Positions 1-64,000 of a stretch of 64,000 nt of DNA are shown in pieces. Source of the DNA: a virus. The notes below the pieces were generated by a model, which saw only the letters and a list, made by a program, of their open reading frames with translations, searched no databases and was not told the origin of the DNA. The position numbers were made by a program, and so were the translations under genes. Each line of letters starts with the position of its first letter. Within the stretch, counting starts at the first letter, position 1. The DNA is taken from the IMG/VR virus record IMGVR_UViG_3300048580_000526, positions 25,964 to 89,963 of that record; one strand, given 5' to 3'.

Positions 1-545
1 ATTAACGCTAATCTATTAGATATTCTTCCTTTTTCCCCTACGAAACTACCATTTTCCAACCCATTTTCCCAATGACTTCTTCCACCTTCTTTTAAAATTA
101 TGTTGGTATATTTTGGGACTGTTGTAATGGTTATTACACCATTTTCATCTTCTTGTTCAATATCTGTATTGGTAATGTCCATACTATCTATAAAATAATG
201 TTTGAATGCTGCGAAATTTGTTTTAACTTTTGTGTCTTTATTTATTTTGGTTTCTGCTTTCGCTTCCCTTATTGGGCATACAGGGATATGTTCGTTTGTA
301 ATTCTTCTTATAACTATATCCAATGCTGAGACAGGTTCGTTTTTATTTTCCAAGCGTCGTTTTCTTGTAGCCAACGCCTTTTCAATTATTTCACTCGTTA
401 TATCATCTGTTGTTTCAACGATGACATCATAATCTTCATATTTTTTATCAATAAAATAGCAAAATGTTTTTTTGCTTTCGTTAATTTCTTTTAATATTTC
501 CTTATTAGAAAGATAATTTATTTTTTTAGGTGGTATATATGTCAT
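1..545 (-). CDS. Hypothetical protein, C-terminus outside window
   Basis: A leftward reading frame stays open from ATG at 545 to the window edge (181 codons seen, no stop), so the gene is truncated by the window. A GGAG ribosome site lies 8 bases before the ATG. The product begins MTYIPPKKINYLSN and is charged and soluble-looking. It has no signal peptide or membrane segment, and two cysteines are seen (CYFIDKKYED and PVCPIREAK). I do not recognise the family. It is divergent from the baseplate operon that starts at 678. A short rightward frame at 202-432 is its shadow. Function unknown; that it is a real gene rests on frame length, start context and the promoter elements upstream. Confidence 0.75.
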   Translation of the reverse strand, partial: MTYIPPKKINYLSNKEILKEINESKKTFCYFIDKKYEDYDVIVETTDDITSEIIEKALATRKRRLENKNEPVSALDIVIRRITNEHIPVCPIREAKAETKINKDTKVKTNFAAFKHYFIDSMDITNTDIEQEDENGVITITTVPKYTNIILKEGGRSHWENGLENGSFVGEKGRISNRLAL

Positions 546-585
546 AACTGTATTCTCCAAAAAACATTAAATAGTGTAATAAGTT

Positions 586-615
586 AGTATATTTATAACT
601 ACTAATGATTGTCAA
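586..615 (-). promoter_or_regulatory. Leftward promoter elements (host-type and late-type overlapping)
   Basis: On the minus strand TTGACA (610-615) is followed after 18 bases by TATACT (586-591), and an exact T4 late-type TATAAATA lies at 590-597 within the same stretch. Both would transcribe the leftward gene starting at 545. Which is used cannot be told from sequence. Confidence 0.5.
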
Positions 616-624
616 TATATTTAA

Positions 625-655
625 TTAACTCTATAGTTAATAGAATGGATAAATA
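625..655 (+). promoter_or_regulatory. Composite late promoter: inverted repeat plus GATAAATA
   Basis: A perfect inverted repeat TTAACT-ctat-AGTTAA (625-640) is followed after exactly 7 bases by GATAAATA (648-655). The ATG of the nucleotidyltransferase gene is 22 bases further on. The same arrangement occurs at 12251-12281 and, with a variant palindrome, at 44152-44182. GATAAATA matches the T4 late consensus TATAAATA except for its first base. Confidence 0.7.
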
Positions 656-677
656 AAAGTAAAGTGAGGAAAAGAAA

Positions 678-1355
678 ATGAGATTGAGTGATTTAGAGCC
701 AGAAGTACAAGAACCAATACAAGGTGTTGATGATGTTGTTGTTGTTTATGGTGGACGTTTTCAACCACCCCATAAAGGACATTATGCTGTTTATAAATAC
801 TTGGCTGGATTATTTGGTGCTGATAAAACCTTTATAGGCACGAGTAACAGTTGTGATTTTGAAAACAAAGGGCAGTTATTTAAAGCTGGTAAAAATAAAG
901 GATTACCAAAACCAGTTAAAAGTCCATTCACATTTGATGAAAAGTTTAAAATTTGGACAACGATGTTTCCAGTGCCAAAGGATAAAGTGGTTCAGTGTGT
1001 CAACCCTACGTTTACACCAAAAGAAATCCTTGATGGATACTCTGGTAACGAAGCATTGGTTATGGCTGTTGGGGAAAAAGATTATGAGGAACGTTATAAG
1101 GACAGTGACCATTGGTTATTGTACCCGGATAATAAAAAATTTGGTGTGGTGAAGGGTGAATTATATCCAATGTCATTTAAAGGGTATTGTATTATAGTCC
1201 CAATGCAAGAGGATGGAATAAGCGCCAGTGTTGTTAGAAAGACACTTGGTAGTAACGCCCCACTTGATAAGAAGCAAGAAGCATTTGTAAAACTTTATGG
1301 TAAGTTTGATGAAGAAATTTTTAATTTAATAGTTGGAAAGGTTGAGGGGATATAA
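678..1355 (+). CDS. Nucleotidyltransferase (cytidylyltransferase-like fold)
   Basis: 225 residues. Residues 22-37 contain GGRFQPPHKGH, the HxGH nucleotide-binding signature of the nucleotidylyltransferase superfamily (NMN adenylyltransferase and pantetheine-phosphate adenylyltransferase types). SASVVRKTL near residue 182 matches the second family signature (ISxSxxR). Such enzymes transfer a nucleoside monophosphate from NTP to a phosphorylated substrate; the substrate here cannot be told. Related proteins occur in many T4-like phages among virion genes. The N-terminus, MRLSDLEPE, precedes the enzyme fold and resembles a T4 capsid-targeting peptide. The gene overlaps the next one by one base (TAATG), so it is probably co-transcribed with the baseplate genes. 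RBS: GAGG about 8 bases upstream. Confidence 0.85.
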   Translation: MRLSDLEPEVQEPIQGVDDVVVVYGGRFQPPHKGHYAVYKYLAGLFGADKTFIGTSNSCDFENKGQLFKAGKNKGLPKPVKSPFTFDEKFKIWTTMFPVPKDKVVQCVNPTFTPKEILDGYSGNEALVMAVGEKDYEERYKDSDHWLLYPDNKKFGVVKGELYPMSFKGYCIIVPMQEDGISASVVRKTLGSNAPLDKKQEAFVKLYGKFDEEIFNLIVGKVEGI

Positions 1356-2293
1356 TGGTTGCAGTACCAATATCAGTATTACAGGCTAAAAAATCACAAG
1401 AGCAGGTTGCTGCTGCTGGTAATGCTGTGGTTGCTGCAACCAACAAAACACCAGTCCCAACACAACAAGATGCATTAGCTTCATTAAGGAGCCAAGGTTT
1501 TCAAACTGCAGAAGAACGAACAGCTGCAGAAGCCAAGCAAGCAAAAGAATTAGAAGATAAAACAGCGGCTGAAAAGGCTGCAGCTGAAAAAGCCAAACAA
1601 GAGGCTACAGTAAAAACCAGTCCAGATATGAGTCCTTTTAGTGATTGGCGTGTTAGGATTCGCCCTATGCGTGGTACTGATATTTTTGGTGATGGATTTT
1701 TAAAAGAAACATTTAGTGTCACAGATAATTCTGTGATATTTCCCTATACACCTGGGTCATTTCCATTATCAGTGTCGGCTGATTATTCACAACAAGCCAT
1801 GGCTGCTGTTAACCAAGATTTTTATGCTTATCAGAGAACACAAATGCCAACAATCACAGCATCGAGTATGTTTTCATCCCAAACTGTCAATCAGGCAAAA
1901 TATGCATTAGCTGTGATTCATTTTTTTAGAAGTATTACAAAGATGCGTTATGGTGAAAAAGATAAAAATGCAGGTGAACCACCACCAAGGGTTTTTCTTG
2001 ATGCATTTGGACAATATAATATTAGAAGTTTACCTGTTTACATAACAGGCTTTAGTTATGATTTACCTGATAGCGTTAACTACACCAAAGTTGATATTCA
2101 AGTTGGTGGTGTGACTAAAAGTTCTTGGATACCTGTTACCTTTACCATATCGGCAACATTGGTACCTCAAATTCATCAAAGCTTGTGGAATATACCTGGT
2201 GGAAAATCTGAAACAAGTTCACCAGGTGAACAAATGTTTAATTGGGATAAATTCGCCAGTGGTGAATTATTAAGGAACGGAGGTTGGATTTAA
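1355..2293 (+). CDS. Baseplate tail-tube cap protein, gp48-like
   Basis: 312 residues. An Ala/Lys/Glu-rich, probably helical N-terminal third (residues about 20-88) is followed by a conserved beta-rich domain with FPYTPG, SSMFSSQTVNQAKYALAVIHFFRSITKMRYG and PPPRVFLDAFGQYNIRSLPVYITGF-type segments. The next gene encodes a clear paralogue, matching the T4 gp48/gp54 pair, homologous proteins that cap the baseplate and start the tail tube. By T4 gene order (48 then 54) this one is the gp48-like member, but that choice is by position only. Its end overlaps the next start by 10 bases. The long Ala/Lys-rich N-terminus differs from T4 and its role is unknown. Confidence 0.7.
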   Translation: MVAVPISVLQAKKSQEQVAAAGNAVVAATNKTPVPTQQDALASLRSQGFQTAEERTAAEAKQAKELEDKTAAEKAAAEKAKQEATVKTSPDMSPFSDWRVRIRPMRGTDIFGDGFLKETFSVTDNSVIFPYTPGSFPLSVSADYSQQAMAAVNQDFYAYQRTQMPTITASSMFSSQTVNQAKYALAVIHFFRSITKMRYGEKDKNAGEPPPRVFLDAFGQYNIRSLPVYITGFSYDLPDSVNYTKVDIQVGGVTKSSWIPVTFTISATLVPQIHQSLWNIPGGKSETSSPGEQMFNWDKFASGELLRNGGWI

Positions 2294-3201
2294 TGGCTAC
2301 ACCTGAAGAATTAAAAGCCAGACAAGACTTGATAGATAGTAATTCACCTGAAGCTGCTGCATCGTTTCAGCAATCATTGAAACAAAAAGTAACCAATGAT
2401 GGTATTATAGCTAATGCGATTGCTAATGATAAATCACAGGCAGTATCAACAAGAGTTCAGGCTGAAGCTAAAGCAGTAGCTGATAAAATGAATTCTGGTA
2501 ATGAAAAAAAAGTATCGCCAGAACCAGTCAAAACAGAATTGCCAGCAGAACAACCAGACCAACGTGCAAGATTGCGTCCATATGCTGGCACAAGTTCAAA
2601 AGTTTATGTTGGTATAATGAAAGTGTTGGAAACAACAAATGGGATGTTGTTTCCCTATACACCATCAATAACTCATACCCCTGCTACAGAATATTCAAAA
2701 TATTCTCTTATTCATGCCAATACTGAATATCAAGCATTTAGTAAAAACACTGCTCAAAATTTATCGGTGAAGGGGACATTTACATCACAAACCCCAGACC
2801 AAGCAAGATATACTTTAGCTTGTATTCATTTTTTGAAGACAATAACCAAGATGCGATTTGGTTCTACCGATGAAAAGCGTGGGATGCCACCACCACTATT
2901 GTTGTTTGATGCTTATGGATTTTTTATGTTTAATCAATTGCCTGTTATATTGAAAAAATTTGACGTTAATTTTGAAGGGGGTGTTGATTATGTCCCTGTT
3001 GATGCATCAGGTGGTTCTATTAGTGATTTGAATTCAGATTCATTGACATGGGTACCGAGTAAATTGGATATTTCCATTGAGATGGTAGTTCAACAACAGC
3101 CAAGAGCTTGGCGTAAAGATTTTGATTTTGATGGATTTAGAAGTGGTAAATTAATGTTGAAAAATGATGGGGTTACAAAACGTTCAGGAGGATGGTTATG
3201 A
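2284..3201 (+). CDS. Baseplate tail-tube initiator, gp54-like
   Basis: 305 residues, paralogous to the preceding protein along the whole conserved domain: RARLRPYAGT, LFPYTPSI, TFTSQTPDQARYTLACIHFLKTITKMRFG and PPPLLLFDAYG line up with the matching segments of the 1355-2293 product. In T4, gp54 sits on gp48 and the tail tube polymerises from it. The helical N-terminal region (residues 1-90) carries no recognisable domain. The end overlaps the gp53 start by 10 bases, a tightly coupled late operon. Assignment of gp54 rather than gp48 follows gene order only. Confidence 0.68.
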   Translation: MDLMATPEELKARQDLIDSNSPEAAASFQQSLKQKVTNDGIIANAIANDKSQAVSTRVQAEAKAVADKMNSGNEKKVSPEPVKTELPAEQPDQRARLRPYAGTSSKVYVGIMKVLETTNGMLFPYTPSITHTPATEYSKYSLIHANTEYQAFSKNTAQNLSVKGTFTSQTPDQARYTLACIHFLKTITKMRFGSTDEKRGMPPPLLLFDAYGFFMFNQLPVILKKFDVNFEGGVDYVPVDASGGSISDLNSDSLTWVPSKLDISIEMVVQQQPRAWRKDFDFDGFRSGKLMLKNDGVTKRSGGWL

Positions 3202-3497
3202 CAGTTTCTTATAATAAATCGAGTCCATACTATGGGACTTATCAAACATCTTGGTATTTAGATTTTTGGCAACAACGACCAATTCCACCGAGTTCAAAAG
3301 ATTTATTTATTGAGGTTGAACCTAAACATCACCAGCGCCCAGATTTATTGTCATTTGAATTATATGACACATCTGAATATTGGTGGGTATTTATGGTTAG
3401 AAATCGGGATTTGATAGAAGACCCTATATATGACTTGGTTGCTGGTATGAAAATATGGGTACCATCGAAGAATTATTTAAAGACCATTATGGGATAA
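3192..3497 (+). CDS. Baseplate wedge protein, gp53-like
   Basis: 101 residues. The central segment YWWVFMVRNRDLIEDPIYDL is typical of the N-terminal domain of T4 gp53, the wedge protein needed for joining baseplate wedges. T4 gp53 is about twice as long; the second half is absent here, so this is a minimal form. It sits directly after the gp48/gp54 pair and before the hub gene, as expected for a baseplate cluster. The start overlaps the previous gene; a GGAGG site lies just upstream of the ATG. A second possible ATG two codons downstream would only shorten it slightly. Confidence 0.75.
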   Translation: MVMTVSYNKSSPYYGTYQTSWYLDFWQQRPIPPSSKDLFIEVEPKHHQRPDLLSFELYDTSEYWWVFMVRNRDLIEDPIYDLVAGMKIWVPSKNYLKTIMG

Positions 3498-3500
3498 AAA

Positions 3501-3530
3501 TTAACCGAATGAATTATTTGATTATAAATA
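3501..3530 (+). promoter_or_regulatory. Late promoter, exact TATAAATA
   Basis: TATAAATA at 3523-3530, 23 bases before the hub ATG. TTAAC at 3501-3505 lies 22 bases upstream of the element, the same position as the left half of the inverted repeat in the composite promoters at 625 and 12251, but the right half is degenerate here. Confidence 0.6.
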
Positions 3531-3553
3531 AACAATAAAAGGGAAGTATAAGT

Positions 3554-6500
3554 ATGACTGGAATGAATGATGCAGTAGAGAAAGCACAAAAGGCAAACGC
3601 TGATAGAACAGCTCAGTTGGCTAATAGAACTGACGCTGAAAAAGCTGCTGTTAAATTAGATTCACAAAAACCATCTGAAACTGTTGTAAGTATGGGTGGA
3701 ATGGCTGGTGCCCAAAAAGCAGCATTAGATAATAGAACCCCTGCTATGATGGCAAGGGATACTGCATTAGCAAATGCTAACACACCAGAAGCTAAAAAAA
3801 GAGCAGCAGCAGAAGCTAAAAAAAGAGCAGCAGCTGCAGAAATAACAGCACAATCTATTAGTGGGTTGAAAAAACCTGATACAGATCCAAGAAATGGTCT
3901 TGCCACATTATTAGATGGTATTTTCCCAAATGAATTGATCTATAATTATACAGAACCAACATACCATTTAACTTGGTCAATGATACCAGAAAAGTTAGCT
4001 ATATATGATAATAATATTACATCTAATACAGATTGGGATGAAGTAAGAGGAATTTTGGAGGAACAAAGGGGTGAATTTGAGTATGTCAGTCCAACCCCAG
4101 ATAAAGATGGAAAACCAAAACAAGGTAGATTTTTTGATGAAAGAATTATTATAGCAGAATCAGCAGTTACTGCTGATTTGAATATTCAATCATTTACTAT
4201 TGAGACAAATTTGGCTGTAAATTCAGATGCGAGAAAAACCATCCCTACAGAATTTACCATGGAATTATTTGAGCCATATGGTTGTACGATGTTTGATACA
4301 CTTTATCAAACAGCTATAATTTTAGGGTTTGAGGATTGGAAAAAAGGAACCCATCATGTTTTAGAAATTGAATTTTTTGGGAGAAATAAAAATACTGGTG
4401 TGTATGAACGATGTACATTTCCTCTTGGTGGAAAATCAAGATGGCTTTGGAGATTTTGCATAACAGGTATAAATGCCAAAGTAGATGAAGGTGGAACACA
4501 TTATACATTGAAAGGTTGTCCTATAGGTGATATGTCACAAAATAAGCAGGTATTTCAAATTCCAAAAACTATGGATTTTCCAAAAGGACAAAAAGTTTGG
4601 GATTTTTTTAACGGACATTTAAAAAAACAATTGGATACTTTTTATGAAAAAGCAAGAAATGAAAAAGTTCCAATACCAAGACATACTTTTAGTTTTATTT
4701 TTGAAAATTCTACTGCAAGTAAAGAAGCATTGACGTTGATGACTTCTCTTGGTATAAACCCTGATTTTAAAAATTGGACAATTGTTGATGACAAATCAAC
4801 ATCAAATAGAGCTGCATCGCAGCAAGGACGAGAAAAGATTGGTAAGTGGTCTGAAGGAACCACATTTGAACAAATTTTGCAAGATGTTCAGTGTGCTACA
4901 AAGGAAATGCAAATAGTTATTACAGGAAAAAAGACTCCACAAAGCGAGCCAATAGTTGATAGGAAACATATTTTAAAAGTTGATTTTAGAATAGTATCAG
5001 ATATTATACCAAAGCAATATGATGCTATATTGAGAGAATATGAGTATCATTATGTACATAGAATTGTTCCGTTTGTGACTACTATGCATATTGTTGATGA
5101 GAAAAAACCAAAAGACAGAGATTTAAAGGATAAGAAAACAGCAGAACATCAAGACGACCGTTATAAAAATATTGGTAAAAATAAAATGGTTTGTAAAAAA
5201 TATTCACATATTTATACAGGTGAAAACCAAGACCTTTTGAGTTTTAATATTGAATTGAATTTGATGACTTTTTCTCAGTTACCGAAAATGACTGCTACTT
5301 ATAATACACAAGATGCCGGTGTTATCAAAAATGCAGCATTTCAGGATGCAATTGCAAAAGTAAAAGCTGCTGGAGAGACACAACATAAAACAGATGCAGA
5401 AATACAAAAAATGGTTGATAATGAAGCAAAAAAAGGTATCTCTAATTATTATGGTGACGAATATGTTAGAAATTCTTTGGCAGGGAAGATATCTTCTAAT
5501 ATAAAGATTACTGATAGTGATGGAAAAGATGCCAACGTTAATACTACAGAGCTTGGGCAAAAAATGATTAATGCATTGAAAAATGATGTTGCGGGGCAAT
5601 CTGTTCTTATGTCGTTGGATGGGGCAATAGAAAGTAATAATAATATGCAACGCCTTATAGCGTTAGAACAAGGATTGCGTACTGCTGCGTTGAAAGGTGG
5701 TTCTGATAAAACTAACTTTCAAAAAGCTGCAGATAGTGTTAGGGCACAAATTAATCAAATTAGTGCAAAACAAATAGCTGAAAATGCTACAAATGCAAGA
5801 AAAGCTGCTGGGATGGTAGTTGGTGGACGCAATTACGCTATTGAATTAAAATATAAAAATTCTGATGTTGGTAAGGCAATGAAAGAAGCATTAGAAAAAA
5901 TGCAGCATATAGATATAATTCAAATACCAACATTGGCTGATATGGAAACTGCTGCTGCTGCAATGGAAGGAAATGATAAAACACCTGATATGCAAAAATT
6001 GACAATGGCAATGCTGAACCAAACGCATAATACTTCACAAATGATTGAAGCAAAAATTGAAATTGTTGGAGACCCGTATTGGTTGGGACAAGATAATATA
6101 GAAGACATTAAAAAATTAATGGAAAAAATGGAGGAAAGGGCTAATAAACAGCCAAATCCTATAGCAGCATCTGTCATGTTTTTGTTGGAATTAAAATTTC
6201 CAGAAGCATATAATGAAGAAACAGGGACGATGGAATTTAGTAGTGAGAATTTGTTCAAGGGTCTTTATAATGTCATAAAAGCAACCCATAAATTTTCTGA
6301 TGGTAAATTCACACAAGAGCTTACAGCATATAGAGAATTATTAACTAATATGTTAACACAATCGGTAGACCCAACAGAAGCAAAACCAAATCAAAAACCT
6401 GCAGAAGGAGTTGGGAAAGATGGTAATAAATCAACAACAAATCCACCACCAAAACCTTCTAAACCAACTAAAGAAGATAGCCCAGAAAGAATAGCTCAAC

Positions 6501-7003
6501 GTAAAAAATATGTTGAATATATGATGACGAAAAAAGGTCCAAATGGGGAATATTGGACAGAAGAACAAGCAAAAGGTATTGTTGCTAATCTTGAAAAAGA
6601 AAGTAGATTAAACCCAACAGCAGTGGAAGAGGGAAAATTGTCAGATAAAAGAATGGCTGCAGGTGGCGAGAGAGGTGAGGGGCTTGCACAATGGACTTCA
6701 AGGGGGCAGAAAGATGCTTTGGCACAACATGCAGGTTATCCACCGGGGACACCAATTGGGCAAATACCAGAAGAAAAACAATTGGATTATTTAAATTATC
6801 AATTGACTACTGGAAACCCTAAAGCTGGTGGATATGGTGAATTGGCAGCTGGTAAAGCTATGCAAAAGGAAACAACTATAGCTGGGGCAACTTCTACCTT
6901 CACTACTAAATTTGAACGTCCTGCTAATGCTAATGGTGAAGCTGCAGCGAGAGCACAAATGGCTGAAGCTAAATATGGTACATTGAATGTTACAAAAGTA
7001 TGA
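3554..7003 (+). CDS. Baseplate hub protein with C-terminal tail-lysozyme domain
   Basis: 1149 residues. Residues 1-110 are Ala/Lys-rich and probably helical. Residues about 120-560 form a beta-rich region (ESAVTADLNIQSFTIETN, TEFTMELFEPYG) of the kind seen in phage hub proteins, and the gene lies where T4 gp27 would be expected, just before the spike. Residues about 575-960 are helix-rich. Residues about 977-1135 resemble the phage tail lysozyme family (Pfam Phage_lysozyme2): EQAKGIVANLEKESRLNPTAV with a likely catalytic Glu, then GLAQWTSRGQ. Such domains cut peptidoglycan during injection. T4 gp27 is about 390 residues without an enzyme domain, so the lysozyme appears to have moved from the spike to the hub. 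The hub assignment is by context; the lysozyme domain is more secure. Confidence 0.65.
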   Translation: MTGMNDAVEKAQKANADRTAQLANRTDAEKAAVKLDSQKPSETVVSMGGMAGAQKAALDNRTPAMMARDTALANANTPEAKKRAAAEAKKRAAAAEITAQSISGLKKPDTDPRNGLATLLDGIFPNELIYNYTEPTYHLTWSMIPEKLAIYDNNITSNTDWDEVRGILEEQRGEFEYVSPTPDKDGKPKQGRFFDERIIIAESAVTADLNIQSFTIETNLAVNSDARKTIPTEFTMELFEPYGCTMFDTLYQTAIILGFEDWKKGTHHVLEIEFFGRNKNTGVYERCTFPLGGKSRWLWRFCITGINAKVDEGGTHYTLKGCPIGDMSQNKQVFQIPKTMDFPKGQKVWDFFNGHLKKQLDTFYEKARNEKVPIPRHTFSFIFENSTASKEALTLMTSLGINPDFKNWTIVDDKSTSNRAASQQGREKIGKWSEGTTFEQILQDVQCATKEMQIVITGKKTPQSEPIVDRKHILKVDFRIVSDIIPKQYDAILREYEYHYVHRIVPFVTTMHIVDEKKPKDRDLKDKKTAEHQDDRYKNIGKNKMVCKKYSHIYTGENQDLLSFNIELNLMTFSQLPKMTATYNTQDAGVIKNAAFQDAIAKVKAAGETQHKTDAEIQKMVDNEAKKGISNYYGDEYVRNSLAGKISSNIKITDSDGKDANVNTTELGQKMINALKNDVAGQSVLMSLDGAIESNNNMQRLIALEQGLRTAALKGGSDKTNFQKAADSVRAQINQISAKQIAENATNARKAAGMVVGGRNYAIELKYKNSDVGKAMKEALEKMQHIDIIQIPTLADMETAAAAMEGNDKTPDMQKLTMAMLNQTHNTSQMIEAKIEIVGDPYWLGQDNIEDIKKLMEKMEERANKQPNPIAASVMFLLELKFPEAYNEETGTMEFSSENLFKGLYNVIKATHKFSDGKFTQELTAYRELLTNMLTQSVDPTEAKPNQKPAEGVGKDGNKSTTNPPPKPSKPTKEDSPERIAQRKKYVEYMMTKKGPNGEYWTEEQAKGIVANLEKESRLNPTAVEEGKLSDKRMAAGGERGEGLAQWTSRGQKDALAQHAGYPPGTPIGQIPEEKQLDYLNYQLTTGNPKAGGYGELAAGKAMQKETTIAGATSTFTTKFERPANANGEAAARAQMAEAKYGTLNVTKV

Positions 7004-7019
7004 TAAGGAGAATATATAA

Positions 7020-8216
7020 ATGGTAGTTTTATCAGGGGCACAACCAGCTAATACAGTATCAGCAGCAGCCAATAGAGGACCAGGTGTTGGACAAGTCCAA
7101 TTTAATCATGCCTATATTGGTTTTATTAAAAACAATAATGATGCAACAAGAATGGGAAGAGTTTCTGTTTTTATTCCAGGTTTTGCAGGTGACCCAGCTA
7201 ACCCAAATGATTGGTATATTTGTTCTCTCACTACACCATTCGCAGGTTCAACCCCTTTATCAAACGTAACTGGTGACCATAATTCAACGCAAACATCATA
7301 TGGTATGTGGTTCCCAGCACCTGATATTGATAACCAAGTGGTGGTTATGTTTTTAAATGGTGATCCATCACAAGGTGTGGTAGTTGGAATGTTATATGAT
7401 ACATCAATGAACCATACAGTGCCGGGATTACCAGGAAGTAAAGTTTTTACACAAGATGGTGTTCAAACATATGGCGTCCCAAAAGAATATAGTAAAACAG
7501 ATACTTCTGTTAATTATAATAGCCCAATTAGACCAGAAGCTAAAGGTATAAATGACCAATTAAAGAAACAAGGGCTAAACGAAGATTATGTTCGTGGATT
7601 GAACACATCATCAGCCAGAAGAGAGTCCCCATCTAAAGTTGCAGGATTTTTGACCAAAACAGGATGGCAATTATTTTTTGACGAGCACGACGAAGAAAAC
7701 TTTTTTAGAGTTCGTTCCCCAAAAGGTGCCCAAATAATAATCAATGACAAACATGGGTTTATTAGAATAAATACCCGTGATGGTAATTCTTGGATTGAAA
7801 TGAATTTGGATGGGTCGATGGATATCCATTGCAAGAAATCTATTAACTACCATACTGAAGAAGATTTCAATTTGAGAGCTGCCAGAGATATTAATATAGA
7901 AGCTGGTAGAAACATATCAATTAAAGTCTTGGGTGAGGTGCCGGGTGTAGATAGAGGGTCTGGTAATTTGATGCTTGAAACCAAAAACGATGTTCACGTA
8001 AGGTCACACAGAACGATTTATGTTGAAGCCACAAACGACCTTCATCAAAAATGTGATAACTTTTATTTACGAGCCAAAAGTTCTATAAATAACACTGCAG
8101 GGACAAATTTAGTAAGTTTGGGAAAGACAGTTTACACCACGGCATCTGGAAATATGACCAATGAAGCTGGCGGGACTTATGAAGAAAAAGCTGGATTAAT
8201 TAAAATGAATTGTTAA
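7020..8216 (+). CDS. Central spike protein, gp5/VgrG-like, without lysozyme domain
   Basis: 398 residues. Residues about 20-140 look like the OB-fold of gp5/VgrG spikes (GRVSVFIPGFAGDP...WYICSL). Residues about 215-395 form the repeating beta-prism: RVRSPKGAQIIINDKHG, then short repeats with SWIEMNLDGSMDIHCKKSI and DINIEAGRNISIKV. In T4 gp5 a lysozyme domain separates these two parts; here only a linker (about 150-200) does. The protein would trimerise into the membrane-piercing needle at the baseplate centre. AAGGAG lies upstream of the ATG. It follows the hub gene by 16 bases and precedes another hydrolase gene, so the wall-degrading functions appear split among neighbours. Confidence 0.82.
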   Translation: MVVLSGAQPANTVSAAANRGPGVGQVQFNHAYIGFIKNNNDATRMGRVSVFIPGFAGDPANPNDWYICSLTTPFAGSTPLSNVTGDHNSTQTSYGMWFPAPDIDNQVVVMFLNGDPSQGVVVGMLYDTSMNHTVPGLPGSKVFTQDGVQTYGVPKEYSKTDTSVNYNSPIRPEAKGINDQLKKQGLNEDYVRGLNTSSARRESPSKVAGFLTKTGWQLFFDEHDEENFFRVRSPKGAQIIINDKHGFIRINTRDGNSWIEMNLDGSMDIHCKKSINYHTEEDFNLRAARDINIEAGRNISIKVLGEVPGVDRGSGNLMLETKNDVHVRSHRTIYVEATNDLHQKCDNFYLRAKSSINNTAGTNLVSLGKTVYTTASGNMTNEAGGTYEEKAGLIKMNC

Positions 8217-8226
8217 GGAAAATAAA

Positions 8227-10041
8227 ATGATACCACAGTTACCAAAATCGCCAATAACACCATTCGTTTATAACCATACAGATAACGCAAATGTTACCAA
8301 GAGTATAACCAGTATTTTACCTGAAGGCGAGCCTTGGAAACCCCATAAATTGGAAGGACAGGTTTTATATGCAGAAGAAAATCAACAGCCAAAAATGGGT
8401 CCAGAATCACTGTTGAAAGATGCACAAGACCTTCTCAGTAACCCTTTTAATATGTTGCCATTAAAAGACGCAATAGCCAAGCCAGATTATGTTCCACCAA
8501 AAACTGACAAGTGTACAAATTACAAACCACTATTACAACATGAATTGTCAGACAAAGGATTAGCCCATATGATGCAAGGGTCGAGTTATTCCCCTTATGC
8601 AAAAACATCAGAAGCAGACCCAACTAAAAAAACTATTGGTTTTGGATCATTGGAAAATTTCGGAACAGATTGGTTCACACGTTTCCCCCAAGGAGTCACC
8701 AAACAACAAAGTTTAGGATTGGCAAGAGAAGACACTTTCAACGATGTTCAAAATACCAAGCGAATTTTTGGTGCAAATAACCCAACAGTATCACAAGAAC
8801 AGTTTGATGCATTGGTTGGATTGACCCATAACGTTGGTGCTGCCAATTTGACAAAATACACAGACCTTCAATCTTTGGTTGGCAATCAAAAATATGCAGA
8901 AGCTGGTGTGGTTATTAACCAAATCGTTAGTAATACCCCTTCTTTAAAATCCCAATCAAATTCTTTAGCCTTATTATGGAATCAATGCGACTATGGGACT
9001 GCTACAAGCAAGGGATCAGGATTGTTTGATGGATTGGGGCTTGGAAATTCCAATGGCTCCAGTGATGGGCTAATGGGTTTGGGGGGATTAGGTTTGGGAG
9101 GCTTGGGTGCCTTATTGGGTGGGCTTGGTGGTGGAATGGCATTTCCAGCTTATGCCGATGGATTTTTTGATGATGACTTTAGTAACGCAAATCCATTTCA
9201 ACAGCTTCAAATTGCAGGTGTAGCAGCACAAGAAAACCGCCTATTGCGACTATCAGAAATGTACCCGAATAACGTCAACATCGCTACTATCGCTAAATTA
9301 TCACAGGATAACTTCGCAGGGTTCAAGAAGCACGAATTCTTCACCCCACCAGTCGTTGACCCAACATCCTATCAGAACATCTACAGTAACCCTGTTGTGG
9401 CTGAAACCTATAACATTACCACACCTGTGGTTAATCAGAAACATAATATGATTGGGTGTGAAGATTTAGTTCAATATGCTGAAAATTTCCAAAAGACGAT
9501 GCAACTTACTTCAAATTATCGTTTGTCGGATTTTACAATGTCTGGTTCTATAAATGGACAATTGGCTACTACTAAGACAGAAGTTGTTTGTAACCTTCGT
9601 GCATTGGCTATGAATATTTTGGAACCAATGATCACAGCAGGTATATTAAAACAAAATATCGTTATCGTTTCTGCCTTGCGTAACGGGAATGACACCAACC
9701 CACATTATAAAGGGCAAGCCATTGATTTTTATATTAAAAATTATAATATTGCTGCTATTGATGCTGCTATATGGATTGAAGAAAATTTGTCAAATAGCTT
9801 TGATGAGATTTGTATAATGAATTGTGGTAATAATACGTCAACTGTCCACGTAACATATAATCAATTTGCAGAACCACATTTACTCAAAAAACAATGGAAG
9901 CCTACCATTGATCGTAATATTTACCTTGATATTACCCAAGTCAATGGTACTTATGGTGGTGGTTGGAAAACTTATAGGGAAATGAAGAACAACACAACAA
10001 AATCCAAAATCAATGTTGGGTGGTTGGGTGAACTGATTTAA
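8227..10041 (+). CDS. Two-domain peptidoglycan hydrolase-like tail protein (GH24-like plus M15-like)
   Basis: 604 residues. Residues about 100-258 resemble GH24 (T4-type) lysozymes: TIGFGS and QFDALVGLTHNVGA are family landmarks, but the catalytic Glu of the usual EG motif seems to be Gln117 (MMQG), so this domain may be inactive. A Gly/Leu-rich linker covers about 263-305. Residues about 415-565 resemble M15 (VanY/L-Ala-D-Glu endopeptidase) zinc peptidases, with His493 and Asp500 in NPHYKGQAIDF and His541 in STVHVTYN as the likely metal ligands. It follows the spike by 10 bases and shares the operon, so it may be a tail-associated hydrolase rather than an endolysin. Its 3' end overlaps the leftward gene at 10010 by 32 bases. 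Codons in the stretch 9180-9400 are unusually C-ending. Confidence 0.72.
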   Translation: MIPQLPKSPITPFVYNHTDNANVTKSITSILPEGEPWKPHKLEGQVLYAEENQQPKMGPESLLKDAQDLLSNPFNMLPLKDAIAKPDYVPPKTDKCTNYKPLLQHELSDKGLAHMMQGSSYSPYAKTSEADPTKKTIGFGSLENFGTDWFTRFPQGVTKQQSLGLAREDTFNDVQNTKRIFGANNPTVSQEQFDALVGLTHNVGAANLTKYTDLQSLVGNQKYAEAGVVINQIVSNTPSLKSQSNSLALLWNQCDYGTATSKGSGLFDGLGLGNSNGSSDGLMGLGGLGLGGLGALLGGLGGGMAFPAYADGFFDDDFSNANPFQQLQIAGVAAQENRLLRLSEMYPNNVNIATIAKLSQDNFAGFKKHEFFTPPVVDPTSYQNIYSNPVVAETYNITTPVVNQKHNMIGCEDLVQYAENFQKTMQLTSNYRLSDFTMSGSINGQLATTKTEVVCNLRALAMNILEPMITAGILKQNIVIVSALRNGNDTNPHYKGQAIDFYIKNYNIAAIDAAIWIEENLSNSFDEICIMNCGNNTSTVHVTYNQFAEPHLLKKQWKPTIDRNIYLDITQVNGTYGGGWKTYREMKNNTTKSKINVGWLGELI

Positions 10042-10501
10042 TAAAATCCAATTCAGTGCTAAACAATTCACTATAGATAATTTTGGTGTAAATCCAAGCA
10101 GCCCTATATTTTACATAATGGTTGCTTGTTTCCAATGGACCTTCATTGAACAACACATCCCAAGCCAATTGATTTTTATAAATCCTAAACTTGTGTAAAA
10201 ATTTATCTGTCAGACTCCTAACCATATCCAAATTATGCTTTGAAAACCGCCCAGATTTATCCCCGCCCTTTTTTAGATTGTTCACAATATAATCCCGAAG
10301 GGCATATTTAATTTGGACTGGGGCATTTCCGATAGCATTATTGACAAGGGAACAAGCAGGAACAACATTCATAAATCCAATTTTTTCAAACTGAATATTG
10401 CGGTAACGATGGCATGACAGAAGATGCTCCCTTGTCATTGCAGTTTGGCTTCTGGTATCATCGCAAATCAGCCCTGTATACCAGCAGATATTATTTTTCA
10501 T
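10010..10501 (-). CDS. HNH-like protein, paralogue of the next gene
   Basis: 163 residues. CWYTGLIC at the N-terminus, TREHLL with a candidate catalytic His, then NVVPACSLVNNAIGNAPVQ give an H...N...N pattern like HNH endonucleases, although the usual paired Cys zinc ligands are incomplete. The 10498-11067 product is clearly related across its whole length (TREH, NNVV.AC, NNAIGNAP, YKNQLAWDVL against YKNSLAWEMV). The start overlaps the upstream stop by 4 bases (ATGA), so the two are translated together. It lies opposite to and overlaps the end of the hydrolase gene, which suggests an inserted cassette. Nuclease activity is inferred. Confidence 0.6.
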   Translation of the reverse strand: MKNNICWYTGLICDDTRSQTAMTREHLLSCHRYRNIQFEKIGFMNVVPACSLVNNAIGNAPVQIKYALRDYIVNNLKKGGDKSGRFSKHNLDMVRSLTDKFLHKFRIYKNQLAWDVLFNEGPLETSNHYVKYRAAWIYTKIIYSELFSTELDFIKSVHPTTQH

Positions 10502-11067
10502 CGATTTTCCCCAACCAGCATATCACGAACGAAGTTGAGTTCATTCTTGACGAACGAGACACAGATAATCTTGGCATAAACGATAGCCAGTCGGAAGATG
10601 GCTCGTTCAAAAGCACTATCCTTGCGAGGCGGGAAATTCAGTGAGATGTTAACCATCTCCCAAGCGAGGGAATTCTTGTATACCCGATACTTATCGAGGA
10701 AGCTATCAACACTGGTCTTGATCAGTTCCATGTTGTGGGTGGTAAACTGACCAGTACCATCGCCATGTTCGGCAATGACAGTCTTGAGATGCTCTCGCAG
10801 GTCACACTTGACTTGGGCTGGGGCATTACCAATGGCGTTATTGACATACCGACAAGCGATGACAACATTGTTGACCCGAATGCGACGATTGAATTCATCA
10901 TGGGTCAGCATGTTCATGCGGGACTTGGGGAAGATGTGTTCACGAGTGGGGAAATAAAACGTATCAGGGTGGGTGTCATGTTCGATGACACAATTCAACC
11001 CAGTATACCAACAAGAAGAACCCAGCCGATTAATCAGGCGGCTAATTCCACGCTTCTTGAGGGACAT
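10498..11067 (-). CDS. HNH-like protein (putative endonuclease)
   Basis: 189 residues. CWYTGLNC is followed by PTREHIFPKSRMN, where REHIFPKS resembles the first strand and His of HNH nucleases, then NNVVIACRYVNNAIGNAPAQ. It is the upstream member of a tandem paralogous pair with the 10010 gene. GGAG lies about 9 bases upstream of the ATG, and a host-type promoter is at 11096-11123. Codon use is visibly more C-ending than in the paralogue next to it, so the duplication is either old or the two copies came separately. The location, on the opposite strand inside a baseplate operon, is typical of intron-less homing-type nucleases in T4-like phages. Activity is inferred. Confidence 0.62.
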   Translation of the reverse strand: MSLKKRGISRLINRLGSSCWYTGLNCVIEHDTHPDTFYFPTREHIFPKSRMNMLTHDEFNRRIRVNNVVIACRYVNNAIGNAPAQVKCDLREHLKTVIAEHGDGTGQFTTHNMELIKTSVDSFLDKYRVYKNSLAWEMVNISLNFPPRKDSAFERAIFRLAIVYAKIICVSFVKNELNFVRDMLVGENR

Positions 11068-11095
11068 GATGTTTTCTCCAATTCGTTATATAGAT

Positions 11096-11123
11096 ATAAT
11101 ACCATGATTTAAAAAATTGTCAA
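11096..11123 (-). promoter_or_regulatory. Host-type promoter TTGACA-N16-TATTAT, leftward
   Basis: On the minus strand TTGACA (11118-11123), a 16-base spacer, then TATTAT (11096-11101); the HNH-like ATG is 29 bases downstream. Same hexamers as the promoters at 54259, 62164 and 62814. Confidence 0.7.
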
Positions 11124-11128
11124 GGGAA

Positions 11129-11401
11129 TTAATTTTGTTTTTGGAATCTTGGTTGTGATTGTTGGTTTGGTAATGTTGGGGGAATTGTTAACTGTTGTCG
11201 TTGACGTCGCAATTCATCCATTTTTTGTTGTTGTTCTAATAGATTTTTTCTTTCTATTTCATATAATAATAAATCTTTTTCTTTTATACATTCATAATCA
11301 TATGGTGAACAATTAGGTTTTAATGGTGTTGCAGAACTAATAACAGAAATACTCATTATAAACATTATTATTGATAATAATATTAATAGTTTATTTGACA
11401 T
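11129..11401 (-). CDS. Small exported protein, possible outer spanin-like subunit
   Basis: 90 residues. The N-terminus MSNKLLILLSIIMFIMSISV is a hydrophobic signal sequence with a plausible signal-peptidase I site at SSA before TPLK. The mature part has a Cys pair (CSPYDYEC), then a charged helix and a Pro/Gln-rich tail (LTIPPTLPNQQSQP). It overlaps the upstream gene, which encodes a single-span coiled-coil protein, by 11 bases. That layout recalls Rz/Rz1 spanin pairs, but no lipobox precedes a Cys, which an outer spanin should have. The function is therefore open; export is the safe statement. Confidence 0.5.
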   Translation of the reverse strand: MSNKLLILLSIIMFIMSISVISSATPLKPNCSPYDYECIKEKDLLLYEIERKNLLEQQQKMDELRRQRQQLTIPPTLPNQQSQPRFQKQN

Positions 11402-11786
11402 TTTTTATCTCCTTCAAACAATCTCGTTCATCTTGTTTGGATTTTTTATCAGTTAGTATTTGTATTTGTGTTTGGTGTTGTGTAATAACATCAGTTAATT
11501 TCTTTAATTCAACATATGCTTGTGCAGGGATATTATTTTTATATTTACCTGTTATAATAGCTTCTTGTTGGTATAATTGGTGTAGTCCTTCTTTTAATGA
11601 ATATAATTCATATTTTATATCTATTTGTTTAATTGAACGGTCATTTAAACATTGAACATAATCAACATTTTCTTTTAGTGCAAATTTTGTTGTAATATAT
11701 GTCCATCCAGCTGTTCCTATTGATACTGCTGTTATTAATGCTGTTATTATATCTTTAAACTGTTTAACTTTATCTAATATTGCCAT
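11391..11786 (-). CDS. Single-span membrane protein with coiled coil, possible inner spanin-like
   Basis: 131 residues. A hydrophobic segment at about residues 13-33 (ITALITAVSIGTAGWTYI) follows a short charged N-terminus, and the remainder is helical and charged (LKEGLHQLYQQ, VITQHQTQIQILTDKKSKQDE), consistent with an N-in anchor and a periplasmic coiled coil. This is the topology of inner-membrane spanins, which join the outer spanin to disrupt the outer membrane at lysis. The next gene overlaps its end. No homology is recognised, so the role is a guess from topology and layout. It follows the 11795 gene by 8 bases. Confidence 0.5.
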   Translation of the reverse strand: MAILDKVKQFKDIITALITAVSIGTAGWTYITTKFALKENVDYVQCLNDRSIKQIDIKYELYSLKEGLHQLYQQEAIITGKYKNNIPAQAYVELKKLTDVITQHQTQIQILTDKKSKQDERDCLKEIKNVK

Positions 11787-11794
11787 AGCAATAT

Positions 11795-12148
11795 TTAGAA
11801 TGTTTTTGTGCGATTTGTAATAATTTTTTCACTATTTATATTGACTGTTTTTTCAAATTCTACTTTGGCATCATAATAATTTTCAAAAAATGTAGTCAAT
11901 GATGAATATGCTGTTGTGCATTCTCTAACCACCCATACTTCCTCTTTTTTAAATTTTGTAATGGTTTTGATACCATCCATTTCATTATAACCAGTTATTA
12001 TTTTTTCTTTTTTTAATTGGATAAATGGCGTCCAAAATAATTCTTTATTATATTTTGTAGGCATAAAAAAAACCTCTTCATCGAATTGAAGAGGTATAAC
12101 GTTATTTGGGACTGTGAAATCGAATTCAAGTTGAGTTTCTAAAAGCAT
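11795..12148 (-). CDS. Hypothetical protein
   Basis: 117 residues from the ATG at 12148, chosen because AAGGAG lies 7 bases upstream; a longer frame to 12196 has no ribosome site and would run over the late element at 12178. The protein begins MLLETQLEFDFTVPNN, is beta-rich and charged, has no membrane segment and one Cys (VRECTTAY). No family is recognised. It is the first gene of a leftward set with the two small membrane/exported proteins, under an exact TATAAATA, so late expression is likely. Confidence 0.6.
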   Translation of the reverse strand: MLLETQLEFDFTVPNNVIPLQFDEEVFFMPTKYNKELFWTPFIQLKKEKIITGYNEMDGIKTITKFKKEEVWVVRECTTAYSSLTTFFENYYDAKVEFEKTVNINSEKIITNRTKTF

Positions 12149-12177
12149 AGTGTGACTCCTTTTTAAATCATTTTTTA

Positions 12178-12185
12178 TATTTATA
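12178..12185 (-). promoter_or_regulatory. Leftward late promoter, exact TATAAATA
   Basis: TATAAATA on the minus strand, 30 bases before the ATG at 12148. It is divergent from the composite late promoter at 12251-12281. Confidence 0.6.
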
Positions 12186-12250
12186 CAAAAACCCATTTTC
12201 CAATGTTGCGTTTTTAGCGTTTTTTGAAAAATATAAAAAATAAATTTAAA

Positions 12251-12281
12251 TTAACTCTATAGTTAATAAAAAAGATAAATA
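12251..12281 (+). promoter_or_regulatory. Composite late promoter: inverted repeat plus GATAAATA
   Basis: TTAACT-ctat-AGTTAA (12251-12266), 7 bases, then GATAAATA (12274-12281), 21 bases before the gp25 ATG. The palindrome and the bases after GATAAATA (AAAG) match the promoter at 625-655 almost exactly. Confidence 0.72.
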
Positions 12282-12302
12282 AAAGCAAAGGAGTTTATAA
12301 AA

Positions 12303-12716
12303 ATGGTAAAAACGATTTATCCCGGTGACAAATTTAGAGGTTTCTCAACAGTTGGTGTAATTGATGGAAATTACAAATTAACTGATATTGACCTTGTGAA
12401 AAGAGATTTATTAAACGAGTTCATGACCCCTCAAGGTTCTCGTCGTCGGTTACCATTGTTCGGGAGTATTATTTGGGGATTAATTTTTGAGCCAATGACA
12501 AGTGGTGTTGCGAGTATGATTAAAGATGATATTACCCGTATCGTCAATCGTGACCCAAGATTGGAATTAATTGATGTATCGGTTTATGAAATTGAATATG
12601 GTTTTGGTGCTACTGTTACTGTTAAATATAACCCAACACAAACAGTTGAAGTTTTTACAGCTAATTTTGACCAAAGAGTATTGAATGATGAGTTTACAGG
12701 TTCGGGGACACTTTAA
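12303..12716 (+). CDS. Baseplate wedge protein, gp25-like
   Basis: 137 residues, close to the T4 gp25 length (132). The order of landmarks fits the GPW/gp25 family: a start with DIDLVKRDLLNEFMTPQGSRRRLP, then FGSIIWGLIFEP, a helix, RDPRLELIDVSV and a closing beta strand. The gp25 family forms the conserved core of baseplate wedges, bundled with gp6 and gp53, and is shared with type VI secretion (TssE). GGAG precedes the ATG by 8 bases. The gp6-like gene follows 20 bases later, as in T4-like clusters. Confidence 0.88.
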   Translation: MVKTIYPGDKFRGFSTVGVIDGNYKLTDIDLVKRDLLNEFMTPQGSRRRLPLFGSIIWGLIFEPMTSGVASMIKDDITRIVNRDPRLELIDVSVYEIEYGFGATVTVKYNPTQTVEVFTANFDQRVLNDEFTGSGTL

Positions 12717-12736
12717 AATTTGGAGAATGAAGAGAT

Positions 12737-15700
12737 ATGGCACAGGCTACGAGGCAGAATGAATTATTAGCAGCAGAGGTTTGGGAAACAATTTACCAAA
12801 GCTTTAGCTCTATAAATTTCGCAAGTTATGATTTTAATACCATTAGAACATCAATGGTAAATTATATTCGTGCAAATTATCCTGAAGATTATAACGATTG
12901 GATTGAAAGTTCAGAATTTATTTTCATATTAGATTTATTAGCCTACCTTGGGGAACAATTGGCATTCCGCTTTGACTTGAACGTTCGTGAAAATTTTATG
13001 GACACAGCAGAGAGAAAAGATTCCATTTTGCGTCTTGCCAGAATGTTATCCTATTCACCAAAGAGAAACTACCCAGCCTCTGGTTTATTGAAGATCGAAC
13101 AAATAACCACCACCGAATCGTTGGTTGATTCTAATGATAGAGATTTGTCCAATCGTGTCATTTCTTGGAATGATCCAGCCAATGCGGATTGGTTTGAACA
13201 ATGGGTTATTGTTATGAATGCTATTTTCACTAACACTAATCCGTTTGGTCGTCCAGTTAATCAAGGGACTATTTTGGGAATTCAAACAGAACTTTACACA
13301 ATGAACAACATGCCATTTACTATTCCAACAATGTCTTTTAGTGCTGATATTGATGGAACTGGAATGAATTTTGAAATCGTTAATCCAAACTTTACCGATG
13401 GTGAATATTTTTATGAAGTCCCGCCTAACCCAGTTAATTCATTTGGTTTATTATACCAAAACGATAGTTTGGGGAACAATTCTAACAATACAGGGTTCTT
13501 TTTCTACTTCAAAGAAGGCAATTTACAAAAAGAAGATTACTATTTACAAAACCCAACAGAAAATCGTGTTTTGGATATCAATACTACAGGTATCAACGAA
13601 CCTGACGTTTGGTTCCATGAAATAACAGACAATGGATTATTCATTCAAGAGTGGAAGAACGTCCCAACATTATTCGGGGAAAACATTATCTATAACTCCA
13701 TCGCAGCCACCGTTCGTAACATCTATACAGTAACCACAAGGGAAGACGAGCAAATTTCTTTACGTTTCGCTGATGGACGTTATGGCTCAATCCCACAAGG
13801 ATTTTATCGTTTATGGTATAGAACATCCAATGGCTTGGTTTATCGTATAAAGGCACAAGATATTCAACGTCAAGAAGTATCAATGCGTTATTATAATTCC
13901 AGAAATGAGTTGAATACTGTTACTTTTACGTTTTCATTGAAGGACACAGTTTCCAATTCACAACCAGCAGAAACAACTGAAGAAATTCGTGTTCGTGCCC
14001 CAAGAGTTTATTATACCCAAAATCGTATGGTGTCTGGTGAAGATTACAACTTATTCCCACAACGTTCAAACGTTGCAGTAAAGGTCAAGGCAGTTAATAG
14101 AACATATTCTGGTCACAGTCGTTATATTGATATCAACGATCCAACAGGGACTTATCAAAATACAAATGTTTTTTCTAATGATGGTATAATTTATAAAGCC
14201 AGAGAAGACACTTATAAGAATATTTCACGTTCAACAAATTTAACTCCAACACAAATAGTTATTGATGAACTTCAGCCATTATTGGTTACAACTGAAATGA
14301 AAAATTTCTTGTTTGAACAATTGGCATCACAATTCATTTTAACAGCTAATAATACTCCAAATATGCCCGGTACACCTAATGCAATTTTCTGGGTTCCAAT
14401 CACATGGACAGCATCAGATTCGACTATCTACAATCATACAGGTATATTCAGTACTTCAGTATCACAAGGCACTGGTGGGAATAATGCAGACTATATAACT
14501 GAAGGTGCAATGATAAAATTTGCGTCTGCTGGTTGGGTAAAAGTTGAAAGTATTGTTAATTATGGAAATGAATTCCCAAATAATGATAGAACAGTTGCAG
14601 GTGAAGTTGTGTTGTCAGCGATAGTTAAAACTGGTGATACTGTTTTGCAAATAAAACCTGCATTTGATACCACTTTGGTACAAGTTGAGATTTCATCATT
14701 TGAAACTTATATTCGTAATTCAAATACTTTTGCGATTCGTTATGATATTCCAACAAAAACTTGGAAAGCCATTGATGGTAACCATATTAACTTGACCAAC
14801 GATTTTAATTTATCCACTGCTGGTGATGTTTTAAATCAAAACAACGATTCATCATGGTTAGTATATGTTGAATACTCCCCAGATAGTTGGAACATTACTG
14901 CAAGAGGAATGATTTATGTTTTTGAATCTGTGAAGGACACAAGATTTTTCTACGTTAACAACTATAAAGTCACAGATTTGACTACAGGCTTGGCAAAAAG
15001 AGATTACATTAAAATAGTTTCCACTAACAAGCGTCCAACATCAAACCCAATGGTGTGGCAATCAAACACAGTTTACCAACAAGGAGAATTCGTTTTATAC
15101 AACGGGAAGACTTGGCGAGCCACTGTTGCCAATACAGCGTTAAACACCATTCCACAAACAGGTTCGACCTCTTGGGTTGAAGTCCCTGTTTCATCATTTG
15201 GGGAAGATTTATATTTTAAAGTTTATGATTCTTTTATATACAACGATGGGCATGTTGAAACTCGTCGTGTTAAAATTGACTTTTATGATTCCCAAGACGA
15301 TGGTTTACCAGACGACCCAGAAAGTTTTGAGAAAATTGTTATGAATGACTTTTTCAATGGTGATGTTCAACTTTCAGAAAGGTTCAGATATGCATTTTGG
15401 GAAACCTATACAGAGACAGATGGTTATCTTTACAAACGTCCAAATTTGAATGTTAGACAATTACCAAATTTGGAATCAGGTAACATTTACTATTATAGCA
15501 CAGCAGCAACAAATAAAATAACATCAATCACAAGTTATGCTAATATTTCCACCCCAACCCTAACAGGGGCTGCTATTGGCGATCTTTATATGATATATTT
15601 TGACATTGATGATAATAATTCAGCTTTAATTTGGCGTTACAGTGGTACAGCATGGGTTCCATTGACTGGCACGACTGTTGATGAAGATGTTGTTTATGCT

Positions 15701-16519
15701 AATGGATTGTTCTTCATTAGAACATTTGATGGTTCAAAAGCTGTTCCTAATTACTTTGAACAAGTTGATAACGTTTATGGTAATGTTGTGTTTGATTGGA
15801 AAAATAAAAAATTCTGGAAATGTGACCCTATCACTAACCCATTATTGCCTTGGACACAAGCTGCAGATGGAGCATATGAATATAATGTTGGGCGTGTTAA
15901 TTTGGATTACCAATGGAAACATTATGCACCAAGAGATCAACGAATTGACCCAGCAATTACAAATATTATTGATTTGTACGTATTGACTACAGAATATAAT
16001 AGGTCATTGCGTAATTGGATAGCTACAGGGACATTGACAACTGATAAACCACTACCACCAACAATTAATGAACTTCAAAGTTCTTTTACAGAATTTGAAG
16101 ATTTCAAGATGGTATCAGACCAATTAATTTGGAAGCCAGTTAGATATAAATTATTATTTGGTAATGCTGCAGATGACAATTTGAAGGCTATAATTAAAGT
16201 AGTGAAAACTAATAGCACAACAATGTCTGATGGTGAAATTAAGAGTGCAGTTATTACTGCGATAAATAATTACTTTAGTTTAGTGAATTGGGATTTTGGT
16301 GAAACTTTTTACTTTACAGACATGGCTGCATATATCCATCAACAGATGGCTACTATCATTGGTTCTATTGTTTTAGTACCATTAAATGCAGAAGCAAAGT
16401 TTGGAAATTTATTCCAAATTAAATGTGAATCTGATGAACTTTTTATAAGTTGTGCAGATGTTACAAACGTGACAATTGAGACTAATTTTAATAATTCAAC
16501 ATTAAGGATTGGGAAATAA
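12737..16519 (+). CDS. Baseplate wedge protein, gp6-like (long form)
   Basis: 1260 residues against 660 in T4. The first 130 residues carry the family core: SEFIFILDLLAYLGEQLAFR, DLNVRENFMDTAERKDSILRLAR, and MLSYSPKR. The C-terminal part (about 1165-1215, with GEIKSAVITAINNYF and VNWDFGETFYFTDMAAYIHQ) resembles the C-terminal domain of gp6/Baseplate_J proteins. The added 600 residues lie in the middle (about 480-1080) and contain beta-rich segments, including a WxxNTVYQQGEFVLYNGKTW-type carbohydrate-binding-like motif around 775. gp6 forms the ring that holds the baseplate together. The last base is shared with the next gene's start (TAATG). Confidence 0.85.
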   Translation: MAQATRQNELLAAEVWETIYQSFSSINFASYDFNTIRTSMVNYIRANYPEDYNDWIESSEFIFILDLLAYLGEQLAFRFDLNVRENFMDTAERKDSILRLARMLSYSPKRNYPASGLLKIEQITTTESLVDSNDRDLSNRVISWNDPANADWFEQWVIVMNAIFTNTNPFGRPVNQGTILGIQTELYTMNNMPFTIPTMSFSADIDGTGMNFEIVNPNFTDGEYFYEVPPNPVNSFGLLYQNDSLGNNSNNTGFFFYFKEGNLQKEDYYLQNPTENRVLDINTTGINEPDVWFHEITDNGLFIQEWKNVPTLFGENIIYNSIAATVRNIYTVTTREDEQISLRFADGRYGSIPQGFYRLWYRTSNGLVYRIKAQDIQRQEVSMRYYNSRNELNTVTFTFSLKDTVSNSQPAETTEEIRVRAPRVYYTQNRMVSGEDYNLFPQRSNVAVKVKAVNRTYSGHSRYIDINDPTGTYQNTNVFSNDGIIYKAREDTYKNISRSTNLTPTQIVIDELQPLLVTTEMKNFLFEQLASQFILTANNTPNMPGTPNAIFWVPITWTASDSTIYNHTGIFSTSVSQGTGGNNADYITEGAMIKFASAGWVKVESIVNYGNEFPNNDRTVAGEVVLSAIVKTGDTVLQIKPAFDTTLVQVEISSFETYIRNSNTFAIRYDIPTKTWKAIDGNHINLTNDFNLSTAGDVLNQNNDSSWLVYVEYSPDSWNITARGMIYVFESVKDTRFFYVNNYKVTDLTTGLAKRDYIKIVSTNKRPTSNPMVWQSNTVYQQGEFVLYNGKTWRATVANTALNTIPQTGSTSWVEVPVSSFGEDLYFKVYDSFIYNDGHVETRRVKIDFYDSQDDGLPDDPESFEKIVMNDFFNGDVQLSERFRYAFWETYTETDGYLYKRPNLNVRQLPNLESGNIYYYSTAATNKITSITSYANISTPTLTGAAIGDLYMIYFDIDDNNSALIWRYSGTAWVPLTGTTVDEDVVYANGLFFIRTFDGSKAVPNYFEQVDNVYGNVVFDWKNKKFWKCDPITNPLLPWTQAADGAYEYNVGRVNLDYQWKHYAPRDQRIDPAITNIIDLYVLTTEYNRSLRNWIATGTLTTDKPLPPTINELQSSFTEFEDFKMVSDQLIWKPVRYKLLFGNAADDNLKAIIKVVKTNSTTMSDGEIKSAVITAINNYFSLVNWDFGETFYFTDMAAYIHQQMATIIGSIVLVPLNAEAKFGNLFQIKCESDELFISCADVTNVTIETNFNNSTLRIGK

Positions 16520-19500
16520 TGGCAAATAACGAACAACTTTTTATATACGCAGACATAATTCAAGTACCAGATAAAAGAAAAATGATTAAACAACTTCCAG
16601 GGGTTGTTCAAACACAAACATTGCAAAATTTCTTTTCTGCTACTGTGGATCATTTATTTCAACCAGTTCAAAGTGAACGTGTCGCAGGATATATTGGTCA
16701 AAAGCCATCATATTATGACCCATCCAAAGATTTTTATGTTCCAGAATTATCTCAAGAACGTTCAATTTATCAATTGGAACCATGTGCAACCACAAAAAAT
16801 GGTAATAGCATCACCAATGCAATTTTCTTCGCAGATTTATTACAAGCATTGCGTTCTGAAGGTGCTAATATAACCAACCAAAATCGTTTGTTTGAGCAAG
16901 ATTATTATTCTTGGTGTCCACCTATCAATTTGGATATGCTTATCAACTACTCCCAATACTATTGGCTTGAAAATGGTCCAGAACCAATTTTAGTTAAAAC
17001 AGCCACTGATATTGATACACAATTGGTTGGTAAGACAGCACCAGATGCAGCTGACTTGACTTTTGGTGATTCAGGTTCTGTAAAAATCACTTCTGGTATG
17101 AGAATAATATTATTAAACGACTCAAATCCAGCTTATAATGGAAAAACTATATCTATTGAAGGCGTTGGGAAAAGTATTTTTATCGTTGAATTTAATGAAA
17201 CAGACCTAAATTCTACACCATGGGATTTATTCCCTTGGGATAGGTTTGATTGGGATTTGAGTACTTTGACAAGTTCTGATTATATCATCATGGAACGAGG
17301 CTGTAAGGATACAAATTCTTGGGCAAGAAACAATCACTGGTATCATAAAGACGTTCTTTTGGCATCAAATACTTCATTGTTTACTAACATTAATAAACAA
17401 GCCAGTAGACCTATTATTTGTTTTGAACGCAACTTGGAACTTTATAATTATGGGGATTTTAGAAGAAGTTCTGTGGACCTTATTGATGTTGATTCACAAT
17501 CTATGGACCCATTTAATAATTTCCACCCACCACAAGGGGAACGTTGGGTATTATTACAGGTTGATGGTACGTTGCAATTTATTAATGAAAACAATGGGAT
17601 ATCATACCAAGAACAAATTAGAACATTAAAAGCACAATATCCGGAACAACCAGAAAAAGTTCAAATTATTAAAAATGGTAGTACGATTTTATTTACTGCT
17701 ATTATTGATAGCGATGTTAAAAACAACAAACCATATTTGGTAAAAATCGACAATCCAGTTTCAACAAGCAGTGTTAATTCTTGGGATTCTGAACCATTGG
17801 ATATTGATGTATGGGAAGAATCAGACCCAGACATTAGCTTATCATATTCTGAAATAATAACTGGATTCTTGCGTTTTACACCTGTCACTGACAGTCAAGA
17901 TGGAACAGCTGGACCAAACATTGGTGATATTATTAAAATAAAATTTGGTGAATATCAAGGGAAAGAGATGTGGTTTGATGGGCATAATTGGATTATCGCT
18001 CAAGAGAAGAAAGACGTTAACCAAGAACCATTATTCACCCTTTATGATGCTAACCCAAATGGTAATGTTGGGGTAAGATTGGATGATGAAACCCGTTACC
18101 CAGGAAGCTCATTCAAGGGAAATAAAATTTTTGGGTTCTTGTTGAACACAGATAATAGAACTGTAACAGATCAATATATTGGTAAAAAATTAACCTATAA
18201 TGAATGGGGCGAAATAAAGTATCAAGATTTCTTGGATATAGTAACTGACAACGATTTGGTTAATACTCGTTATACCTATACAAAATCAAAATACAATAAC
18301 CAACCAATATCAGGTTATTATTTCTGGAAAATTAAATCAGATGAATTTTATGGTAATAATTGGTGGACTGTTAACGAAACATCAAAACAATTTATCGTTG
18401 ATAATTTTATAGTAACATCTGACCAACCAATAATTAATAAACAAACATTCATTGGTGATGGGGTAACTTCATCGTTTATTTTGAATCATAATGTTCCAAC
18501 AAAAGATTATTTGAGGGTCGTGGTAAAAGATTCTACCACCAATACAAATATATTTTATAAAATGGATGATAATAGTAATAAGGTTGAATTTTATGACATT
18601 CCATCTGTTGGACAAGTTATAACTTTTTATCACTATAGTAAACCAAAATCTAATTTAGAATTTATTATCAGTCAAGAACCAGATGTTAATTTACTATTAA
18701 ATAAACAAGATAATTTGATGGTTTATATTAATGGAAAAGTCGCAACACCAGGTGAACATTATTTATTAGTTAACCAAAGAGAATTTGATGCCACAACACC
18801 TATTAGTAAAATAGCAATATTACAAACAACAGATTCAACAAACATTAGTATTATGAAAAATACTAACATTACAGTTAAATCATATTCTCCTCTCACACCT
18901 GATTTGGACATTAATGGGCACTATGAAATACCAAATAACTTGGCAATCAATCCAGATTGGAGTGAAGTATCTTATATAACATCAGACCAATTCTTACCAC
19001 AATTTAGTGCTATTATTAAGAACCAACCAAATTTTTCTGGTATTGAATATGAAGCCAATAATTGGAGAGATACTATACAGGATCGTTCACTTGGTAGGAC
19101 AATTATCCAACATACATCCCCATTATTGCGCCTTATGATAAGCAATGCCAATGATGATTTGGATTATATGAAGTCCAGTCGTTTTGTGGAAACAGAATAC
19201 ACCAGATTTAAAAATAAATTCTTACAAAAATTGACTAAATTTTGGATTAAAGATTTTATTCATGTAGACATAACATCAACCACAGAAGCACAAAGAAAAA
19301 TTGTAAAGAAAGCTGCCATTGATAGTATTATGAAAGAAATCAACCTTGGAAAAGTTTATAAGGTATCACCATTCTCATATTCCAATATGGCTGGTATGAA
19401 TTGGTTTATCCCCCCAACTCCAAGTTTTCTTGGATTATTCCCAACATTCAAACCAGAAAAATATGTTGATGATACTTACCTAACTCCTATTGAAGTTATC

Positions 19501-22500
19501 CAATGCCATGATGGTTCATTGTTGAAAACTTTTGGTGATTATCGTGATGAAATTATTTTGGAATTGGAAACATTAATTTATGAATCAATCCCATTAAAAT
19601 TTAGAGATGGAAATCCACATAATGCATTCCAATACAAACGTTATTTCCCAGGAAAATTCAGAACACAACTTTCGGAATATACAAGGGAAGAAATAAACAC
19701 CATTTCACAACCTATGTTTGAACGTTGGGTATCTGAAAACCAACAATCATATCGTCCACATACAGGATTTGATTATACAAATTTGTGGACTTATAACTGG
19801 TCCACTTCTACAGATAATTTGGGAAATCCAGTACCGGGACATTGGAGGGGAATCTTCAATTGGTTCTTTGATACAGATAGACCTCATACTCATCCATGGG
19901 AAATGTTAGGTTTCAGCGAAAGCCCTGACTGGTGGGAAACATATTATGGACCAGTCCCATATACAAGAGGGAACATGAACCTTTGGGAAGATTTGGAAAA
20001 AGGTATTATTCGTGAAGGTTCGAGGGCTGGTATTGATCCATATTATGCAAGACCTGGGCTATTGAATATATTACCAGTTGATGAATATGGACACTTGATA
20101 GACCCATGGACAGCAGGTATGTTGAGAAGAAAACCAAATTATTCAGAAGCAGAAGCAGATTGGGTATATGGTGATGGTTCACCAGTTGAAACAAAATGGA
20201 AAAAAACTTCACAATTCCCGTTTGCAATGTCACAAATTGGATATTTGATTAAACCAGCACGTTGGATGGAACAATGCTGGAACCCATTAGACGATGAATT
20301 TATTTATGACCAAAAACAATTAATCAGAAAGTCAACATTGAATAGAAGTTCTCATTCAAAATTCACAGTTCATGGTGAAACTTATAATGGGCAATTGGTT
20401 ATAAATTATGGTTATCAACAATGGATAACTGATCGCTTATTATCAAACAACAAATCACCTGGAAGCAATTTCGGTGATGTTATCAGGGCACTTGGTGTTC
20501 AACTTGGTTATAAGGTTGGTGGGTTCTGTAATCCATATACATTCTATGCTGATAACATTTTGGGTTCATTGCCAGCAGAAAATATTAATCAATTTTTATA
20601 CAGAAGCCCATCTGTCAGGGAAGAAATCTACAGTGGTGTAATCATTGAATGGACAGGACGTTCTTATAAAGTTTCTGGTTATGATTCCATAAATCCAGTG
20701 TTCAAGATCATCCCAAGCGACGTTTTTGGTAAGAAAGTATCACATGACGTTGGTGGGACTGTTACCATCCAACCACCAGAATGGCAACAAGGGATTCTTT
20801 ATAATGTTGGCGACACAGTAATGTTTAACTACACATATTATAAGGCTATTAAAACAAATCAATCCACTACTTATTTCGACCCTACAGTTTGGGTGGAGAC
20901 AACATTGAGTGCATCATTAAGTGGCACCACTGTTTTTGAATATTTGGAACCAATTTATGACAGACGTATTGAGACAATTCCATATGGTTATGAGTTTAGT
21001 TCAAGACAAGATACTTTTGATTTCTTGGTATCTTATCAACGCTATTTAATATCTCGTGGATGGGCATTTGATGATATTGATGAAACCACCACCAACGAAA
21101 AAATTGATTGGATATTATCAGGTAGATTGTTTGTTCAATGGTCATTGGAAAGAGATAAGAACGTTGGGACATTTATTAAATTATCCCCATATGCAATTCA
21201 TGCCCAATACAAATCCTCCTTTGGCTCTATCCAATCAATTGAGCAAGTTCTCAATGGTGTGTATAGCTTGTTGGATGAAAATGGCTTTATTATTGAACCT
21301 CATGATATAATTTCTATGCGTTCTGATGACGTTATGGATATCAATTTATTATTAAATGATCGTTCATTATCATCTGTTAGATTGTTCGTTAGTGAAATTG
21401 AGCATGTTATATTATTTGATAACGTCACAGTGTTCAATGATTTGATATTTGACCCATTATTTAACCAACGCCAAGTTCGTTTGAAGGTCGATGGCACCAG
21501 AACACTTGCATGGAATGGAAGAATTGATGCCCCTGGTTATATCATTAGTGATAATTTGATTTATCCAAACTTTGAAAAAACCGCCAAAGATTTCTTGCGA
21601 CTTTATGGCATTGAGGACGTTGTTGATAACGTTGAATTACAAAACCGTGCTCGTCACCTTATTGGATACCAAGAGCGTCCATATTTACAAAATCTTCTTT
21701 TGAGTCCAACCACAAATTTCCAATTCTACCAAGGGATGATTCATGCGAAGGGTTCTCGTGGAAGTATGACCAAATTATTCAGAAGCGAATATGTTTCAGA
21801 ATCAAGGGACTTCAAAATATTTGAAGAATGGGCGTTCAAGTTGGGCGACTACGGCGCAATTGACACCAACCCAACCATGGAGTTTTATTTAGACCCATTG
21901 AACGGAAAACAAATCACTGAAGACCCACAATTGGTTACCTTTAATGAATTACAAAACAGTTCATCCTTGCCAGCAGAACCAAGCGACCTCGATGATCGTT
22001 ATGATAATATTATTTCACTTTATGACTATTTTGAAGATGGTAAATTGGTAACACCAGATAAACGCTGGTTGCGCCGTCCAAATGGTATTGGTAATCTATG
22101 GGAAAAACGAGACTTTGGGTTCTATGCATCAGATATTCCAAACGCTGGTCCAATAAAATTAGATGAAGTTGATTATTTCATAACCAATACTACAGAATTA
22201 TTGAAATTCTCCACAAATTTACGTGTTGATAAAAACAAGTCATTGACAGATGGTGAAAGATTGTGGATATATGACACTGGTTGTGGTGATTGGAGTGTTT
22301 ATCGTGTTACAGGTGTTACATCAAATAGTGCAAGTGTAACATCTGTGAGTCTGAATGCATCAATTGACCAAGATTCATTGTGTGGTTTAGACGTTTCCAC
22401 AGTCACATTAATTCCTAATCAAAAAATGGATTTAACATCTGTACACAGTTTGGTAGATGGACAATATTTTGTTGTTGTTGAACAACCAAAGTACCCATTA

Positions 22501-25500
22501 GGACAATATGAAAGTTTGTTGGGGACTTATAAGGCTGAGATTGGTACACATGGTACTATGATTTATTATTCTTCACCAAATACCATATCTAATACTTGGA
22601 CAGATGGTACTGGACCACAAATTTTTTCATATATGCCAATGAGATACCCAACATTGAATTCTGTTACTGGTATTAATCCAAATACAGGATGGAAATCAAA
22701 AAACAATAATTATATTTTTGAATTAAATTCGAACGTCTTGGCAGTTGATTCAAATGGGCATTATATTGGGAGTTTAAAATTAATCGATTCATCTAAAATC
22801 AACAGTACTACTATTTTGGGTGTGTCGTTAGAGTTGGTTACTCCAACAAATAATATCCATAACGAAGCTTTTACAGTTGAAATTGGTAATGTATTTAAAA
22901 ATAATTATTATACATTCACTACCCCATCATTAGTTTCTAATGATTTGGTGCAATCATTTACATTAAATGATAATATTGCAGGTACAGGTTTGAGACAGAT
23001 TATTATTGGTTCAACACCACATAATTTTAATGCAAAATATAAAATTGGTACACAAATTGTTGGAAAAATTTCAAATATACAAGTTGATATTACACATGCT
23101 TTTGCACAAACAGTTAATCCAGTTACTTTTAGTATTGGTACTTTGGCTGATCCAAACAAATATATTGTGAGTGGTTCTGTTAATATCACTGTTATCAACA
23201 CTGTTGTATTTGATACTTTGCATGAAATATATGAACCAGAAGATATTTATGTGTTTTATGATTTGGGGAATATCCCAGACCAATTGGGTTCAATGAATGT
23301 TGCAATCACCTATAAGAATGAAATTGATTATACCACTAACGTTTTATACACCACCAACGATGATTTGATGATGTACTATAACTTTGGTACTATTTTACCA
23401 TCTGACAACGCCATGGGCACCTTTAGGGTTCATATTACTATTAAAGAAGACAACAGTGATATTATTTGGGTTGATGATGCGAGAACATCTTATGAAATTC
23501 AAAAATCCATCACACCATATTGGGCATCTTACATACCTGCAATGATGGAGACAACAATTTCCTATAACGACCAAAAATATTTTAATGGGAATAAATTCCT
23601 AACAGCATCAACCCCACGTAATCTTTTTAATAATGAAGATAGATTGATTAATAAACAAATTACAAGAATTGAAGTTGAAGTGCAGGAAGCATTTACTAAT
23701 ACATCCACAGTATTTAATGGAAGTTTTGATTATAGTGATTTAGGGTCTGCTAACACTACTGTTATTAACGGGCAATCTTGGATGTACAATGAAATTAATT
23801 TGGTTGGTGAAACATCTAATGCTATGGATGGTGTTGTGACTGATTTACAAATCACCATTGCAAGTCAAGGTTCATTTGTTCGTCCAACAACAATTAAATT
23901 GTTTACACCAAACACTTCTTATGCTGCAGGGGCATTAATTTGTCAAAATGGATTGATTGAAAAAGCAAGAGTTTCATTCACCAGTGGTGCAACATACAAT
24001 CAATCAGATTGGATTCAGATGCCAAAGTTGCAAATGATGATTGGTACAATGTCCAATCCTAATATTGTTTTGAATGAAAATATTATTGATTTGGCTACAG
24101 CTAATGTTACAGATATACCAATGAAAGTTGAAGTAATATCACCAAACGTTGGTTCACCAGAAGCATTGTATGTTTTCTATAACTTCAATCAATATAATAT
24201 TAATACAAGTAACACAAGTGCTGTGACAATTTCTGGTACAATTAAATCATTTGTGAAAATTGGTCATATGTCTGGTAATAATTTTGGGTTCGCCCCAATA
24301 GTTCTCACAGATGAACTAAAAACCACAGGTGTTTACACTTATGCACCAAAATATTATTATGATTCATTATTGAAAACAAATAACTTGCAAATTGGTATAG
24401 TTGGACATGACACATCTACAGGTAAAATCATTGTTCGTGTTACCACATGGGATCAAACATGGGTACAAGATCGTGTTGAAATCAAGAAAATTTCACCAAA
24501 TCAAATTGAATCAGCATTATTATATAATATTGAAACAGATCGTATTGAACGTTATTTGACATATTATGATTTATATAAGGGCATCGTTCCAGGTAATGCT
24601 AATAGGGAAATTTATTACAGAACATTAACAGACCCTGCAAAATACACACATGGAACTGGATTGTCTGACAAAAATATTGACCCAGAACAAGCTTGGGGTA
24701 TGCCAGAGTTGGGCAGAGTTTGGTGGGACTTGTCCACCACACGTGCATTAGAATATGAAATTGGTGATGACTTGCAATACTCTTGGAAAAATTGGGGCAA
24801 GACAGTTCCAAATTCCACTATTGACATTTATGAATGGGTTCGTTCTCCAGTTGCACCAAAAGCATTGGCTGCAGGCAATTCATCATTCAACGCTTCATCC
24901 TATTCAGGGCAATTGGACGGTATCGTTAAAGACGCCGACAATCCATTCTGGGTCGAGAGTAAAGAATTTGACAAGACCGTTGGGACTTTTAAAACTTTTT
25001 ATTATTTCTGGATGAAGAACAAGAACACCGTTCCAGCAGTACCATTTAGAAACGTTTCTGTATCGCAAGTAGCGGCAATGATCTCCAACCCATCTGGGCA
25101 GGACATTCCTTGGTTTGCGCCTATCAACGAAAACTCCATTCTTTTGGGATCGCTAAAACAATACTACACCAATGGTAATATCGTTCTCCAAATCAACTGG
25201 AAAACTGGTACTAACGATGGTAACATCCATCGCCAATGGGTGTTGTTGCGTGAAAACGACCCAATGTCACAAATTGACACAAGACTTTGGAATAAAATGC
25301 GTGACAGTTTAACTGGCTGGGATTCCTATAGCGAGACGGTTGTAAATCTTGATGGAAGCCATTCTGTTGTGTCTACACCAAAACAAGTCCCAGAGCCAAA
25401 TTTGACAATCGTACAAAAATATGGTACACTATATCGTCCTCGTCAAACATGGTTCAAGACTGAAGCTGACAACTCACCATCACGTATGGCAAGAAAAGTG

Positions 25501-28500
25501 TTAGTCCAAAAATTGAATTCATCGTTTATGGACAGGACAACACCATTTGTGGATGACTATGCAGATTTCGTTGAATCGTTAAATGTCAGTTCTCCAATGC
25601 CTGCTGCAAGGTTCAAGCCTGTAGTTAGCCAAAACATTGCATATACTAACACAACATCTCCTATTACTTTGAAGCCAAGTGTTATTGGGTATTTGTCACT
25701 TATAACCATCACAGTGACTACAATGTTCGTCCAAGGTTCTCCAACAATATCTGTTGGTACAGATGCCAATCCAGAATTGTTTGTTCCAAGATCATCTGTT
25801 AATTTAAAAACAACAGGTACTTTTATATTTGGAACAAAACATCTATTGAATAGTAAAACAGATATTAAAATATTCACAGATTTTAATAACTCTATCGCTG
25901 GGGAATTCAAAATTGCAGTGACAACTGTTGAAGCTAACCTTGATGGTTATGATTATGTTGTTGGACCAACTAATGATGGGGTTACCGGTAGAGAAGTTCG
26001 TGATTTACTTCTTTATAACCCAGGATTAAATGATGGTGATAGGGTTCTTGTTACCAATGATATTGACGTTGCAGGGTTCTGGTCATTTTGGGAATGGCAA
26101 AAACCAGCATCATCAAGTGTTGGAAGTTTTGTGATGCTTGGCGTACAAACATATAATATTAATGTTGCAAATGATGATTTTATTGGTTATGTTGATTGGT
26201 ATCGCAATGATTCTACCTACCAAATTACTTCTAACAGCAAACCATTATTTTATTTTGATACCATTGAGGATATGGCTGCTGCAATTGATACTTGGCAAGA
26301 AGGTTCATTGGTCGCTGTTAATAATGTTGATGGGCGTTGGTCTTGGTATATTAGAAGTGTGACTACTATAACACTTGATTTGACTACTGGTTGGGTTCTT
26401 GTTGCAAGACAAAATGGGTCCATTGCATTAAATAGTTCATTTTATAATAACACAACAGTGTTCGCCCCAAAATTTAAAACATTTAGTGAATGGACGATTG
26501 ATTATGATACTATTGTGGCAAGAGATGGTAGTAATGAAATAGTTGAGTTGTTGGATATATTACAAACAAGAACAGATGAAGAATTTAAATTATTCCAAAA
26601 CCAATTATTCTTTACAATGGTGAAATTTGTATTGTCTCAACAACACTTGGTAGATTGGATATTCAAAACATCCTACATTTACATTACAGGGTTGAATCAA
26701 CAACTTGAACAAAATCCAGTCGTTATACCAGACAACACAGAAAGCATTCTTGATTATATCAAGGAAGTGAAACCATATCACACCAAGATCAGGGAATTCA
26801 TTCGTTCATTGGCTACTCCACTTGAGGTCAACACCTATATTGCCACAGACTTTGATAATCCTTCCACTTGGGATGCACCATTGCTTGACAGCACATTCTT
26901 GGGAACCTATCGCTTGGCAAATCCATCTGATTCTGACGCAGCGACTGCTGACGATATTGGACCATATGACGAGAAGACTGTTGCTGGACAAACTGGTTTG
27001 ACAACGAAGCGACCATGGAACGAATGGTGGGCTGCATATTCTGGTAGTGTATCTTTGGCAAACGACGCTACTGGTATGAGAATTGATTATAAAAATAATG
27101 ACAACAGATCACCAAACACAGAGCACTGGAAATATTTGAACACTGTCCGCACCTATAACATGGAGATGACATTTGATAGGGTCCAGACTGACCTTGACAC
27201 ATTGATGGCAAAACCATTTGACCAATGGACCACAGCAGATCACACTTTATTAGCCAACTCTGGTGTAGTGGCAAAAATGTTTGCCCAATACTCTGATTTC
27301 CAAGAAAACTGGGTATATTACAAATCCCTAATAAGCGGTTCACAATTCAGAGGCACTGTAATGGAAGGTGGTGAATTGTTGAATTATGACATTATCGACT
27401 TTGAAAACAATCAATGGGATACTCGTCCATGGTCTGTTTACAATTGGGACGAAACCCAATATAGCGATTCATACCCAACAACCCAAATCAAAAAATTGGT
27501 TTTCTCTTATACAGATTTCACAACCCCAATTACGGGTGTCCCATCAGGGAAGGGAACATGGTATAAGAAACGTATCACAAAAGATTTCGTTGGTATCGTT
27601 ACAGACGTTATATTCTTGGTTGGTACAGGATTTAAGAACGTCCCATTCCAACAAATCACATCATACGTTGGAACCGACGCTGCATTTGATTATTTGGTAG
27701 GAAATTCCACAACATCTTCTGATTTTGCGTTTGAAAACCAAGATTTGACATTTAGTGGGACATTTGTTCACCCAACTTTCACAGAAATCAACACCAAGCA
27801 GGATTTGAACCTTTATGTTCGTCTTGAAGGCACTCCAACAGCTGGTGAAGGTTTTGTGGTTGTGAAGTCGGCAGATAAAGTCCAGCATTTAACCTATACA
27901 GTTGAGATTGATGGTGCCTCTGGGCAATCTGGTTCAAAGATGTTGGTAGCCCATTCCATTGGAAACATTTCGACTGTTAAAGTTACAGTTTTGGAACCAT
28001 TTAGCGCCACAGAAATTCCAAATCTTTCTGTGTCTGTTGGAACACCATACAACCATTCGTCAATATTGGATTCAAGTTTGGTTAATTTATCAAATTATAA
28101 ACAACCAGTGGGCACGTCCTATCCAGGTGAAGTGGTTTACTCCATTGCACAACACAATAGAACACCTGTTAATTTGAACGTATATTATGACTTCCTTCAA
28201 GCAACGGCAGGTAAGATTAAAGTTGAAATTAACATTGATACTGTAAAACAAAAATTGTCCGCCGCAGGTCCACTTGAACCTTATTATGATTTGGGTGTTA
28301 GTGGTGGGACTTTAGAAGGGATTGCCAAGGGTGTTATTGAGCCAGCATATGACCCATTAACTGATAATGATCCAAACATTCTTATTGAAGGTGGAAGATT
28401 TATCCAACCATATATTGAGCAAGATCGTCCAGAAGAATTGGTTCGTTCATTTGTGAATGATATAGCTGCAGTAACTGTTAATACAAACAGTTCTTTTGGA

Positions 28501-31500
28501 TCGCCAATGATCCATATGCAAAGATTTAAAGGAACAGGTTCACCAGGACCATTTAATATTTTCTCTATAGGACAAAGTATTAGTGCTATCATTGTTCATA
28601 AAAACAATAAATTATTAATTGAAAGCGAAGATTATACTATTGATTGGATTAGTATGACTATTACCTTCTTGGATAGTTCTGTCAATTATGGTTCTATAAC
28701 CAATCCATCAACAACTGTTGATTATGGTTCTATAACTGAAGTAGTTACTTCATCTGTTGATTATGGTAACGTTTCTGATATTACAGATTCAGAAAATAAT
28801 TCAAATAATACCAACTTGAACGATGATTATTTGGTAACTACTTTCACTACAGGTGGTGCTCAAGTTCTTCAGGAAGCCACATTTATTGCGCCAACAGATT
28901 ATGTTTTATCAAATAGCATTATCAACGAAAGCGTTTGGGCTAACACTGGGGTAAATAAAAATGCAATAATGGTAACTGTCAACGGTTATATCCCAAGCAG
29001 TTTTGATTTTGATATTATTGAAAATAAAGTTATCGGTATCGTCCCAGAACCAAATATTGGTGATAGGGTCCAAGTAACATTATTTGATTCTGATGTTTAT
29101 AGTGTGGTTAGGGTTGAAAATTTCATTGTTGGTTCTGATCCAGTTGTGTATCCATATGATTTGAATTTGTCATGGCATCAACAATCCACTACCCCTGCAA
29201 GTTCAGCTATCTTGGTTTATAATAATGGTTATAGATTATTGCCACCTGATGTTGAATATTTTGATGGTAATGGTGTGAATAATATATTTGTCATCCCAGC
29301 CCCAAAAACATTAACCAACCTTACAGCAATCATCAATGGTGTGACCACCACAGATTATAAAATCCGCCCATTTAGTGACGTTACCATTAATCTATTATAC
29401 ACCATTACAATAAGTGGTGCTGATTATTTGGCAAATGGATATGTTGAAATACCATTCACCAGTATAACAGGTTCTGTGTGGGACATTGCAAAAGAAATTC
29501 CAAAAGATGCATTGTTTATTATTAAAAATAATCAAGTAATGCAGGATAGAGTTGTTGAGCACGGTAATAGGGTTCGTTTGATTAGATTTGATGAACAACC
29601 AATTGCATCAGATACTATCACTATTGAAGTTTATGATTCGTTTGTTTATCGCTTACCAACATTTGTGAAAGATGGTATCCATTATGACTTTACAAGTTTG
29701 ACCGCTAATTATACCTTTGAATCCAATATTCAAACATCAGACCAATTATATGTTTATGTTGATGGGATTGTTGTTTATAATTATTTTATATCAACACCAA
29801 ATATTCAAACACCAAGTATTAGAAAGTTAACATTCTTTGCCACAGATTCTTCTTGGGATATGGATAATATTGGTATTGATGCTTCGACTTGGGATGGTTT
29901 TGCTTCTTTTATGCCAGGAAAATCAATTCCAACAGCAGTTAATACTGTTAAAATTGTTGTTCTTGATACAAAGTTAAATAATCATGATGTTGAAATAGTA
30001 TTTGACGTAATCCCACCAATGAAGTCGTTGATTGAAGTTACAATTATGGAGAATTATGATTATATCGTTAATGGTGATATTGTAGAAATACAATCACAAG
30101 TTCAACTAACAGAAAAAGATGAGCTACAAGTAATTTCATTCTCTGAAGATTCATCATTTGGTATAAGGACAGAAATTTTTGAAGGAACAGTCGATTCCAC
30201 TTATGATTTGAGTCAAATGCCATATAGCTCCAACGCAATTTGGGCTACAGTTGATCGTTTTGACATGAATAATCCTACAGACCCAACCAAAGGTATGGAT
30301 CAATATCAAACCAAAGACTTTAAAGTATCATATAAAATGGTTGACGAAGGTAATGGTGTGACTAAAGAAGTTGCAGAAGTAAAATTCGGAATACCACATG
30401 CAAGATTATTTAATATTGGTTTGGGGTGGTCAATAAATCCTGGTTCTGAATTAGGAATGGACCAACAATACACTTGGGACAAGAAACCATGGGAAGACCC
30501 AAATTATACATTTGAACCAGATTCAAGCAAGACAGTTGGGCAAACAATTCCAGAACCAGCAGGATTAGTTTATGAACATGGTTGGGAAATGGATGCATGG
30601 GAAGGTGGGTCATCAATTGAGCGTGATAGAGTTTGGATCACATCATTCTCTGGTACACCAAACGTTCCAGCGGTGTCGTTTAGATTGTTTAAGACAAATA
30701 ACGGTACTTGGGAACATATTAGAATATCAGATTCTTATAAGACATATTTGAATAAACCAATTTATACAGCATCAAGGACTATTGAATTGGTAGCCAATCC
30801 TGAAATTCCTGTATCAAACATCCCAGTTGATTTATTAGATATTCCTGCTAATAAACCAGGTGTTATTTGGATTGAAAATGAGCGTATTGAATATAAGAAC
30901 ATGAGTATGTCAATGGTGAACAACCGTCCTGTGTATACATTATCAAATATCACCAGAGGATCGTTGGGAACCCCATCAATGCAATATTTGCGTTATGATA
31001 GACAGCATTATTATGGTGATGGATTGAATAAAGTGTTTATTATTGACCAAAACATTAAAAATAATTTTGATAATTTGGCATTTATAAAATACCAATACAT
31101 CGTTGATAAAATTGTTGATGGGTTTACCTATTATAAAATATATAAAGAAACACGTTTGGAATCAACTGATTATACAATTTATAGAGAAGCTGGTGTATGG
31201 TATGTTAAATTTAATACAGCCCTTCCACAAGCTGTTATTGCCAATCAAGAACCATTCTACCCAATTTATAATGTTAATTCTTATTCTTGGGATAGTAATG
31301 TTATATGGGGTAATGATGTTTGGGATCAAACTGGCACAATACCAAATCCAAATCCAACACCACAACCAACAATTGTGAATACTTATTACCCAACTGTTGT
31401 GATGGTAGGATTTAATAACGAAGCTACTTATATAAACGACGTTTTACAATATGAAGAAGGGACTATGGCAATTAACGGGGCACATATTATTCCTGGTGGC

Positions 31501-31587
31501 TATCATTTTGAAGTGAACCCATCTGGTATTCAACGTAGTGAGTCCGAAATAGCTAAATATTTAATTGCCGAACCTGGAACATTTTGA
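16519..31587 (+). CDS. Giant virion structural protein, probably baseplate wedge/fibre-attachment
   Basis: 5022 residues in one uninterrupted frame of 15 kb. It starts on the stop of the gp6-like gene, where T4 has gp7, gp8 and later gp10. The N-terminus (DIIQVPDKRKMIKQLPGV...INYSQYYWLENGP) looks like other phage structural proteins I cannot name firmly. Motifs of the form WDxxPWDxxxWD recur (near residues 233-245, 3630-3645, 4650 and 4920). Beta modules of the type FIGDGVTSSFILNHNVPTKD occur near 655 and 4835, similar to the repeats in the 36227 fibre. A short local repeat (VNYGSI, VDYGSI, VDYGNV) lies near 4054-4090. No enzyme motif or signal peptide was seen. The baseplate location is inferred from gene order. 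Confidence 0.7.
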   Translation: MANNEQLFIYADIIQVPDKRKMIKQLPGVVQTQTLQNFFSATVDHLFQPVQSERVAGYIGQKPSYYDPSKDFYVPELSQERSIYQLEPCATTKNGNSITNAIFFADLLQALRSEGANITNQNRLFEQDYYSWCPPINLDMLINYSQYYWLENGPEPILVKTATDIDTQLVGKTAPDAADLTFGDSGSVKITSGMRIILLNDSNPAYNGKTISIEGVGKSIFIVEFNETDLNSTPWDLFPWDRFDWDLSTLTSSDYIIMERGCKDTNSWARNNHWYHKDVLLASNTSLFTNINKQASRPIICFERNLELYNYGDFRRSSVDLIDVDSQSMDPFNNFHPPQGERWVLLQVDGTLQFINENNGISYQEQIRTLKAQYPEQPEKVQIIKNGSTILFTAIIDSDVKNNKPYLVKIDNPVSTSSVNSWDSEPLDIDVWEESDPDISLSYSEIITGFLRFTPVTDSQDGTAGPNIGDIIKIKFGEYQGKEMWFDGHNWIIAQEKKDVNQEPLFTLYDANPNGNVGVRLDDETRYPGSSFKGNKIFGFLLNTDNRTVTDQYIGKKLTYNEWGEIKYQDFLDIVTDNDLVNTRYTYTKSKYNNQPISGYYFWKIKSDEFYGNNWWTVNETSKQFIVDNFIVTSDQPIINKQTFIGDGVTSSFILNHNVPTKDYLRVVVKDSTTNTNIFYKMDDNSNKVEFYDIPSVGQVITFYHYSKPKSNLEFIISQEPDVNLLLNKQDNLMVYINGKVATPGEHYLLVNQREFDATTPISKIAILQTTDSTNISIMKNTNITVKSYSPLTPDLDINGHYEIPNNLAINPDWSEVSYITSDQFLPQFSAIIKNQPNFSGIEYEANNWRDTIQDRSLGRTIIQHTSPLLRLMISNANDDLDYMKSSRFVETEYTRFKNKFLQKLTKFWIKDFIHVDITSTTEAQRKIVKKAAIDSIMKEINLGKVYKVSPFSYSNMAGMNWFIPPTPSFLGLFPTFKPEKYVDDTYLTPIEVIQCHDGSLLKTFGDYRDEIILELETLIYESIPLKFRDGNPHNAFQYKRYFPGKFRTQLSEYTREEINTISQPMFERWVSENQQSYRPHTGFDYTNLWTYNWSTSTDNLGNPVPGHWRGIFNWFFDTDRPHTHPWEMLGFSESPDWWETYYGPVPYTRGNMNLWEDLEKGIIREGSRAGIDPYYARPGLLNILPVDEYGHLIDPWTAGMLRRKPNYSEAEADWVYGDGSPVETKWKKTSQFPFAMSQIGYLIKPARWMEQCWNPLDDEFIYDQKQLIRKSTLNRSSHSKFTVHGETYNGQLVINYGYQQWITDRLLSNNKSPGSNFGDVIRALGVQLGYKVGGFCNPYTFYADNILGSLPAENINQFLYRSPSVREEIYSGVIIEWTGRSYKVSGYDSINPVFKIIPSDVFGKKVSHDVGGTVTIQPPEWQQGILYNVGDTVMFNYTYYKAIKTNQSTTYFDPTVWVETTLSASLSGTTVFEYLEPIYDRRIETIPYGYEFSSRQDTFDFLVSYQRYLISRGWAFDDIDETTTNEKIDWILSGRLFVQWSLERDKNVGTFIKLSPYAIHAQYKSSFGSIQSIEQVLNGVYSLLDENGFIIEPHDIISMRSDDVMDINLLLNDRSLSSVRLFVSEIEHVILFDNVTVFNDLIFDPLFNQRQVRLKVDGTRTLAWNGRIDAPGYIISDNLIYPNFEKTAKDFLRLYGIEDVVDNVELQNRARHLIGYQERPYLQNLLLSPTTNFQFYQGMIHAKGSRGSMTKLFRSEYVSESRDFKIFEEWAFKLGDYGAIDTNPTMEFYLDPLNGKQITEDPQLVTFNELQNSSSLPAEPSDLDDRYDNIISLYDYFEDGKLVTPDKRWLRRPNGIGNLWEKRDFGFYASDIPNAGPIKLDEVDYFITNTTELLKFSTNLRVDKNKSLTDGERLWIYDTGCGDWSVYRVTGVTSNSASVTSVSLNASIDQDSLCGLDVSTVTLIPNQKMDLTSVHSLVDGQYFVVVEQPKYPLGQYESLLGTYKAEIGTHGTMIYYSSPNTISNTWTDGTGPQIFSYMPMRYPTLNSVTGINPNTGWKSKNNNYIFELNSNVLAVDSNGHYIGSLKLIDSSKINSTTILGVSLELVTPTNNIHNEAFTVEIGNVFKNNYYTFTTPSLVSNDLVQSFTLNDNIAGTGLRQIIIGSTPHNFNAKYKIGTQIVGKISNIQVDITHAFAQTVNPVTFSIGTLADPNKYIVSGSVNITVINTVVFDTLHEIYEPEDIYVFYDLGNIPDQLGSMNVAITYKNEIDYTTNVLYTTNDDLMMYYNFGTILPSDNAMGTFRVHITIKEDNSDIIWVDDARTSYEIQKSITPYWASYIPAMMETTISYNDQKYFNGNKFLTASTPRNLFNNEDRLINKQITRIEVEVQEAFTNTSTVFNGSFDYSDLGSANTTVINGQSWMYNEINLVGETSNAMDGVVTDLQITIASQGSFVRPTTIKLFTPNTSYAAGALICQNGLIEKARVSFTSGATYNQSDWIQMPKLQMMIGTMSNPNIVLNENIIDLATANVTDIPMKVEVISPNVGSPEALYVFYNFNQYNINTSNTSAVTISGTIKSFVKIGHMSGNNFGFAPIVLTDELKTTGVYTYAPKYYYDSLLKTNNLQIGIVGHDTSTGKIIVRVTTWDQTWVQDRVEIKKISPNQIESALLYNIETDRIERYLTYYDLYKGIVPGNANREIYYRTLTDPAKYTHGTGLSDKNIDPEQAWGMPELGRVWWDLSTTRALEYEIGDDLQYSWKNWGKTVPNSTIDIYEWVRSPVAPKALAAGNSSFNASSYSGQLDGIVKDADNPFWVESKEFDKTVGTFKTFYYFWMKNKNTVPAVPFRNVSVSQVAAMISNPSGQDIPWFAPINENSILLGSLKQYYTNGNIVLQINWKTGTNDGNIHRQWVLLRENDPMSQIDTRLWNKMRDSLTGWDSYSETVVNLDGSHSVVSTPKQVPEPNLTIVQKYGTLYRPRQTWFKTEADNSPSRMARKVLVQKLNSSFMDRTTPFVDDYADFVESLNVSSPMPAARFKPVVSQNIAYTNTTSPITLKPSVIGYLSLITITVTTMFVQGSPTISVGTDANPELFVPRSSVNLKTTGTFIFGTKHLLNSKTDIKIFTDFNNSIAGEFKIAVTTVEANLDGYDYVVGPTNDGVTGREVRDLLLYNPGLNDGDRVLVTNDIDVAGFWSFWEWQKPASSSVGSFVMLGVQTYNINVANDDFIGYVDWYRNDSTYQITSNSKPLFYFDTIEDMAAAIDTWQEGSLVAVNNVDGRWSWYIRSVTTITLDLTTGWVLVARQNGSIALNSSFYNNTTVFAPKFKTFSEWTIDYDTIVARDGSNEIVELLDILQTRTDEEFKLFQNQLFFTMVKFVLSQQHLVDWIFKTSYIYITGLNQQLEQNPVVIPDNTESILDYIKEVKPYHTKIREFIRSLATPLEVNTYIATDFDNPSTWDAPLLDSTFLGTYRLANPSDSDAATADDIGPYDEKTVAGQTGLTTKRPWNEWWAAYSGSVSLANDATGMRIDYKNNDNRSPNTEHWKYLNTVRTYNMEMTFDRVQTDLDTLMAKPFDQWTTADHTLLANSGVVAKMFAQYSDFQENWVYYKSLISGSQFRGTVMEGGELLNYDIIDFENNQWDTRPWSVYNWDETQYSDSYPTTQIKKLVFSYTDFTTPITGVPSGKGTWYKKRITKDFVGIVTDVIFLVGTGFKNVPFQQITSYVGTDAAFDYLVGNSTTSSDFAFENQDLTFSGTFVHPTFTEINTKQDLNLYVRLEGTPTAGEGFVVVKSADKVQHLTYTVEIDGASGQSGSKMLVAHSIGNISTVKVTVLEPFSATEIPNLSVSVGTPYNHSSILDSSLVNLSNYKQPVGTSYPGEVVYSIAQHNRTPVNLNVYYDFLQATAGKIKVEINIDTVKQKLSAAGPLEPYYDLGVSGGTLEGIAKGVIEPAYDPLTDNDPNILIEGGRFIQPYIEQDRPEELVRSFVNDIAAVTVNTNSSFGSPMIHMQRFKGTGSPGPFNIFSIGQSISAIIVHKNNKLLIESEDYTIDWISMTITFLDSSVNYGSITNPSTTVDYGSITEVVTSSVDYGNVSDITDSENNSNNTNLNDDYLVTTFTTGGAQVLQEATFIAPTDYVLSNSIINESVWANTGVNKNAIMVTVNGYIPSSFDFDIIENKVIGIVPEPNIGDRVQVTLFDSDVYSVVRVENFIVGSDPVVYPYDLNLSWHQQSTTPASSAILVYNNGYRLLPPDVEYFDGNGVNNIFVIPAPKTLTNLTAIINGVTTTDYKIRPFSDVTINLLYTITISGADYLANGYVEIPFTSITGSVWDIAKEIPKDALFIIKNNQVMQDRVVEHGNRVRLIRFDEQPIASDTITIEVYDSFVYRLPTFVKDGIHYDFTSLTANYTFESNIQTSDQLYVYVDGIVVYNYFISTPNIQTPSIRKLTFFATDSSWDMDNIGIDASTWDGFASFMPGKSIPTAVNTVKIVVLDTKLNNHDVEIVFDVIPPMKSLIEVTIMENYDYIVNGDIVEIQSQVQLTEKDELQVISFSEDSSFGIRTEIFEGTVDSTYDLSQMPYSSNAIWATVDRFDMNNPTDPTKGMDQYQTKDFKVSYKMVDEGNGVTKEVAEVKFGIPHARLFNIGLGWSINPGSELGMDQQYTWDKKPWEDPNYTFEPDSSKTVGQTIPEPAGLVYEHGWEMDAWEGGSSIERDRVWITSFSGTPNVPAVSFRLFKTNNGTWEHIRISDSYKTYLNKPIYTASRTIELVANPEIPVSNIPVDLLDIPANKPGVIWIENERIEYKNMSMSMVNNRPVYTLSNITRGSLGTPSMQYLRYDRQHYYGDGLNKVFIIDQNIKNNFDNLAFIKYQYIVDKIVDGFTYYKIYKETRLESTDYTIYREAGVWYVKFNTALPQAVIANQEPFYPIYNVNSYSWDSNVIWGNDVWDQTGTIPNPNPTPQPTIVNTYYPTVVMVGFNNEATYINDVLQYEEGTMAINGAHIIPGGYHFEVNPSGIQRSESEIAKYLIAEPGTF

Positions 31588-31593
31588 TAAATA
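31586..31593 (+). promoter_or_regulatory. Late promoter GATAAATA
   Basis: GATAAATA overlaps the stop of the giant gene and precedes the ATG at 31612 by 18 bases; AAAGGAG lies between them. Confidence 0.5.
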
Positions 31594-31611
31594 GGGTAAA
31601 GGAGAAAATGA

Positions 31612-31779
31612 ATGAGTGATTTTAATGAACATGCAGGGGTAAAGGTTACAGATTTTTTGGTACTCACTGACCCTGATACCAGCGAAGTCCTATACAATGG
31701 GCGTGGAATGATGACTCGTGAAATTGTTGAACAAATTAAAAAAGATATGGAGAATAATGATGTTAATACCAGAAAATAA
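31612..31779 (+). CDS. Small hypothetical protein
   Basis: A 55-residue frame starting MSDFNEHAGVKVTDFLVL, with GGAG 8 bases before the ATG. It fills the gap between the giant structural gene and the 31760 gene and overlaps the latter by 20 bases. No domain is recognised. The good ribosome site, preceding late element and translational overlap support it as real. Its role is probably a small tail or baseplate accessory, an inference from position alone. Confidence 0.6.
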   Translation: MSDFNEHAGVKVTDFLVLTDPDTSEVLYNGRGMMTREIVEQIKKDMENNDVNTRK

Positions 31780-32365
31780 AATGGCAGAATTGGCTAAAAC
31801 GGGCATTATAGGGCATTGTAAAATTACTGATGACCTTGGAAATGTTTTGGTTGATAAATATAACTCAATTCATTACGAGAACATGTCCATTGCTTTGGCA
31901 AAATCGTTAGCCCATAAACCAGATGGCACCATTTATACAATGTGGTTTGGTAATGGTGGTGCCACCGTTTCAGGTTCAGGACAAATATCATACCTCCCAC
32001 CAAGAGTTTCTGGTTCAGGTGCAAATTTATATAATCCAACATATTATAAAGTTATTGATAATGAAAGTTCATTGAATACGAACATTGATTTAAATAATAT
32101 GACAATTCAACATACTTCTGGTGCATTATATACAGATATAGTTATAGCTTGTACTTTGGATTTTGGTGAACCAGCATCCCAAGCAGCATTTGATAATGCC
32201 ACTGATTTAAATGCCACTTATGTTTTTTCTGAAATTGGATTGAAGACATTCAACACCACACCATCTGAAGGATTGTTGGTGACACATTTGATATTCTCTC
32301 CTGTGCAAAAATCTCTAAATAGAAAAATCGCAATTCTCTATACCATTAGAATACAGAATGGGTAA
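31760..32365 (+). CDS. Hypothetical tail protein
   Basis: 201 residues from ATG 31760 (GGAG at 31749, 7 bases upstream); the longer frame from 31718 lacks a ribosome site. The sequence is beta-rich. It contains YTMWFGNGGATVSGSG and ends with SEIGLKTF...GLLVTHLIFSPVQKS and AILYTIRIQNG, a pattern common in small phage tail and baseplate proteins that stabilise fibre attachment. I do not recognise a named family. It is the last gene of the baseplate operon before the convergent TnpB island. Confidence 0.6.
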   Translation: MLIPENKMAELAKTGIIGHCKITDDLGNVLVDKYNSIHYENMSIALAKSLAHKPDGTIYTMWFGNGGATVSGSGQISYLPPRVSGSGANLYNPTYYKVIDNESSLNTNIDLNNMTIQHTSGALYTDIVIACTLDFGEPASQAAFDNATDLNATYVFSEIGLKTFNTTPSEGLLVTHLIFSPVQKSLNRKIAILYTIRIQNG

Positions 32366-32390
32366 TGTTTCTTGAAATTATTTTGTCTAT

Positions 32391-32406
32391 TTAACTGTGT
32401 AGTTAA
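32391..32406. repeat. Inverted repeat TTAACT-gtgt-AGTTAA
   Basis: Same 6-4-6 palindrome as in the composite late promoters, but with no GATAAATA after it: the 7-base gap is followed by TTTCAAAA. A wider imperfect stem extends to about 32385-32411. It lies between convergent genes, so it may act as a bidirectional terminator, or be the left remnant of a promoter cut by the TnpB island. Confidence 0.5.
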
Positions 32407-32419
32407 TAAACAGTTTCAA

Positions 32420-33680
32420 AATTGATCTAAACGACCACTTTCGCTTTATTGAGCCGAAGGGAGACTGTGGACTTCCCTCTGTCAAGCATAAATTTACTAT
32501 TATTTATCCCAAGAGTCAATATTTGTTTGGCTCCATGAATATCTGCATCTTCTTTATGCCCACATTTCCTACAAATGAATAATTCGCCGTTGCGGTTATC
32601 CTTTTCGCAGTGCCCACATATTCTACAAGCCTGACTTGTATATTCAGGATAGATCAGACCCACATGGACTCCATGAGTTTCTGCTTTGTAGATTATGTTT
32701 TGATTAATGAATGAATAACTCCAGTGGTGCTTATTAAATCCGTTGGAGTATTTTCCATTATTTACTTTCATATATTTTAAATTTTCCAAATATATCTGAT
32801 TAACATTATTCCAATCAATATCATGATTTAGACTATAACCTATTTGGTTATTCATAAATTTCTTTATATCATTTATATTTTTACTATAATATCCTATTTG
32901 TTTTGTTTTATTATGTTTCTTATTATAATTTGTTCTATTCAGAGCCATGGCTTTAAATTTGGTATTTAATTTAGCGATCAATTCAGTTAATAATAATCCA
33001 TTTTTATGGGTCGTTTCCACTTTTCCGTCTGATACAGAGATACATTTGTTCATCCCAATATCAATACCCAAAACACCTGTATTGGAGTTATAAGTTAATT
33101 CTTTTTTAAAATATAAATCAATGCTACCATTTGGTCTAATCCTGATACTTTTGGTATTCAATGAATATCCTTGTTGGATTAAATTATTATGATATCTGGA
33201 CAATTTAATCGGTATAGTGATTTTTGGTTCTCTGGGCATTTTAATATGGATATAATGACTAAAAAATTTAGAGGTAGATACTTGTATTTCAACAGTTCGT
33301 TGGTCTAAATCAATCCCTCCTGTAAATTTTGGTGGAACCCATGTTGGGTCATTCAACGCTTTTAATAATTCAGTTTGGTATTTTGTTGGTGATTGATTTT
33401 TTAATGCCTTTTCTGCTTTATTAACTATTGACCTTGTAACTGATGATGCTGTTTTTGTCAAACATTGAGTTAATATTGCAGAAGCTGATTTAATTTGGTC
33501 TGTAATATGTTTTGGTGGAAATTGTTGTATTTCGTTGGTGGCTTTATAATCATTAAATAATAATTCTATTGATTGATTGATAATTGGTTGGTTGATGGAA
33601 ACGAAAGATATTAAATATTTCACCTTTTGTTTATTTGCGTGTTTCAAATTAATATTGGCTGTTCTATTTAATATCTTCAT
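32420..33680 (-). mobile_element. IS200/IS605-type element relic or solo tnpB unit
   Basis: The unit consists of tnpB alone; no Y1 transposase (TnpA) gene is present. On the minus strand the tnpB stop runs directly into TTTAGATCAA, which resembles the right end of IS605-group elements, so the right boundary is placed near 32420. The 3' end of tnpB contains small complementary blocks (GGGA...TCCC; CTTCG...CGAAAG) where the guide (omega) RNA of such elements is normally encoded. The left boundary is not determined; the tnpB start is used here. Confidence 0.5.
32427..33680 (-). CDS. tnpB: TnpB, RNA-guided nuclease family (OrfB of IS200/IS605)
   Basis: 417 residues, a full length for TnpB. The RuvC-like active site appears complete: Asp in VLGIDIGMNK, Glu in IYLENLKYMK and Asp in HKEDADIHGAKQI. 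The zinc finger is intact: CRICGHCEKDNRNGELFICRKCG (two CxxC pairs), preceded by EYTSQA. TnpB proteins cut DNA next to a short TAM motif as directed by an omega RNA made from the element's right end. The gene is leftward, convergent with the baseplate operon, and has no TnpA partner, so it may act as a homing or exclusion factor. The start lacks a strong ribosome site, and the next gene upstream ends 15 bases before it. Confidence 0.93.
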   Translation of the reverse strand: MKILNRTANINLKHANKQKVKYLISFVSINQPIINQSIELLFNDYKATNEIQQFPPKHITDQIKSASAILTQCLTKTASSVTRSIVNKAEKALKNQSPTKYQTELLKALNDPTWVPPKFTGGIDLDQRTVEIQVSTSKFFSHYIHIKMPREPKITIPIKLSRYHNNLIQQGYSLNTKSIRIRPNGSIDLYFKKELTYNSNTGVLGIDIGMNKCISVSDGKVETTHKNGLLLTELIAKLNTKFKAMALNRTNYNKKHNKTKQIGYYSKNINDIKKFMNNQIGYSLNHDIDWNNVNQIYLENLKYMKVNNGKYSNGFNKHHWSYSFINQNIIYKAETHGVHVGLIYPEYTSQACRICGHCEKDNRNGELFICRKCGHKEDADIHGAKQILTLGINNSKFMLDRGKSTVSLRLNKAKVVV

Positions 33681-33695
33681 TTCTTTATTATACTC

Positions 33696-33875
33696 TTATT
33701 TGTCTTCGTTGTCCAATTCATTTATGGTTTGTTCTAATTTCAACTCTATTTTTTTACTATCAAGCCAGAATTCATAAATCATCGAAAGGTCGTCGCCATA
33801 TTTTTTTGACCTTTCCCTATAATATTCTAAATTCTCTAATAATTGTTTTTTAATTTGTTCGTTATGATTTGACAT
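33696..33875 (-). CDS. Small hypothetical protein behind a structured leader
   Basis: 59 residues from ATG 33875, chosen because AGGAGG lies 7 bases upstream; a longer frame to 33962 would cross the folded leader. The sequence (MSNHNEQIKKQLLENLEYY...) is charged and largely helical with no known domain. It is preceded by the hairpin-rich leader at 33907-33980 and a late element at 33985-33992. It ends 15 bases before tnpB, so the two could be co-transcribed. Confidence 0.6.
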   Translation of the reverse strand: MSNHNEQIKKQLLENLEYYRERSKKYGDDLSMIYEFWLDSKKIELKLEQTINELDNEDK

Positions 33876-33906
33876 AATATGTCCTCCTATTGTATAAATA
33901 TAATTG

Positions 33907-33980
33907 TATAAGAAAGAAACGCGGATTAACTCCTGTTGTTCGCTGAAATGGAGGTTAAGCACTCCATTTCCTTTCTTATA
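33907..33980 (-). ncRNA. Folded 5' leader or small RNA with kissing-loop potential
   Basis: A perfect 10-base outer stem (TATAAGAAAG at 33907-33916 with CTTTCTTATA at 33971-33980) encloses a perfect 9-base hairpin (GAAATGGAG 33945-33953 with CTCCATTTC 33962-33970, 8-base loop). A second small hairpin is possible (GGA/TCC around loop TTAAC at 33926-33930, flanked by GCG/CGC). The loops TTAAC and GTTAA (33954-33958) are complementary. On the minus strand the structure starts 5 bases after a late GATAAATA and ends 31 bases before the 59-residue gene. No known RNA family was recognised. Confidence 0.5.
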
Positions 33981-33984
33981 TATT

Positions 33985-33992
33985 TATTTATC
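33985..33992 (-). promoter_or_regulatory. Leftward late promoter GATAAATA
   Basis: GATAAATA on the minus strand, placed so that transcription would begin close to the first base of the folded leader at 33980. Confidence 0.5.
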
Positions 33993-34012
33993 AATTTTCG
34001 CAAAAAAGTGCC

Positions 34013-34264
34013 TCAAATAGATGAAAAAATCGACTTTTTTAATCTATATTTTTCCTTATTTTTCTTACTGATTTCTTCTTTATGGGACTCATAATATTTT
34101 TTATCATATCCAACCCTTTCATATTCATGTTTTTGGCTGGTAATCTTACAACATTCGACACAGGTACCATTTAAAGTATATCTATCTGATAAATGCCCAT
34201 TTCGACAAGGCTTGCCTGTATTATACTTGTCCAGTCCCTGTGCTTTCGCTTCTTTTCTTTTCAT
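34013..34264 (-). CDS. Small zinc-ribbon protein (HNH-associated type)
   Basis: 83 residues from ATG 34264 (AAGGA 5 bases upstream; an ATG at 34270 is an alternative). KPCRNGHLSDRYTLNGTCVECC contains a CxxGH...CxxC zinc-ribbon of the kind found at the N-terminus of many phage HNH endonucleases, but the catalytic HNH part that usually follows is absent; the rest is a Lys-rich helix. It may be a truncated nuclease or a free DNA-binding ribbon. The start overlaps the end of the 34221 gene by 44 bases, indicating coupled translation. Confidence 0.55.
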   Translation of the reverse strand: MKRKEAKAQGLDKYNTGKPCRNGHLSDRYTLNGTCVECCKITSQKHEYERVGYDKKYYESHKEEISKKNKEKYRLKKSIFSSI

Positions 34265-34427
34265 CTTCATCCTTTTTCTTTTGGGCAATATCAGCCAATT
34301 TCTTTTCTTTAGATATTTCTGCTTTGCGGTCTTTATCCAATTTTTCTTGCCTGTCTTTAACCAATTGTTTTTTGGCTAATTTTATATGCTGTTCTGTGTC
34401 TTCATTAACTATTTCATGCCATCTCAT
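34221..34427 (-). CDS. Small Lys/Glu-rich protein with MRWHEIVNE N-terminus
   Basis: 68 residues from ATG 34427; the longer frame to 34541 would include the late element at 34456 and has no ribosome site. After MRWHEIVNED the protein is almost wholly Lys/Glu/Asp helix. The N-terminus resembles the T4 capsid-targeting peptide (short, ends in a hydrophobic-x-Glu cleavage site) and nearly matches the start of the 54514 product (MRWAEIITEV). It could be an internal head protein; this is an inference from ten residues and composition. Confidence 0.5.
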   Translation of the reverse strand: MRWHEIVNEDTEQHIKLAKKQLVKDRQEKLDKDRKAEISKEKKLADIAQKKKDEDEKKRSESTGTGQV

Positions 34428-34455
34428 AATAAAATACCTTCTTTTAATGTAAAAG

Positions 34456-34463
34456 TATTTATC
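34456..34463 (-). promoter_or_regulatory. Leftward late promoter GATAAATA
   Basis: GATAAATA on the minus strand, 28 bases before the ATG at 34427; divergent from the late elements at 34481-34500. Confidence 0.5.
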
Positions 34464-34480
34464 AATACTGGGTCTAAAAT

Positions 34481-34500
34481 GATAAATACTTTTATAAATA
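34481..34500 (+). promoter_or_regulatory. Two late elements in tandem
   Basis: GATAAATA at 34481-34488 and exact TATAAATA at 34493-34500, followed by GAAGGA and the ATG of the first fibre paralogue at 34525. No TTAAC palindrome precedes them. Confidence 0.6.
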
Positions 34501-34524
34501 ATATTTAATTGAAGGAAACATAAC

Positions 34525-36216
34525 ATGCCATACACAATCAATAAGTATAACGGTGAATTATTAACCAGTATAAATGATGGTCAGATTGACACATCATCTA
34601 CATCTTTACGACTTTTGGGTAAAGGTTCAACCAATTATGGGGAATTGACTGCTGAAAATTTCATATTCTTGTTGGAAAATTTCGCAAGAACTAATTCACC
34701 ATCAAATCCATTAGTTGGACAATTGTGGTACCATTTAAATGCCAATGGCACAGGTAATCATATTCTGAAAATCTGTACAGCGATAACACCTGCGATAGTT
34801 TGGGAAGGTATAAATGAAATCAACAAAGACGCAATTGGTTCTGCTGTAGGTTCTGGTCGTCCACCATTGCCATCAAGTGGTACCACTTATTGGAATGGTA
34901 GTCAGTTGGAAGCATATTGCCCAACATACCCCTTTAATGGTGGTTGGAGAATAATTGGTCCGATTGCCCCAGCTGCAAATAATACCCTTACCAACAATCT
35001 TCAAAGTGATGTTTATTATGATGTTATTACCGATAGTGCAAATGTCACCCATGGCGTTGTTGTAATTGCGACTAATGGCGTACCTGTTGTGATTTTTTCT
35101 GAAACTGCTGCATCTTTTACCCCAAAAGCCAATACTTCAACAGCAAAAAACACACCATTAACAAAATTTACAAATATTTCTGGTGGAATGAACATCAATT
35201 CAGATTTCACCACCGGTTCTGTGTTTAACCCTGTTAGTATATCCACCAATCTTTTACCAAATGGTGATGCCAATTTGACTATTGGTAGTGTATCCAAACG
35301 TTGGGGAATCGTGTATTCTCGTGCTATTCAGTTTGATTATATTAGAACTTCAGACGTTAATGGTAATTGGTCTGGTGAAACTGATGTTAGAACATTGATG
35401 AGAAACAACATTGACAATACCCCTGCATTGTCAAATACCTATAATTTGGGTGGTAGTTCATCAAAATGGAAGAACGTTTATGGGCAAACAGTCAACGCAG
35501 ATACTTTATCTGTTGGTGGCTCGACAATTGATTTCTCCAAATATATGAGATTGGACGCCAGTAATGAGCCAACAACATCTTCTACAAGTTTGGGTTCTCC
35601 TATTACTGCTTGGGGAAAAGTTTACGCAGGTGAACTTCATGTCAATAATATTTTCTTGGGATTGACTGGTGCTACTTCAACAACATCGGTCAGCATATTA
35701 AATTTCGCAAGAAAAGATGATGATATTATTCCATTGATAGATTCTACTAATAATATTGGTAGTGCCACCAATCGCTACAATAACGTATACACCAATACTG
35801 CTACAGTTGCCACCTTGACCGTTAGTGGAACAATCAACAATATCGCTCCAGCGAATTTGGTTAGGACAGACTTGGTTCAAGCATTTACCAAGCAACACAA
35901 TTTCCCTGCTATTTTGTTAACAGGTATATCCATTGCTTGGAACCTTGATAATGCACAAACTGGGCAAGTGGTCCTCGATAGTGATAAATTGATAAATAAT
36001 CCTGTAGGTATGGTGAACGGTGGAAGATACACTTTAATCGTTCAGCAAGATGGTGTTGGGAATCATGTTTTAGCATTCCCATCTGTTGGTTCTGTTTATA
36101 AGTTTGATGCCAGTATGTCATCAAATGTTATGGCTGCAGCCGATTCCACCACTATCTATGAATTTATTAGCGACAGTGCATTTATGTACTGCGTGAATGT
36201 GAAGCAGTTTAGTTGA
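34525..36216 (+). CDS. Tail fibre paralogue 1
   Basis: 563 residues. The first about 95 residues (SINDGQIDTSSTSLRLLGKG, NYGELTAENFIFLLENFAR, PLVGQLWYHL) form a module shared with four other proteins here (starts 36227, 39978, 44216, 48896), probably the part that attaches to the baseplate or to another fibre segment. The middle contains repeats of the SKRWGIVYSRAIQF / SSKWKNVYGQTVNAD / TNRYNNVYTNTATV type, known from fibre shafts. The C-terminal about 90 residues (LIVQQDGVGNHVLAFPSVG...CVNVKQFS) form a small tip related to those of paralogues 2 to 4. It would be a trimeric, host-binding fibre. The next gene follows after 10 bases. Confidence 0.78.
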   Translation: MPYTINKYNGELLTSINDGQIDTSSTSLRLLGKGSTNYGELTAENFIFLLENFARTNSPSNPLVGQLWYHLNANGTGNHILKICTAITPAIVWEGINEINKDAIGSAVGSGRPPLPSSGTTYWNGSQLEAYCPTYPFNGGWRIIGPIAPAANNTLTNNLQSDVYYDVITDSANVTHGVVVIATNGVPVVIFSETAASFTPKANTSTAKNTPLTKFTNISGGMNINSDFTTGSVFNPVSISTNLLPNGDANLTIGSVSKRWGIVYSRAIQFDYIRTSDVNGNWSGETDVRTLMRNNIDNTPALSNTYNLGGSSSKWKNVYGQTVNADTLSVGGSTIDFSKYMRLDASNEPTTSSTSLGSPITAWGKVYAGELHVNNIFLGLTGATSTTSVSILNFARKDDDIIPLIDSTNNIGSATNRYNNVYTNTATVATLTVSGTINNIAPANLVRTDLVQAFTKQHNFPAILLTGISIAWNLDNAQTGQVVLDSDKLINNPVGMVNGGRYTLIVQQDGVGNHVLAFPSVGSVYKFDASMSSNVMAAADSTTIYEFISDSAFMYCVNVKQFS

Positions 36217-36226
36217 GAGATAGAAA

Positions 36227-39200
36227 ATGCCATATGAAATTATTAGATACAACGGTGCCCCATTAGTAGTAATCAATGATGGTACTATTAATACATCATC
36301 AACATCCTTACAATTAGTTGGTAAGGGAGTAGCGACATATGGCGAGGCAATAGCAGAAGATTTGGTTCATTTGTTGGAACATTGCACAAGTCCAACAGAA
36401 CCATTGAACCCAATTGTTGGGCAAGTATGGAATCATTTGGATGCTGGTGGCACTGGTGTTCATATTTTGAAAGTTTGTAAAGCAGAGTCCCCTGTTGTTT
36501 GGGATGCTATAATTCAATCATCTGGTGGAACAATGACTGGTTCATTGATGTTAGCCCATGATCCTGTGCAACCATTAGAAGCTGCGACCAAAAGATATAT
36601 TGATCAACGAAGTAATTTCACAGGATTGTTAGATGTTCCACATTCTTATACTGCTGGTGGTGCAGGACCGGGTTGGGTGCCTGTAATTAATTCTACCATG
36701 ACAGGATTGGAATGGGGTTTGGCTGCTGGAACTGGTGGCGGAACTGTTGGTAATTTGGTTATTGACCATCATGGAGGTGGTCCTAATACAGCTGCTAATG
36801 AATTATTGATAACAGTTGAAAATTTCACAGGAACTGGTTCACAGACGGTTTTTACACTTGCAAGTACAATTGGCTCGCAAAACAGAATAAATGTTTTTAT
36901 TGATGGTATATATCAAAATAAAAATACATTTACGTTGACAGGTTCAACATTGACATTTACAGAAATTCCTTTAGTTGGTTCAATTATTGAAGTTGAAATT
37001 TTATCAATAGTCAACCAAGGAACCACTACATTAGCTACCAATAGCACTTTGAATGTTAATATTGATAGATTTACTGGGAATGGTGTGTTGGTTAATTATA
37101 CTTTGACACATTCTTCTCTTTTAAATTATACAAATGTTTTTATTGATGGTGTATATCAAAACAAAGATTCTTATACAGTTTCTGGGACAACACTAACATT
37201 TACAGAAGCACCGTTAAATACTTCCATTATTGAAATAGAAGGATTGTATATTACAGGTACAGCCAATGATACATTAACTATTAGTGTTGACAGATTTACT
37301 TCTTCTGGTACAACTTATACATTATATGGTTCTTCAACATTGAATTATATAGATGTTTACATTTCTGGTGTATATCAAAACAAAAATACTTACACTGTTT
37401 CTGGGACAACATTAACTCTATCAACTGCACCAATAAATGGAGAGACAGTAGAAATATTGCGACATTCATTTGTTGCAGGTTCTGGTGGTAGTGTGACAGC
37501 TGTTACTAATGAATTATTGATAACTGTTGAAAATTTCACAGGCACAGGCACACAAACAATGTTTAATCTTGCGAGTACTATTGGTTCACAAAATAGAATA
37601 AATGTTTTCATAAGTGGGTTGTATCAAAACAAAGATACTTATGTTATCTCGGGAAGCATTTTAACATTATCAGTCGCTCCACCAAGTGGTTCAATCATTG
37701 AAGTTGAGGTAGTATCAATAGTCAACCAAGGAACCACGACATTAGCCACTAATAGCACTTTGAATGTTAATATTGATAGATTTACAGGAGATGGGTCTTT
37801 GGTTAATTATACTTTATCCCAAGCTTCTTCGTTGAATTTTACTAATGTTTATGTTGATGGTTTATATCAAAATAAAGATACTTATGCAGTTTCAGGAACT
37901 ACTTTAACATTTACACAGGCACCACCAAATGGTTCTATTATTGAAATAGAAGGTTTGTCAGTTACAGGAACAGCTAACGATACATTAACTATTAGTGTTG
38001 ACAGATTTACTTCTTCAGGTGTTACTTATACATTAGCTGGGTCTTCAACATTAAATAATACAGACGTTTATGTTTCTGGTTTATACCAAGACAAATCCAC
38101 CTATACAATATCAGGAACAACAATAACTTTATCAGCGGCACCGATAAATGGGTTGTCCATTGAAGTAGTTAGACATTCATTTGTTGCAGGAACGAGTGGT
38201 TCGTCTGTATCTGGTGGAACAGGAATTACAGAATTTTATAAATCAATTGTTTCATTTACAGGCACTGGTTCACAAACTGTATTCACTTTATCAAATACTT
38301 TGGCATCACAAAACACAGCCAATGTTTATGTTGATGGGGCATATCAGGATAAAAATACTTATACCATTTCAGGAACAACGTTGACATTCGTATCAGCCCC
38401 ACCAAATGCTTCTTCGATTGAAGTTGAGGTGATGGCAATTGTCAATACAGGTACCACCACAGCATCAACATCGAGCACATTGGTTGGTACTATTGGAAGA
38501 TTCACCAGTAATGGCACAACAACATCTTATACATTAGCACAATCATCCACAACATCAATGACTAATGTTTATATATCTGGACTATACCAATACAAAAACA
38601 CCTATACAGTTTCTGGAACAACTTTGACTTTATCATCATCCCCACCAAATGGTTCTATTATTGAGGTTGAAGAACTATCAATCACTGGTACTTTAGGTGA
38701 TTCTTTGATGATTTATTGTGACTATTTCACAAGTAATGGTGTAACATATACATTATCACATTCTACAACTTTGAATATGACTGACCTTTATATAGCTGGT
38801 GTTTACCAAAACAAAAATACTTATACTGTTTCTGGAACGACATTGACATTAACCACTGCCCCAATTAACGGGTTATTAATGGAAGTGACCAGTTATGCAT
38901 TTACAGCTGGTACGACAAGTGGTGGTGGAACTTCCACAAGTTCATTGAATGATCTTTATAAAGTTGTTGATACATTTACCGGCACTGGAACACAAACAGT
39001 ATTCACATTATCAAAAACATCATCATTTATAAACGTGTTTATTTCTGGTGTTTATCAAGAAAAAAATACTTATTCGGTTTCTGGAACAACTTTGACATTC
39101 TTATCAGCCCCACCATACGGAGATAAAATTGATGTTGAAATTTACACAATTGTTGTTTTTGGAACAACAACCAATGCAACAGATAGCACAATTAGTTTGA

Positions 39201-39931
39201 ACGTTGATAGATTTAATGGTAATGGTGTATTATCGTCTTTCACTTTGGCTACCACACCAAGCAATATTAATTCATTGGGTGTATATATTGATGGACTTTT
39301 CCAAGACAAGTCACTTTATTCATTAATATCTAATACAGTTACCTTTACCACCCCACCACCATCAGGGACAAATTTGGAAATTGGTACCATAATTATTTCT
39401 GGTGCATCTGGGGATACCTTGAATTATACTACAAATTCATTTGTTGGTGATGGCACAACAACATCTTATACCTTGACAACATCATCCACTTCATTGTATA
39501 CTGATGTTTATATTTCTGGATTATACCAAGAAAGTTCCACCTATACAGTGTCTGGGACAACGTTAACTTTCAGTACAGCCCCATTGAACGGCGATGTTAT
39601 CAATGTTGTAGTGGAAAAAATCACAAGCACATCAACATCAGGTGGTACAGGTGGACCGGGAACAGTTGAATGGAATCTTATTACAGCAAGCACAGGTTTC
39701 TTGGCGTTGACAGAAGATGTTACATTACATGCCCCTACCCACCAAATACGTGGGAACAAATATACATTGGTTGTGAATCAAACAGGCAATCATGCAGTTA
39801 TTTTTGACCCAGTTTATAAATTCCAAGGTGGAATAATACCAACAATCAGTCAAGGTGCTAATAAGACCGATATTTTCACATTTTTATCAAATGGGACATA
39901 TTTACTTGGAATAAGTTCTCAAAATTTCTAA
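36227..39931 (+). CDS. Tail fibre paralogue 2 with twelve beta repeats
   Basis: 1234 residues. The shared N-terminal module (INDGTINTSSTSLQLVGKG) is followed by a TMTGSLMLAHDPVQPLEAATKRYID segment, typical of phage fibres. Residues about 192-1130 hold twelve repeats of about 75-80 residues (pattern FTGTG...FTL...NVFIDGVYQNKNTYTVSGTTLTF..APP.GS.IEVE). They run in an A-B-C order four times. The C-terminus (LVVNQTGNHAVIF...ILGISSQNF-like) is the same small tip as in paralogues 1, 3 and 4. This is probably a long shaft or a multi-domain adhesin. The first two triplets are close to identical in DNA in places, so repeat number may change by recombination. Confidence 0.78.
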   Translation: MPYEIIRYNGAPLVVINDGTINTSSTSLQLVGKGVATYGEAIAEDLVHLLEHCTSPTEPLNPIVGQVWNHLDAGGTGVHILKVCKAESPVVWDAIIQSSGGTMTGSLMLAHDPVQPLEAATKRYIDQRSNFTGLLDVPHSYTAGGAGPGWVPVINSTMTGLEWGLAAGTGGGTVGNLVIDHHGGGPNTAANELLITVENFTGTGSQTVFTLASTIGSQNRINVFIDGIYQNKNTFTLTGSTLTFTEIPLVGSIIEVEILSIVNQGTTTLATNSTLNVNIDRFTGNGVLVNYTLTHSSLLNYTNVFIDGVYQNKDSYTVSGTTLTFTEAPLNTSIIEIEGLYITGTANDTLTISVDRFTSSGTTYTLYGSSTLNYIDVYISGVYQNKNTYTVSGTTLTLSTAPINGETVEILRHSFVAGSGGSVTAVTNELLITVENFTGTGTQTMFNLASTIGSQNRINVFISGLYQNKDTYVISGSILTLSVAPPSGSIIEVEVVSIVNQGTTTLATNSTLNVNIDRFTGDGSLVNYTLSQASSLNFTNVYVDGLYQNKDTYAVSGTTLTFTQAPPNGSIIEIEGLSVTGTANDTLTISVDRFTSSGVTYTLAGSSTLNNTDVYVSGLYQDKSTYTISGTTITLSAAPINGLSIEVVRHSFVAGTSGSSVSGGTGITEFYKSIVSFTGTGSQTVFTLSNTLASQNTANVYVDGAYQDKNTYTISGTTLTFVSAPPNASSIEVEVMAIVNTGTTTASTSSTLVGTIGRFTSNGTTTSYTLAQSSTTSMTNVYISGLYQYKNTYTVSGTTLTLSSSPPNGSIIEVEELSITGTLGDSLMIYCDYFTSNGVTYTLSHSTTLNMTDLYIAGVYQNKNTYTVSGTTLTLTTAPINGLLMEVTSYAFTAGTTSGGGTSTSSLNDLYKVVDTFTGTGTQTVFTLSKTSSFINVFISGVYQEKNTYSVSGTTLTFLSAPPYGDKIDVEIYTIVVFGTTTNATDSTISLNVDRFNGNGVLSSFTLATTPSNINSLGVYIDGLFQDKSLYSLISNTVTFTTPPPSGTNLEIGTIIISGASGDTLNYTTNSFVGDGTTTSYTLTTSSTSLYTDVYISGLYQESSTYTVSGTTLTFSTAPLNGDVINVVVEKITSTSTSGGTGGPGTVEWNLITASTGFLALTEDVTLHAPTHQIRGNKYTLVVNQTGNHAVIFDPVYKFQGGIIPTISQGANKTDIFTFLSNGTYLLGISSQNF
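36800..39640 (+). repeat. Four tandem triplets of fibre repeats
   Basis: Triplets begin near 36800, 37511, 38231 and 38951, a period of 711-720 bases, each encoding three related beta repeats. Copies 1 and 2 are the most alike (for example the segments at about 37012-37075 and 37722-37785); copies 3 and 4 have diverged. Repeats are in frame and within the 36227 gene. Confidence 0.75.
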
Positions 39932-39936
39932 AAATT

Positions 39937-39944
39937 CATAAATA
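39937..39944 (+). promoter_or_regulatory. Late-type element CATAAATA
   Basis: One base from GATAAATA, 33 bases before the ATG at 39978, in the only gap between fibre paralogues 2 and 3. Confidence 0.4.
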
Positions 39945-39977
39945 GTATTATGAATTTTATTTTGAGGATACCAAATT

Positions 39978-41498
39978 ATGACATACAATATCAATACCTA
40001 TGATGGATTATTATTAACCACAATTAACGATGGTCAAGTTGATACCACTTCATCGTCACTAACATTATTAGGCAAAGGTGTCACCAGTTACGGTGAAAGT
40101 ATAGCGGAAAATTATATCCATCTTTTGGAAAACTTCGCAAGAACCACCGCCCCCACCAACCCGTTGCGTGGGCAATTTTGGTATCACCTTGACGCCAATG
40201 GTTCTGGCAATCATGTTTTAAAAGTTTGCAAGAGCGTCAGCCCTGCCACATGGACCACAGTGGGTGGTATTACCAGTGCATCCTCTTCCAACATCAGCGG
40301 GTTCCCTGCCAGCCCTGTGGATGGGGACATTTATTGGGACGGGCACCAACTTTGGGTATGGGACAATACAGCATCCACATGGGCACTTATAGGTCCAATG
40401 TCCACCCCAAACCAAAACACCTCAGTCAAGTTTGATGGTGGATTGGTATCTGACGGAACAGCGTTCAAGAACATCATCAAGGTAGTAGTCAACGGCAAGA
40501 TCGTCGCGATATTCTCTGACACATCATCTCCATTCACCCCAGTACCTGCGTTTAACGATGGTACAGGTGCCACAACAAAATTCCCAACAATTTATGGTGG
40601 GATGACCTTGAATGCAGATTTTATCAATTCCACCCCTTATGCCCCATTGAATGCCAGTTCGCAGCCTACAACTAATAATAGTTTTGATTTAGGTTCCAAT
40701 TCCAATCGCTGGGCAACAGTTTACACTACCACTTTAGATGCTACCACGATCAAAGTCGGTGGTTCATCTATCCCTGTTACCAATCTTATGAAGACCAACA
40801 CAGCCAATACTCCAACAGCAGTATCGTTGGATTTGGGTTCGCCCACTCACCCATTTGGGTCGGTATATGCAAAAAATCTAATATTGGATGATGACCCTGG
40901 TGTGCCAGCTTCTGTTGGTGATGGTGTGTTCAAAGTTCCAGTTGGAACTACAGCCCAACGTCCTGCATCACCTGTAGCTGGTACCTTGCGCTTTAATACC
41001 AACACGCCATCATTTGAGGGTTATAGTTCATCTGGTAATTGGGTATCGTTGACTGATCAAACATCTGGTGATTCTCGTTATCTTCAATTGGCTGGTGGTA
41101 CTTTAACAGGTGCATTATCATCATCAAGTAGTGTTACGTTAACAGGTTCTACTACTTTGACACAAATAAAAGAAACAAAAGCTGCTGTTACAGTGGCTGC
41201 AAATTCTGCAACTATTGATTTATCTGCAGGAACAGTATTTACTATATCATTGACCCAAAACATTACCACAGTGACCTTCAATAACGTTCCATCATCTGGT
41301 TTGGTTGCTGGTATAACTGTATTTTTGACCCAAGATGCCACTGGTGGTAGGACTGTTACTTGGCCATCGAGTGTGGCTTGGGGTTCTGCTAATGCTCCAT
41401 CATTGACAAGCACAGGAAATAAAACTGATATTATCACAATGGTTACCTACAATGGTGGTACCACATGGTATGGTGTATTGGTTGGAAAAGGATTTTAA
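39978..41498 (+). CDS. Tail fibre paralogue 3
   Basis: 506 residues. The N-terminal module (TTINDGQVDTTSSSLTLLGKG...PLRGQFWYHLD) matches the other four. A second conserved block (about 110-330: GDIYWDGHQLWVWDNTAS, LIGPMSTP, GGMTLNADF, SNRWATVYTTTLDA, VPVGTTAQRPASPVAGTLRF) is shared with paralogues 4 and 5. The C-terminus (VFLTQDATGGRTVTWPSSVAW...KTDIITMV...GVLVGKGF) is a compact tip domain common in phage fibres and nearly the same as in paralogue 4. Codons in 40130-40560 are markedly more C-ending than elsewhere in the gene. A small tip-type protein gene follows after 13 bases. Confidence 0.8.
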   Translation: MTYNINTYDGLLLTTINDGQVDTTSSSLTLLGKGVTSYGESIAENYIHLLENFARTTAPTNPLRGQFWYHLDANGSGNHVLKVCKSVSPATWTTVGGITSASSSNISGFPASPVDGDIYWDGHQLWVWDNTASTWALIGPMSTPNQNTSVKFDGGLVSDGTAFKNIIKVVVNGKIVAIFSDTSSPFTPVPAFNDGTGATTKFPTIYGGMTLNADFINSTPYAPLNASSQPTTNNSFDLGSNSNRWATVYTTTLDATTIKVGGSSIPVTNLMKTNTANTPTAVSLDLGSPTHPFGSVYAKNLILDDDPGVPASVGDGVFKVPVGTTAQRPASPVAGTLRFNTNTPSFEGYSSSGNWVSLTDQTSGDSRYLQLAGGTLTGALSSSSSVTLTGSTTLTQIKETKAAVTVAANSATIDLSAGTVFTISLTQNITTVTFNNVPSSGLVAGITVFLTQDATGGRTVTWPSSVAWGSANAPSLTSTGNKTDIITMVTYNGGTTWYGVLVGKGF

Positions 41499-41511
41499 TT
41501 AGGAGAACAAA

Positions 41512-42204
41512 ATGGCGTTAACAAAATTAGACTTATCATTAATAAATGGGCTTGGTACAGCTGCTATAATGGATGTTGGTACAGGGGCTAACAATGTTGT
41601 TCAATTGGATGGAACAGGAAAACTACCAACCATTGATATTAGTCAGGGGACTGGGCTAACCACTGGACAATTGCCTATTCATACCCATCCTGCGTCAAGT
41701 ATAACAGGGACAATTTCGGCATCAAGTATATCTGGGACATTATCATTGTCGCAATTGGGCACAGGTACAGCATCTGCGTCAACATTTCTTCGTGGAGATG
41801 GGACTTGGCAGGCAATGTCAACCATATCATCTGGTGGTGCAATAAAACAACAATACTTTTCAGCTAATGGGAACTTTACAGTCCCTGCTGGTGTAACATC
41901 ATTAAAAGTATTTGTGGCAGGAAATGGTCCTATCGGAGCAGGAACTAGTAGCTTTGGTAATTATGTTAGTTCAAATGGTGTGTTGGGGGAAGATTTTATT
42001 ATTTATGGTTCGCAAGGTGGGTCTTTTCTGACAGGAATAACAGAGACATATACTTATGGTAATGTTAGTGGGAGTAGTCCTTATATTGGTGGGGTTGGAA
42101 CAAATTGTCGTGTAAAGGTGATAACAGGTTTGTCTCCTGCTGCAGTAATTTCTGTTACAATTGGTGCTGGTGGCGGTGCAGTATTAGTAGAATGGATAGG
42201 TTAA
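41512..42204 (+). CDS. Fibre-tip paralogue A with Gly-rich C-terminus
   Basis: 230 residues. The N-terminus (LTKLDLSLINGLGTAAIMDV..NNVVQLDGTGKLP) is shared with proteins starting at 45849, 46781 and 47707. The phage-fibre linker STFLRGDGTWQAM follows, near residue 95. The C-terminal half starts FTVPAGVTSLKVFVAG and ends ISVTIGAGGGAVLVEW, the pattern of glycine-rich receptor-binding or adhesin tips in tailed phages. It lies directly after fibre 3 (RBS AGGAG) and before assembly-type genes, so it probably forms or caps the distal part of that fibre. Function is inferred from pattern and position. Confidence 0.65.
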   Translation: MALTKLDLSLINGLGTAAIMDVGTGANNVVQLDGTGKLPTIDISQGTGLTTGQLPIHTHPASSITGTISASSISGTLSLSQLGTGTASASTFLRGDGTWQAMSTISSGGAIKQQYFSANGNFTVPAGVTSLKVFVAGNGPIGAGTSSFGNYVSSNGVLGEDFIIYGSQGGSFLTGITETYTYGNVSGSSPYIGGVGTNCRVKVITGLSPAAVISVTIGAGGGAVLVEWIG

Positions 42205-42228
42205 TAAATTTAAATTAGGAGTAGTATT

Positions 42229-42582
42229 ATGATAGAAAGATATGTTATAGTTGAAAATGGTGTTGTGATTAACGCTGTTGTTCATGATGAAGAAAGTGGG
42301 TGGAATCCACCAGAAGGTACTTTGTTGATAAAAACAGAAACTGCCAGTATTGGTGATATGTTTGATGGGACAAATTTTACATCCCCACCAGCACCAGTCC
42401 CAACAGCAGAACAAATCAGAGCCAGCGTTTTGCAACAATTAATTGTAATTGATCAAAAATCAATTAGACCAAATCGTTCCATAATGTCTGCAATTGCAGC
42501 AGGGCAAATTCCTGATGAAGCAGACGTTACAATGTTGAATGATTTAATCAACCAAGCAGCAACATTAAGAGGGCAATTATGA
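42229..42582 (+). CDS. Tail fibre assembly-type small protein
   Basis: 117 residues. The first 65 residues (YVIVENGVVINAVVHDEESGWNPPEGTLLI...GDMFDGTNFTSPP) are typical of the small proteins encoded after phage fibres. The rest is helical (AEQIRASVLQQLIVIDQKS...LINQAATLRGQL), a feature also seen in the 48587 product. Such proteins are thought to help fibre folding or attachment. The gene overlaps the next start by 4 bases (ATGA). Confidence 0.6.
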   Translation: MIERYVIVENGVVINAVVHDEESGWNPPEGTLLIKTETASIGDMFDGTNFTSPPAPVPTAEQIRASVLQQLIVIDQKSIRPNRSIMSAIAAGQIPDEADVTMLNDLINQAATLRGQL

Positions 42583-43223
42583 CACAATTTATATTAGTTG
42601 ATAACGACAAAAAAGTATTTGGACCACAACAATGGGATTCGATGGGATTTTCTCTTTTGTTGTTGAATCAATATGGTATGAATATTAGTTTGAATGAAAG
42701 AGAACCGTTAGGTGTGTTTAGATTGAACAATGAATTGGCGTTTTTCCCAGTTGAAATAAATTCCCCAACATATAATCCAGCATATCAAACGCTTTCCAAT
42801 GAAAAAATTGAAATTAGGGATACATCTGCGATTTTAACTTATGATGTTATTGACATACCTGTTGAAGTAGCTAAAAGTCAAGCATTATCAACGCTGGCTT
42901 CTTTGAGGTATGACAAACAGAGTTCTGGTATGAAATTTGGCGATACAACAATTGCAACAGACACATCCAGTCAAGCTTTATTAAATGGTGCTTATAATTT
43001 GGCGTTACATGATGCTGAATTAACTATTCAGTTCAAAACTAAAAAAGGATGGATAAATATTAACGCAGAGCAAATAATTCTGTTGGCTGTTGGTGTTGGT
43101 AAATTTATCCAAAAATGTTTTAGTGTTGAAAAAATACATTATGATAAAATTATGGCAATGTCATCATCGGAACAAATTTTTAATTATATAGAGCACCATT
43201 TAACTGATGGTTGGCCAGAATGA
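42579..43223 (+). CDS. Fibre-associated protein with DUF4376-like domain
   Basis: 214 residues. Residues about 115-205 (ASLRYDKQSSGMKFGDTTIATDTSSQALLNGAY, then FKTKKGWININAEQIILLAVGVGKFIQKCF) follow the DUF4376 pattern: a helix, a T-x-x-x-x-AL-GAY segment and a final helix ending in CFxxE. DUF4376 proteins are commonly encoded beside tail fibres and are considered assembly or tip proteins. The N-terminal 110 residues are beta-rich and unassigned. It is translationally coupled to the 42229 gene. Confidence 0.6.
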   Translation: MTQFILVDNDKKVFGPQQWDSMGFSLLLLNQYGMNISLNEREPLGVFRLNNELAFFPVEINSPTYNPAYQTLSNEKIEIRDTSAILTYDVIDIPVEVAKSQALSTLASLRYDKQSSGMKFGDTTIATDTSSQALLNGAYNLALHDAELTIQFKTKKGWININAEQIILLAVGVGKFIQKCFSVEKIHYDKIMAMSSSEQIFNYIEHHLTDGWPE

Positions 43224-43234
43224 GGATGACATAA

Positions 43235-44146
43235 ATGATTTATCAAAAGATGATGATGGGTAGTGCGAGTAATTCTACTGGGAAATTTGTTTTATTTAAT
43301 AAAACTTCTGGTAGAGTTGCGACATCATTGGATGGTATTACTTGGGTTTCGGGTGATACACCTTTTACTACAGCAGGAAAAACAATTGCTGGTTTTAGTG
43401 CTGGAAATGGGATGTATGTTGCTGGTTCAAATGCATCTGGTGCATTTACTTGTTATTCAATGGATGGGTTAAATTGGACACAATGCCCAACTTCTTATAA
43501 TATGGAATGTTGTGCATATTCAAAAGAATTAGGAATGTGGGTATCAGGAACATATTATTATTCAACACAAGCAGCAAAATCAACCGATGGTATAAATTGG
43601 ACTCCAACAACCAATGTTCAAATCCAGGCAGTAACTGCATTTAACGGAAAATTTGTTGCGTCTTACACCGGATATGGAACCGGGTATACTTCTATTGATG
43701 GTATCAATTGGGTTAACACTTGGAATATGCCATCATCCGGAGGGGAACCTAGTGTGGCAAACGGAATTTGTTTTACTTGGACTGCAAATAACGATAATGG
43801 CTGGCATAATTTGTGGGGATACAAATCGCTAGATGGTACTACTTTTTCATATGATGCAAATTTACCAAATAATATATTCAGTATGATTTATGTTAATGGG
43901 GCATATTTTTCTGGTGCAAGATTTGGGTGGAATAGTTCGAATTATAAATCAACAGATGGTGTAAATTGGACTACGTTGGTTGTTCCAGCAGTGTTTTCAA
44001 AAATATTTACTAATGGTGTTAATTTAGTTGGGTTCGTTGCTAATGGTTCCGTGTATTATTCGACCGATTGGGGTAATAGTTGGGTTTCAGCAGGTCAACC
44101 AGCAGGTGCTGGTAATGGCGAAAACTATACAGTTTTATATGGTTAA
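43235..44146 (+). CDS. Asp-box beta-propeller protein, probable adhesin
   Basis: 303 residues with seven Asp-box-like motifs at regular spacing: SLDGITWVS, SMDGLNWTQ, STDGINWTP, SIDGINWVN, SLDGTTFSY, STDGVNWTT and STDWGNSWVS. Asp boxes mark blades of sialidase- and BNR-type propellers, so a propeller of about seven short blades is likely. The sialidase catalytic residues (Arg triad, Tyr/Glu) are not evident, so binding is more likely than cleavage. The gene is in the fibre locus between the assembly proteins and fibre 4. No signal peptide is present. It could be the host-binding end of a fibre. Confidence 0.65.
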   Translation: MIYQKMMMGSASNSTGKFVLFNKTSGRVATSLDGITWVSGDTPFTTAGKTIAGFSAGNGMYVAGSNASGAFTCYSMDGLNWTQCPTSYNMECCAYSKELGMWVSGTYYYSTQAAKSTDGINWTPTTNVQIQAVTAFNGKFVASYTGYGTGYTSIDGINWVNTWNMPSSGGEPSVANGICFTWTANNDNGWHNLWGYKSLDGTTFSYDANLPNNIFSMIYVNGAYFSGARFGWNSSNYKSTDGVNWTTLVVPAVFSKIFTNGVNLVGFVANGSVYYSTDWGNSWVSAGQPAGAGNGENYTVLYG

Positions 44147-44147
44147 A

Positions 44148-44182
44148 TTAATTAACACCAATGTTAATTAAAAAGATAAATA
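44148..44182 (+). promoter_or_regulatory. Composite late promoter with variant palindrome
   Basis: A 10-base inverted repeat (TTAATTAACA 44148-44157, spacer CCAA, TGTTAATTAA 44162-44171) contains TTAACA-ccaa-TGTTAA; 7 bases after that core lies GATAAATA (44175-44182). The base change in the left arm (T to A) is matched in the right arm, so pairing is kept. The fibre 4 ATG is 33 bases on. Confidence 0.7.
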
Positions 44183-44215
44183 ACCATATGAAATTATACA
44201 GAGGAAACTACTAAT

Positions 44216-45835
44216 ATGTCATATACGGTTAATAATTTTAATGGTTCATTTTTGACAACAATCAACGATGGTCAGACAGACACAACATCAACACCATTAC
44301 GTTTAATTGGGCGTGGTGTTGCAACCTATGGTGAAGCTATAGCGGAAAATTTCGTTCATATGTTAGAAAATTTCGCAAGAACCACCCCACCATCTAATCC
44401 ATTAATTGGGCAATTCTGGTATCACATTGACGCTAATGGCTCTGGCAATCACATTATGAAAGTTTGTAAAAGTGTCAATCCAATATCTTGGGCTATATTA
44501 TCTGGTGTAGTGTCAAGTCAAGGTGGCGGGTTAAATCTTTCTTCTGGGTTCCCAGCCAGTCCTCATGATGGGGATATTTTTTGGGATGGGCATCAACTCT
44601 GGGTATGGGATGACACAGATTCAGTATGGACACTTATAGGTCCAATGTCAACACCAACGCAAAACACACAAATGTTATTTGATGGTAATTTGGTTTCAGA
44701 TGGTACCCATTTTTATAATGTTATTAAAGTTGTAATCAACGGTAAAATTGTGGCAATATATTCTGATTCGTTGACAAGTTTTATTCCATCACCTGCTATT
44801 AATGATGGTAAGGGGAATACTAATAGTTTTCCAAGAATTACTGGTGGGTTGAACTTGCATTCAGATTATGCCAGCACAGCTTTATATGCACCATTGGCTG
44901 CAAGTTCACAACCAACTGTTAATAATAGTTTTGATTTTGGTTCGTCTACTAATAAATGGAAAACTATATATTGTAATACACTAAGCGCAACCAACTTGAC
45001 AGTTAATGGGACAACTTTTGATATATCAAATGTTATGCATAATAACACTTCTAACAACCCAACAACATCAGGTTTAAATTTTGGAACAGCCACCACACCA
45101 TTTGGTACACTTTATACTAAAAATGTTATATTGACGGATGACCCCCAAACAACTAATGTTGGTGATGCTCTTTTGACAATTCCATCTGGTACTACAGCCC
45201 AACGTCCAACTACTGCTGGCATTGGTACTATAAGATTTAATACTACTACTTCTGTTTTTGAAGGGAAAAATTCATCTGCTTGGGTATCATTGCTTGATAG
45301 CTCAACAGCATCAACCACTTATTTACCAAAATCTGGTGGGACGATGACTGGATTATTGACCTTGGCATCAAATCCTGTTGGTAATCTTGACGCAGCTCCA
45401 AAACAATATGTTGATACTTTTTATCCAAAAACTGGTGGTGTTATCACAGGTGCTGTTACAGTTAATGGTGCTGTTTCCATTTCTGGTGCTACAACATTGA
45501 CACAAATTAATGAAACTAAAGTCATCCCTACTATTAGTTCTGGTGCTATAACGTTAAATTTGGCGAATGGTACAATGTTCGCAGTAACGTTGACTTCTAA
45601 TATTACCACTATAACATTTACCAACGTTCCAACTGCTGGCAACGTTGCGTCCATTTCATTATTCTTGACTCAAGATGCTACAGGAAGTCGTTCTGTGTCA
45701 TGGCCAGCCAGTGTTAAATTCGCAGGTACCGCCCCAACATTATCCAGTACAGCTTCCAAGACTGATATTTTGACTTTGGTATCACATGATGGTGGGGTAA
45801 CATGGTTTGGTATGTTAGCAGGAAAAGGATTTTAA
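44216..45835 (+). CDS. Tail fibre paralogue 4
   Basis: 539 residues. It has the shared N-terminal module (TTINDGQTDTTSTPLRLIGRG...PLIGQFWYHID) and the shared middle (GDIFWDGHQLWVWDDTDS, LIGPMSTPTQNT, TNKWKTIYCNTLSA, IPSGTTAQRPTTAGIGTIRF). A segment TYLPKSGGTMTGLLTLASNPV...APKQYVDTFYPK of general phage-fibre type is inserted before the tip. The C-terminus (LFLTQDATGSRSVSWPASVKF...GMLAGKGF) closely matches paralogue 3. It is followed 13 bases later by three tip-type paralogues in a row. Confidence 0.8.
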   Translation: MSYTVNNFNGSFLTTINDGQTDTTSTPLRLIGRGVATYGEAIAENFVHMLENFARTTPPSNPLIGQFWYHIDANGSGNHIMKVCKSVNPISWAILSGVVSSQGGGLNLSSGFPASPHDGDIFWDGHQLWVWDDTDSVWTLIGPMSTPTQNTQMLFDGNLVSDGTHFYNVIKVVINGKIVAIYSDSLTSFIPSPAINDGKGNTNSFPRITGGLNLHSDYASTALYAPLAASSQPTVNNSFDFGSSTNKWKTIYCNTLSATNLTVNGTTFDISNVMHNNTSNNPTTSGLNFGTATTPFGTLYTKNVILTDDPQTTNVGDALLTIPSGTTAQRPTTAGIGTIRFNTTTSVFEGKNSSAWVSLLDSSTASTTYLPKSGGTMTGLLTLASNPVGNLDAAPKQYVDTFYPKTGGVITGAVTVNGAVSISGATTLTQINETKVIPTISSGAITLNLANGTMFAVTLTSNITTITFTNVPTAGNVASISLFLTQDATGSRSVSWPASVKFAGTAPTLSSTASKTDILTLVSHDGGVTWFGMLAGKGF

Positions 45836-45848
45836 TGGGGATTAGAAA

Positions 45849-46766
45849 ATGGCAATGACAAAATTGGATTATGTGTTGGTTAATGGTTTAGGGGTCGCAG
45901 CCCAACTGGATGTTGGTACTACAGCCAATAATCTTATACATTTGGATAGTAATGGAAAATTACCAGCCATTGATGCCAGTCAATTGACTAATTTAACAGC
46001 TACAAATTTCACCACAGGTGCATTACCTACAGCACAAATGAATAATATTGATGCAAGTAAATTTACAACAGGAACTTTATCTGCGTCAATGATTCCAAAT
46101 ATTCCAGTATCAAAATTGAATTCTGGAACATCTGCATCATCTGGTAGTTTTTGGCGTGGTGATGGTACTTGGTCCACACCAGCGACGACAGGTGGAAATT
46201 ATGCTTTTGTGACTTCCCTTAATATAACTGGTGGTACTACTGTTGATTTTAATCTTCAATTTCAATCTGGGTATGATTATATTTTTGTTCTTGATGGTGT
46301 AAATTCTGTTGCGAATGACGCCTCTACTATTGATAGATTGTGTGTTCTTTTTGGTTATGGGACAACACCAACTTATACCAATTCAGGTTACACTACTGGG
46401 GGGCAAGGTTTAACGTCAAGAGATAGTGGCGCAAGAACTTGGGAATCAAACGATAATTCTACTGCAACAATAAATTTAGGTCTTGGTGCAAAATGCCAAG
46501 GATATTATAGCGGTGTAAATGGTGGTGGTATATCTGGGACTTTACATTTAACACACCCAGCAGAAGGATCGCCAAGAGGGTATATTTCTGGATTATTATC
46601 TTTTGGTTTTAGGGATGGTACTATTGGGCAAGGCAATTTTGGTACTGCTGCTGGAATGACAGCAGGTGCTGTATCTGCTATTAGATTTTTTTGGTATAAT
46701 TCTTCTTACCCAACTGTTAATTTTTATAATGGTAAGATTAACGTTTATAAAGTATCAAAGGTATAA
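45849..46766 (+). CDS. Fibre-tip paralogue B
   Basis: 305 residues. The N-terminal half (MTKLDYVLVNGLGVAAQLDV, repeated short segments QLTNLTATNFTTG / QMNNIDASKFTTG / IPNIPVSKLNSG, then SGSFWRGDGTW) is a collagen-like or shaft linker shared with paralogues C and D. The C-terminal about 190 residues (VDFNLQFQSGYDYIFVLDGV, FGYGTTPTYTNSGY, GAVSAIRFFWYNSSYPTVNFYNGKINVYKVSKV) form one beta domain also present in C and D with low identity. This suggests three alternative or jointly used receptor-binding tips. Function is inferred. Confidence 0.65.
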   Translation: MAMTKLDYVLVNGLGVAAQLDVGTTANNLIHLDSNGKLPAIDASQLTNLTATNFTTGALPTAQMNNIDASKFTTGTLSASMIPNIPVSKLNSGTSASSGSFWRGDGTWSTPATTGGNYAFVTSLNITGGTTVDFNLQFQSGYDYIFVLDGVNSVANDASTIDRLCVLFGYGTTPTYTNSGYTTGGQGLTSRDSGARTWESNDNSTATINLGLGAKCQGYYSGVNGGGISGTLHLTHPAEGSPRGYISGLLSFGFRDGTIGQGNFGTAAGMTAGAVSAIRFFWYNSSYPTVNFYNGKINVYKVSKV

Positions 46767-46780
46767 CAGGAGAATAAAAA

Positions 46781-47692
46781 ATGTCATTAACTAAATTGAG
46801 TACAAATATGATTAATAATTTAGGGAGTTCAGCCCTATTATCTCCAGGTATTTCTGCTAACTCATTATTACAATTAGACAGTAACGCAAAAATCCCAGCA
46901 GTTGATGCAAGCCAATTGACTAATTTAACCCCTGCTAATGTTATTGGTACTGTGGCTAATACAAATTTACCAAACATGGATGTTAGTAAAATCACATCTG
47001 GGACATTACCATCAACAGTGTTACCAAATATTCCAGTGTCAAAATTGAATTCAGGTACCAATGCATCAGCATCAACATTTTGGCGAGGTGATGGGACATG
47101 GGCGTCTCCGACTGTAGCTGCTGGTGGGGCAATGCAATTTGTGACCAGTGTGGTAACATCTGGTATTAATACTATTGACTTCAATCTTCAATTCCAAGCT
47201 GGTTTTGATTATATTTTTATTTTTGATAGAGTTGTTGGTGCATCTGGGGATGGTGGGGACCAACACACTTTAGGGCTGAAATTTGGTTACGGGACCACCC
47301 CAACATATCAAGACAGTGGTTATTATGGGAATAGTATTGGTTCACAACAAGGTTATGCGTCTTCAAATTCTGCTGGTGGTTCTCAGCCTTGGTATTATGC
47401 AATATCGATGAATGAAATGGGTTCGTTGGGTGGTACTGGCGATGCTTCTGGTGGTGGCTATAACGGTTGGGTATATTTTAATAATCCAGGTGGCTCCCAA
47501 ACACCAACAATGACTTTTGAAATGTCAAGCGGGGCAAGACCAAGTTATATTCGTTATTACCATGGGAATGTTAATAGAGGATATAATACTGGTCCAATTT
47601 CTGCTATTAGAGTTATGCATTGGTCATATTATTTTGGTAGTTTGAATTTTACCTTTGGGAATATCTATGTTTATAAATTGGCTAAATCATAA
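46781..47692 (+). CDS. Fibre-tip paralogue C
   Basis: 303 residues, same architecture as its neighbours: a LTKLSTNMINNLGSSALLSP start, the SQLTNLTPAN / LPNMDVSKITSG / IPNIPVSKLNSG linker, STFWRGDGTWASP, then a C-terminal beta domain (DFNLQFQAGFDYIFIFDRV, FGYGTTPTYQDSGYY, FGNIYVYKLAKS). The loops in the C-terminal domain (residues about 170-260) are the most different from B and D. This is as expected if they contact the receptor. It follows B by 14 bases with its own AGGAG. Confidence 0.65.
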   Translation: MSLTKLSTNMINNLGSSALLSPGISANSLLQLDSNAKIPAVDASQLTNLTPANVIGTVANTNLPNMDVSKITSGTLPSTVLPNIPVSKLNSGTNASASTFWRGDGTWASPTVAAGGAMQFVTSVVTSGINTIDFNLQFQAGFDYIFIFDRVVGASGDGGDQHTLGLKFGYGTTPTYQDSGYYGNSIGSQQGYASSNSAGGSQPWYYAISMNEMGSLGGTGDASGGGYNGWVYFNNPGGSQTPTMTFEMSSGARPSYIRYYHGNVNRGYNTGPISAIRVMHWSYYFGSLNFTFGNIYVYKLAKS

Positions 47693-47706
47693 TTGGAGAA
47701 TTAAAA

Positions 47707-48573
47707 ATGACTTTAACTAAATTAGATTTGAGTTTAATAAATGGAGTTGGAACATCGTCTGCTTTCAATGCAGGAACGTCAGCCAACAATATTGTCCAAC
47801 TTGACGGTAACGCAAAAATCCCACCATTGGATGGTAGCCAATTGACCAATTTGAATGCACCAAATATAACTGGAACATTAGCTTCTTCTAATATCCCAAA
47901 CATTGATGCTGCAAAGATCACAACAGGGTTGTTCTCTACAAGCGCAATCCCGGCAATCCCAGTTTCAAAATTTAACGCTGGTTTGAATGCATCATCATCT
48001 ACATATTGGAGGGGTGATACAACTTGGGCACTACCAACTGGTTCTGCTGGAACATATTCATTTTTGTCAAGTGTTAATGCTACAAGTGGTGCTTCGGTTA
48101 ATTTGAATTTACAATTCCAAGCTAATCTTGATTATATGTTTATTCTTGATGAAATTATTAATCCAGCACAAGGCACAGCGAATTTATGTTGTGAATATGG
48201 TTATGGAACAACTCCAACATATCAAACATCAGGGTATTATATTGTTCGTTATGGTGGTTCAACTAATAATCCTGGTTATTCATATGATATTGGCGAACTT
48301 GAGTATGTGTCATCCTCTAATACATTTGATAATTCATTTAATGGAAATATTATTAATGGGAGATTTAAAATGATATCCCCAGCAACATCCACAAGACCAT
48401 TATTAATGGGTAATATGACTTATATATCGACTGGTAGTACAATGTGGTACAGTACATTTACAATATCAAGAGATGTTGCATCAGGACCAATTTCTGCATT
48501 AAGATTTTATTGGAGTAATGGTGGTTCATTTAGTGGTGGAAAAATTTATATTTATACATTAGCAAAATCATAA
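47707..48573 (+). CDS. Fibre-tip paralogue D
   Basis: 288 residues. The first 45 residues are close to those of paralogue A at 41512 (LTKLDLSLINGVGTSSAFNA), while the C-terminal domain (VNLNLQFQANLDYMFILDEI, YGYGTTPTYQTSGYY, GGKIYIYTLAKS) matches B and C. It is thus a bridge between the two groups and evidence of module exchange. It is 14 bases from C and 13 from the next small gene, in one transcription unit. Confidence 0.65.
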   Translation: MTLTKLDLSLINGVGTSSAFNAGTSANNIVQLDGNAKIPPLDGSQLTNLNAPNITGTLASSNIPNIDAAKITTGLFSTSAIPAIPVSKFNAGLNASSSTYWRGDTTWALPTGSAGTYSFLSSVNATSGASVNLNLQFQANLDYMFILDEIINPAQGTANLCCEYGYGTTPTYQTSGYYIVRYGGSTNNPGYSYDIGELEYVSSSNTFDNSFNGNIINGRFKMISPATSTRPLLMGNMTYISTGSTMWYSTFTISRDVASGPISALRFYWSNGGSFSGGKIYIYTLAKS

Positions 48574-48586
48574 TAGGAGAAAAAAT

Positions 48587-48844
48587 ATGACAAGTTCGAT
48601 TATAGTAAATCCAGATGGAACAGTAACCACAAGAGAGTGGACACAAGAAGAAATAGCTGCTGCAGCAGCCCAACATGAAGCTACAAAGGTTGAAATGGCA
48701 ATATTTGAAATTCAAAATCAAATTCGTTCATTGGAAGCCACAGTTACTCCAAGACGTTTGCGTGATGCAATATTGGGAACTGATAATGGCTGGCTTGCAA
48801 ATGTTGAAACACAAATTGATGCATTAAGGGCACAATTAAATTAA
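48587..48844 (+). CDS. Small fibre-associated protein
   Basis: 85 residues: a short beta start (MTSSIIVNPDGTVTTREWT) followed by a helix (EEIAAAAAQHEATKVEMAIFEIQNQIRSLEA) and a C-terminal part (RRLRDAILGTDNGWLANVETQIDALRAQ). The short C-terminal helical part is like the end of the 42229 product, and the position after fibre-tip genes suggests a fibre assembly or capping role. No firm family. AGGAG precedes the ATG by 8 bases. Confidence 0.55.
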   Translation: MTSSIIVNPDGTVTTREWTQEEIAAAAAQHEATKVEMAIFEIQNQIRSLEATVTPRRLRDAILGTDNGWLANVETQIDALRAQLN

Positions 48845-48870
48845 CTATATGTTTTATTTTTTGATAAATA
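48841..48870 (+). promoter_or_regulatory. Late promoter GATAAATA with partial palindrome
   Basis: GATAAATA at 48863-48870, 25 bases before the fibre 5 ATG. TTAAC at 48841-48845, overlapping the previous stop, lies 22 bases upstream of the element as in the 3501 promoter; the right half of the palindrome is degraded (GTTTTA). Confidence 0.55.
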
Positions 48871-48895
48871 AAATAAAACTAATGAGGATACAAAT

Positions 48896-50542
48896 ATGTC
48901 ATATACAGTGAATAATTTTAACGGATTACTATTAACCACAATCAACGATGGTCAGGTTGACACAACCTCTTCACCATTGCAACTTCTTGGTAAAGGCATC
49001 CCAAATTACGGTGAAGCCATTGCAGAAAACTTTGTCCATCTTTTGGAAAATTTCGCAAGAACCTCCCCTCCACCAAACCCATTGATCGGGCAGTTTTGGT
49101 ATCACATTGATGCTAATGGTGTAGGCAACCATGTTATGAAAGTTTGTAAGAACACTTCACCTGTTTCTTGGGTTGTTCTTTCTGGTGTGGTCACAGGTCA
49201 AGGGACCGGGACTTCTTCAGGATTCCCAGCAGCCCCTGTTGACGGTGATCTTTATTGGGACGGACACCAATTATGGGCTTGGGATAATGGACAATCAAAG
49301 TGGATTCTTATCGCCCCAATGTCCACCCCATCTGAAAACACCTTCGTTTCATTCCAAGGTGATTTGGTATCTGATGGTACTCGTTTTTATAACATCATTA
49401 AAATAGTGGTCAATGGAAAAATCATCGCTATATTCTCTGATAACACAACATCATTCACCCCAAATCCAGCTATTGACGATGGTAAGGGTAATTTGACAAG
49501 TTTTCCAGTTATGTATGGTGGTATGACACTTCACGCAGATTATTTGAATCTTACCCCATATGCCCCATTGAATGCATCATCCCATCCAACAGTTGACAAG
49601 ACTTATGACTTTGGTGCATCAAATTTTAGATGGAAGACTATGTACGCCGACGTTATAGACACAAATTCTTTGAAAGTTTCTGGCTCTACAATTCCAGTAA
49701 GTTCTTTCATGCGTTTAGATTTAACCAACGTCCCAACTGATCCATTGTTGAATTTAGGTTCTACAACGAATCCTTGGGGAACATCATATATGAAATCACT
49801 CTTTTTGATTGACGATCCAAGCCAATTAAATTCTGGTGATGGTGTACTTCAAATACCAGTTGGTACTACAGCACAACGTCCAGCTGGTGCTAATGCTGGG
49901 ACAATTCGTTATAACACTACCATATCATCATTTGAAGGAAAGGGTGGTTCAGGGCAATGGTCATCATTGGGTGGCGTTAAAGACGTTGATGGTGATACTT
50001 TTATTAGTGCTGAAAACTCTCCAGGTGCAAATAACAATGAGTTAAAATTTGTAGCTGGTAACACACAACGTTTAGTTATGGGTTCCACAACTTCAACATT
50101 TTATGGGACTTGGACATTGGCAACTGGTGCAACAATGCAAACCACTCTTGCCGATTTGGCTGAAAGATATGCTGTTGATAATATTGTTGAGCCAGGTGAT
50201 GTTGTGAAGATTGGTGGTGATGCTGAAATCACTAAAACCACTTCAAGATATGATACTGATGTTTTTGGTGTTATATCTGACACAGCTGCATTAAAGATGA
50301 ATTGCGAAGCTGGTTCTGATAAAACCCATCCATATGTTGCATTGTCAGGACGAGTAATGGTTAAAGTTACAGGTCCAGTTACAAAAGGACAACGTTTGGT
50401 ATCAAGTAGTGTGCCGGGTGTTGCAATGGCAATTTCGAGTTCAGATGCCAGTGAAAACATTTTAGCGATTATCGGTAGAGCACTTGAGTCCAGTAATATA
50501 ACTGGGATAAAATTGATTGAGACTGTTGTTGGGGCGAAGTAA
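48896..50542 (+). CDS. Tail fibre paralogue 5 with a different C-terminal domain
   Basis: 548 residues. N-terminal and middle modules match paralogues 3 and 4 (TTINDGQVDTTSSPLQLLGKG; GDLYWDGHQLWAWDNGQS; IPVGTTAQRPAGANAGTIRY). The C-terminus is different: about residues 420-548 (TLADLAERYAVDNIVEPGDVV, DVFGVISDTAALKMN, YVALSGRVMVKVTGPVTKG) form a domain found at the end of many T4-like and cyanophage fibres near intramolecular chaperone (Peptidase_G2-type) regions. No conserved Ser/Asp catalytic signature could be confirmed. The gene is followed by the c-di-GMP enzyme after 70 bases. Confidence 0.78.
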   Translation: MSYTVNNFNGLLLTTINDGQVDTTSSPLQLLGKGIPNYGEAIAENFVHLLENFARTSPPPNPLIGQFWYHIDANGVGNHVMKVCKNTSPVSWVVLSGVVTGQGTGTSSGFPAAPVDGDLYWDGHQLWAWDNGQSKWILIAPMSTPSENTFVSFQGDLVSDGTRFYNIIKIVVNGKIIAIFSDNTTSFTPNPAIDDGKGNLTSFPVMYGGMTLHADYLNLTPYAPLNASSHPTVDKTYDFGASNFRWKTMYADVIDTNSLKVSGSTIPVSSFMRLDLTNVPTDPLLNLGSTTNPWGTSYMKSLFLIDDPSQLNSGDGVLQIPVGTTAQRPAGANAGTIRYNTTISSFEGKGGSGQWSSLGGVKDVDGDTFISAENSPGANNNELKFVAGNTQRLVMGSTTSTFYGTWTLATGATMQTTLADLAERYAVDNIVEPGDVVKIGGDAEITKTTSRYDTDVFGVISDTAALKMNCEAGSDKTHPYVALSGRVMVKVTGPVTKGQRLVSSSVPGVAMAISSSDASENILAIIGRALESSNITGIKLIETVVGAK

Positions 50543-50548
50543 TTTTTT

Positions 50549-50589
50549 GATAAATATATCTTGACAACGATAAAAAGTCCACCTACTAT
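50549..50589 (+). promoter_or_regulatory. Late element and host-type promoter in tandem
   Basis: GATAAATA (50549-50556) is followed by TTGACA (50561-50566), 17 bases and TACTAT (50584-50589, four of six matches to TATAAT). The PAS-GGDEF-EAL ATG is 23 bases downstream. The enzyme could therefore be made early, late or both. Confidence 0.55.
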
Positions 50590-50612
50590 GATAGGATGGG
50601 AGTTGAGGTATT

Positions 50613-53072
50613 ATGTTAAAAAATATGATCCAAATATGGCAGAAAGCCGCACAACACACAACAGAGGGTATTTTTGTGACCACTGTTGATGGGGATATTG
50701 TGTGGGTTAACGAAACATTTTCCCATATTACAGGTTATTCTTCAGCAGAAGCTGTTGGTAAAAACCCAAGATTATTTCAGTACAATGACGGGACAGAAAA
50801 AAAGAAACTGTCTTGGCGTTCATTATGGGTAACTATTTTGGCTGGGAAACTTTGGCGAGCTGAAGTGACGAATAGAAAAAAGAATGGTGACTTATACACT
50901 TGCATCCAAACCATTGTCCCAATATTTGAACAAAATTCAACCAAAATAGAATATTTCGTTGCGATTCATAATGACATAACCGACAAAAGAAGTATAGAAT
51001 ATAATGTACAAATGCGAACCAACCAATTAGAGTTGGCACAGGATATTGCGAAATTGGGTTATTGGGAATGGAATGCTTTAACCAACGAGTTCCATTGGAG
51101 TGATAGAACTTATGAAATTTTTGGAGTTGAAAAAGAAACATTTAACCCTACAATGGAAAATATTCTTGGTTTAATAAGTGAAGATGGTGTTGACTTTTTT
51201 AGATCTTGGTTAAATAGGGCAGTATATGCAAGAGAAGATTTTATCATTGATATTAAAATTAAAAATGAAGATAGAATTATTTATTTAAATTTTGAGTCAA
51301 AGTGTGGTTTAGATGAAAATGGATTTGTCATAAACTTATCAGGTATTGTGCAAGATATTACAGTAAGAAAATTAATTGAAAAGAAATTAAACGAACAATT
51401 ATCATTTGTTCAAACAATGATTGAACATAATCCTAATGCACTCTATTATAAAGATGTTAATAATAGATTTATTGGTTGTAATTTACAATTTGAAAAACTA
51501 TACAATGTGGACAGAAAGGATATAATTGGTAAAACAAACTATGAAGTTTGGGGAAATAGATATAATAAAAAAATTGAAGAAATTGAGTTTGAGGCGTTTG
51601 AATCAAATCATCCAATTCAAACAGAAATTTTTAGTAAAAATATTAATAAAGATTTAATTTTTTCAATATCATCGTATGGTGATGGTGATGGGGAATCTAT
51701 TGGTATTGTTGGTACCATTATTGATATTAGTGAGCGTAAACAAAATGAAAATCAAATTAGATTCATGGCATTTCATGATAGTCTGACTGGTTTGGCTAAT
51801 AGATCAAATATTTATCAACAATTAGAAACACTTCTTTTTGTCAAAAAACAAGAAACCCATCGCCATAATGACAGTGATGATTACTTATCCATTCTCTTTT
51901 TAGACCTTGATCATTTTAAAAATATTAATGATACAATGGGGCATGATATTGGTGATTTATTATTGAAACAGGCAAGTTCCAGAATTCAATCTTGTCTGCG
52001 AAAAGATGATACCCTTGGGAGATTGGGCGGTGATGAATTTGTCATTTTGTGCCAAACCAAACAACCAGAAACAATTGCACAAAAAATAATCTCTGAAATG
52101 GCTACCCCATTTGATTTAAATGGTAATTTGGTTTATATTGGTGTTTCTATTGGTATCGCAATTTATCCAAAAGATGGTGATACAACTAAAGAATTAATGA
52201 AAAATGCAGATTTGGCTCTTTATAAAGCCAAAGAAGATGGGCGAAATACTTTTCATTTTTTCACAGAACAAATGAACATGACAATTCTTGAACGTAGACA
52301 GATAGAAGATGACATGAGGGCAGCAATTGAAAATAAACAATTTGAATTATATTATCAACCGAGGGTCGCTCTCAATGAGACTGGTTATGAAGTTGCAAGC
52401 GCAGAGTGTTTAATACGATGGAACCACCCAACGCTTGGATTGATTTTTCCAAATTCATTTATCAATATAGCAGAGTTGACAGGTTTGATAATACCATTGA
52501 GTGAATGGGTAATAGAAGAATCCATTAAATCGCTATCATTATGGGAAAATGCTCAACACCATCCAGTTATATTATCCATTAATATATCACCTGCACATTT
52601 TAAAACATCAACATTGGTTTCATATATTAAAACGACGTTGGAAAAATATAACGTTTCACCATGTTATTTAGAAATAGAAATTACAGAAAATGTTCTTCTT
52701 GAAAGATCAGAACAAATTATGGAAAATATTAGAGAATTAAAGTTTTTGGGTGTAAAAATGGCAATTGATGACTTTGGAACTGGATATTCATCAATGAATT
52801 ACTTACGAAAATTTAATGTTAACTGCTTGAAAATAGATAAAAGTTTTGTTGATGATTTGGGTATAAACCATGATTCAGAACTTATTGTTAATGCTATAAT
52901 TGGTTTGGCTAAAAATTTAAAAATTAGGTGTGTAGCTGAAGGTGTTGAAACCATTAGCCAATTAGAATATTTGGAAAATGAAGGTTGTGATGAAATTCAG
53001 GGATGGTATTTTTCCAAAGCTATAACTGAGAATAAATTTTTGCAATACGTTCGTGAATTTAATAAAATTTGA
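50613..53072 (+). CDS. PAS-PAS-PAS-GGDEF-EAL c-di-GMP signalling enzyme
   Basis: 819 residues, no signal peptide or membrane span, so cytosolic. Three PAS/PAC domains (about 5-128, 135-255, 258-380) precede a GGDEF domain (about 383-560) and an EAL domain (about 570-815). GGDEF at 472-476 is intact, with an RxxD inhibitory site (RKDD, 463-466) at the canonical five-residue distance. The EAL domain reads ECL at 598-600 (a tolerated variant) and keeps SINISPAHF, LEIEITENVL, IDDFGTGYSS (Asp719-Asp720), LKIDKSFV and AEGVET, so it looks catalytically complete. GGDEF domains make c-di-GMP and EAL domains hydrolyse it; net activity is not predictable. GGAGTTGAGG is the ribosome site. The gene is a bacterial-type regulator set inside a phage fibre locus. 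Confidence 0.95.
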   Translation: MLKNMIQIWQKAAQHTTEGIFVTTVDGDIVWVNETFSHITGYSSAEAVGKNPRLFQYNDGTEKKKLSWRSLWVTILAGKLWRAEVTNRKKNGDLYTCIQTIVPIFEQNSTKIEYFVAIHNDITDKRSIEYNVQMRTNQLELAQDIAKLGYWEWNALTNEFHWSDRTYEIFGVEKETFNPTMENILGLISEDGVDFFRSWLNRAVYAREDFIIDIKIKNEDRIIYLNFESKCGLDENGFVINLSGIVQDITVRKLIEKKLNEQLSFVQTMIEHNPNALYYKDVNNRFIGCNLQFEKLYNVDRKDIIGKTNYEVWGNRYNKKIEEIEFEAFESNHPIQTEIFSKNINKDLIFSISSYGDGDGESIGIVGTIIDISERKQNENQIRFMAFHDSLTGLANRSNIYQQLETLLFVKKQETHRHNDSDDYLSILFLDLDHFKNINDTMGHDIGDLLLKQASSRIQSCLRKDDTLGRLGGDEFVILCQTKQPETIAQKIISEMATPFDLNGNLVYIGVSIGIAIYPKDGDTTKELMKNADLALYKAKEDGRNTFHFFTEQMNMTILERRQIEDDMRAAIENKQFELYYQPRVALNETGYEVASAECLIRWNHPTLGLIFPNSFINIAELTGLIIPLSEWVIEESIKSLSLWENAQHHPVILSINISPAHFKTSTLVSYIKTTLEKYNVSPCYLEIEITENVLLERSEQIMENIRELKFLGVKMAIDDFGTGYSSMNYLRKFNVNCLKIDKSFVDDLGINHDSELIVNAIIGLAKNLKIRCVAEGVETISQLEYLENEGCDEIQGWYFSKAITENKFLQYVREFNKI

Positions 53073-53078
53073 TAAATA
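53071..53078 (+). promoter_or_regulatory. Late promoter GATAAATA
   Basis: Overlaps the stop of the PAS-GGDEF-EAL gene; 30 bases before the ATG at 53109, with GGAG between. Confidence 0.5.
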
Positions 53079-53108
53079 GTTTAAAGAACTATTTGGAGAA
53101 TTGATATT

Positions 53109-53522
53109 ATGCCAGTAACATATACGGGAATCACCAGAACCACATCATCCCCGATTTACACAGATTTTAACGTTTCATCATTCTTGGCTGAATGTAACGC
53201 CTTGAAAGCGTTATTGGTTCCTGGTGCATTATTGGATCACAATCTTCTTCGTCGTCTTCAGGTTGTTTACAATAATTTTGAAACCCATCGTCACACTGCT
53301 GCTGATCAATATTTCGTTGCCTATACTGGGTCTGGTAATCTTGGTGGGACTGATTCTGCTGGGACTATTACCACAACTGATCCTGTTGGGTTCAGTGCAT
53401 CCACTATAGCGGTATTATCTGGGACATTGGTTACTGCAGATTTGGTTGATGATTTTGTGTCCAAGATCAACGCTGCGAAAACCCATCTCCATAACGTTAC
53501 AGAAACATCAAACGCAAGTTAA
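53109..53522 (+). CDS. Small tail protein with HxH motifs
   Basis: 137 residues. It has two HxH-type motifs (THRHTAADQ near residue 60 and THLHNVTE near the C-terminus), resembling the metal-binding HxH repeats at the tip of T4 gp37. The rest is Ser/Thr/Gly-rich and without a known domain. Its own late element precedes it and an intein-containing tail-tip gene follows after 62 bases. Role as a short fibre or tip protein is inferred from position and composition. Confidence 0.5.
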   Translation: MPVTYTGITRTTSSPIYTDFNVSSFLAECNALKALLVPGALLDHNLLRRLQVVYNNFETHRHTAADQYFVAYTGSGNLGGTDSAGTITTTDPVGFSASTIAVLSGTLVTADLVDDFVSKINAAKTHLHNVTETSNAS

Positions 53523-53552
53523 ATATTGAATGTTATGGTTAATATTTGGTAT

Positions 53553-53560
53553 GATAAATA
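53553..53560 (+). promoter_or_regulatory. Late promoter GATAAATA
   Basis: 24 bases before the ATG at 53585, followed by AGGAG. A GGTTAA lies upstream but not at the spacing of the composite promoters. Confidence 0.5.
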
Positions 53561-53584
53561 AATATAAAATAGGAGAATAAGATT

Positions 53585-54208
53585 ATGACAGATAATACTG
53601 TACCAACAACAACTAATACTTCGACAGTACCAGATGCCCCAACTAAAGCACCAGATGACACTGTTGATGCACAAACTTATCAACAGATGTTAGATATCCT
53701 GAAGGATTTGACTGACCACACCCATACATTTTATGACAGTTATGGTACCGCTTGCCAATGCAACTGCGCTTGTTTTGCAGGTGATACTTTAATTCATACC
53801 AGAGAAGGTGTGATGACAGCATTTAACTTGACTGGAAAAACAGTTGAAGTGTACTGTATTGATGATGTTTGGAGATCAGCTACTTGGAAATCTTATGGAT
53901 TACAAAAACTTTGGTCATTGACATTAAATAACGGGGAAGTTATTCGTGTAACTGAAGATCATCGTTGGCCGGTAATAGGTAAATCAGAAGTGGTATTAAC
54001 CAGAGATTTAATGGGTGAAAAACTTCATTGTAAGTTTGGGGATTTCAGAGAAGTAGAAGTTGTTGGTGTAACTGATTTGGGAATTTATGAATTGGTTCAT
54101 TGTTGTGAAGAACCAGTGACAGAAACTTTCGCTTTGGCTTCTGGAATTATTACTAAAAATTGTAATTGCACATGCTGCACTCGTGGGATGGTTTGGGGTG
54201 TGGCATAA
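53585..54208 (+). CDS. Cys-rich tail-tip protein interrupted by a mini-intein
   Basis: 207 residues as encoded. Residues 1-62 (N-extein) contain DHTHTFYD and CQCNCA; residues 193-207 (C-extein) are CNCTCCTRGMVWGVA. Between them, 63-192, lies a Hint/intein domain: CFAGDTLIHTREG (block A, nucleophile Cys63), VTEDHRWPV (block B, T-x-x-H), and TFALASGIITKN ending in Asn192 before Cys193 (blocks F and G, Lys in place of the usual penultimate His). Excision would give a 77-residue protein with an unbroken Cys-x-Cys run (CQCNCACNCTCC). No homing-endonuclease domain is present. The HTH and Cys motifs suggest a metal-binding fibre tip. Confidence 0.82.
   Translation: MTDNTVPTTTNTSTVPDAPTKAPDDTVDAQTYQQMLDILKDLTDHTHTFYDSYGTACQCNCACFAGDTLIHTREGVMTAFNLTGKTVEVYCIDDVWRSATWKSYGLQKLWSLTLNNGEVIRVTEDHRWPVIGKSEVVLTRDLMGEKLHCKFGDFREVEVVGVTDLGIYELVHCCEEPVTETFALASGIITKNCNCTCCTRGMVWGVA
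53771..54160 (+). other. Mini-intein coding segment
   Basis: 130 codons from Cys63 (TGT at 53771) to Asn192 (AAT ending 54160), directly followed by TGT for Cys193. Block A CFAGDT, block B TEDHRW, block F/G TFALASGIITKN are all at expected positions. The length is that of a minimal intein without endonuclease. Confidence 0.8.
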
Positions 54209-54258
54209 ATGTCACAGTGTGATAAAAATAACACTATATTATTTGAAGAAATGATCTC

Positions 54259-54287
54259 TTGACAGAAAAGATAAATAATGTTATTAT
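54259..54287 (+). promoter_or_regulatory. Host-type promoter TTGACA-N17-TATTAT with a late element in the spacer
   Basis: TTGACA (54259-54264), 17 bases, TATTAT (54282-54287), preceded by TG (extended -10 type). GATAAATA lies at 54270-54277 within the spacer. The ATG at 54314 is 26 bases on. Confidence 0.72.
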
Positions 54288-54313
54288 TGTTTTAACAGAT
54301 GGAGAAGACTATC

Positions 54314-54370
54314 ATGCGTAAATTGACCAAGGAAGAAATTGCGGCAAAGATCGCCAGTGCAAAGATTTAT
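54314..54370 (+). repeat. Direct repeat, copy 1
   Basis: 57 bases at the start of the 54314 gene recur at 55172-55228 with a single change (G for C at the eleventh base of the shared coding start region). A second shared block is near 54443-54490 and 55303-55350. The copies are 858 bases apart. Confidence 0.8.
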
Positions 54371-54517
54371 GCGGCAGCCCACCCTGAAATTCATTCAGAA
54401 TGGGATGCTGCTGTTGCAGAGTTAAAATCAAGGGTTTATATTGGTGAGTCTGGTGCCTATACTACTCCTGTCAAGGAAGGCGACCTTATTCGTATTGACG
54501 AGAATGATACAGAATGA
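54314..54517 (+). CDS. Small hypothetical protein, duplicated
   Basis: 67 residues from the ATG at 54314, which has GGAG 9 bases upstream; the ATG at 54299 contains that GGAG and is therefore unlikely. The product (MRKLTKEEIAAKIASAKIY...YIGESGAYTTPVKEGDLI) is nearly duplicated by the gene at 55172. The two are identical over the first about 19 residues except one. No family is recognised. It overlaps the start of the 54514 gene by 4 bases (ATGA). Confidence 0.65.
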   Translation: MRKLTKEEIAAKIASAKIYAAAHPEIHSEWDAAVAELKSRVYIGESGAYTTPVKEGDLIRIDENDTE

Positions 54518-55158
54518 GATGGGCTGAGATAATTACAGAAGTAGTTTTTAAAACAACCAAACAATATGGTATTCAACAAATTTTTGTGTCTAAACAATTT
54601 ATGAAAAGTTTTGACTCTTTTAAATTGATGGACAAAGATTTAGAAAAAGATTTAAATGAATTTTTATTTAAAAAAATAAGTGGTACGACTTTAAGTAAAG
54701 AAGCTCCACTATATGGTCCATTGGTTGGATTGTACCATTATCATCTTCGTCATGGTAGGGTGATTATAATTTATGCGTCAGATAATGAACATATAGAAAT
54801 TTATGCAATTGGTGGGCATGAATATGATGGTGATAATGCCCAACGACAATTGCGTAAAAGCATTAAGGGAATGACACAAGATAGTTTTGAAGTTTGGCAT
54901 TTACCAACTAATAAAATTGAATTTGCCAAACAACAATTATCTGTTGTTGAGAATTTGCTTTATTCATTGGTTGATGAAGTGGATATTTTAAAAGAGTATT
55001 TATCCACTGAAAATGGAATTATTGTTGATTTGATCACGCAAGAATTAAATATTTCTAACAAGACTGAATTTAAAGAATTTCTTTTAACTTGGGAAAAACA
55101 ATATAAAATATCGTTTGATAAATTTATCAAACGATTAATACCTGCTAATACAAATTAA
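54514..55158 (+). CDS. Protein with RelE/ParE-like toxin fold behind a short leader peptide
   Basis: 214 residues. After MRWAEIITEV, residues about 20-105 (DKDLEKDLNEFLFKKISGTT, PLVGLYHYHLRHGRVIIIYA, EHIEIYAIGGHEYD) follow the RelE/ParE ribonuclease-type toxin layout: two helices, then an LxGxxxYxLRxGRxxIxY strand pair and a final strand ending AIGGHE. The residues that make RelE toxic vary in the family and cannot be confirmed. Residues 110-214 are helical and unassigned. There is no antitoxin-like partner next to it, though it lies between two copies of a duplicated small gene. The N-terminus resembles a capsid-targeting peptide. Confidence 0.55.
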   Translation: MRWAEIITEVVFKTTKQYGIQQIFVSKQFMKSFDSFKLMDKDLEKDLNEFLFKKISGTTLSKEAPLYGPLVGLYHYHLRHGRVIIIYASDNEHIEIYAIGGHEYDGDNAQRQLRKSIKGMTQDSFEVWHLPTNKIEFAKQQLSVVENLLYSLVDEVDILKEYLSTENGIIVDLITQELNISNKTEFKEFLLTWEKQYKISFDKFIKRLIPANTN

Positions 55159-55171
55159 TGAGGAAAATAAC

Positions 55172-55228
55172 ATGCGTAAATTCACCAAGGAAGAAATTGC
55201 GGCAAAGATCGCCAGTGCAAAGATTTAT
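55172..55228 (+). repeat. Direct repeat, copy 2
   Basis: Second copy of the 57-base block at 54314-54370, in the same frame of the 55172 gene. Confidence 0.8.
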
Positions 55229-55399
55229 ATGGATGCCCATCCACATCTAAAAGACATTGATTTTAAGAAAATTATGGATGAATTTGAAACTCGTGAATAT
55301 ATTGGTGAATCTGGTGCTTATACTACACCTGTCAAGGAAGGCGACCTTATACCATTTGATGAGAATGAACAATTAGAATTTCATTTTATGAAACAATAA
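55172..55399 (+). CDS. Small hypothetical protein, second copy of the 54314 gene
   Basis: 75 residues, MRKFTKEEIAAKIASAKIY then a divergent middle (MDAHPHLKDIDFKK), then YIGESGAYTTPVKEGDLI as in the first copy, and a C-terminal extension (EQLEFHFMKQ). AGGAAA lies upstream of the ATG. The two conserved ends with a changed centre suggest that the ends matter, for example for binding to a partner. Its last 27 bases overlap the end of the leftward gene at 55373. Confidence 0.65.
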   Translation: MRKFTKEEIAAKIASAKIYMDAHPHLKDIDFKKIMDEFETREYIGESGAYTTPVKEGDLIPFDENEQLEFHFMKQ

Positions 55400-55663
55400 A
55401 TCTTCAGTTTTTTCAAATTGTGCAAATAATCCAATAGATTCTTTAAATTCTTCAGCATCTCCCCCTTGAACTTCCAGATTAATTTCATCTAAATACAACA
55501 CAACGTTCATTGATTTTTCTGTACAAGATTGTATTAATGCTATTACTTCTTTGCCTGAAGCTAATAAATCAAGGCACATTCTTTCAGTCCAACCATTTTT
55601 TAAAAAATGGGCTGGTAACGCTCCTAATAGAGCAGTATTGGAATCCACGATATGAAAAATCAT
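55373..55663 (-). CDS. Hypothetical protein of the leftward cluster
   Basis: 96 residues from ATG 55663, chosen because it overlaps the upstream stop as ATGA and has GAGG 5 bases upstream. The sequence (MIFHIVDSNTALLGALPAHFLKNGW, SGKEVIALIQS, MNVVLYLDEINLEVQG) reads as alternating strands and helices. No known motif was seen. It is the last gene of the leftward cluster and is translationally coupled to the 55660 gene, with which it probably works. Confidence 0.6.
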   Translation of the reverse strand: MIFHIVDSNTALLGALPAHFLKNGWTERMCLDLLASGKEVIALIQSCTEKSMNVVLYLDEINLEVQGGDAEEFKESIGLFAQFEKTEDLLFHKMKF

Positions 55664-56349
55664 CCCCACCTCAATCTAAAAAACATTGCGTCTTGAACAT
55701 TCATAAAATAATAATTATGACGAAAATAGTCATGGATAAATGGGCATTCAATTTTTTTCAACCAATCATAAACTTCATCAGATTGTAAGAAAGGATGACT
55801 TTCTTTATATTGGAAAATATTAAAAACATCATTTATTTGTTCACCAGATAAAATTGGTATTTCCACGAAAACTTGTTGTCCATTTTCATCTTCTACTGTG
55901 GTTGATTTAGCATCATAAATTCCTTCATAACTAATTTTGAAATGGTTAGAATATTTACTATTTAGGGTGCTTTCGTTAATACCATTTCTATGTTTAAATA
56001 AATGGAGCCATAATGATAAATGCTCACTCCAAAGTTCAAGAAATTTTTTGGCATCTTTTTTTCTTGGAAAATTATACAACCCTTTAGTCCACACACCACC
56101 TGATAGATAGTTATGGTAGTCTTGGTGAATTAACGTCCCATTGTTTGAACCAACCCAAGAATGAATTTCAGGGAACCAAAGTTTAAATTCTTCAAGATGG
56201 CGAAGGTGTTGTTCTTTTGTTGGAAATTGCCAATTTGAAACGTTATTATGTTCATAAAATAATGGAATATTCCAAGATAGAATTTTCTTTCTACCTGTCC
56301 CAAACCCATGATATTTTTCTTTAATTGGTTCTAATACTAAAAATTCCAT
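55660..56349 (-). CDS. Hypothetical Trp-rich protein
   Basis: 229 residues from ATG 56349, with GGAGG 5 bases upstream; the frame opens earlier (56364) without a site. It is rich in Trp, Phe, Tyr and His (WNIPLFYEHNNVSNW, FPEIHSWVGSNNG, WSEHLSLWLHLFKH, YFRHNYYFMNV). No catalytic motif or family is recognised, and there is no signal peptide. It has its own host-type promoter (56366-56393), so it may be expressed apart from the radical SAM genes upstream. It is coupled to the 55373 gene. Confidence 0.6.
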   Translation of the reverse strand: MEFLVLEPIKEKYHGFGTGRKKILSWNIPLFYEHNNVSNWQFPTKEQHLRHLEEFKLWFPEIHSWVGSNNGTLIHQDYHNYLSGGVWTKGLYNFPRKKDAKKFLELWSEHLSLWLHLFKHRNGINESTLNSKYSNHFKISYEGIYDAKSTTVEDENGQQVFVEIPILSGEQINDVFNIFQYKESHPFLQSDEVYDWLKKIECPFIHDYFRHNYYFMNVQDAMFFRLRWG

Positions 56350-56365
56350 TTTCACCTCCAGCATT

Positions 56366-56393
56366 ATCCTACCATGAATTATTTTATTGTCAA
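56366..56393 (-). promoter_or_regulatory. Host-type promoter, leftward, weaker -10
   Basis: On the minus strand TTGACA (56388-56393), 16 bases, TAGGAT (56366-56371). The spacer end and -10 (TTCATGGTAGGAT) are like those of the 11096-11123 promoter (ATCATGGTATTAT), which supports it. Confidence 0.5.
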
Positions 56394-56695
56394 AGGATTA
56401 AAAATTTTAATTTTATGTATGAACATATATCCTTATGTTTGAAATACCAACATCCTCCCCAAAATTCCCATAAAGCATTTTTGTTTATTGGGAAAACATC
56501 CAATCTTGATTCTTCTAATATTAATGGATCGCCATATGTTTGTTTGAGATAATCATGAATTATTTTCCATTGCTCCATTGAAAGATCATCATTGCTTTCT
56601 ATTTTATATGGAAAATAATCGTTTAGGTACATATCAATTTGTTCTGTATGTGAGAAATTAAATTCTTTGAAATATGTTAAATCCATTTTAATCAT
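56390..56695 (-). CDS. Small hypothetical protein following the radical SAM gene
   Basis: 101 residues, starting within the end of the radical SAM gene (8-base overlap), so it is translationally coupled to it. The sequence (MDLTYFKEFNFSHTEQ, MEQWKIIHDYLKQTYGD, ALWEFWGGCWYFKHKDICSYIKLKF) contains a Trp/Cys-rich C-terminal patch. No family is recognised. Small proteins coupled to radical SAM/SPASM genes are often substrates or carriers in peptide-modifying systems; that this is one is only a hypothesis. ATG at 56686 is an alternative start. Confidence 0.55.
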   Translation of the reverse strand: MIKMDLTYFKEFNFSHTEQIDMYLNDYFPYKIESNDDLSMEQWKIIHDYLKQTYGDPLILEESRLDVFPINKNALWEFWGGCWYFKHKDICSYIKLKFLIL

Positions 56696-58964
56696 GCCTA
56701 AAAGGTGTTATTTGTTTTAATTCTGTATATAAAATTGCTATTTTTTTGCACATATCATCAGGTTGAAATACAGGTCTACCTGCGACAGCATTCCCTGCTG
56801 GACATTGGTAACAATAAAGTGTATTACAGTCTTGGCATTCTGGTAATTTTTGTAATTTTTCATATTCTGACTGTATTTCCATAATGGCAACACGATTGAT
56901 TTCATTTTTGAATAAATTTCCTAAAATGGTATGGGGAACGTCTTCTTTTCTTGAGACGAATTTATAACACCCTGAAAAATCGCCAGAACCATCGATTGAA
57001 ATTTCATCCATTGCTGCAGACATACATCCAGTTCTACCTTTTTCCCCAACTCCTTCTGAAATTTGGAATTTTAATAAATCTTTGTGGGTCGATAAGATGT
57101 TTTTTATAGTTGATGAAAATGTTTCCCAAGTTTTATCATTCCAAGAAATCCAACCATCTGTAAAAGAATTTATCAATGGGTGAAATATAAATTTTCTAAC
57201 GCCAATATTATATAATGATGTGAACCAATGATTTATTTCATTGGTTTGGTCTGGTGTAAAAGTAGCCTGTATGGTTAATTGGTGTGGTTGTGTAATTGAA
57301 GCAATTAATTTTATATTATCAATAATTTTTTGGATTTGTTCTGTTGTTAGTTTTCTATTTTTGGTATTACCATTGAGTGAATCTAATGATACAGTCATTC
57401 TAACGTCTTGATATGAAAAATATTCTTGGATAAATTGTGGTGTTAATAATAGTCCGTTTGTTACAACGCTTATGGTTTGATGTCCAACAGATTTTGTTAT
57501 ATCATTTTTGTATTGGTTCATGAATGATAAAATTAATTTATTATGGATTAACGGTTCTCCCCCAAAAAATTGAACATATTTAAAATATTTAGAATTGATA
57601 TTAGCAAGAAAATCCCATGCTTGTTTGATTTTTTCTGGTGTAAATGGTTCATAATTTTTGACGTGTTGCATATAACAGTAATCACATTTTAGATTGCAAG
57701 AATTGGTTAAAAGCAAATCTACATATTTTAGGTTGTAGAATAGGTCATTGGCATCAGAAAGAACGTTTGTTTTTGTAACTTGTTGATTTTGTTCTGGTTT
57801 TTTATTGATATGTTTGATTAAATCATCTTCTTTGTTCAAATCATAATTGTAACGATTTAGAAAAATATCAATAAGCTTTGTAAAATCCTTGCAAGGACTT
57901 TTATCCAATGTTTGGTTATCTGCCCAAGTATAATAAAAATGAATATCGTTGCATATTGGTGGGTCCATATAGATGCAAGATTTGCATTTCTCTAAAATTG
58001 GTGGTTCCCAGTCATGGTATATTTCAATCTTATCTTTCCATTGTCCTTTTCTGGCTTTTTCATTATGATATTCGGCAGTGACATATTCTGGATATAGATA
58101 CCCATCTGCAGAAAGAATATAGTAGTCATAATTATCTGTTGACGGCAATCCAATATCTGGTGTTACCCCATCAAGACACACAGGTATTTTGTACACATAA
58201 AGCACTTCCAAAAATTGTTTCATTCTGGTAAAATATTCATTTAGTGAAAATCCTGGGATGGTTAATAGGTCAATGAATCCAACGTTTGGTTTATAGGTAA
58301 ATCTTGCAAGCACCAACGACAATTTATTTATTTTATTTCTGTGTTGGGAAAATAGCTTTACAATTGGGGCAATCCTGTCAATGGAAAAGAAATCCCTACT
58401 ATCTGGTGGAACTGTATAGTATAGTTCTATATTGGAAACATTTTGGTGCAAAAAATCCAACGTATCATCGATTAATAATGGCGGGGAATTTGTTGGCGAT
58501 TCTCTCAATGATTCTTGATAGGAAAAATCATAACTCAAACTAATCATTAGACGTTGGTTCCATTTTTGGAAGAAATCTTTATTTTTTAGGATTAGTAAAC
58601 CATTTGTGACGATTTGGAATTTCATTTTTTGGCAAACATTTTCCAACACACCTGTCATAATATCATCCATAATTTCAACCCAAAGTAATGGTTCCCCACC
58701 ATAAAATGTTATAAAATCCAATGGGGATTCTGAACCAACGTTGAAACTTTTGATAAAATTGATAATTTGGGGAACATCAGATTTTTTCATTTGAATATTA
58801 CCATGAAGTTCTTTGATTGCATCTCTGTCACAATAGGTACAATTTAGATTACAAGTTGACCCAAGATGGATTGAAAGATATACCCCTCTCCCTTCGATGT
58901 GACGATAATCTCCAAGATTGCATGAACGATTTTTTAAATATTCGCTATATTGTTGGGATGGCAT
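56688..58964 (-). CDS. Tandem radical SAM/SPASM-like enzyme
   Basis: 758 residues with two complete radical SAM halves. Half 1: CNLNCTYC (Cys38, Cys42, Cys45), YGGEP at 88-92, C-terminal Cys group 327, 330, 338, 358. Half 2: CNLKCDYC (Cys423, Cys427, Cys430), FGGEP at 467-471, C-terminal Cys group 647, 666, 710, 713, 718, 721, 739 in a SPASM-like layout (CQDCNTLYCYQCPAGN). The CxxxCxxC motifs bind the 4Fe-4S cluster that cleaves S-adenosylmethionine; SPASM domains carry extra clusters and are typical of peptide- or protein-modifying enzymes such as anaerobic sulfatase maturases and RiPP maturases. The start abuts the stop of the 58965 gene (TAGATG). Substrate unknown; the coupled neighbours are candidates. 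Confidence 0.92.
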   Translation of the reverse strand: MPSQQYSEYLKNRSCNLGDYRHIEGRGVYLSIHLGSTCNLNCTYCDRDAIKELHGNIQMKKSDVPQIINFIKSFNVGSESPLDFITFYGGEPLLWVEIMDDIMTGVLENVCQKMKFQIVTNGLLILKNKDFFQKWNQRLMISLSYDFSYQESLRESPTNSPPLLIDDTLDFLHQNVSNIELYYTVPPDSRDFFSIDRIAPIVKLFSQHRNKINKLSLVLARFTYKPNVGFIDLLTIPGFSLNEYFTRMKQFLEVLYVYKIPVCLDGVTPDIGLPSTDNYDYYILSADGYLYPEYVTAEYHNEKARKGQWKDKIEIYHDWEPPILEKCKSCIYMDPPICNDIHFYYTWADNQTLDKSPCKDFTKLIDIFLNRYNYDLNKEDDLIKHINKKPEQNQQVTKTNVLSDANDLFYNLKYVDLLLTNSCNLKCDYCYMQHVKNYEPFTPEKIKQAWDFLANINSKYFKYVQFFGGEPLIHNKLILSFMNQYKNDITKSVGHQTISVVTNGLLLTPQFIQEYFSYQDVRMTVSLDSLNGNTKNRKLTTEQIQKIIDNIKLIASITQPHQLTIQATFTPDQTNEINHWFTSLYNIGVRKFIFHPLINSFTDGWISWNDKTWETFSSTIKNILSTHKDLLKFQISEGVGEKGRTGCMSAAMDEISIDGSGDFSGCYKFVSRKEDVPHTILGNLFKNEINRVAIMEIQSEYEKLQKLPECQDCNTLYCYQCPAGNAVAGRPVFQPDDMCKKIAILYTELKQITPFRHD

Positions 58965-59948
58965 CTAATTACTCCTCAATACGGTGAATGACCAATCAAA
59001 TTCTTTGGTACAAGTTTCCCAAAATGCCCCTGTGGAAATTTTAATGTTTAGGTAATTGAAATTGGATATTGGGGTAATGTTCAATTTATTATTCTCCCAT
59101 GAAAATTTCATATTGGTATTTATCAAGACATCTTTGGAAATGTCCAACGAATGACCAATTAAACCAATTTCAGAACCTGACTTATGAACACCATTAAATG
59201 TTTCCCAACTTTTATTACTGAAAAAATCCAACTTGAATGGACCTTCTGTTATAACGACATTATCATTTCTAAATTGAATATTTTCAAAATCCAAATTAAA
59301 TATTCTTGTTTTCAATGGTTCTGTATTTTCTGCAAAAATGGTAAAATCTTTTGATTTATTAACGAACAATACCTTATTTGATATTAGACTATTATTCAAC
59401 ACCATAATATAAATTGGTAAGTTCCCCAATTTGAACATTGATATTGGGAACAGGGATAAATTTTGATGTTTGGAATAATCAGTTTCAATTTCTTGATTAT
59501 TATAAAACACTGTTTGAGATAATGGATTGTATAATTGTCCTTTATCATTTTTTGTTAAAAAATTCATATATTGGAATGGGTTCTTGGCTTTTTCTTCATT
59601 GAAATCCACTATTCCATAAAACGACGACCCTGCTATTGTTGGATGCTTTTCTTCATCACAATATTTCAACATTGCGTTTATGTTTATATTATAGCTATAA
59701 TCGTATTTAAAATTATTGGCATTTTTTGGGATGATAGTTAGAAGATTTTCTGGTTGATTATTGTCCCGAATTAGTTTCCACATATGTTGATTTTGTCTAA
59801 ATGGGAAACGATATTCAAGCGAAGTCCCAGACACCAATTGGGAATAGTTGTCTTCATCATCTGGACCACGATAATTTCTTATATATTCTTCCACAGAAGA
59901 AAACAAGTCATTATCTGGTATGCTATTTTGGATAAAAATGTATTTCAT
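58965..59948 (-). CDS. Paralogue 1 of a three-member family next to the radical SAM gene
   Basis: 327 residues. The core (about 170-255: MFKLGNLPIYIMVLNNSLISN, TRIFNLDFENIQF, ITEGPFKLDFFSN) recurs in the 61218 and 59986 products with moderate similarity. The C-terminal third is beta-rich (NKLNITPISNFNYLNIKIS). N-terminal MKYIFIQNSIPDNDLFSSVEEYI matches the opening of the 61218 product (LYIIQDSALNQKDMIYEIENYV). No signal peptide, no known fold. The last base touches the radical SAM start. The ribosome site is weak. Confidence 0.6.
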   Translation of the reverse strand: MKYIFIQNSIPDNDLFSSVEEYIRNYRGPDDEDNYSQLVSGTSLEYRFPFRQNQHMWKLIRDNNQPENLLTIIPKNANNFKYDYSYNININAMLKYCDEEKHPTIAGSSFYGIVDFNEEKAKNPFQYMNFLTKNDKGQLYNPLSQTVFYNNQEIETDYSKHQNLSLFPISMFKLGNLPIYIMVLNNSLISNKVLFVNKSKDFTIFAENTEPLKTRIFNLDFENIQFRNDNVVITEGPFKLDFFSNKSWETFNGVHKSGSEIGLIGHSLDISKDVLINTNMKFSWENNKLNITPISNFNYLNIKISTGAFWETCTKEFDWSFTVLRSN

Positions 59949-59985
59949 TGTTTGATTATAAAATAATTCTTTTAGATATTCAAAT

Positions 59986-61215
59986 TTAATCTTTTATGAA
60001 TTGTACTTTGGATAAATCTTTTATGAATTCGTCAACAGTTTGATTTTCATTTTTCGCAATACCATCAATCAATAATCCATTGGCGTCATATCTATCAAAA
60101 ATTTCTGGATTGTTTGGAACCAATGAAGTTTTATTGATTATGAATTCACAATACATTTTATTTGATTTTTGTAAAGCATCCATTTCTTTTCCAAGATTCA
60201 ATTTAACTTTCATATATGTTTTTTGTCCATTTTTCAATCCTGTAACATCAAATGTTATCCTATAAGACCCCACAGCCCCATAAAGAACTTTATTAACAGA
60301 GAACGGGATTGTGGTTTCAATATCAAAAATACTATCTGGAATTTTTTCAATATGATTATATAATGTTGCGTTATTTTCCCATTCATATTTTTCGATTGGT
60401 GAAAAAATTTCCATACTGAAGGTATCTTGGCTAACATGTAAATCATACTTTCCAGCCAAATAATCAACATTGAAGAATACAGAATTTAAAAATTCGTGTT
60501 TGAAGGTGAAATTTTCTTGTTTGCAAGTTTCAGTTTGAACATCCCCACAATAAGTGTGTGGTGAAATTTTTTCTTGGATGATTTCACTGTTGGTAATCAT
60601 GACATATATTGAAGTGTTTTCTAATTTGTTGACTGTGAAGACTGTAATTAATTTGTCCTTGCTCTCAACTATTTTATCATTATCACAACGATATAACGAA
60701 CCACCATTCAAGTACATGAAGAACATATTTTTTAACATATCTGCTGGGCTTATTGATTTTAATGTTGTTCCATCAATGCCATAAATCACTAATGATTGTT
60801 TTTTATCAACCCAATCAAGAATTTCCCAAGAAGGCATTTCTCTATAATAATGGGGTAATGTTTTAAAAATCCTATCAACTGGTGTTGTTGGGGTAATATC
60901 TTTAACATAATTGGGCATATCCAAAATAGTAAATGGGCTTTCAAAATAAAACCTATCTGGTCTTGGGTCTGTATCTTTTTTAGCCATGAGATTGGTATCA
61001 AATGGCTTTGGGTCTGTTATCAACACAAATCTTGCCTTATGAGTTGTGCCAGTTTGGGAAAAAGTGTTTATCTTACTACTTTGGATTGGAATATTGGTTA
61101 TAGAATTTTCATCATGCCCATGATTGAACATATCAATACTGGATAGAATTTCTTTACCTTTTTGGGTACCATCTGTAATAATGAGGAATCGTTTTCCATT
61201 GTTTATTGTTTTCAT
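59986..61215 (-). CDS. Paralogue 2 of a three-member family
   Basis: 409 residues, the longest member. It shares the core (VNKLENTSIYVMITNSEIIQE, FKHEFLNSVFFNVDYLAG, DTFSMEIFSP) and the N-terminal beta start (KRFLIITDGTQKGKEIL). It has an added C-terminal domain (VLYGAVGSYRITFDVTGLKNGQKTY..., then a helix) and a Cys pair (HTYCGDVQTETCKQ). Function unknown. It follows the 61218 gene after 2 bases and precedes the 58965 gene by 37. Confidence 0.6.
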   Translation of the reverse strand: MKTINNGKRFLIITDGTQKGKEILSSIDMFNHGHDENSITNIPIQSSKINTFSQTGTTHKARFVLITDPKPFDTNLMAKKDTDPRPDRFYFESPFTILDMPNYVKDITPTTPVDRIFKTLPHYYREMPSWEILDWVDKKQSLVIYGIDGTTLKSISPADMLKNMFFMYLNGGSLYRCDNDKIVESKDKLITVFTVNKLENTSIYVMITNSEIIQEKISPHTYCGDVQTETCKQENFTFKHEFLNSVFFNVDYLAGKYDLHVSQDTFSMEIFSPIEKYEWENNATLYNHIEKIPDSIFDIETTIPFSVNKVLYGAVGSYRITFDVTGLKNGQKTYMKVKLNLGKEMDALQKSNKMYCEFIINKTSLVPNNPEIFDRYDANGLLIDGIAKNENQTVDEFIKDLSKVQFIKD

Positions 61216-61217
61216 CG

Positions 61218-62117
61218 TTATACCTTATAAATGTTGTAATCGTAGAATGTTTTTTGGGATTCGAAGATATAGTTATTCAAGAACTCGTTTGAATTCAATT
61301 TGATGCACAAATACCCGGTGGTCATGCTTGGAACATTAGACAAATCTAATGTTAAAATCGTCCCCTCTAAAGTGAATGGGATATTGGAACTGACTGTTAT
61401 CAAGTCTGCTAAATTTGGGGGCAACAATGGTTTAACATCATTTGTAAAAAGTTCAATCGTCAAAGTGTCTTCATTAACGAACACTGTTTTCTTCCCGATA
61501 ATTTGTTCCACTCCAGCAGTAAAATTGACTGTGAAGAATTTATTTTTTAGGTATTCGGTTGAAGAAGATGCTATAATGGTTGAAGTTGAACTTTTAATAG
61601 TCATCCCTCTATTAGCATTAACCACAGCAGCGGAATTCAAAATCCCTGTATAGATTGGAAGGGTACCAACTTTAAAGAATGTTGCGAATGAGAAGAAGAA
61701 CGCTGGCATGGATTCATCTGCCACAACCAATTCTGCGGTTTCGCAATTTATGAATGAACCATCTGGATTTCTTGAATAATACCCCAACCCTGTTAAAAGA
61801 TTTTGGTCTGTTACCAATCCCGGTACTGGGGACATAATATAGCAGTTATTGTATCTGTCACAATATTGTTTAATATTGGCTACTGAAACAACACGATGGA
61901 AATCTGTAGCATTTGGGTTTGTAATATCGTTGATGTTGAAAATTCTGTGCCCGAAAATTAGATTATCATTTGATTTGTCAAAATATAGTGTGAATAGATA
62001 GTTATTATTATGGAAGAAAGTGTATTGGGGTGCTTGTCCCCTTACATAATTTTCGATTTCATAAATCATATCTTTTTGGTTTAAAGCACTATCTTGGATA
62101 ATATATAAATCATTCAT
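61218..62117 (-). CDS. Paralogue 3 of a three-member family, first gene of the leftward operon
   Basis: 299 residues. The core reads FFKVGTLPIYTGILNSAAVVN, KNKFFTVNFTAGVEQIIG, NEDTLTIELFTND, aligned with the other two. The N-terminal part (MNDLYIIQDSALNQKDMIYEIENYV) and a Cys/Tyr segment (IKQYCDRYNNCYIM) stand out; no known domain. A strong ribosome site (AAAGGAG) precedes the ATG, and a late GATAAATA lies at 62139-62146, so the operon is probably late-expressed. Some codons are more C-ending than in the other two paralogues. Confidence 0.6.
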   Translation of the reverse strand: MNDLYIIQDSALNQKDMIYEIENYVRGQAPQYTFFHNNNYLFTLYFDKSNDNLIFGHRIFNINDITNPNATDFHRVVSVANIKQYCDRYNNCYIMSPVPGLVTDQNLLTGLGYYSRNPDGSFINCETAELVVADESMPAFFFSFATFFKVGTLPIYTGILNSAAVVNANRGMTIKSSTSTIIASSSTEYLKNKFFTVNFTAGVEQIIGKKTVFVNEDTLTIELFTNDVKPLLPPNLADLITVSSNIPFTLEGTILTLDLSNVPSMTTGYLCIKLNSNEFLNNYIFESQKTFYDYNIYKV

Positions 62118-62138
62118 TTTAAAAATCTCCTTTTCTTT

Positions 62139-62146
62139 TATTTATC
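62139..62146 (-). promoter_or_regulatory. Late promoter GATAAATA of the radical SAM cluster
   Basis: GATAAATAAAAG on the minus strand, 22 bases before the ATG at 62117. Divergent from the host-type promoter at 62164. Confidence 0.6.
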
Positions 62147-62163
62147 ATTTTCGAACAAAGTGG

Positions 62164-62191
62164 TTGACATTTTTTAAAAACCTGTTATTAT
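62164..62191 (+). promoter_or_regulatory. Host-type promoter TTGACA-N16-TATTAT
   Basis: TTGACA (62164-62169), 16 bases, TATTAT (62186-62191), with TG before the -10. 26 bases before the ATG at 62217. Confidence 0.7.
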
Positions 62192-62216
62192 GATCAGACA
62201 ATTTAGGAGAAAGAAA

Positions 62217-62414
62217 ATGGATACCCCTTATAACGTCACCGCTGCAGCCAAGTATCTCAACGAAAACGGACGTCACCTTTATCTTGTCCCCAAGAATTTT
62301 CTTGATGAAGATGATGCCAATCCCATCATGCTCAGTACTGATGGACCTGACCATCCCAATTTTAACCTTTTCATTGAAACTGGTTTTGTCTATCTCGGTA
62401 AAGTCACCATTTAA
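62217..62414 (+). CDS. Small hypothetical protein
   Basis: 65 residues from ATG 62217 (AGGAG 8 bases upstream; the ATG at 62190 overlaps the promoter and is unlikely). The product (MDTPYNVTAAAKYLNENGRHLYLVPKNFLDEDD...) is soluble and unrecognised. Its codons are more C-ending than those of the structural genes. It and the next gene form an early-type unit behind a host promoter. Confidence 0.6.
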   Translation: MDTPYNVTAAAKYLNENGRHLYLVPKNFLDEDDANPIMLSTDGPDHPNFNLFIETGFVYLGKVTI

Positions 62415-62429
62415 ATTAGGAGAACCATT

Positions 62430-62810
62430 ATGGCTAAAGAAGTTTCCAAGCTTGCGTATCAATTTTTCAACAATTCCCTCCCCCCTGAAACCCCTGTTCT
62501 ATTGTTTGGTGGGGTTCTGGCGAAGATGAATGAATTTCTTCTTCCCCTTGGTTTGGACGCTGGTGCATTGTGGGTTACCAATCTTAGTAAGTATGATAAC
62601 CTTGTCAAAGTCGTTGCGATGGGCGAACCACTCAATTCCCATTTCTGTCGATTTTGGATGGATCAGGTTGTTGATGGATTTGGGCATCAGCTTTTTAATA
62701 CTGTGTTCGCAACCCGTTTTCTCAATCGTGACGACCCGAACAAGTCAGATCGAGACGCAGACGCCCTTGCGACAAAAGTTACAAATCAATACTACGATTA
62801 CTTCCGTTAA
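62430..62810 (+). CDS. Hypothetical protein
   Basis: 126 residues with AGGAG upstream, 15 bases after the previous stop. The sequence (MAKEVSKLAYQFFNNSLPPETPVLLFGG, LDAGALWVTNLSKYDNLVKVVAMG, FGHQLFNTVFATRFL) contains hydrophobic strands but no clear membrane span or motif. Unrecognised. Likely co-transcribed with the 62217 gene. Confidence 0.6.
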   Translation: MAKEVSKLAYQFFNNSLPPETPVLLFGGVLAKMNEFLLPLGLDAGALWVTNLSKYDNLVKVVAMGEPLNSHFCRFWMDQVVDGFGHQLFNTVFATRFLNRDDPNKSDRDADALATKVTNQYYDYFR

Positions 62811-62813
62811 AAT

Positions 62814-62842
62814 TTGACAACGACACAATTAACTGTTATTAT
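62814..62842 (+). promoter_or_regulatory. Host-type promoter TTGACA-N17-TATTAT
   Basis: TTGACA (62814-62819), 17 bases, TATTAT (62837-62842), with TG before the -10. 27 bases before the ATG at 62870. Confidence 0.7.
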
Positions 62843-62869
62843 CAGGTATAACTCAGAGAGGGATTCCAA

Positions 62870-63097
62870 ATGATAACAGTTAATTTTACTGAAGAAGAAG
62901 CTAAAAACGCTATAAGGTGCATAACAGCCACCACCAAAGAATTGAAGTATCTTATTGAAAACTATAAGAATTTTGGAGAGGAGAACACCAAGAACGCCAA
63001 AGACGCAAGAAGGGAGATGAAATTTTTTCGCAACTTGAAACAGACCTTGGAAGAACAATTAGCCCCTAAAGAGGAAGTAATTCCCCAAGAAGGATAA
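62870..63097 (+). CDS. Small helical hypothetical protein
   Basis: 75 residues, nearly all charged helix (FTEEEAKNAIRCITATTKELKYLIENY, NLKQTLEEQLAPKEE), probably a coiled coil. AGAGAGGGA precedes the ATG. No family is recognised. It is followed by a late GATAAATA and the 63120 gene. Confidence 0.6.
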   Translation: MITVNFTEEEAKNAIRCITATTKELKYLIENYKNFGEENTKNAKDARREMKFFRNLKQTLEEQLAPKEEVIPQEG

Positions 63098-63100
63098 ATA
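63093..63100 (+). promoter_or_regulatory. Late element GATAAATA
   Basis: Overlaps the stop of the 62870 gene; 19 bases before the ATG at 63120. Confidence 0.4.
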
Positions 63101-63119
63101 GACGAAGGGGGAAAATATT

Positions 63120-63488
63120 ATGGACGAAGACGAAAAATTCCAAGAACCCAAGCGGGCGAAACGCAGACGAATATTAGAGAAATTGGTTCAACGCTTTTAC
63201 AAAGAGTCATTAGAGTCCAATAATTATTGGATTTATGACTGTGGGAATCGTTATTCAGCATATGGTGGTTATTCATACACAGACCCTGAAGACAACAAAC
63301 AATTTCTTTTGCGTCAAGCTAAAAAAATGGTCGACCATCCATGTAAACCTTGTAGATATTTTGGTAATCCAAGAAAGAAAAAGGGTTATACTTCTGGTGT
63401 GTATGTTTATACCCTTCAAGAACGAAGAATGCATGAAGATTTTATGCAACAATTAACTGATTTATATATGGAAGAGGATGATGAGTAA
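63120..63488 (+). CDS. Hypothetical basic protein
   Basis: 122 residues with a basic start (KRAKRRRILEKLVQRFYK), an aromatic middle (YWIYDCGNRYSAYGGYSYTDP) with a CKPC pair (HPCKPCRYFGNP) and an acidic end. The CxxC plus basic patches suggest nucleic-acid binding, but only one Cys pair is near. Unrecognised. Its stop overlaps the kinase start by 8 bases. GGGGG upstream serves as ribosome site. Confidence 0.6.
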   Translation: MDEDEKFQEPKRAKRRRILEKLVQRFYKESLESNNYWIYDCGNRYSAYGGYSYTDPEDNKQFLLRQAKKMVDHPCKPCRYFGNPRKKKGYTSGVYVYTLQERRMHEDFMQQLTDLYMEEDDE

Positions 63489-64000
63489 TAAAAGAATACC
63501 GCTGCACAGTTTAGTTTTGTTGATTGGTTCTCCATGTTCTGGAAAGAGTAAATTCGCCAAAGAACATTTCCAACCTCATGAGATTATTGATGCCGAACAA
63601 TTAAAATATGATTTGTGTGGGACTTATAATCGATATGACATCTATAATGAAATTTTTGAGGAAATCAAGCATCGTATTAGAACAAAATTATCCATTGGTG
63701 AACGGGTGGTGGTTGATTACTTGAATTTGAAAAAATGGGAACGAGTGAAATTAGCCCAAATCGCCAATGATTTTGATGTTCCAGTATTTTATATAATCAT
63801 CAATTGTTCATTGGATGAAAAAATTTCCAGAACCACACCAGAAAACAAATGGCTTATTGAAAAGCAGCATGACATTTATTTAAAGAACGAAGCTGATATT
63901 TTGAAGGGTGATAGTGTAGCTGAAGTAGTCAATCCAAAGACAGACCAAATTACCATCATCAACAAATTGCCAGCGAAAGATTTAGTCCATCATCTTCGGG
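63481..64000 (+). CDS. P-loop kinase, polynucleotide-kinase-like, C-terminus outside window
   Basis: The frame opens at ATG 63481 and runs to the window edge (173 codons seen). LIGSPCSGKSKFAK (Walker A, residues 15-27) is followed by EIIDAEQLKYDLCG and VVVDYLNLKKWERVKLAQIA, the layout of the kinase domain of bacterial and phage Pnkp-type end-healing enzymes, in which Asp replaces part of Walker B. These phosphorylate 5'-OH ends of RNA or DNA. Whether a phosphatase or ligase domain follows cannot be seen. It overlaps the 63120 gene by 8 bases. Confidence 0.75.
   Translation, partial: MSNKRIPLHSLVLLIGSPCSGKSKFAKEHFQPHEIIDAEQLKYDLCGTYNRYDIYNEIFEEIKHRIRTKLSIGERVVVDYLNLKKWERVKLAQIANDFDVPVFYIIINCSLDEKISRTTPENKWLIEKQHDIYLKNEADILKGDSVAEVVNPKTDQITIINKLPAKDLVHHLR

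Follow-up and report, generated by a model that had tools for sequence, protein, structure and literature searches.

The 64,000 nucleotides analyzed here (the window) make up the right-hand end of a viral fragment of 90 kb, which comes from a jumbo myophage whose relatives include Agrobacterium phage Atu_ph07 and the Rak2-like phages (43% for the 1260-aa baseplate wedge). An earlier note on this DNA had described a leftward operon with near-zero gaps, and all seven of its open reading frames (ORFs) were recovered on the minus strand, from 61218-62117 to 55373-55669, with gaps of 2, 37, 0, -8, 25, and -10 bp. That reading of the neighborhood is nevertheless too narrow, as two plus-strand genes (53109-54208) belong to the system as well. 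The features are, by position:

53071..53078, plus strand: late-type element GATAAATA before the HxH-motif gene
53109..53522, plus strand: 137-aa protein with two HxH motifs (phrog_31780, 1.2e-6; 31% to positions 4195-4536 of the related viral locus L018)
53553..53560, plus strand: late-type element GATAAATA before the Cys-tract gene
53585..54208, plus strand: small Cys-tract protein, proposed substrate; N-terminal part ending in DHTHTFYDSYGTACQCNCA, then the putative mini-intein, then CNCTCCTRGMVWGVA
53771..54160, plus strand: putative 130-aa mini-intein splitting the Cys tract; CFAGDT...GIITKN, followed by Cys (TIGR01445)
55373..55669, minus strand: 98-aa ORF, last of the operon; no family, none in cassettes
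55660..56364, minus strand: 234-aa ORF 3' of the enzyme gene; no family, none in IMG/VR or cassettes
56390..56695, minus strand: 101-aa ORF 3' of the enzyme gene; no family, no relative in cassettes
56688..58964, minus strand: 758-aa fused radical SAM (rSAM) enzyme (Pfam Radical_SAM twice, 7.9e-27); N half (residues ~1-400), rSAM B; C half (residues ~400-758), rSAM/SPASM A
58965..59948, minus strand: 327-aa paralogue of the 299-aa protein (BLASTP E 0.001)
59986..61215, minus strand: 409-aa paralogue of the 299-aa protein (BLASTP E 4e-5)
61218..62117, minus strand: 299-aa protein, first gene of the enzyme operon (E 1e-6 to L018 4533-5360)
62139..62146, minus strand: late-type element GATAAATA before the enzyme operon, starting 29 bp before the first ATG

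The late-type element previously claimed for the operon is thus found at 62146, the end coordinate given at the time, and its sequence stands 20-70 bp upstream, on the coding strand, of 14 of the 63 genes of the record, against 0.5 expected and with one occurrence on the wrong strand. It resembles the late element of phage T4, TATAAATA. The genes that carry it include portal, baseplate, and fiber genes, the HxH-motif gene, the Cys-tract gene, and the enzyme operon. Since they share this element, the enzyme and its proposed substrate are probably under one late program, despite being encoded on opposite strands.

The Fused Radical SAM Enzyme

The 758-residue enzyme had been credited with two CxxxCxxC cores and C-terminal Cys clusters; the Cys residues were confirmed, and two stretches exceed the Pfam cut-off for the radical SAM superfamily (PF04055), with motif residues that are invariant in 5/5 orthologues. 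The N half contains CxxxCxxC at C38/42/45, GGEP, and auxiliary Cys residues C327, C330, C338, and C358; as it has only four conserved C-terminal Cys, it can be taken as a shortened, twitch-like form. The C half contains CxxxCxxC, GGEP, and the seven-Cys C-terminal pattern that defines SPASM enzymes (C247, C266, C310, C313, C318, C321, and C339). Loss of Cys ligands in relatives, named earlier as an argument against a functional system, is not what the alignment displays: the cluster Cys, GGEP, and SPASM or auxiliary Cys are invariant in 5/5 orthologues of each half.

A single-sequence scan of IMG/VR with the window enzyme gave no match, whereas an alignment query reached L018, in which each half has its own gene, the two lying side by side in the opposite order (C half versus 5567-7093, 36% identity, E 6e-75; N half versus 7094-8095, 35% identity, E 2e-47). 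Both halves are 35-40% identical to the rSAM genes of six related loci, and the window enzyme is, on these alignments, a fusion of two genes that stand separate in relatives. The best-matching faecal "Bacteriophage sp." records were rejected as phage relatives and represent bacterial SCIFF-type loci. The enzyme is absent from five records of related jumbo phages, which marks it as accessory in its lineage.

The best NCBIfam match of the A half is PapB (1.1e-48). Its scores remain below the curated cut-offs of both the PapB ranthipeptide maturase model NF047865 (166 versus 340 bits) and the SCIFF maturase model TIGR03974 (93 versus 425 bits), the proposed precursor here being of another kind than the six-Cys precursor of SCIFF systems, and no enzyme exceeds the curated cut-off of any NCBIfam thioether-maturase family. 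Among PDB entries, CteB matches the A half best, by sequence (5WGG, E 2.8e-24) as well as by fold (5WHY). The AF2 model of this half contains a partial TIM barrel of moderate confidence and a SPASM part of low confidence, for which reason only the core fold match was used. The B half is nearer to the 8VPO, CteB, and YydG entries. PapB and CteB both make thioethers at Cys, and thioether formation would be the likeliest chemistry here, with epimerization, methylation, or cyclophane bonds as alternatives.

The Cys-Tract Protein and Its Putative Mini-Intein

Setting the intein aside, the window Cys-tract protein is 42% identical to a 66-aa protein of L018, which ends in DHTHIFYDDYSRNCDCNCNCTRGTWG and whose gene directly precedes the enzyme genes. 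The motif also occurs in L098-L101 and L142, and the Cys-tract proteins of the family keep DHTHxFYDxYxxxCxCNCxC nearly unchanged, the aligned L142 sequence reading NHTHVFFDDY. In all six cassettes described below the alignment displays the layout of a RiPP-type precursor, i.e., a small protein beside the enzyme with a conserved N part and a C-terminal core. A precursor-recognition domain (RRE) was not among the matches of the general Pfam and NCBIfam scans.

We read the 130-aa insertion amid the Cys tract of the window protein as a mini-intein. It scores 27.2 bits with the N-terminal intein splicing model TIGR01445 (cut-off 24.5) and ends in Asn followed by Cys, one of the residues (Cys, Ser, or Thr) expected there; the penultimate residue is Lys, where His is usual. 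These motifs make it a candidate for splicing. The insertion is absent from all relatives of the Cys-tract protein that were compared.

The Cassette in Relatives

With the Cys-tract protein as sole query, a scan returned five viral loci, rSAM cassette included, and the same scan of bacterial genomes returned one locus, on a metagenome-assembled contig of a Bdellovibrio sp. The gene order is the same in 6/6: HxH-motif protein, Cys-tract protein, ~300-aa protein, and rSAM A, followed by rSAM B, C, and D where the contig continues. The cassettes carry two to four rSAM enzymes each, and C and D are lacking in the 90-kb fragment. The HxH-motif gene adjoins the Cys-tract gene in all relatives and has the same position in L098, L100, L101, and L142. 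The Bdellovibrio copy occurs in 1/66 genomes of its family, which indicates rare acquisition or a phage remnant, and it sits among bacterial-looking genes, implying that the Cys-tract protein need not always be part of a virion.

The earlier claim that small and mid-sized neighbors are coupled to the enzyme holds for the 299-aa family, kept in 6/6 cassettes, and fails for the downstream genes, kept in 0/6. For the 101-, 234-, and 98-aa ORFs, neither family scans nor the cassettes found gave a match, and a single-sequence IMG/VR scan with the 234-aa protein returned no relative; megablast and tblastn searches of phages with the neighbor genes were likewise without match. As none of the cassettes found contains a relative of these three ORFs, they are probably not parts of the system.

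The 299-, 409-, and 327-aa proteins are mutual paralogues. By fold, the 299-aa model matches A0A1L7N0Q3 of the Ralstonia jumbo phage RP12 best (E 1.5e-15, TM 0.69). In the RP12 paper, ORFs 76, 77, 79, and 80 are given as a radical SAM protein, an Fe-S oxidoreductase, a MoaA-like protein, and MgoB, respectively, and this gene list together with the modeled fold match suggests that RP12 holds a cassette. In the PDB, the fold search with the 299-aa model gave no match at E <= 0.001. As a separate observation, a DUF3050 gene flanks the cassette of L100 and, by eye, also that of L142; MgoB of RP12 is presumably of the DUF3050 type.

Co-occurrence of Radical SAM Genes and Cys Tracts

Radical SAM genes and Cys tracts are associated beyond this family as well. 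An ORF with an alternating-Cys motif lies within 1.5 kb in 55 of 77 IMG/VR loci with rSAM ORFs, namely in 40/43 loci that have at least two rSAM genes and in 15/34 of those with a single one. To avoid circularity, three Cys-tract motifs were also searched in DNA blind to rSAM. The CTCNCNYCTC search found rSAM in 38/38 records: 32 stretches have rSAM ORFs inside (117 in 361 kb) and the remaining six records have 3-11 PF04055 matches each. The CGGTCSWTC search found rSAM in 6/6, and the CTCTCTCTCTC search yielded three real C-terminal CTCTCTC tails, 3/3 with rSAM, as opposed to 0/77 among spurious CTCTC matches (frames in hexamer repeats, away from the end of a fiber-like protein), genuine and spurious matches having been sorted after being seen. 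Control jumbo-phage loci contained neither rSAM nor Cys-motif ORFs in 131 kb, and PF04055 matches occur once per 166 kb in control records versus once per 13 kb in Cys-motif records. These counts are not independent and represent fewer lineages than their size suggests, because many contigs are close relatives. The examined rSAM-bearing stretches of KVP40 and Thermus phage phiLo contain no Cys tract.

The tracts end fiber-like proteins. SDxRL, with which the self-cleaving S74 chaperone begins, comes after the tract in 27 ORFs, and L061 has a Pfam S74 match. Three cultured phages hold the pair: Achromobacter phage JWF encodes a fiber-like protein (gp028) with NCNCDCNCNCS and then a Hom_end_hint domain, after which come gp029 and the rSAM/SPASM gene gp030; in Erwinia phage Stratton three small Cys/Gly/Ser-rich proteins precede two adjacent rSAM genes; and Campylobacter phages, with CP220 as the cultured holder of the pair, encode a 534-aa protein (gp140 in CP220) with six CTCDCNY-type repeats at 2.2 kb from an rSAM gene.

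Discussion

Our main reading, to which we assign a probability of roughly two in three (0.68), is that dedicated rSAM/SPASM enzymes modify, and probably cross-link through thioethers, a tail-associated protein at its Cys tip. Late in infection, the small tail-associated protein encoded at 53585-54208 would be made with the alternating-Cys tract as its C-terminal tip, and the mini-intein would be spliced out first, joining CQCNCA to CNCTCCTRG. The fused enzyme would then be guided by DHTHxFYDxY before the tract, perhaps also by the 299-, 409-, and 327-aa partners, and would act on the tract by means of SAM and its Fe-S clusters; the likeliest outcome is that Cys sulfurs become linked to neighboring residues as thioethers. 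The result would be a stiff virion tip that resists proteases and reductants. At the level of sequence, modification is supported by the gene order of six loci, the kept ligands, the blind motif searches, the shared late element, and the closeness to PapB and CteB. Weighing against it are the rSAM-bearing stretches and single-rSAM loci that show no Cys tract, the opposite strands of enzyme and proposed substrate in the window, the lack of cassette genes C and D from the fragment, the bacterial surroundings of the Bdellovibrio copy, and scores under every maturase cut-off. The tract is likely the substrate, and, given its place among fiber genes behind a late element, the Cys tip may sit on the virion surface. 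The earlier note had proposed a late-acting SPASM enzyme with a virion protein or a peptide of the same operon as target; the first part is supported, in that a tail-type Cys-tract protein pairs with the enzymes in every cassette found and the late element is shared, and a substrate within the operon does not apply here, since the proposed substrate gene is divergent, on the other strand at 2.5 kb from the enzyme operon, although it lies in the same operon in relatives.

The CxC spacing of the tract is metallothionein-like, which favors the view that it is a metal- or Fe-S-binding tail that remains untouched, the rSAM genes serving Fe-S or cofactor metabolism. A metabolic role has indeed been proposed for the 11-12 "highly unusual" rSAM genes of CP220 and CPt10 (Timms 2010, PMC2853527), and a 2017 study of marine virus genomes placed the rSAM genes of phages with Fe-S metabolism (PMC5332604). 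However, the enzymes are of the SPASM type, nearest to peptide maturases, and stand beside a Cys gene in unrelated phages, while several distinct Cys motifs show the pairing and metal binding alone needs no such enzymes; we consider such a role unlikely.

Modification of the ~300-aa partners (299/409/327 aa), with the Cys-tract protein as a mere neighbor, would fit the position of the partner genes, which directly precede the enzyme both here and throughout the family cassettes, as well as the presence of three paralogues in the window. The partners are poor in Cys, just two of their residues are invariant among seven sequences, and except for L018 the other rSAM/Cys-tract loci are without such a protein by BLAST, which makes them improbable targets. 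We give a similarly low probability to a role of the Cys-tract protein outside the virion, as precursor to a modified free peptide (RiPP, toxin, or signal) encoded by the phage. Its small size, its conserved N part and C-terminal core as in RiPP precursors, and the copy in the Bdellovibrio contig are in line with that function, but no protease or exporter gene was recognized in the cassettes, many analogous tracts end long fiber-like proteins or precede S74 or Hint domains, and the late element is common to virion genes.

Modification of a virion tip may be general. We consider it somewhat more probable than the opposite that across many unrelated tailed phages (phiKZ-like, T4-like, Rak2/Atu_ph07-like, and siphoviruses) the tip of a tail fiber is an alternating-Cys tract that autoproteolysis or splicing exposes and 1-12 dedicated rSAM enzymes covalently modify, an apparently undescribed principle: a literature search, with subscription papers and preprints outside its scope, found no description of rSAM modification of Cys-rich, fiber, or virion substrates in phages. 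If the fiber end is the substrate, this would explain a long-standing oddity, the phage rSAM genes that have so far been ascribed to metabolism. Virions would then be modified by radical chemistry, and the substrate in any phage could be predicted by a simple motif. As fiber tips meet the host surface, this chemistry would matter for phage biology and also for enzymatic tools that cross-link peptides, and the cultured phages with both partners make the pairing directly testable.

Comparison With Known Systems

Campylobacter phages CP220 and CPt10 resemble the window in that an rSAM cluster and a Cys-repeat protein occur in the same genomes, although the rSAM genes and the 21-bp repeat were treated separately (Timms 2010, PMC2853527). 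The S74 chaperones and Hint domains of tail fibers, placed right behind the Cys tract in other phages, are alike in maturing the fiber end by autoproteolysis, and the window has the putative mini-intein inside the Cys tract; they differ in that no rSAM modification of such fiber ends was found in the literature searched. The CteB (SCIFF) and PapB ranthipeptide maturases share the architecture of the A half and act with precursors in which a conserved leader-like part likewise precedes a Cys-rich C-terminal core. The phage cassettes differ from them by two to four rSAM enzymes each, a tail-type phage protein as the proposed substrate, CxCxC spacing, and the lack of a visible exporter or protease. 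Finally, QhpD, the quinohemoprotein amine dehydrogenase maturase, belongs to the rSAM/SPASM enzymes and introduces Cys cross-links within a structural protein, with no free peptide. Although it acts on a host enzyme subunit with another Cys pattern and its similarity is weak, its family, TIGR03906, is among the matches of the window enzyme.

Other genes of the window and record

The interval separating fibre genes from the Cys-tract gene, which specifies the proposed radical SAM substrate, encodes a c-di-GMP-type protein:

50613-53072 (+), phage-encoded 819-aa protein with PAS, GGDEF (2e-46) and EAL (3e-69) domains

Phage-borne c-di-GMP enzymes are unusual. The late element that precedes the Cys-tract gene is also found at -64 of this gene. 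Two further features were noted in the window:

54299-55399 (+), 214-aa protein weakly similar to RelE/YafQ toxins, between two paralogous 72- and 75-aa proteins
16519-31587 (+), single ORF of 5022 aa in the tail region

No Pfam family match was obtained for residues 1-4994 of the 5022-aa ORF. NAD-salvage-like proteins (NadE-like, NAMPT-like and NMN adenylyltransferase-like) were recognized by eye at record positions 112-4398 (L003) and window positions 678-1355 (+), the latter being confirmed as CTP_transf_like. The 101-aa (56390-56695, -) and 234-aa (55660-56364, -) proteins of the leftward operon have a C-terminal motif in common, WYFKHKDICSYIKLKF / YYFMNVQDAMFFRLRWG, which is perhaps a common phage tag.

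Related loci and comparison with known systems

Three faecal GenBank records labeled 'Bacteriophage sp.' (L010, L011 and L012) contain bacterial SCIFF-type maturase loci together with gyrase-like, SecD-like and ABC genes; they are probably not phage. Cassette and radical SAM genes were located as follows:

L142 (Bdellovibrio sp. MAG contig), 1971-8629, complete cassette with bacterial-looking flanks
L142, 8562-9326 (-), and L100 (viral locus), 6742-7488 (-), DUF3050 (haem-oxygenase-like) genes adjoining the cassette, the one in L142 assigned by eye
L140 (Campylobacter phage CP220 stretch), 6691-15274 (CP220 70690-79273), five clustered radical SAM genes accompanied by one amidinotransferase-like and two sugar-transferase-like genes

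The L142 cassette was not found in the other 65 genomes of the family to which the Bdellovibrio MAG belongs. MgoB is among the listed genes of the cluster in Ralstonia jumbo phage RP12, and the DUF3050 gene (L100, L142) or MgoB (RP12) is a possible additional cassette partner. In CP220, the amidinotransferase-like and sugar-transferase-like genes occur with the radical SAM cluster; the Cys tract may bear additional modifications.
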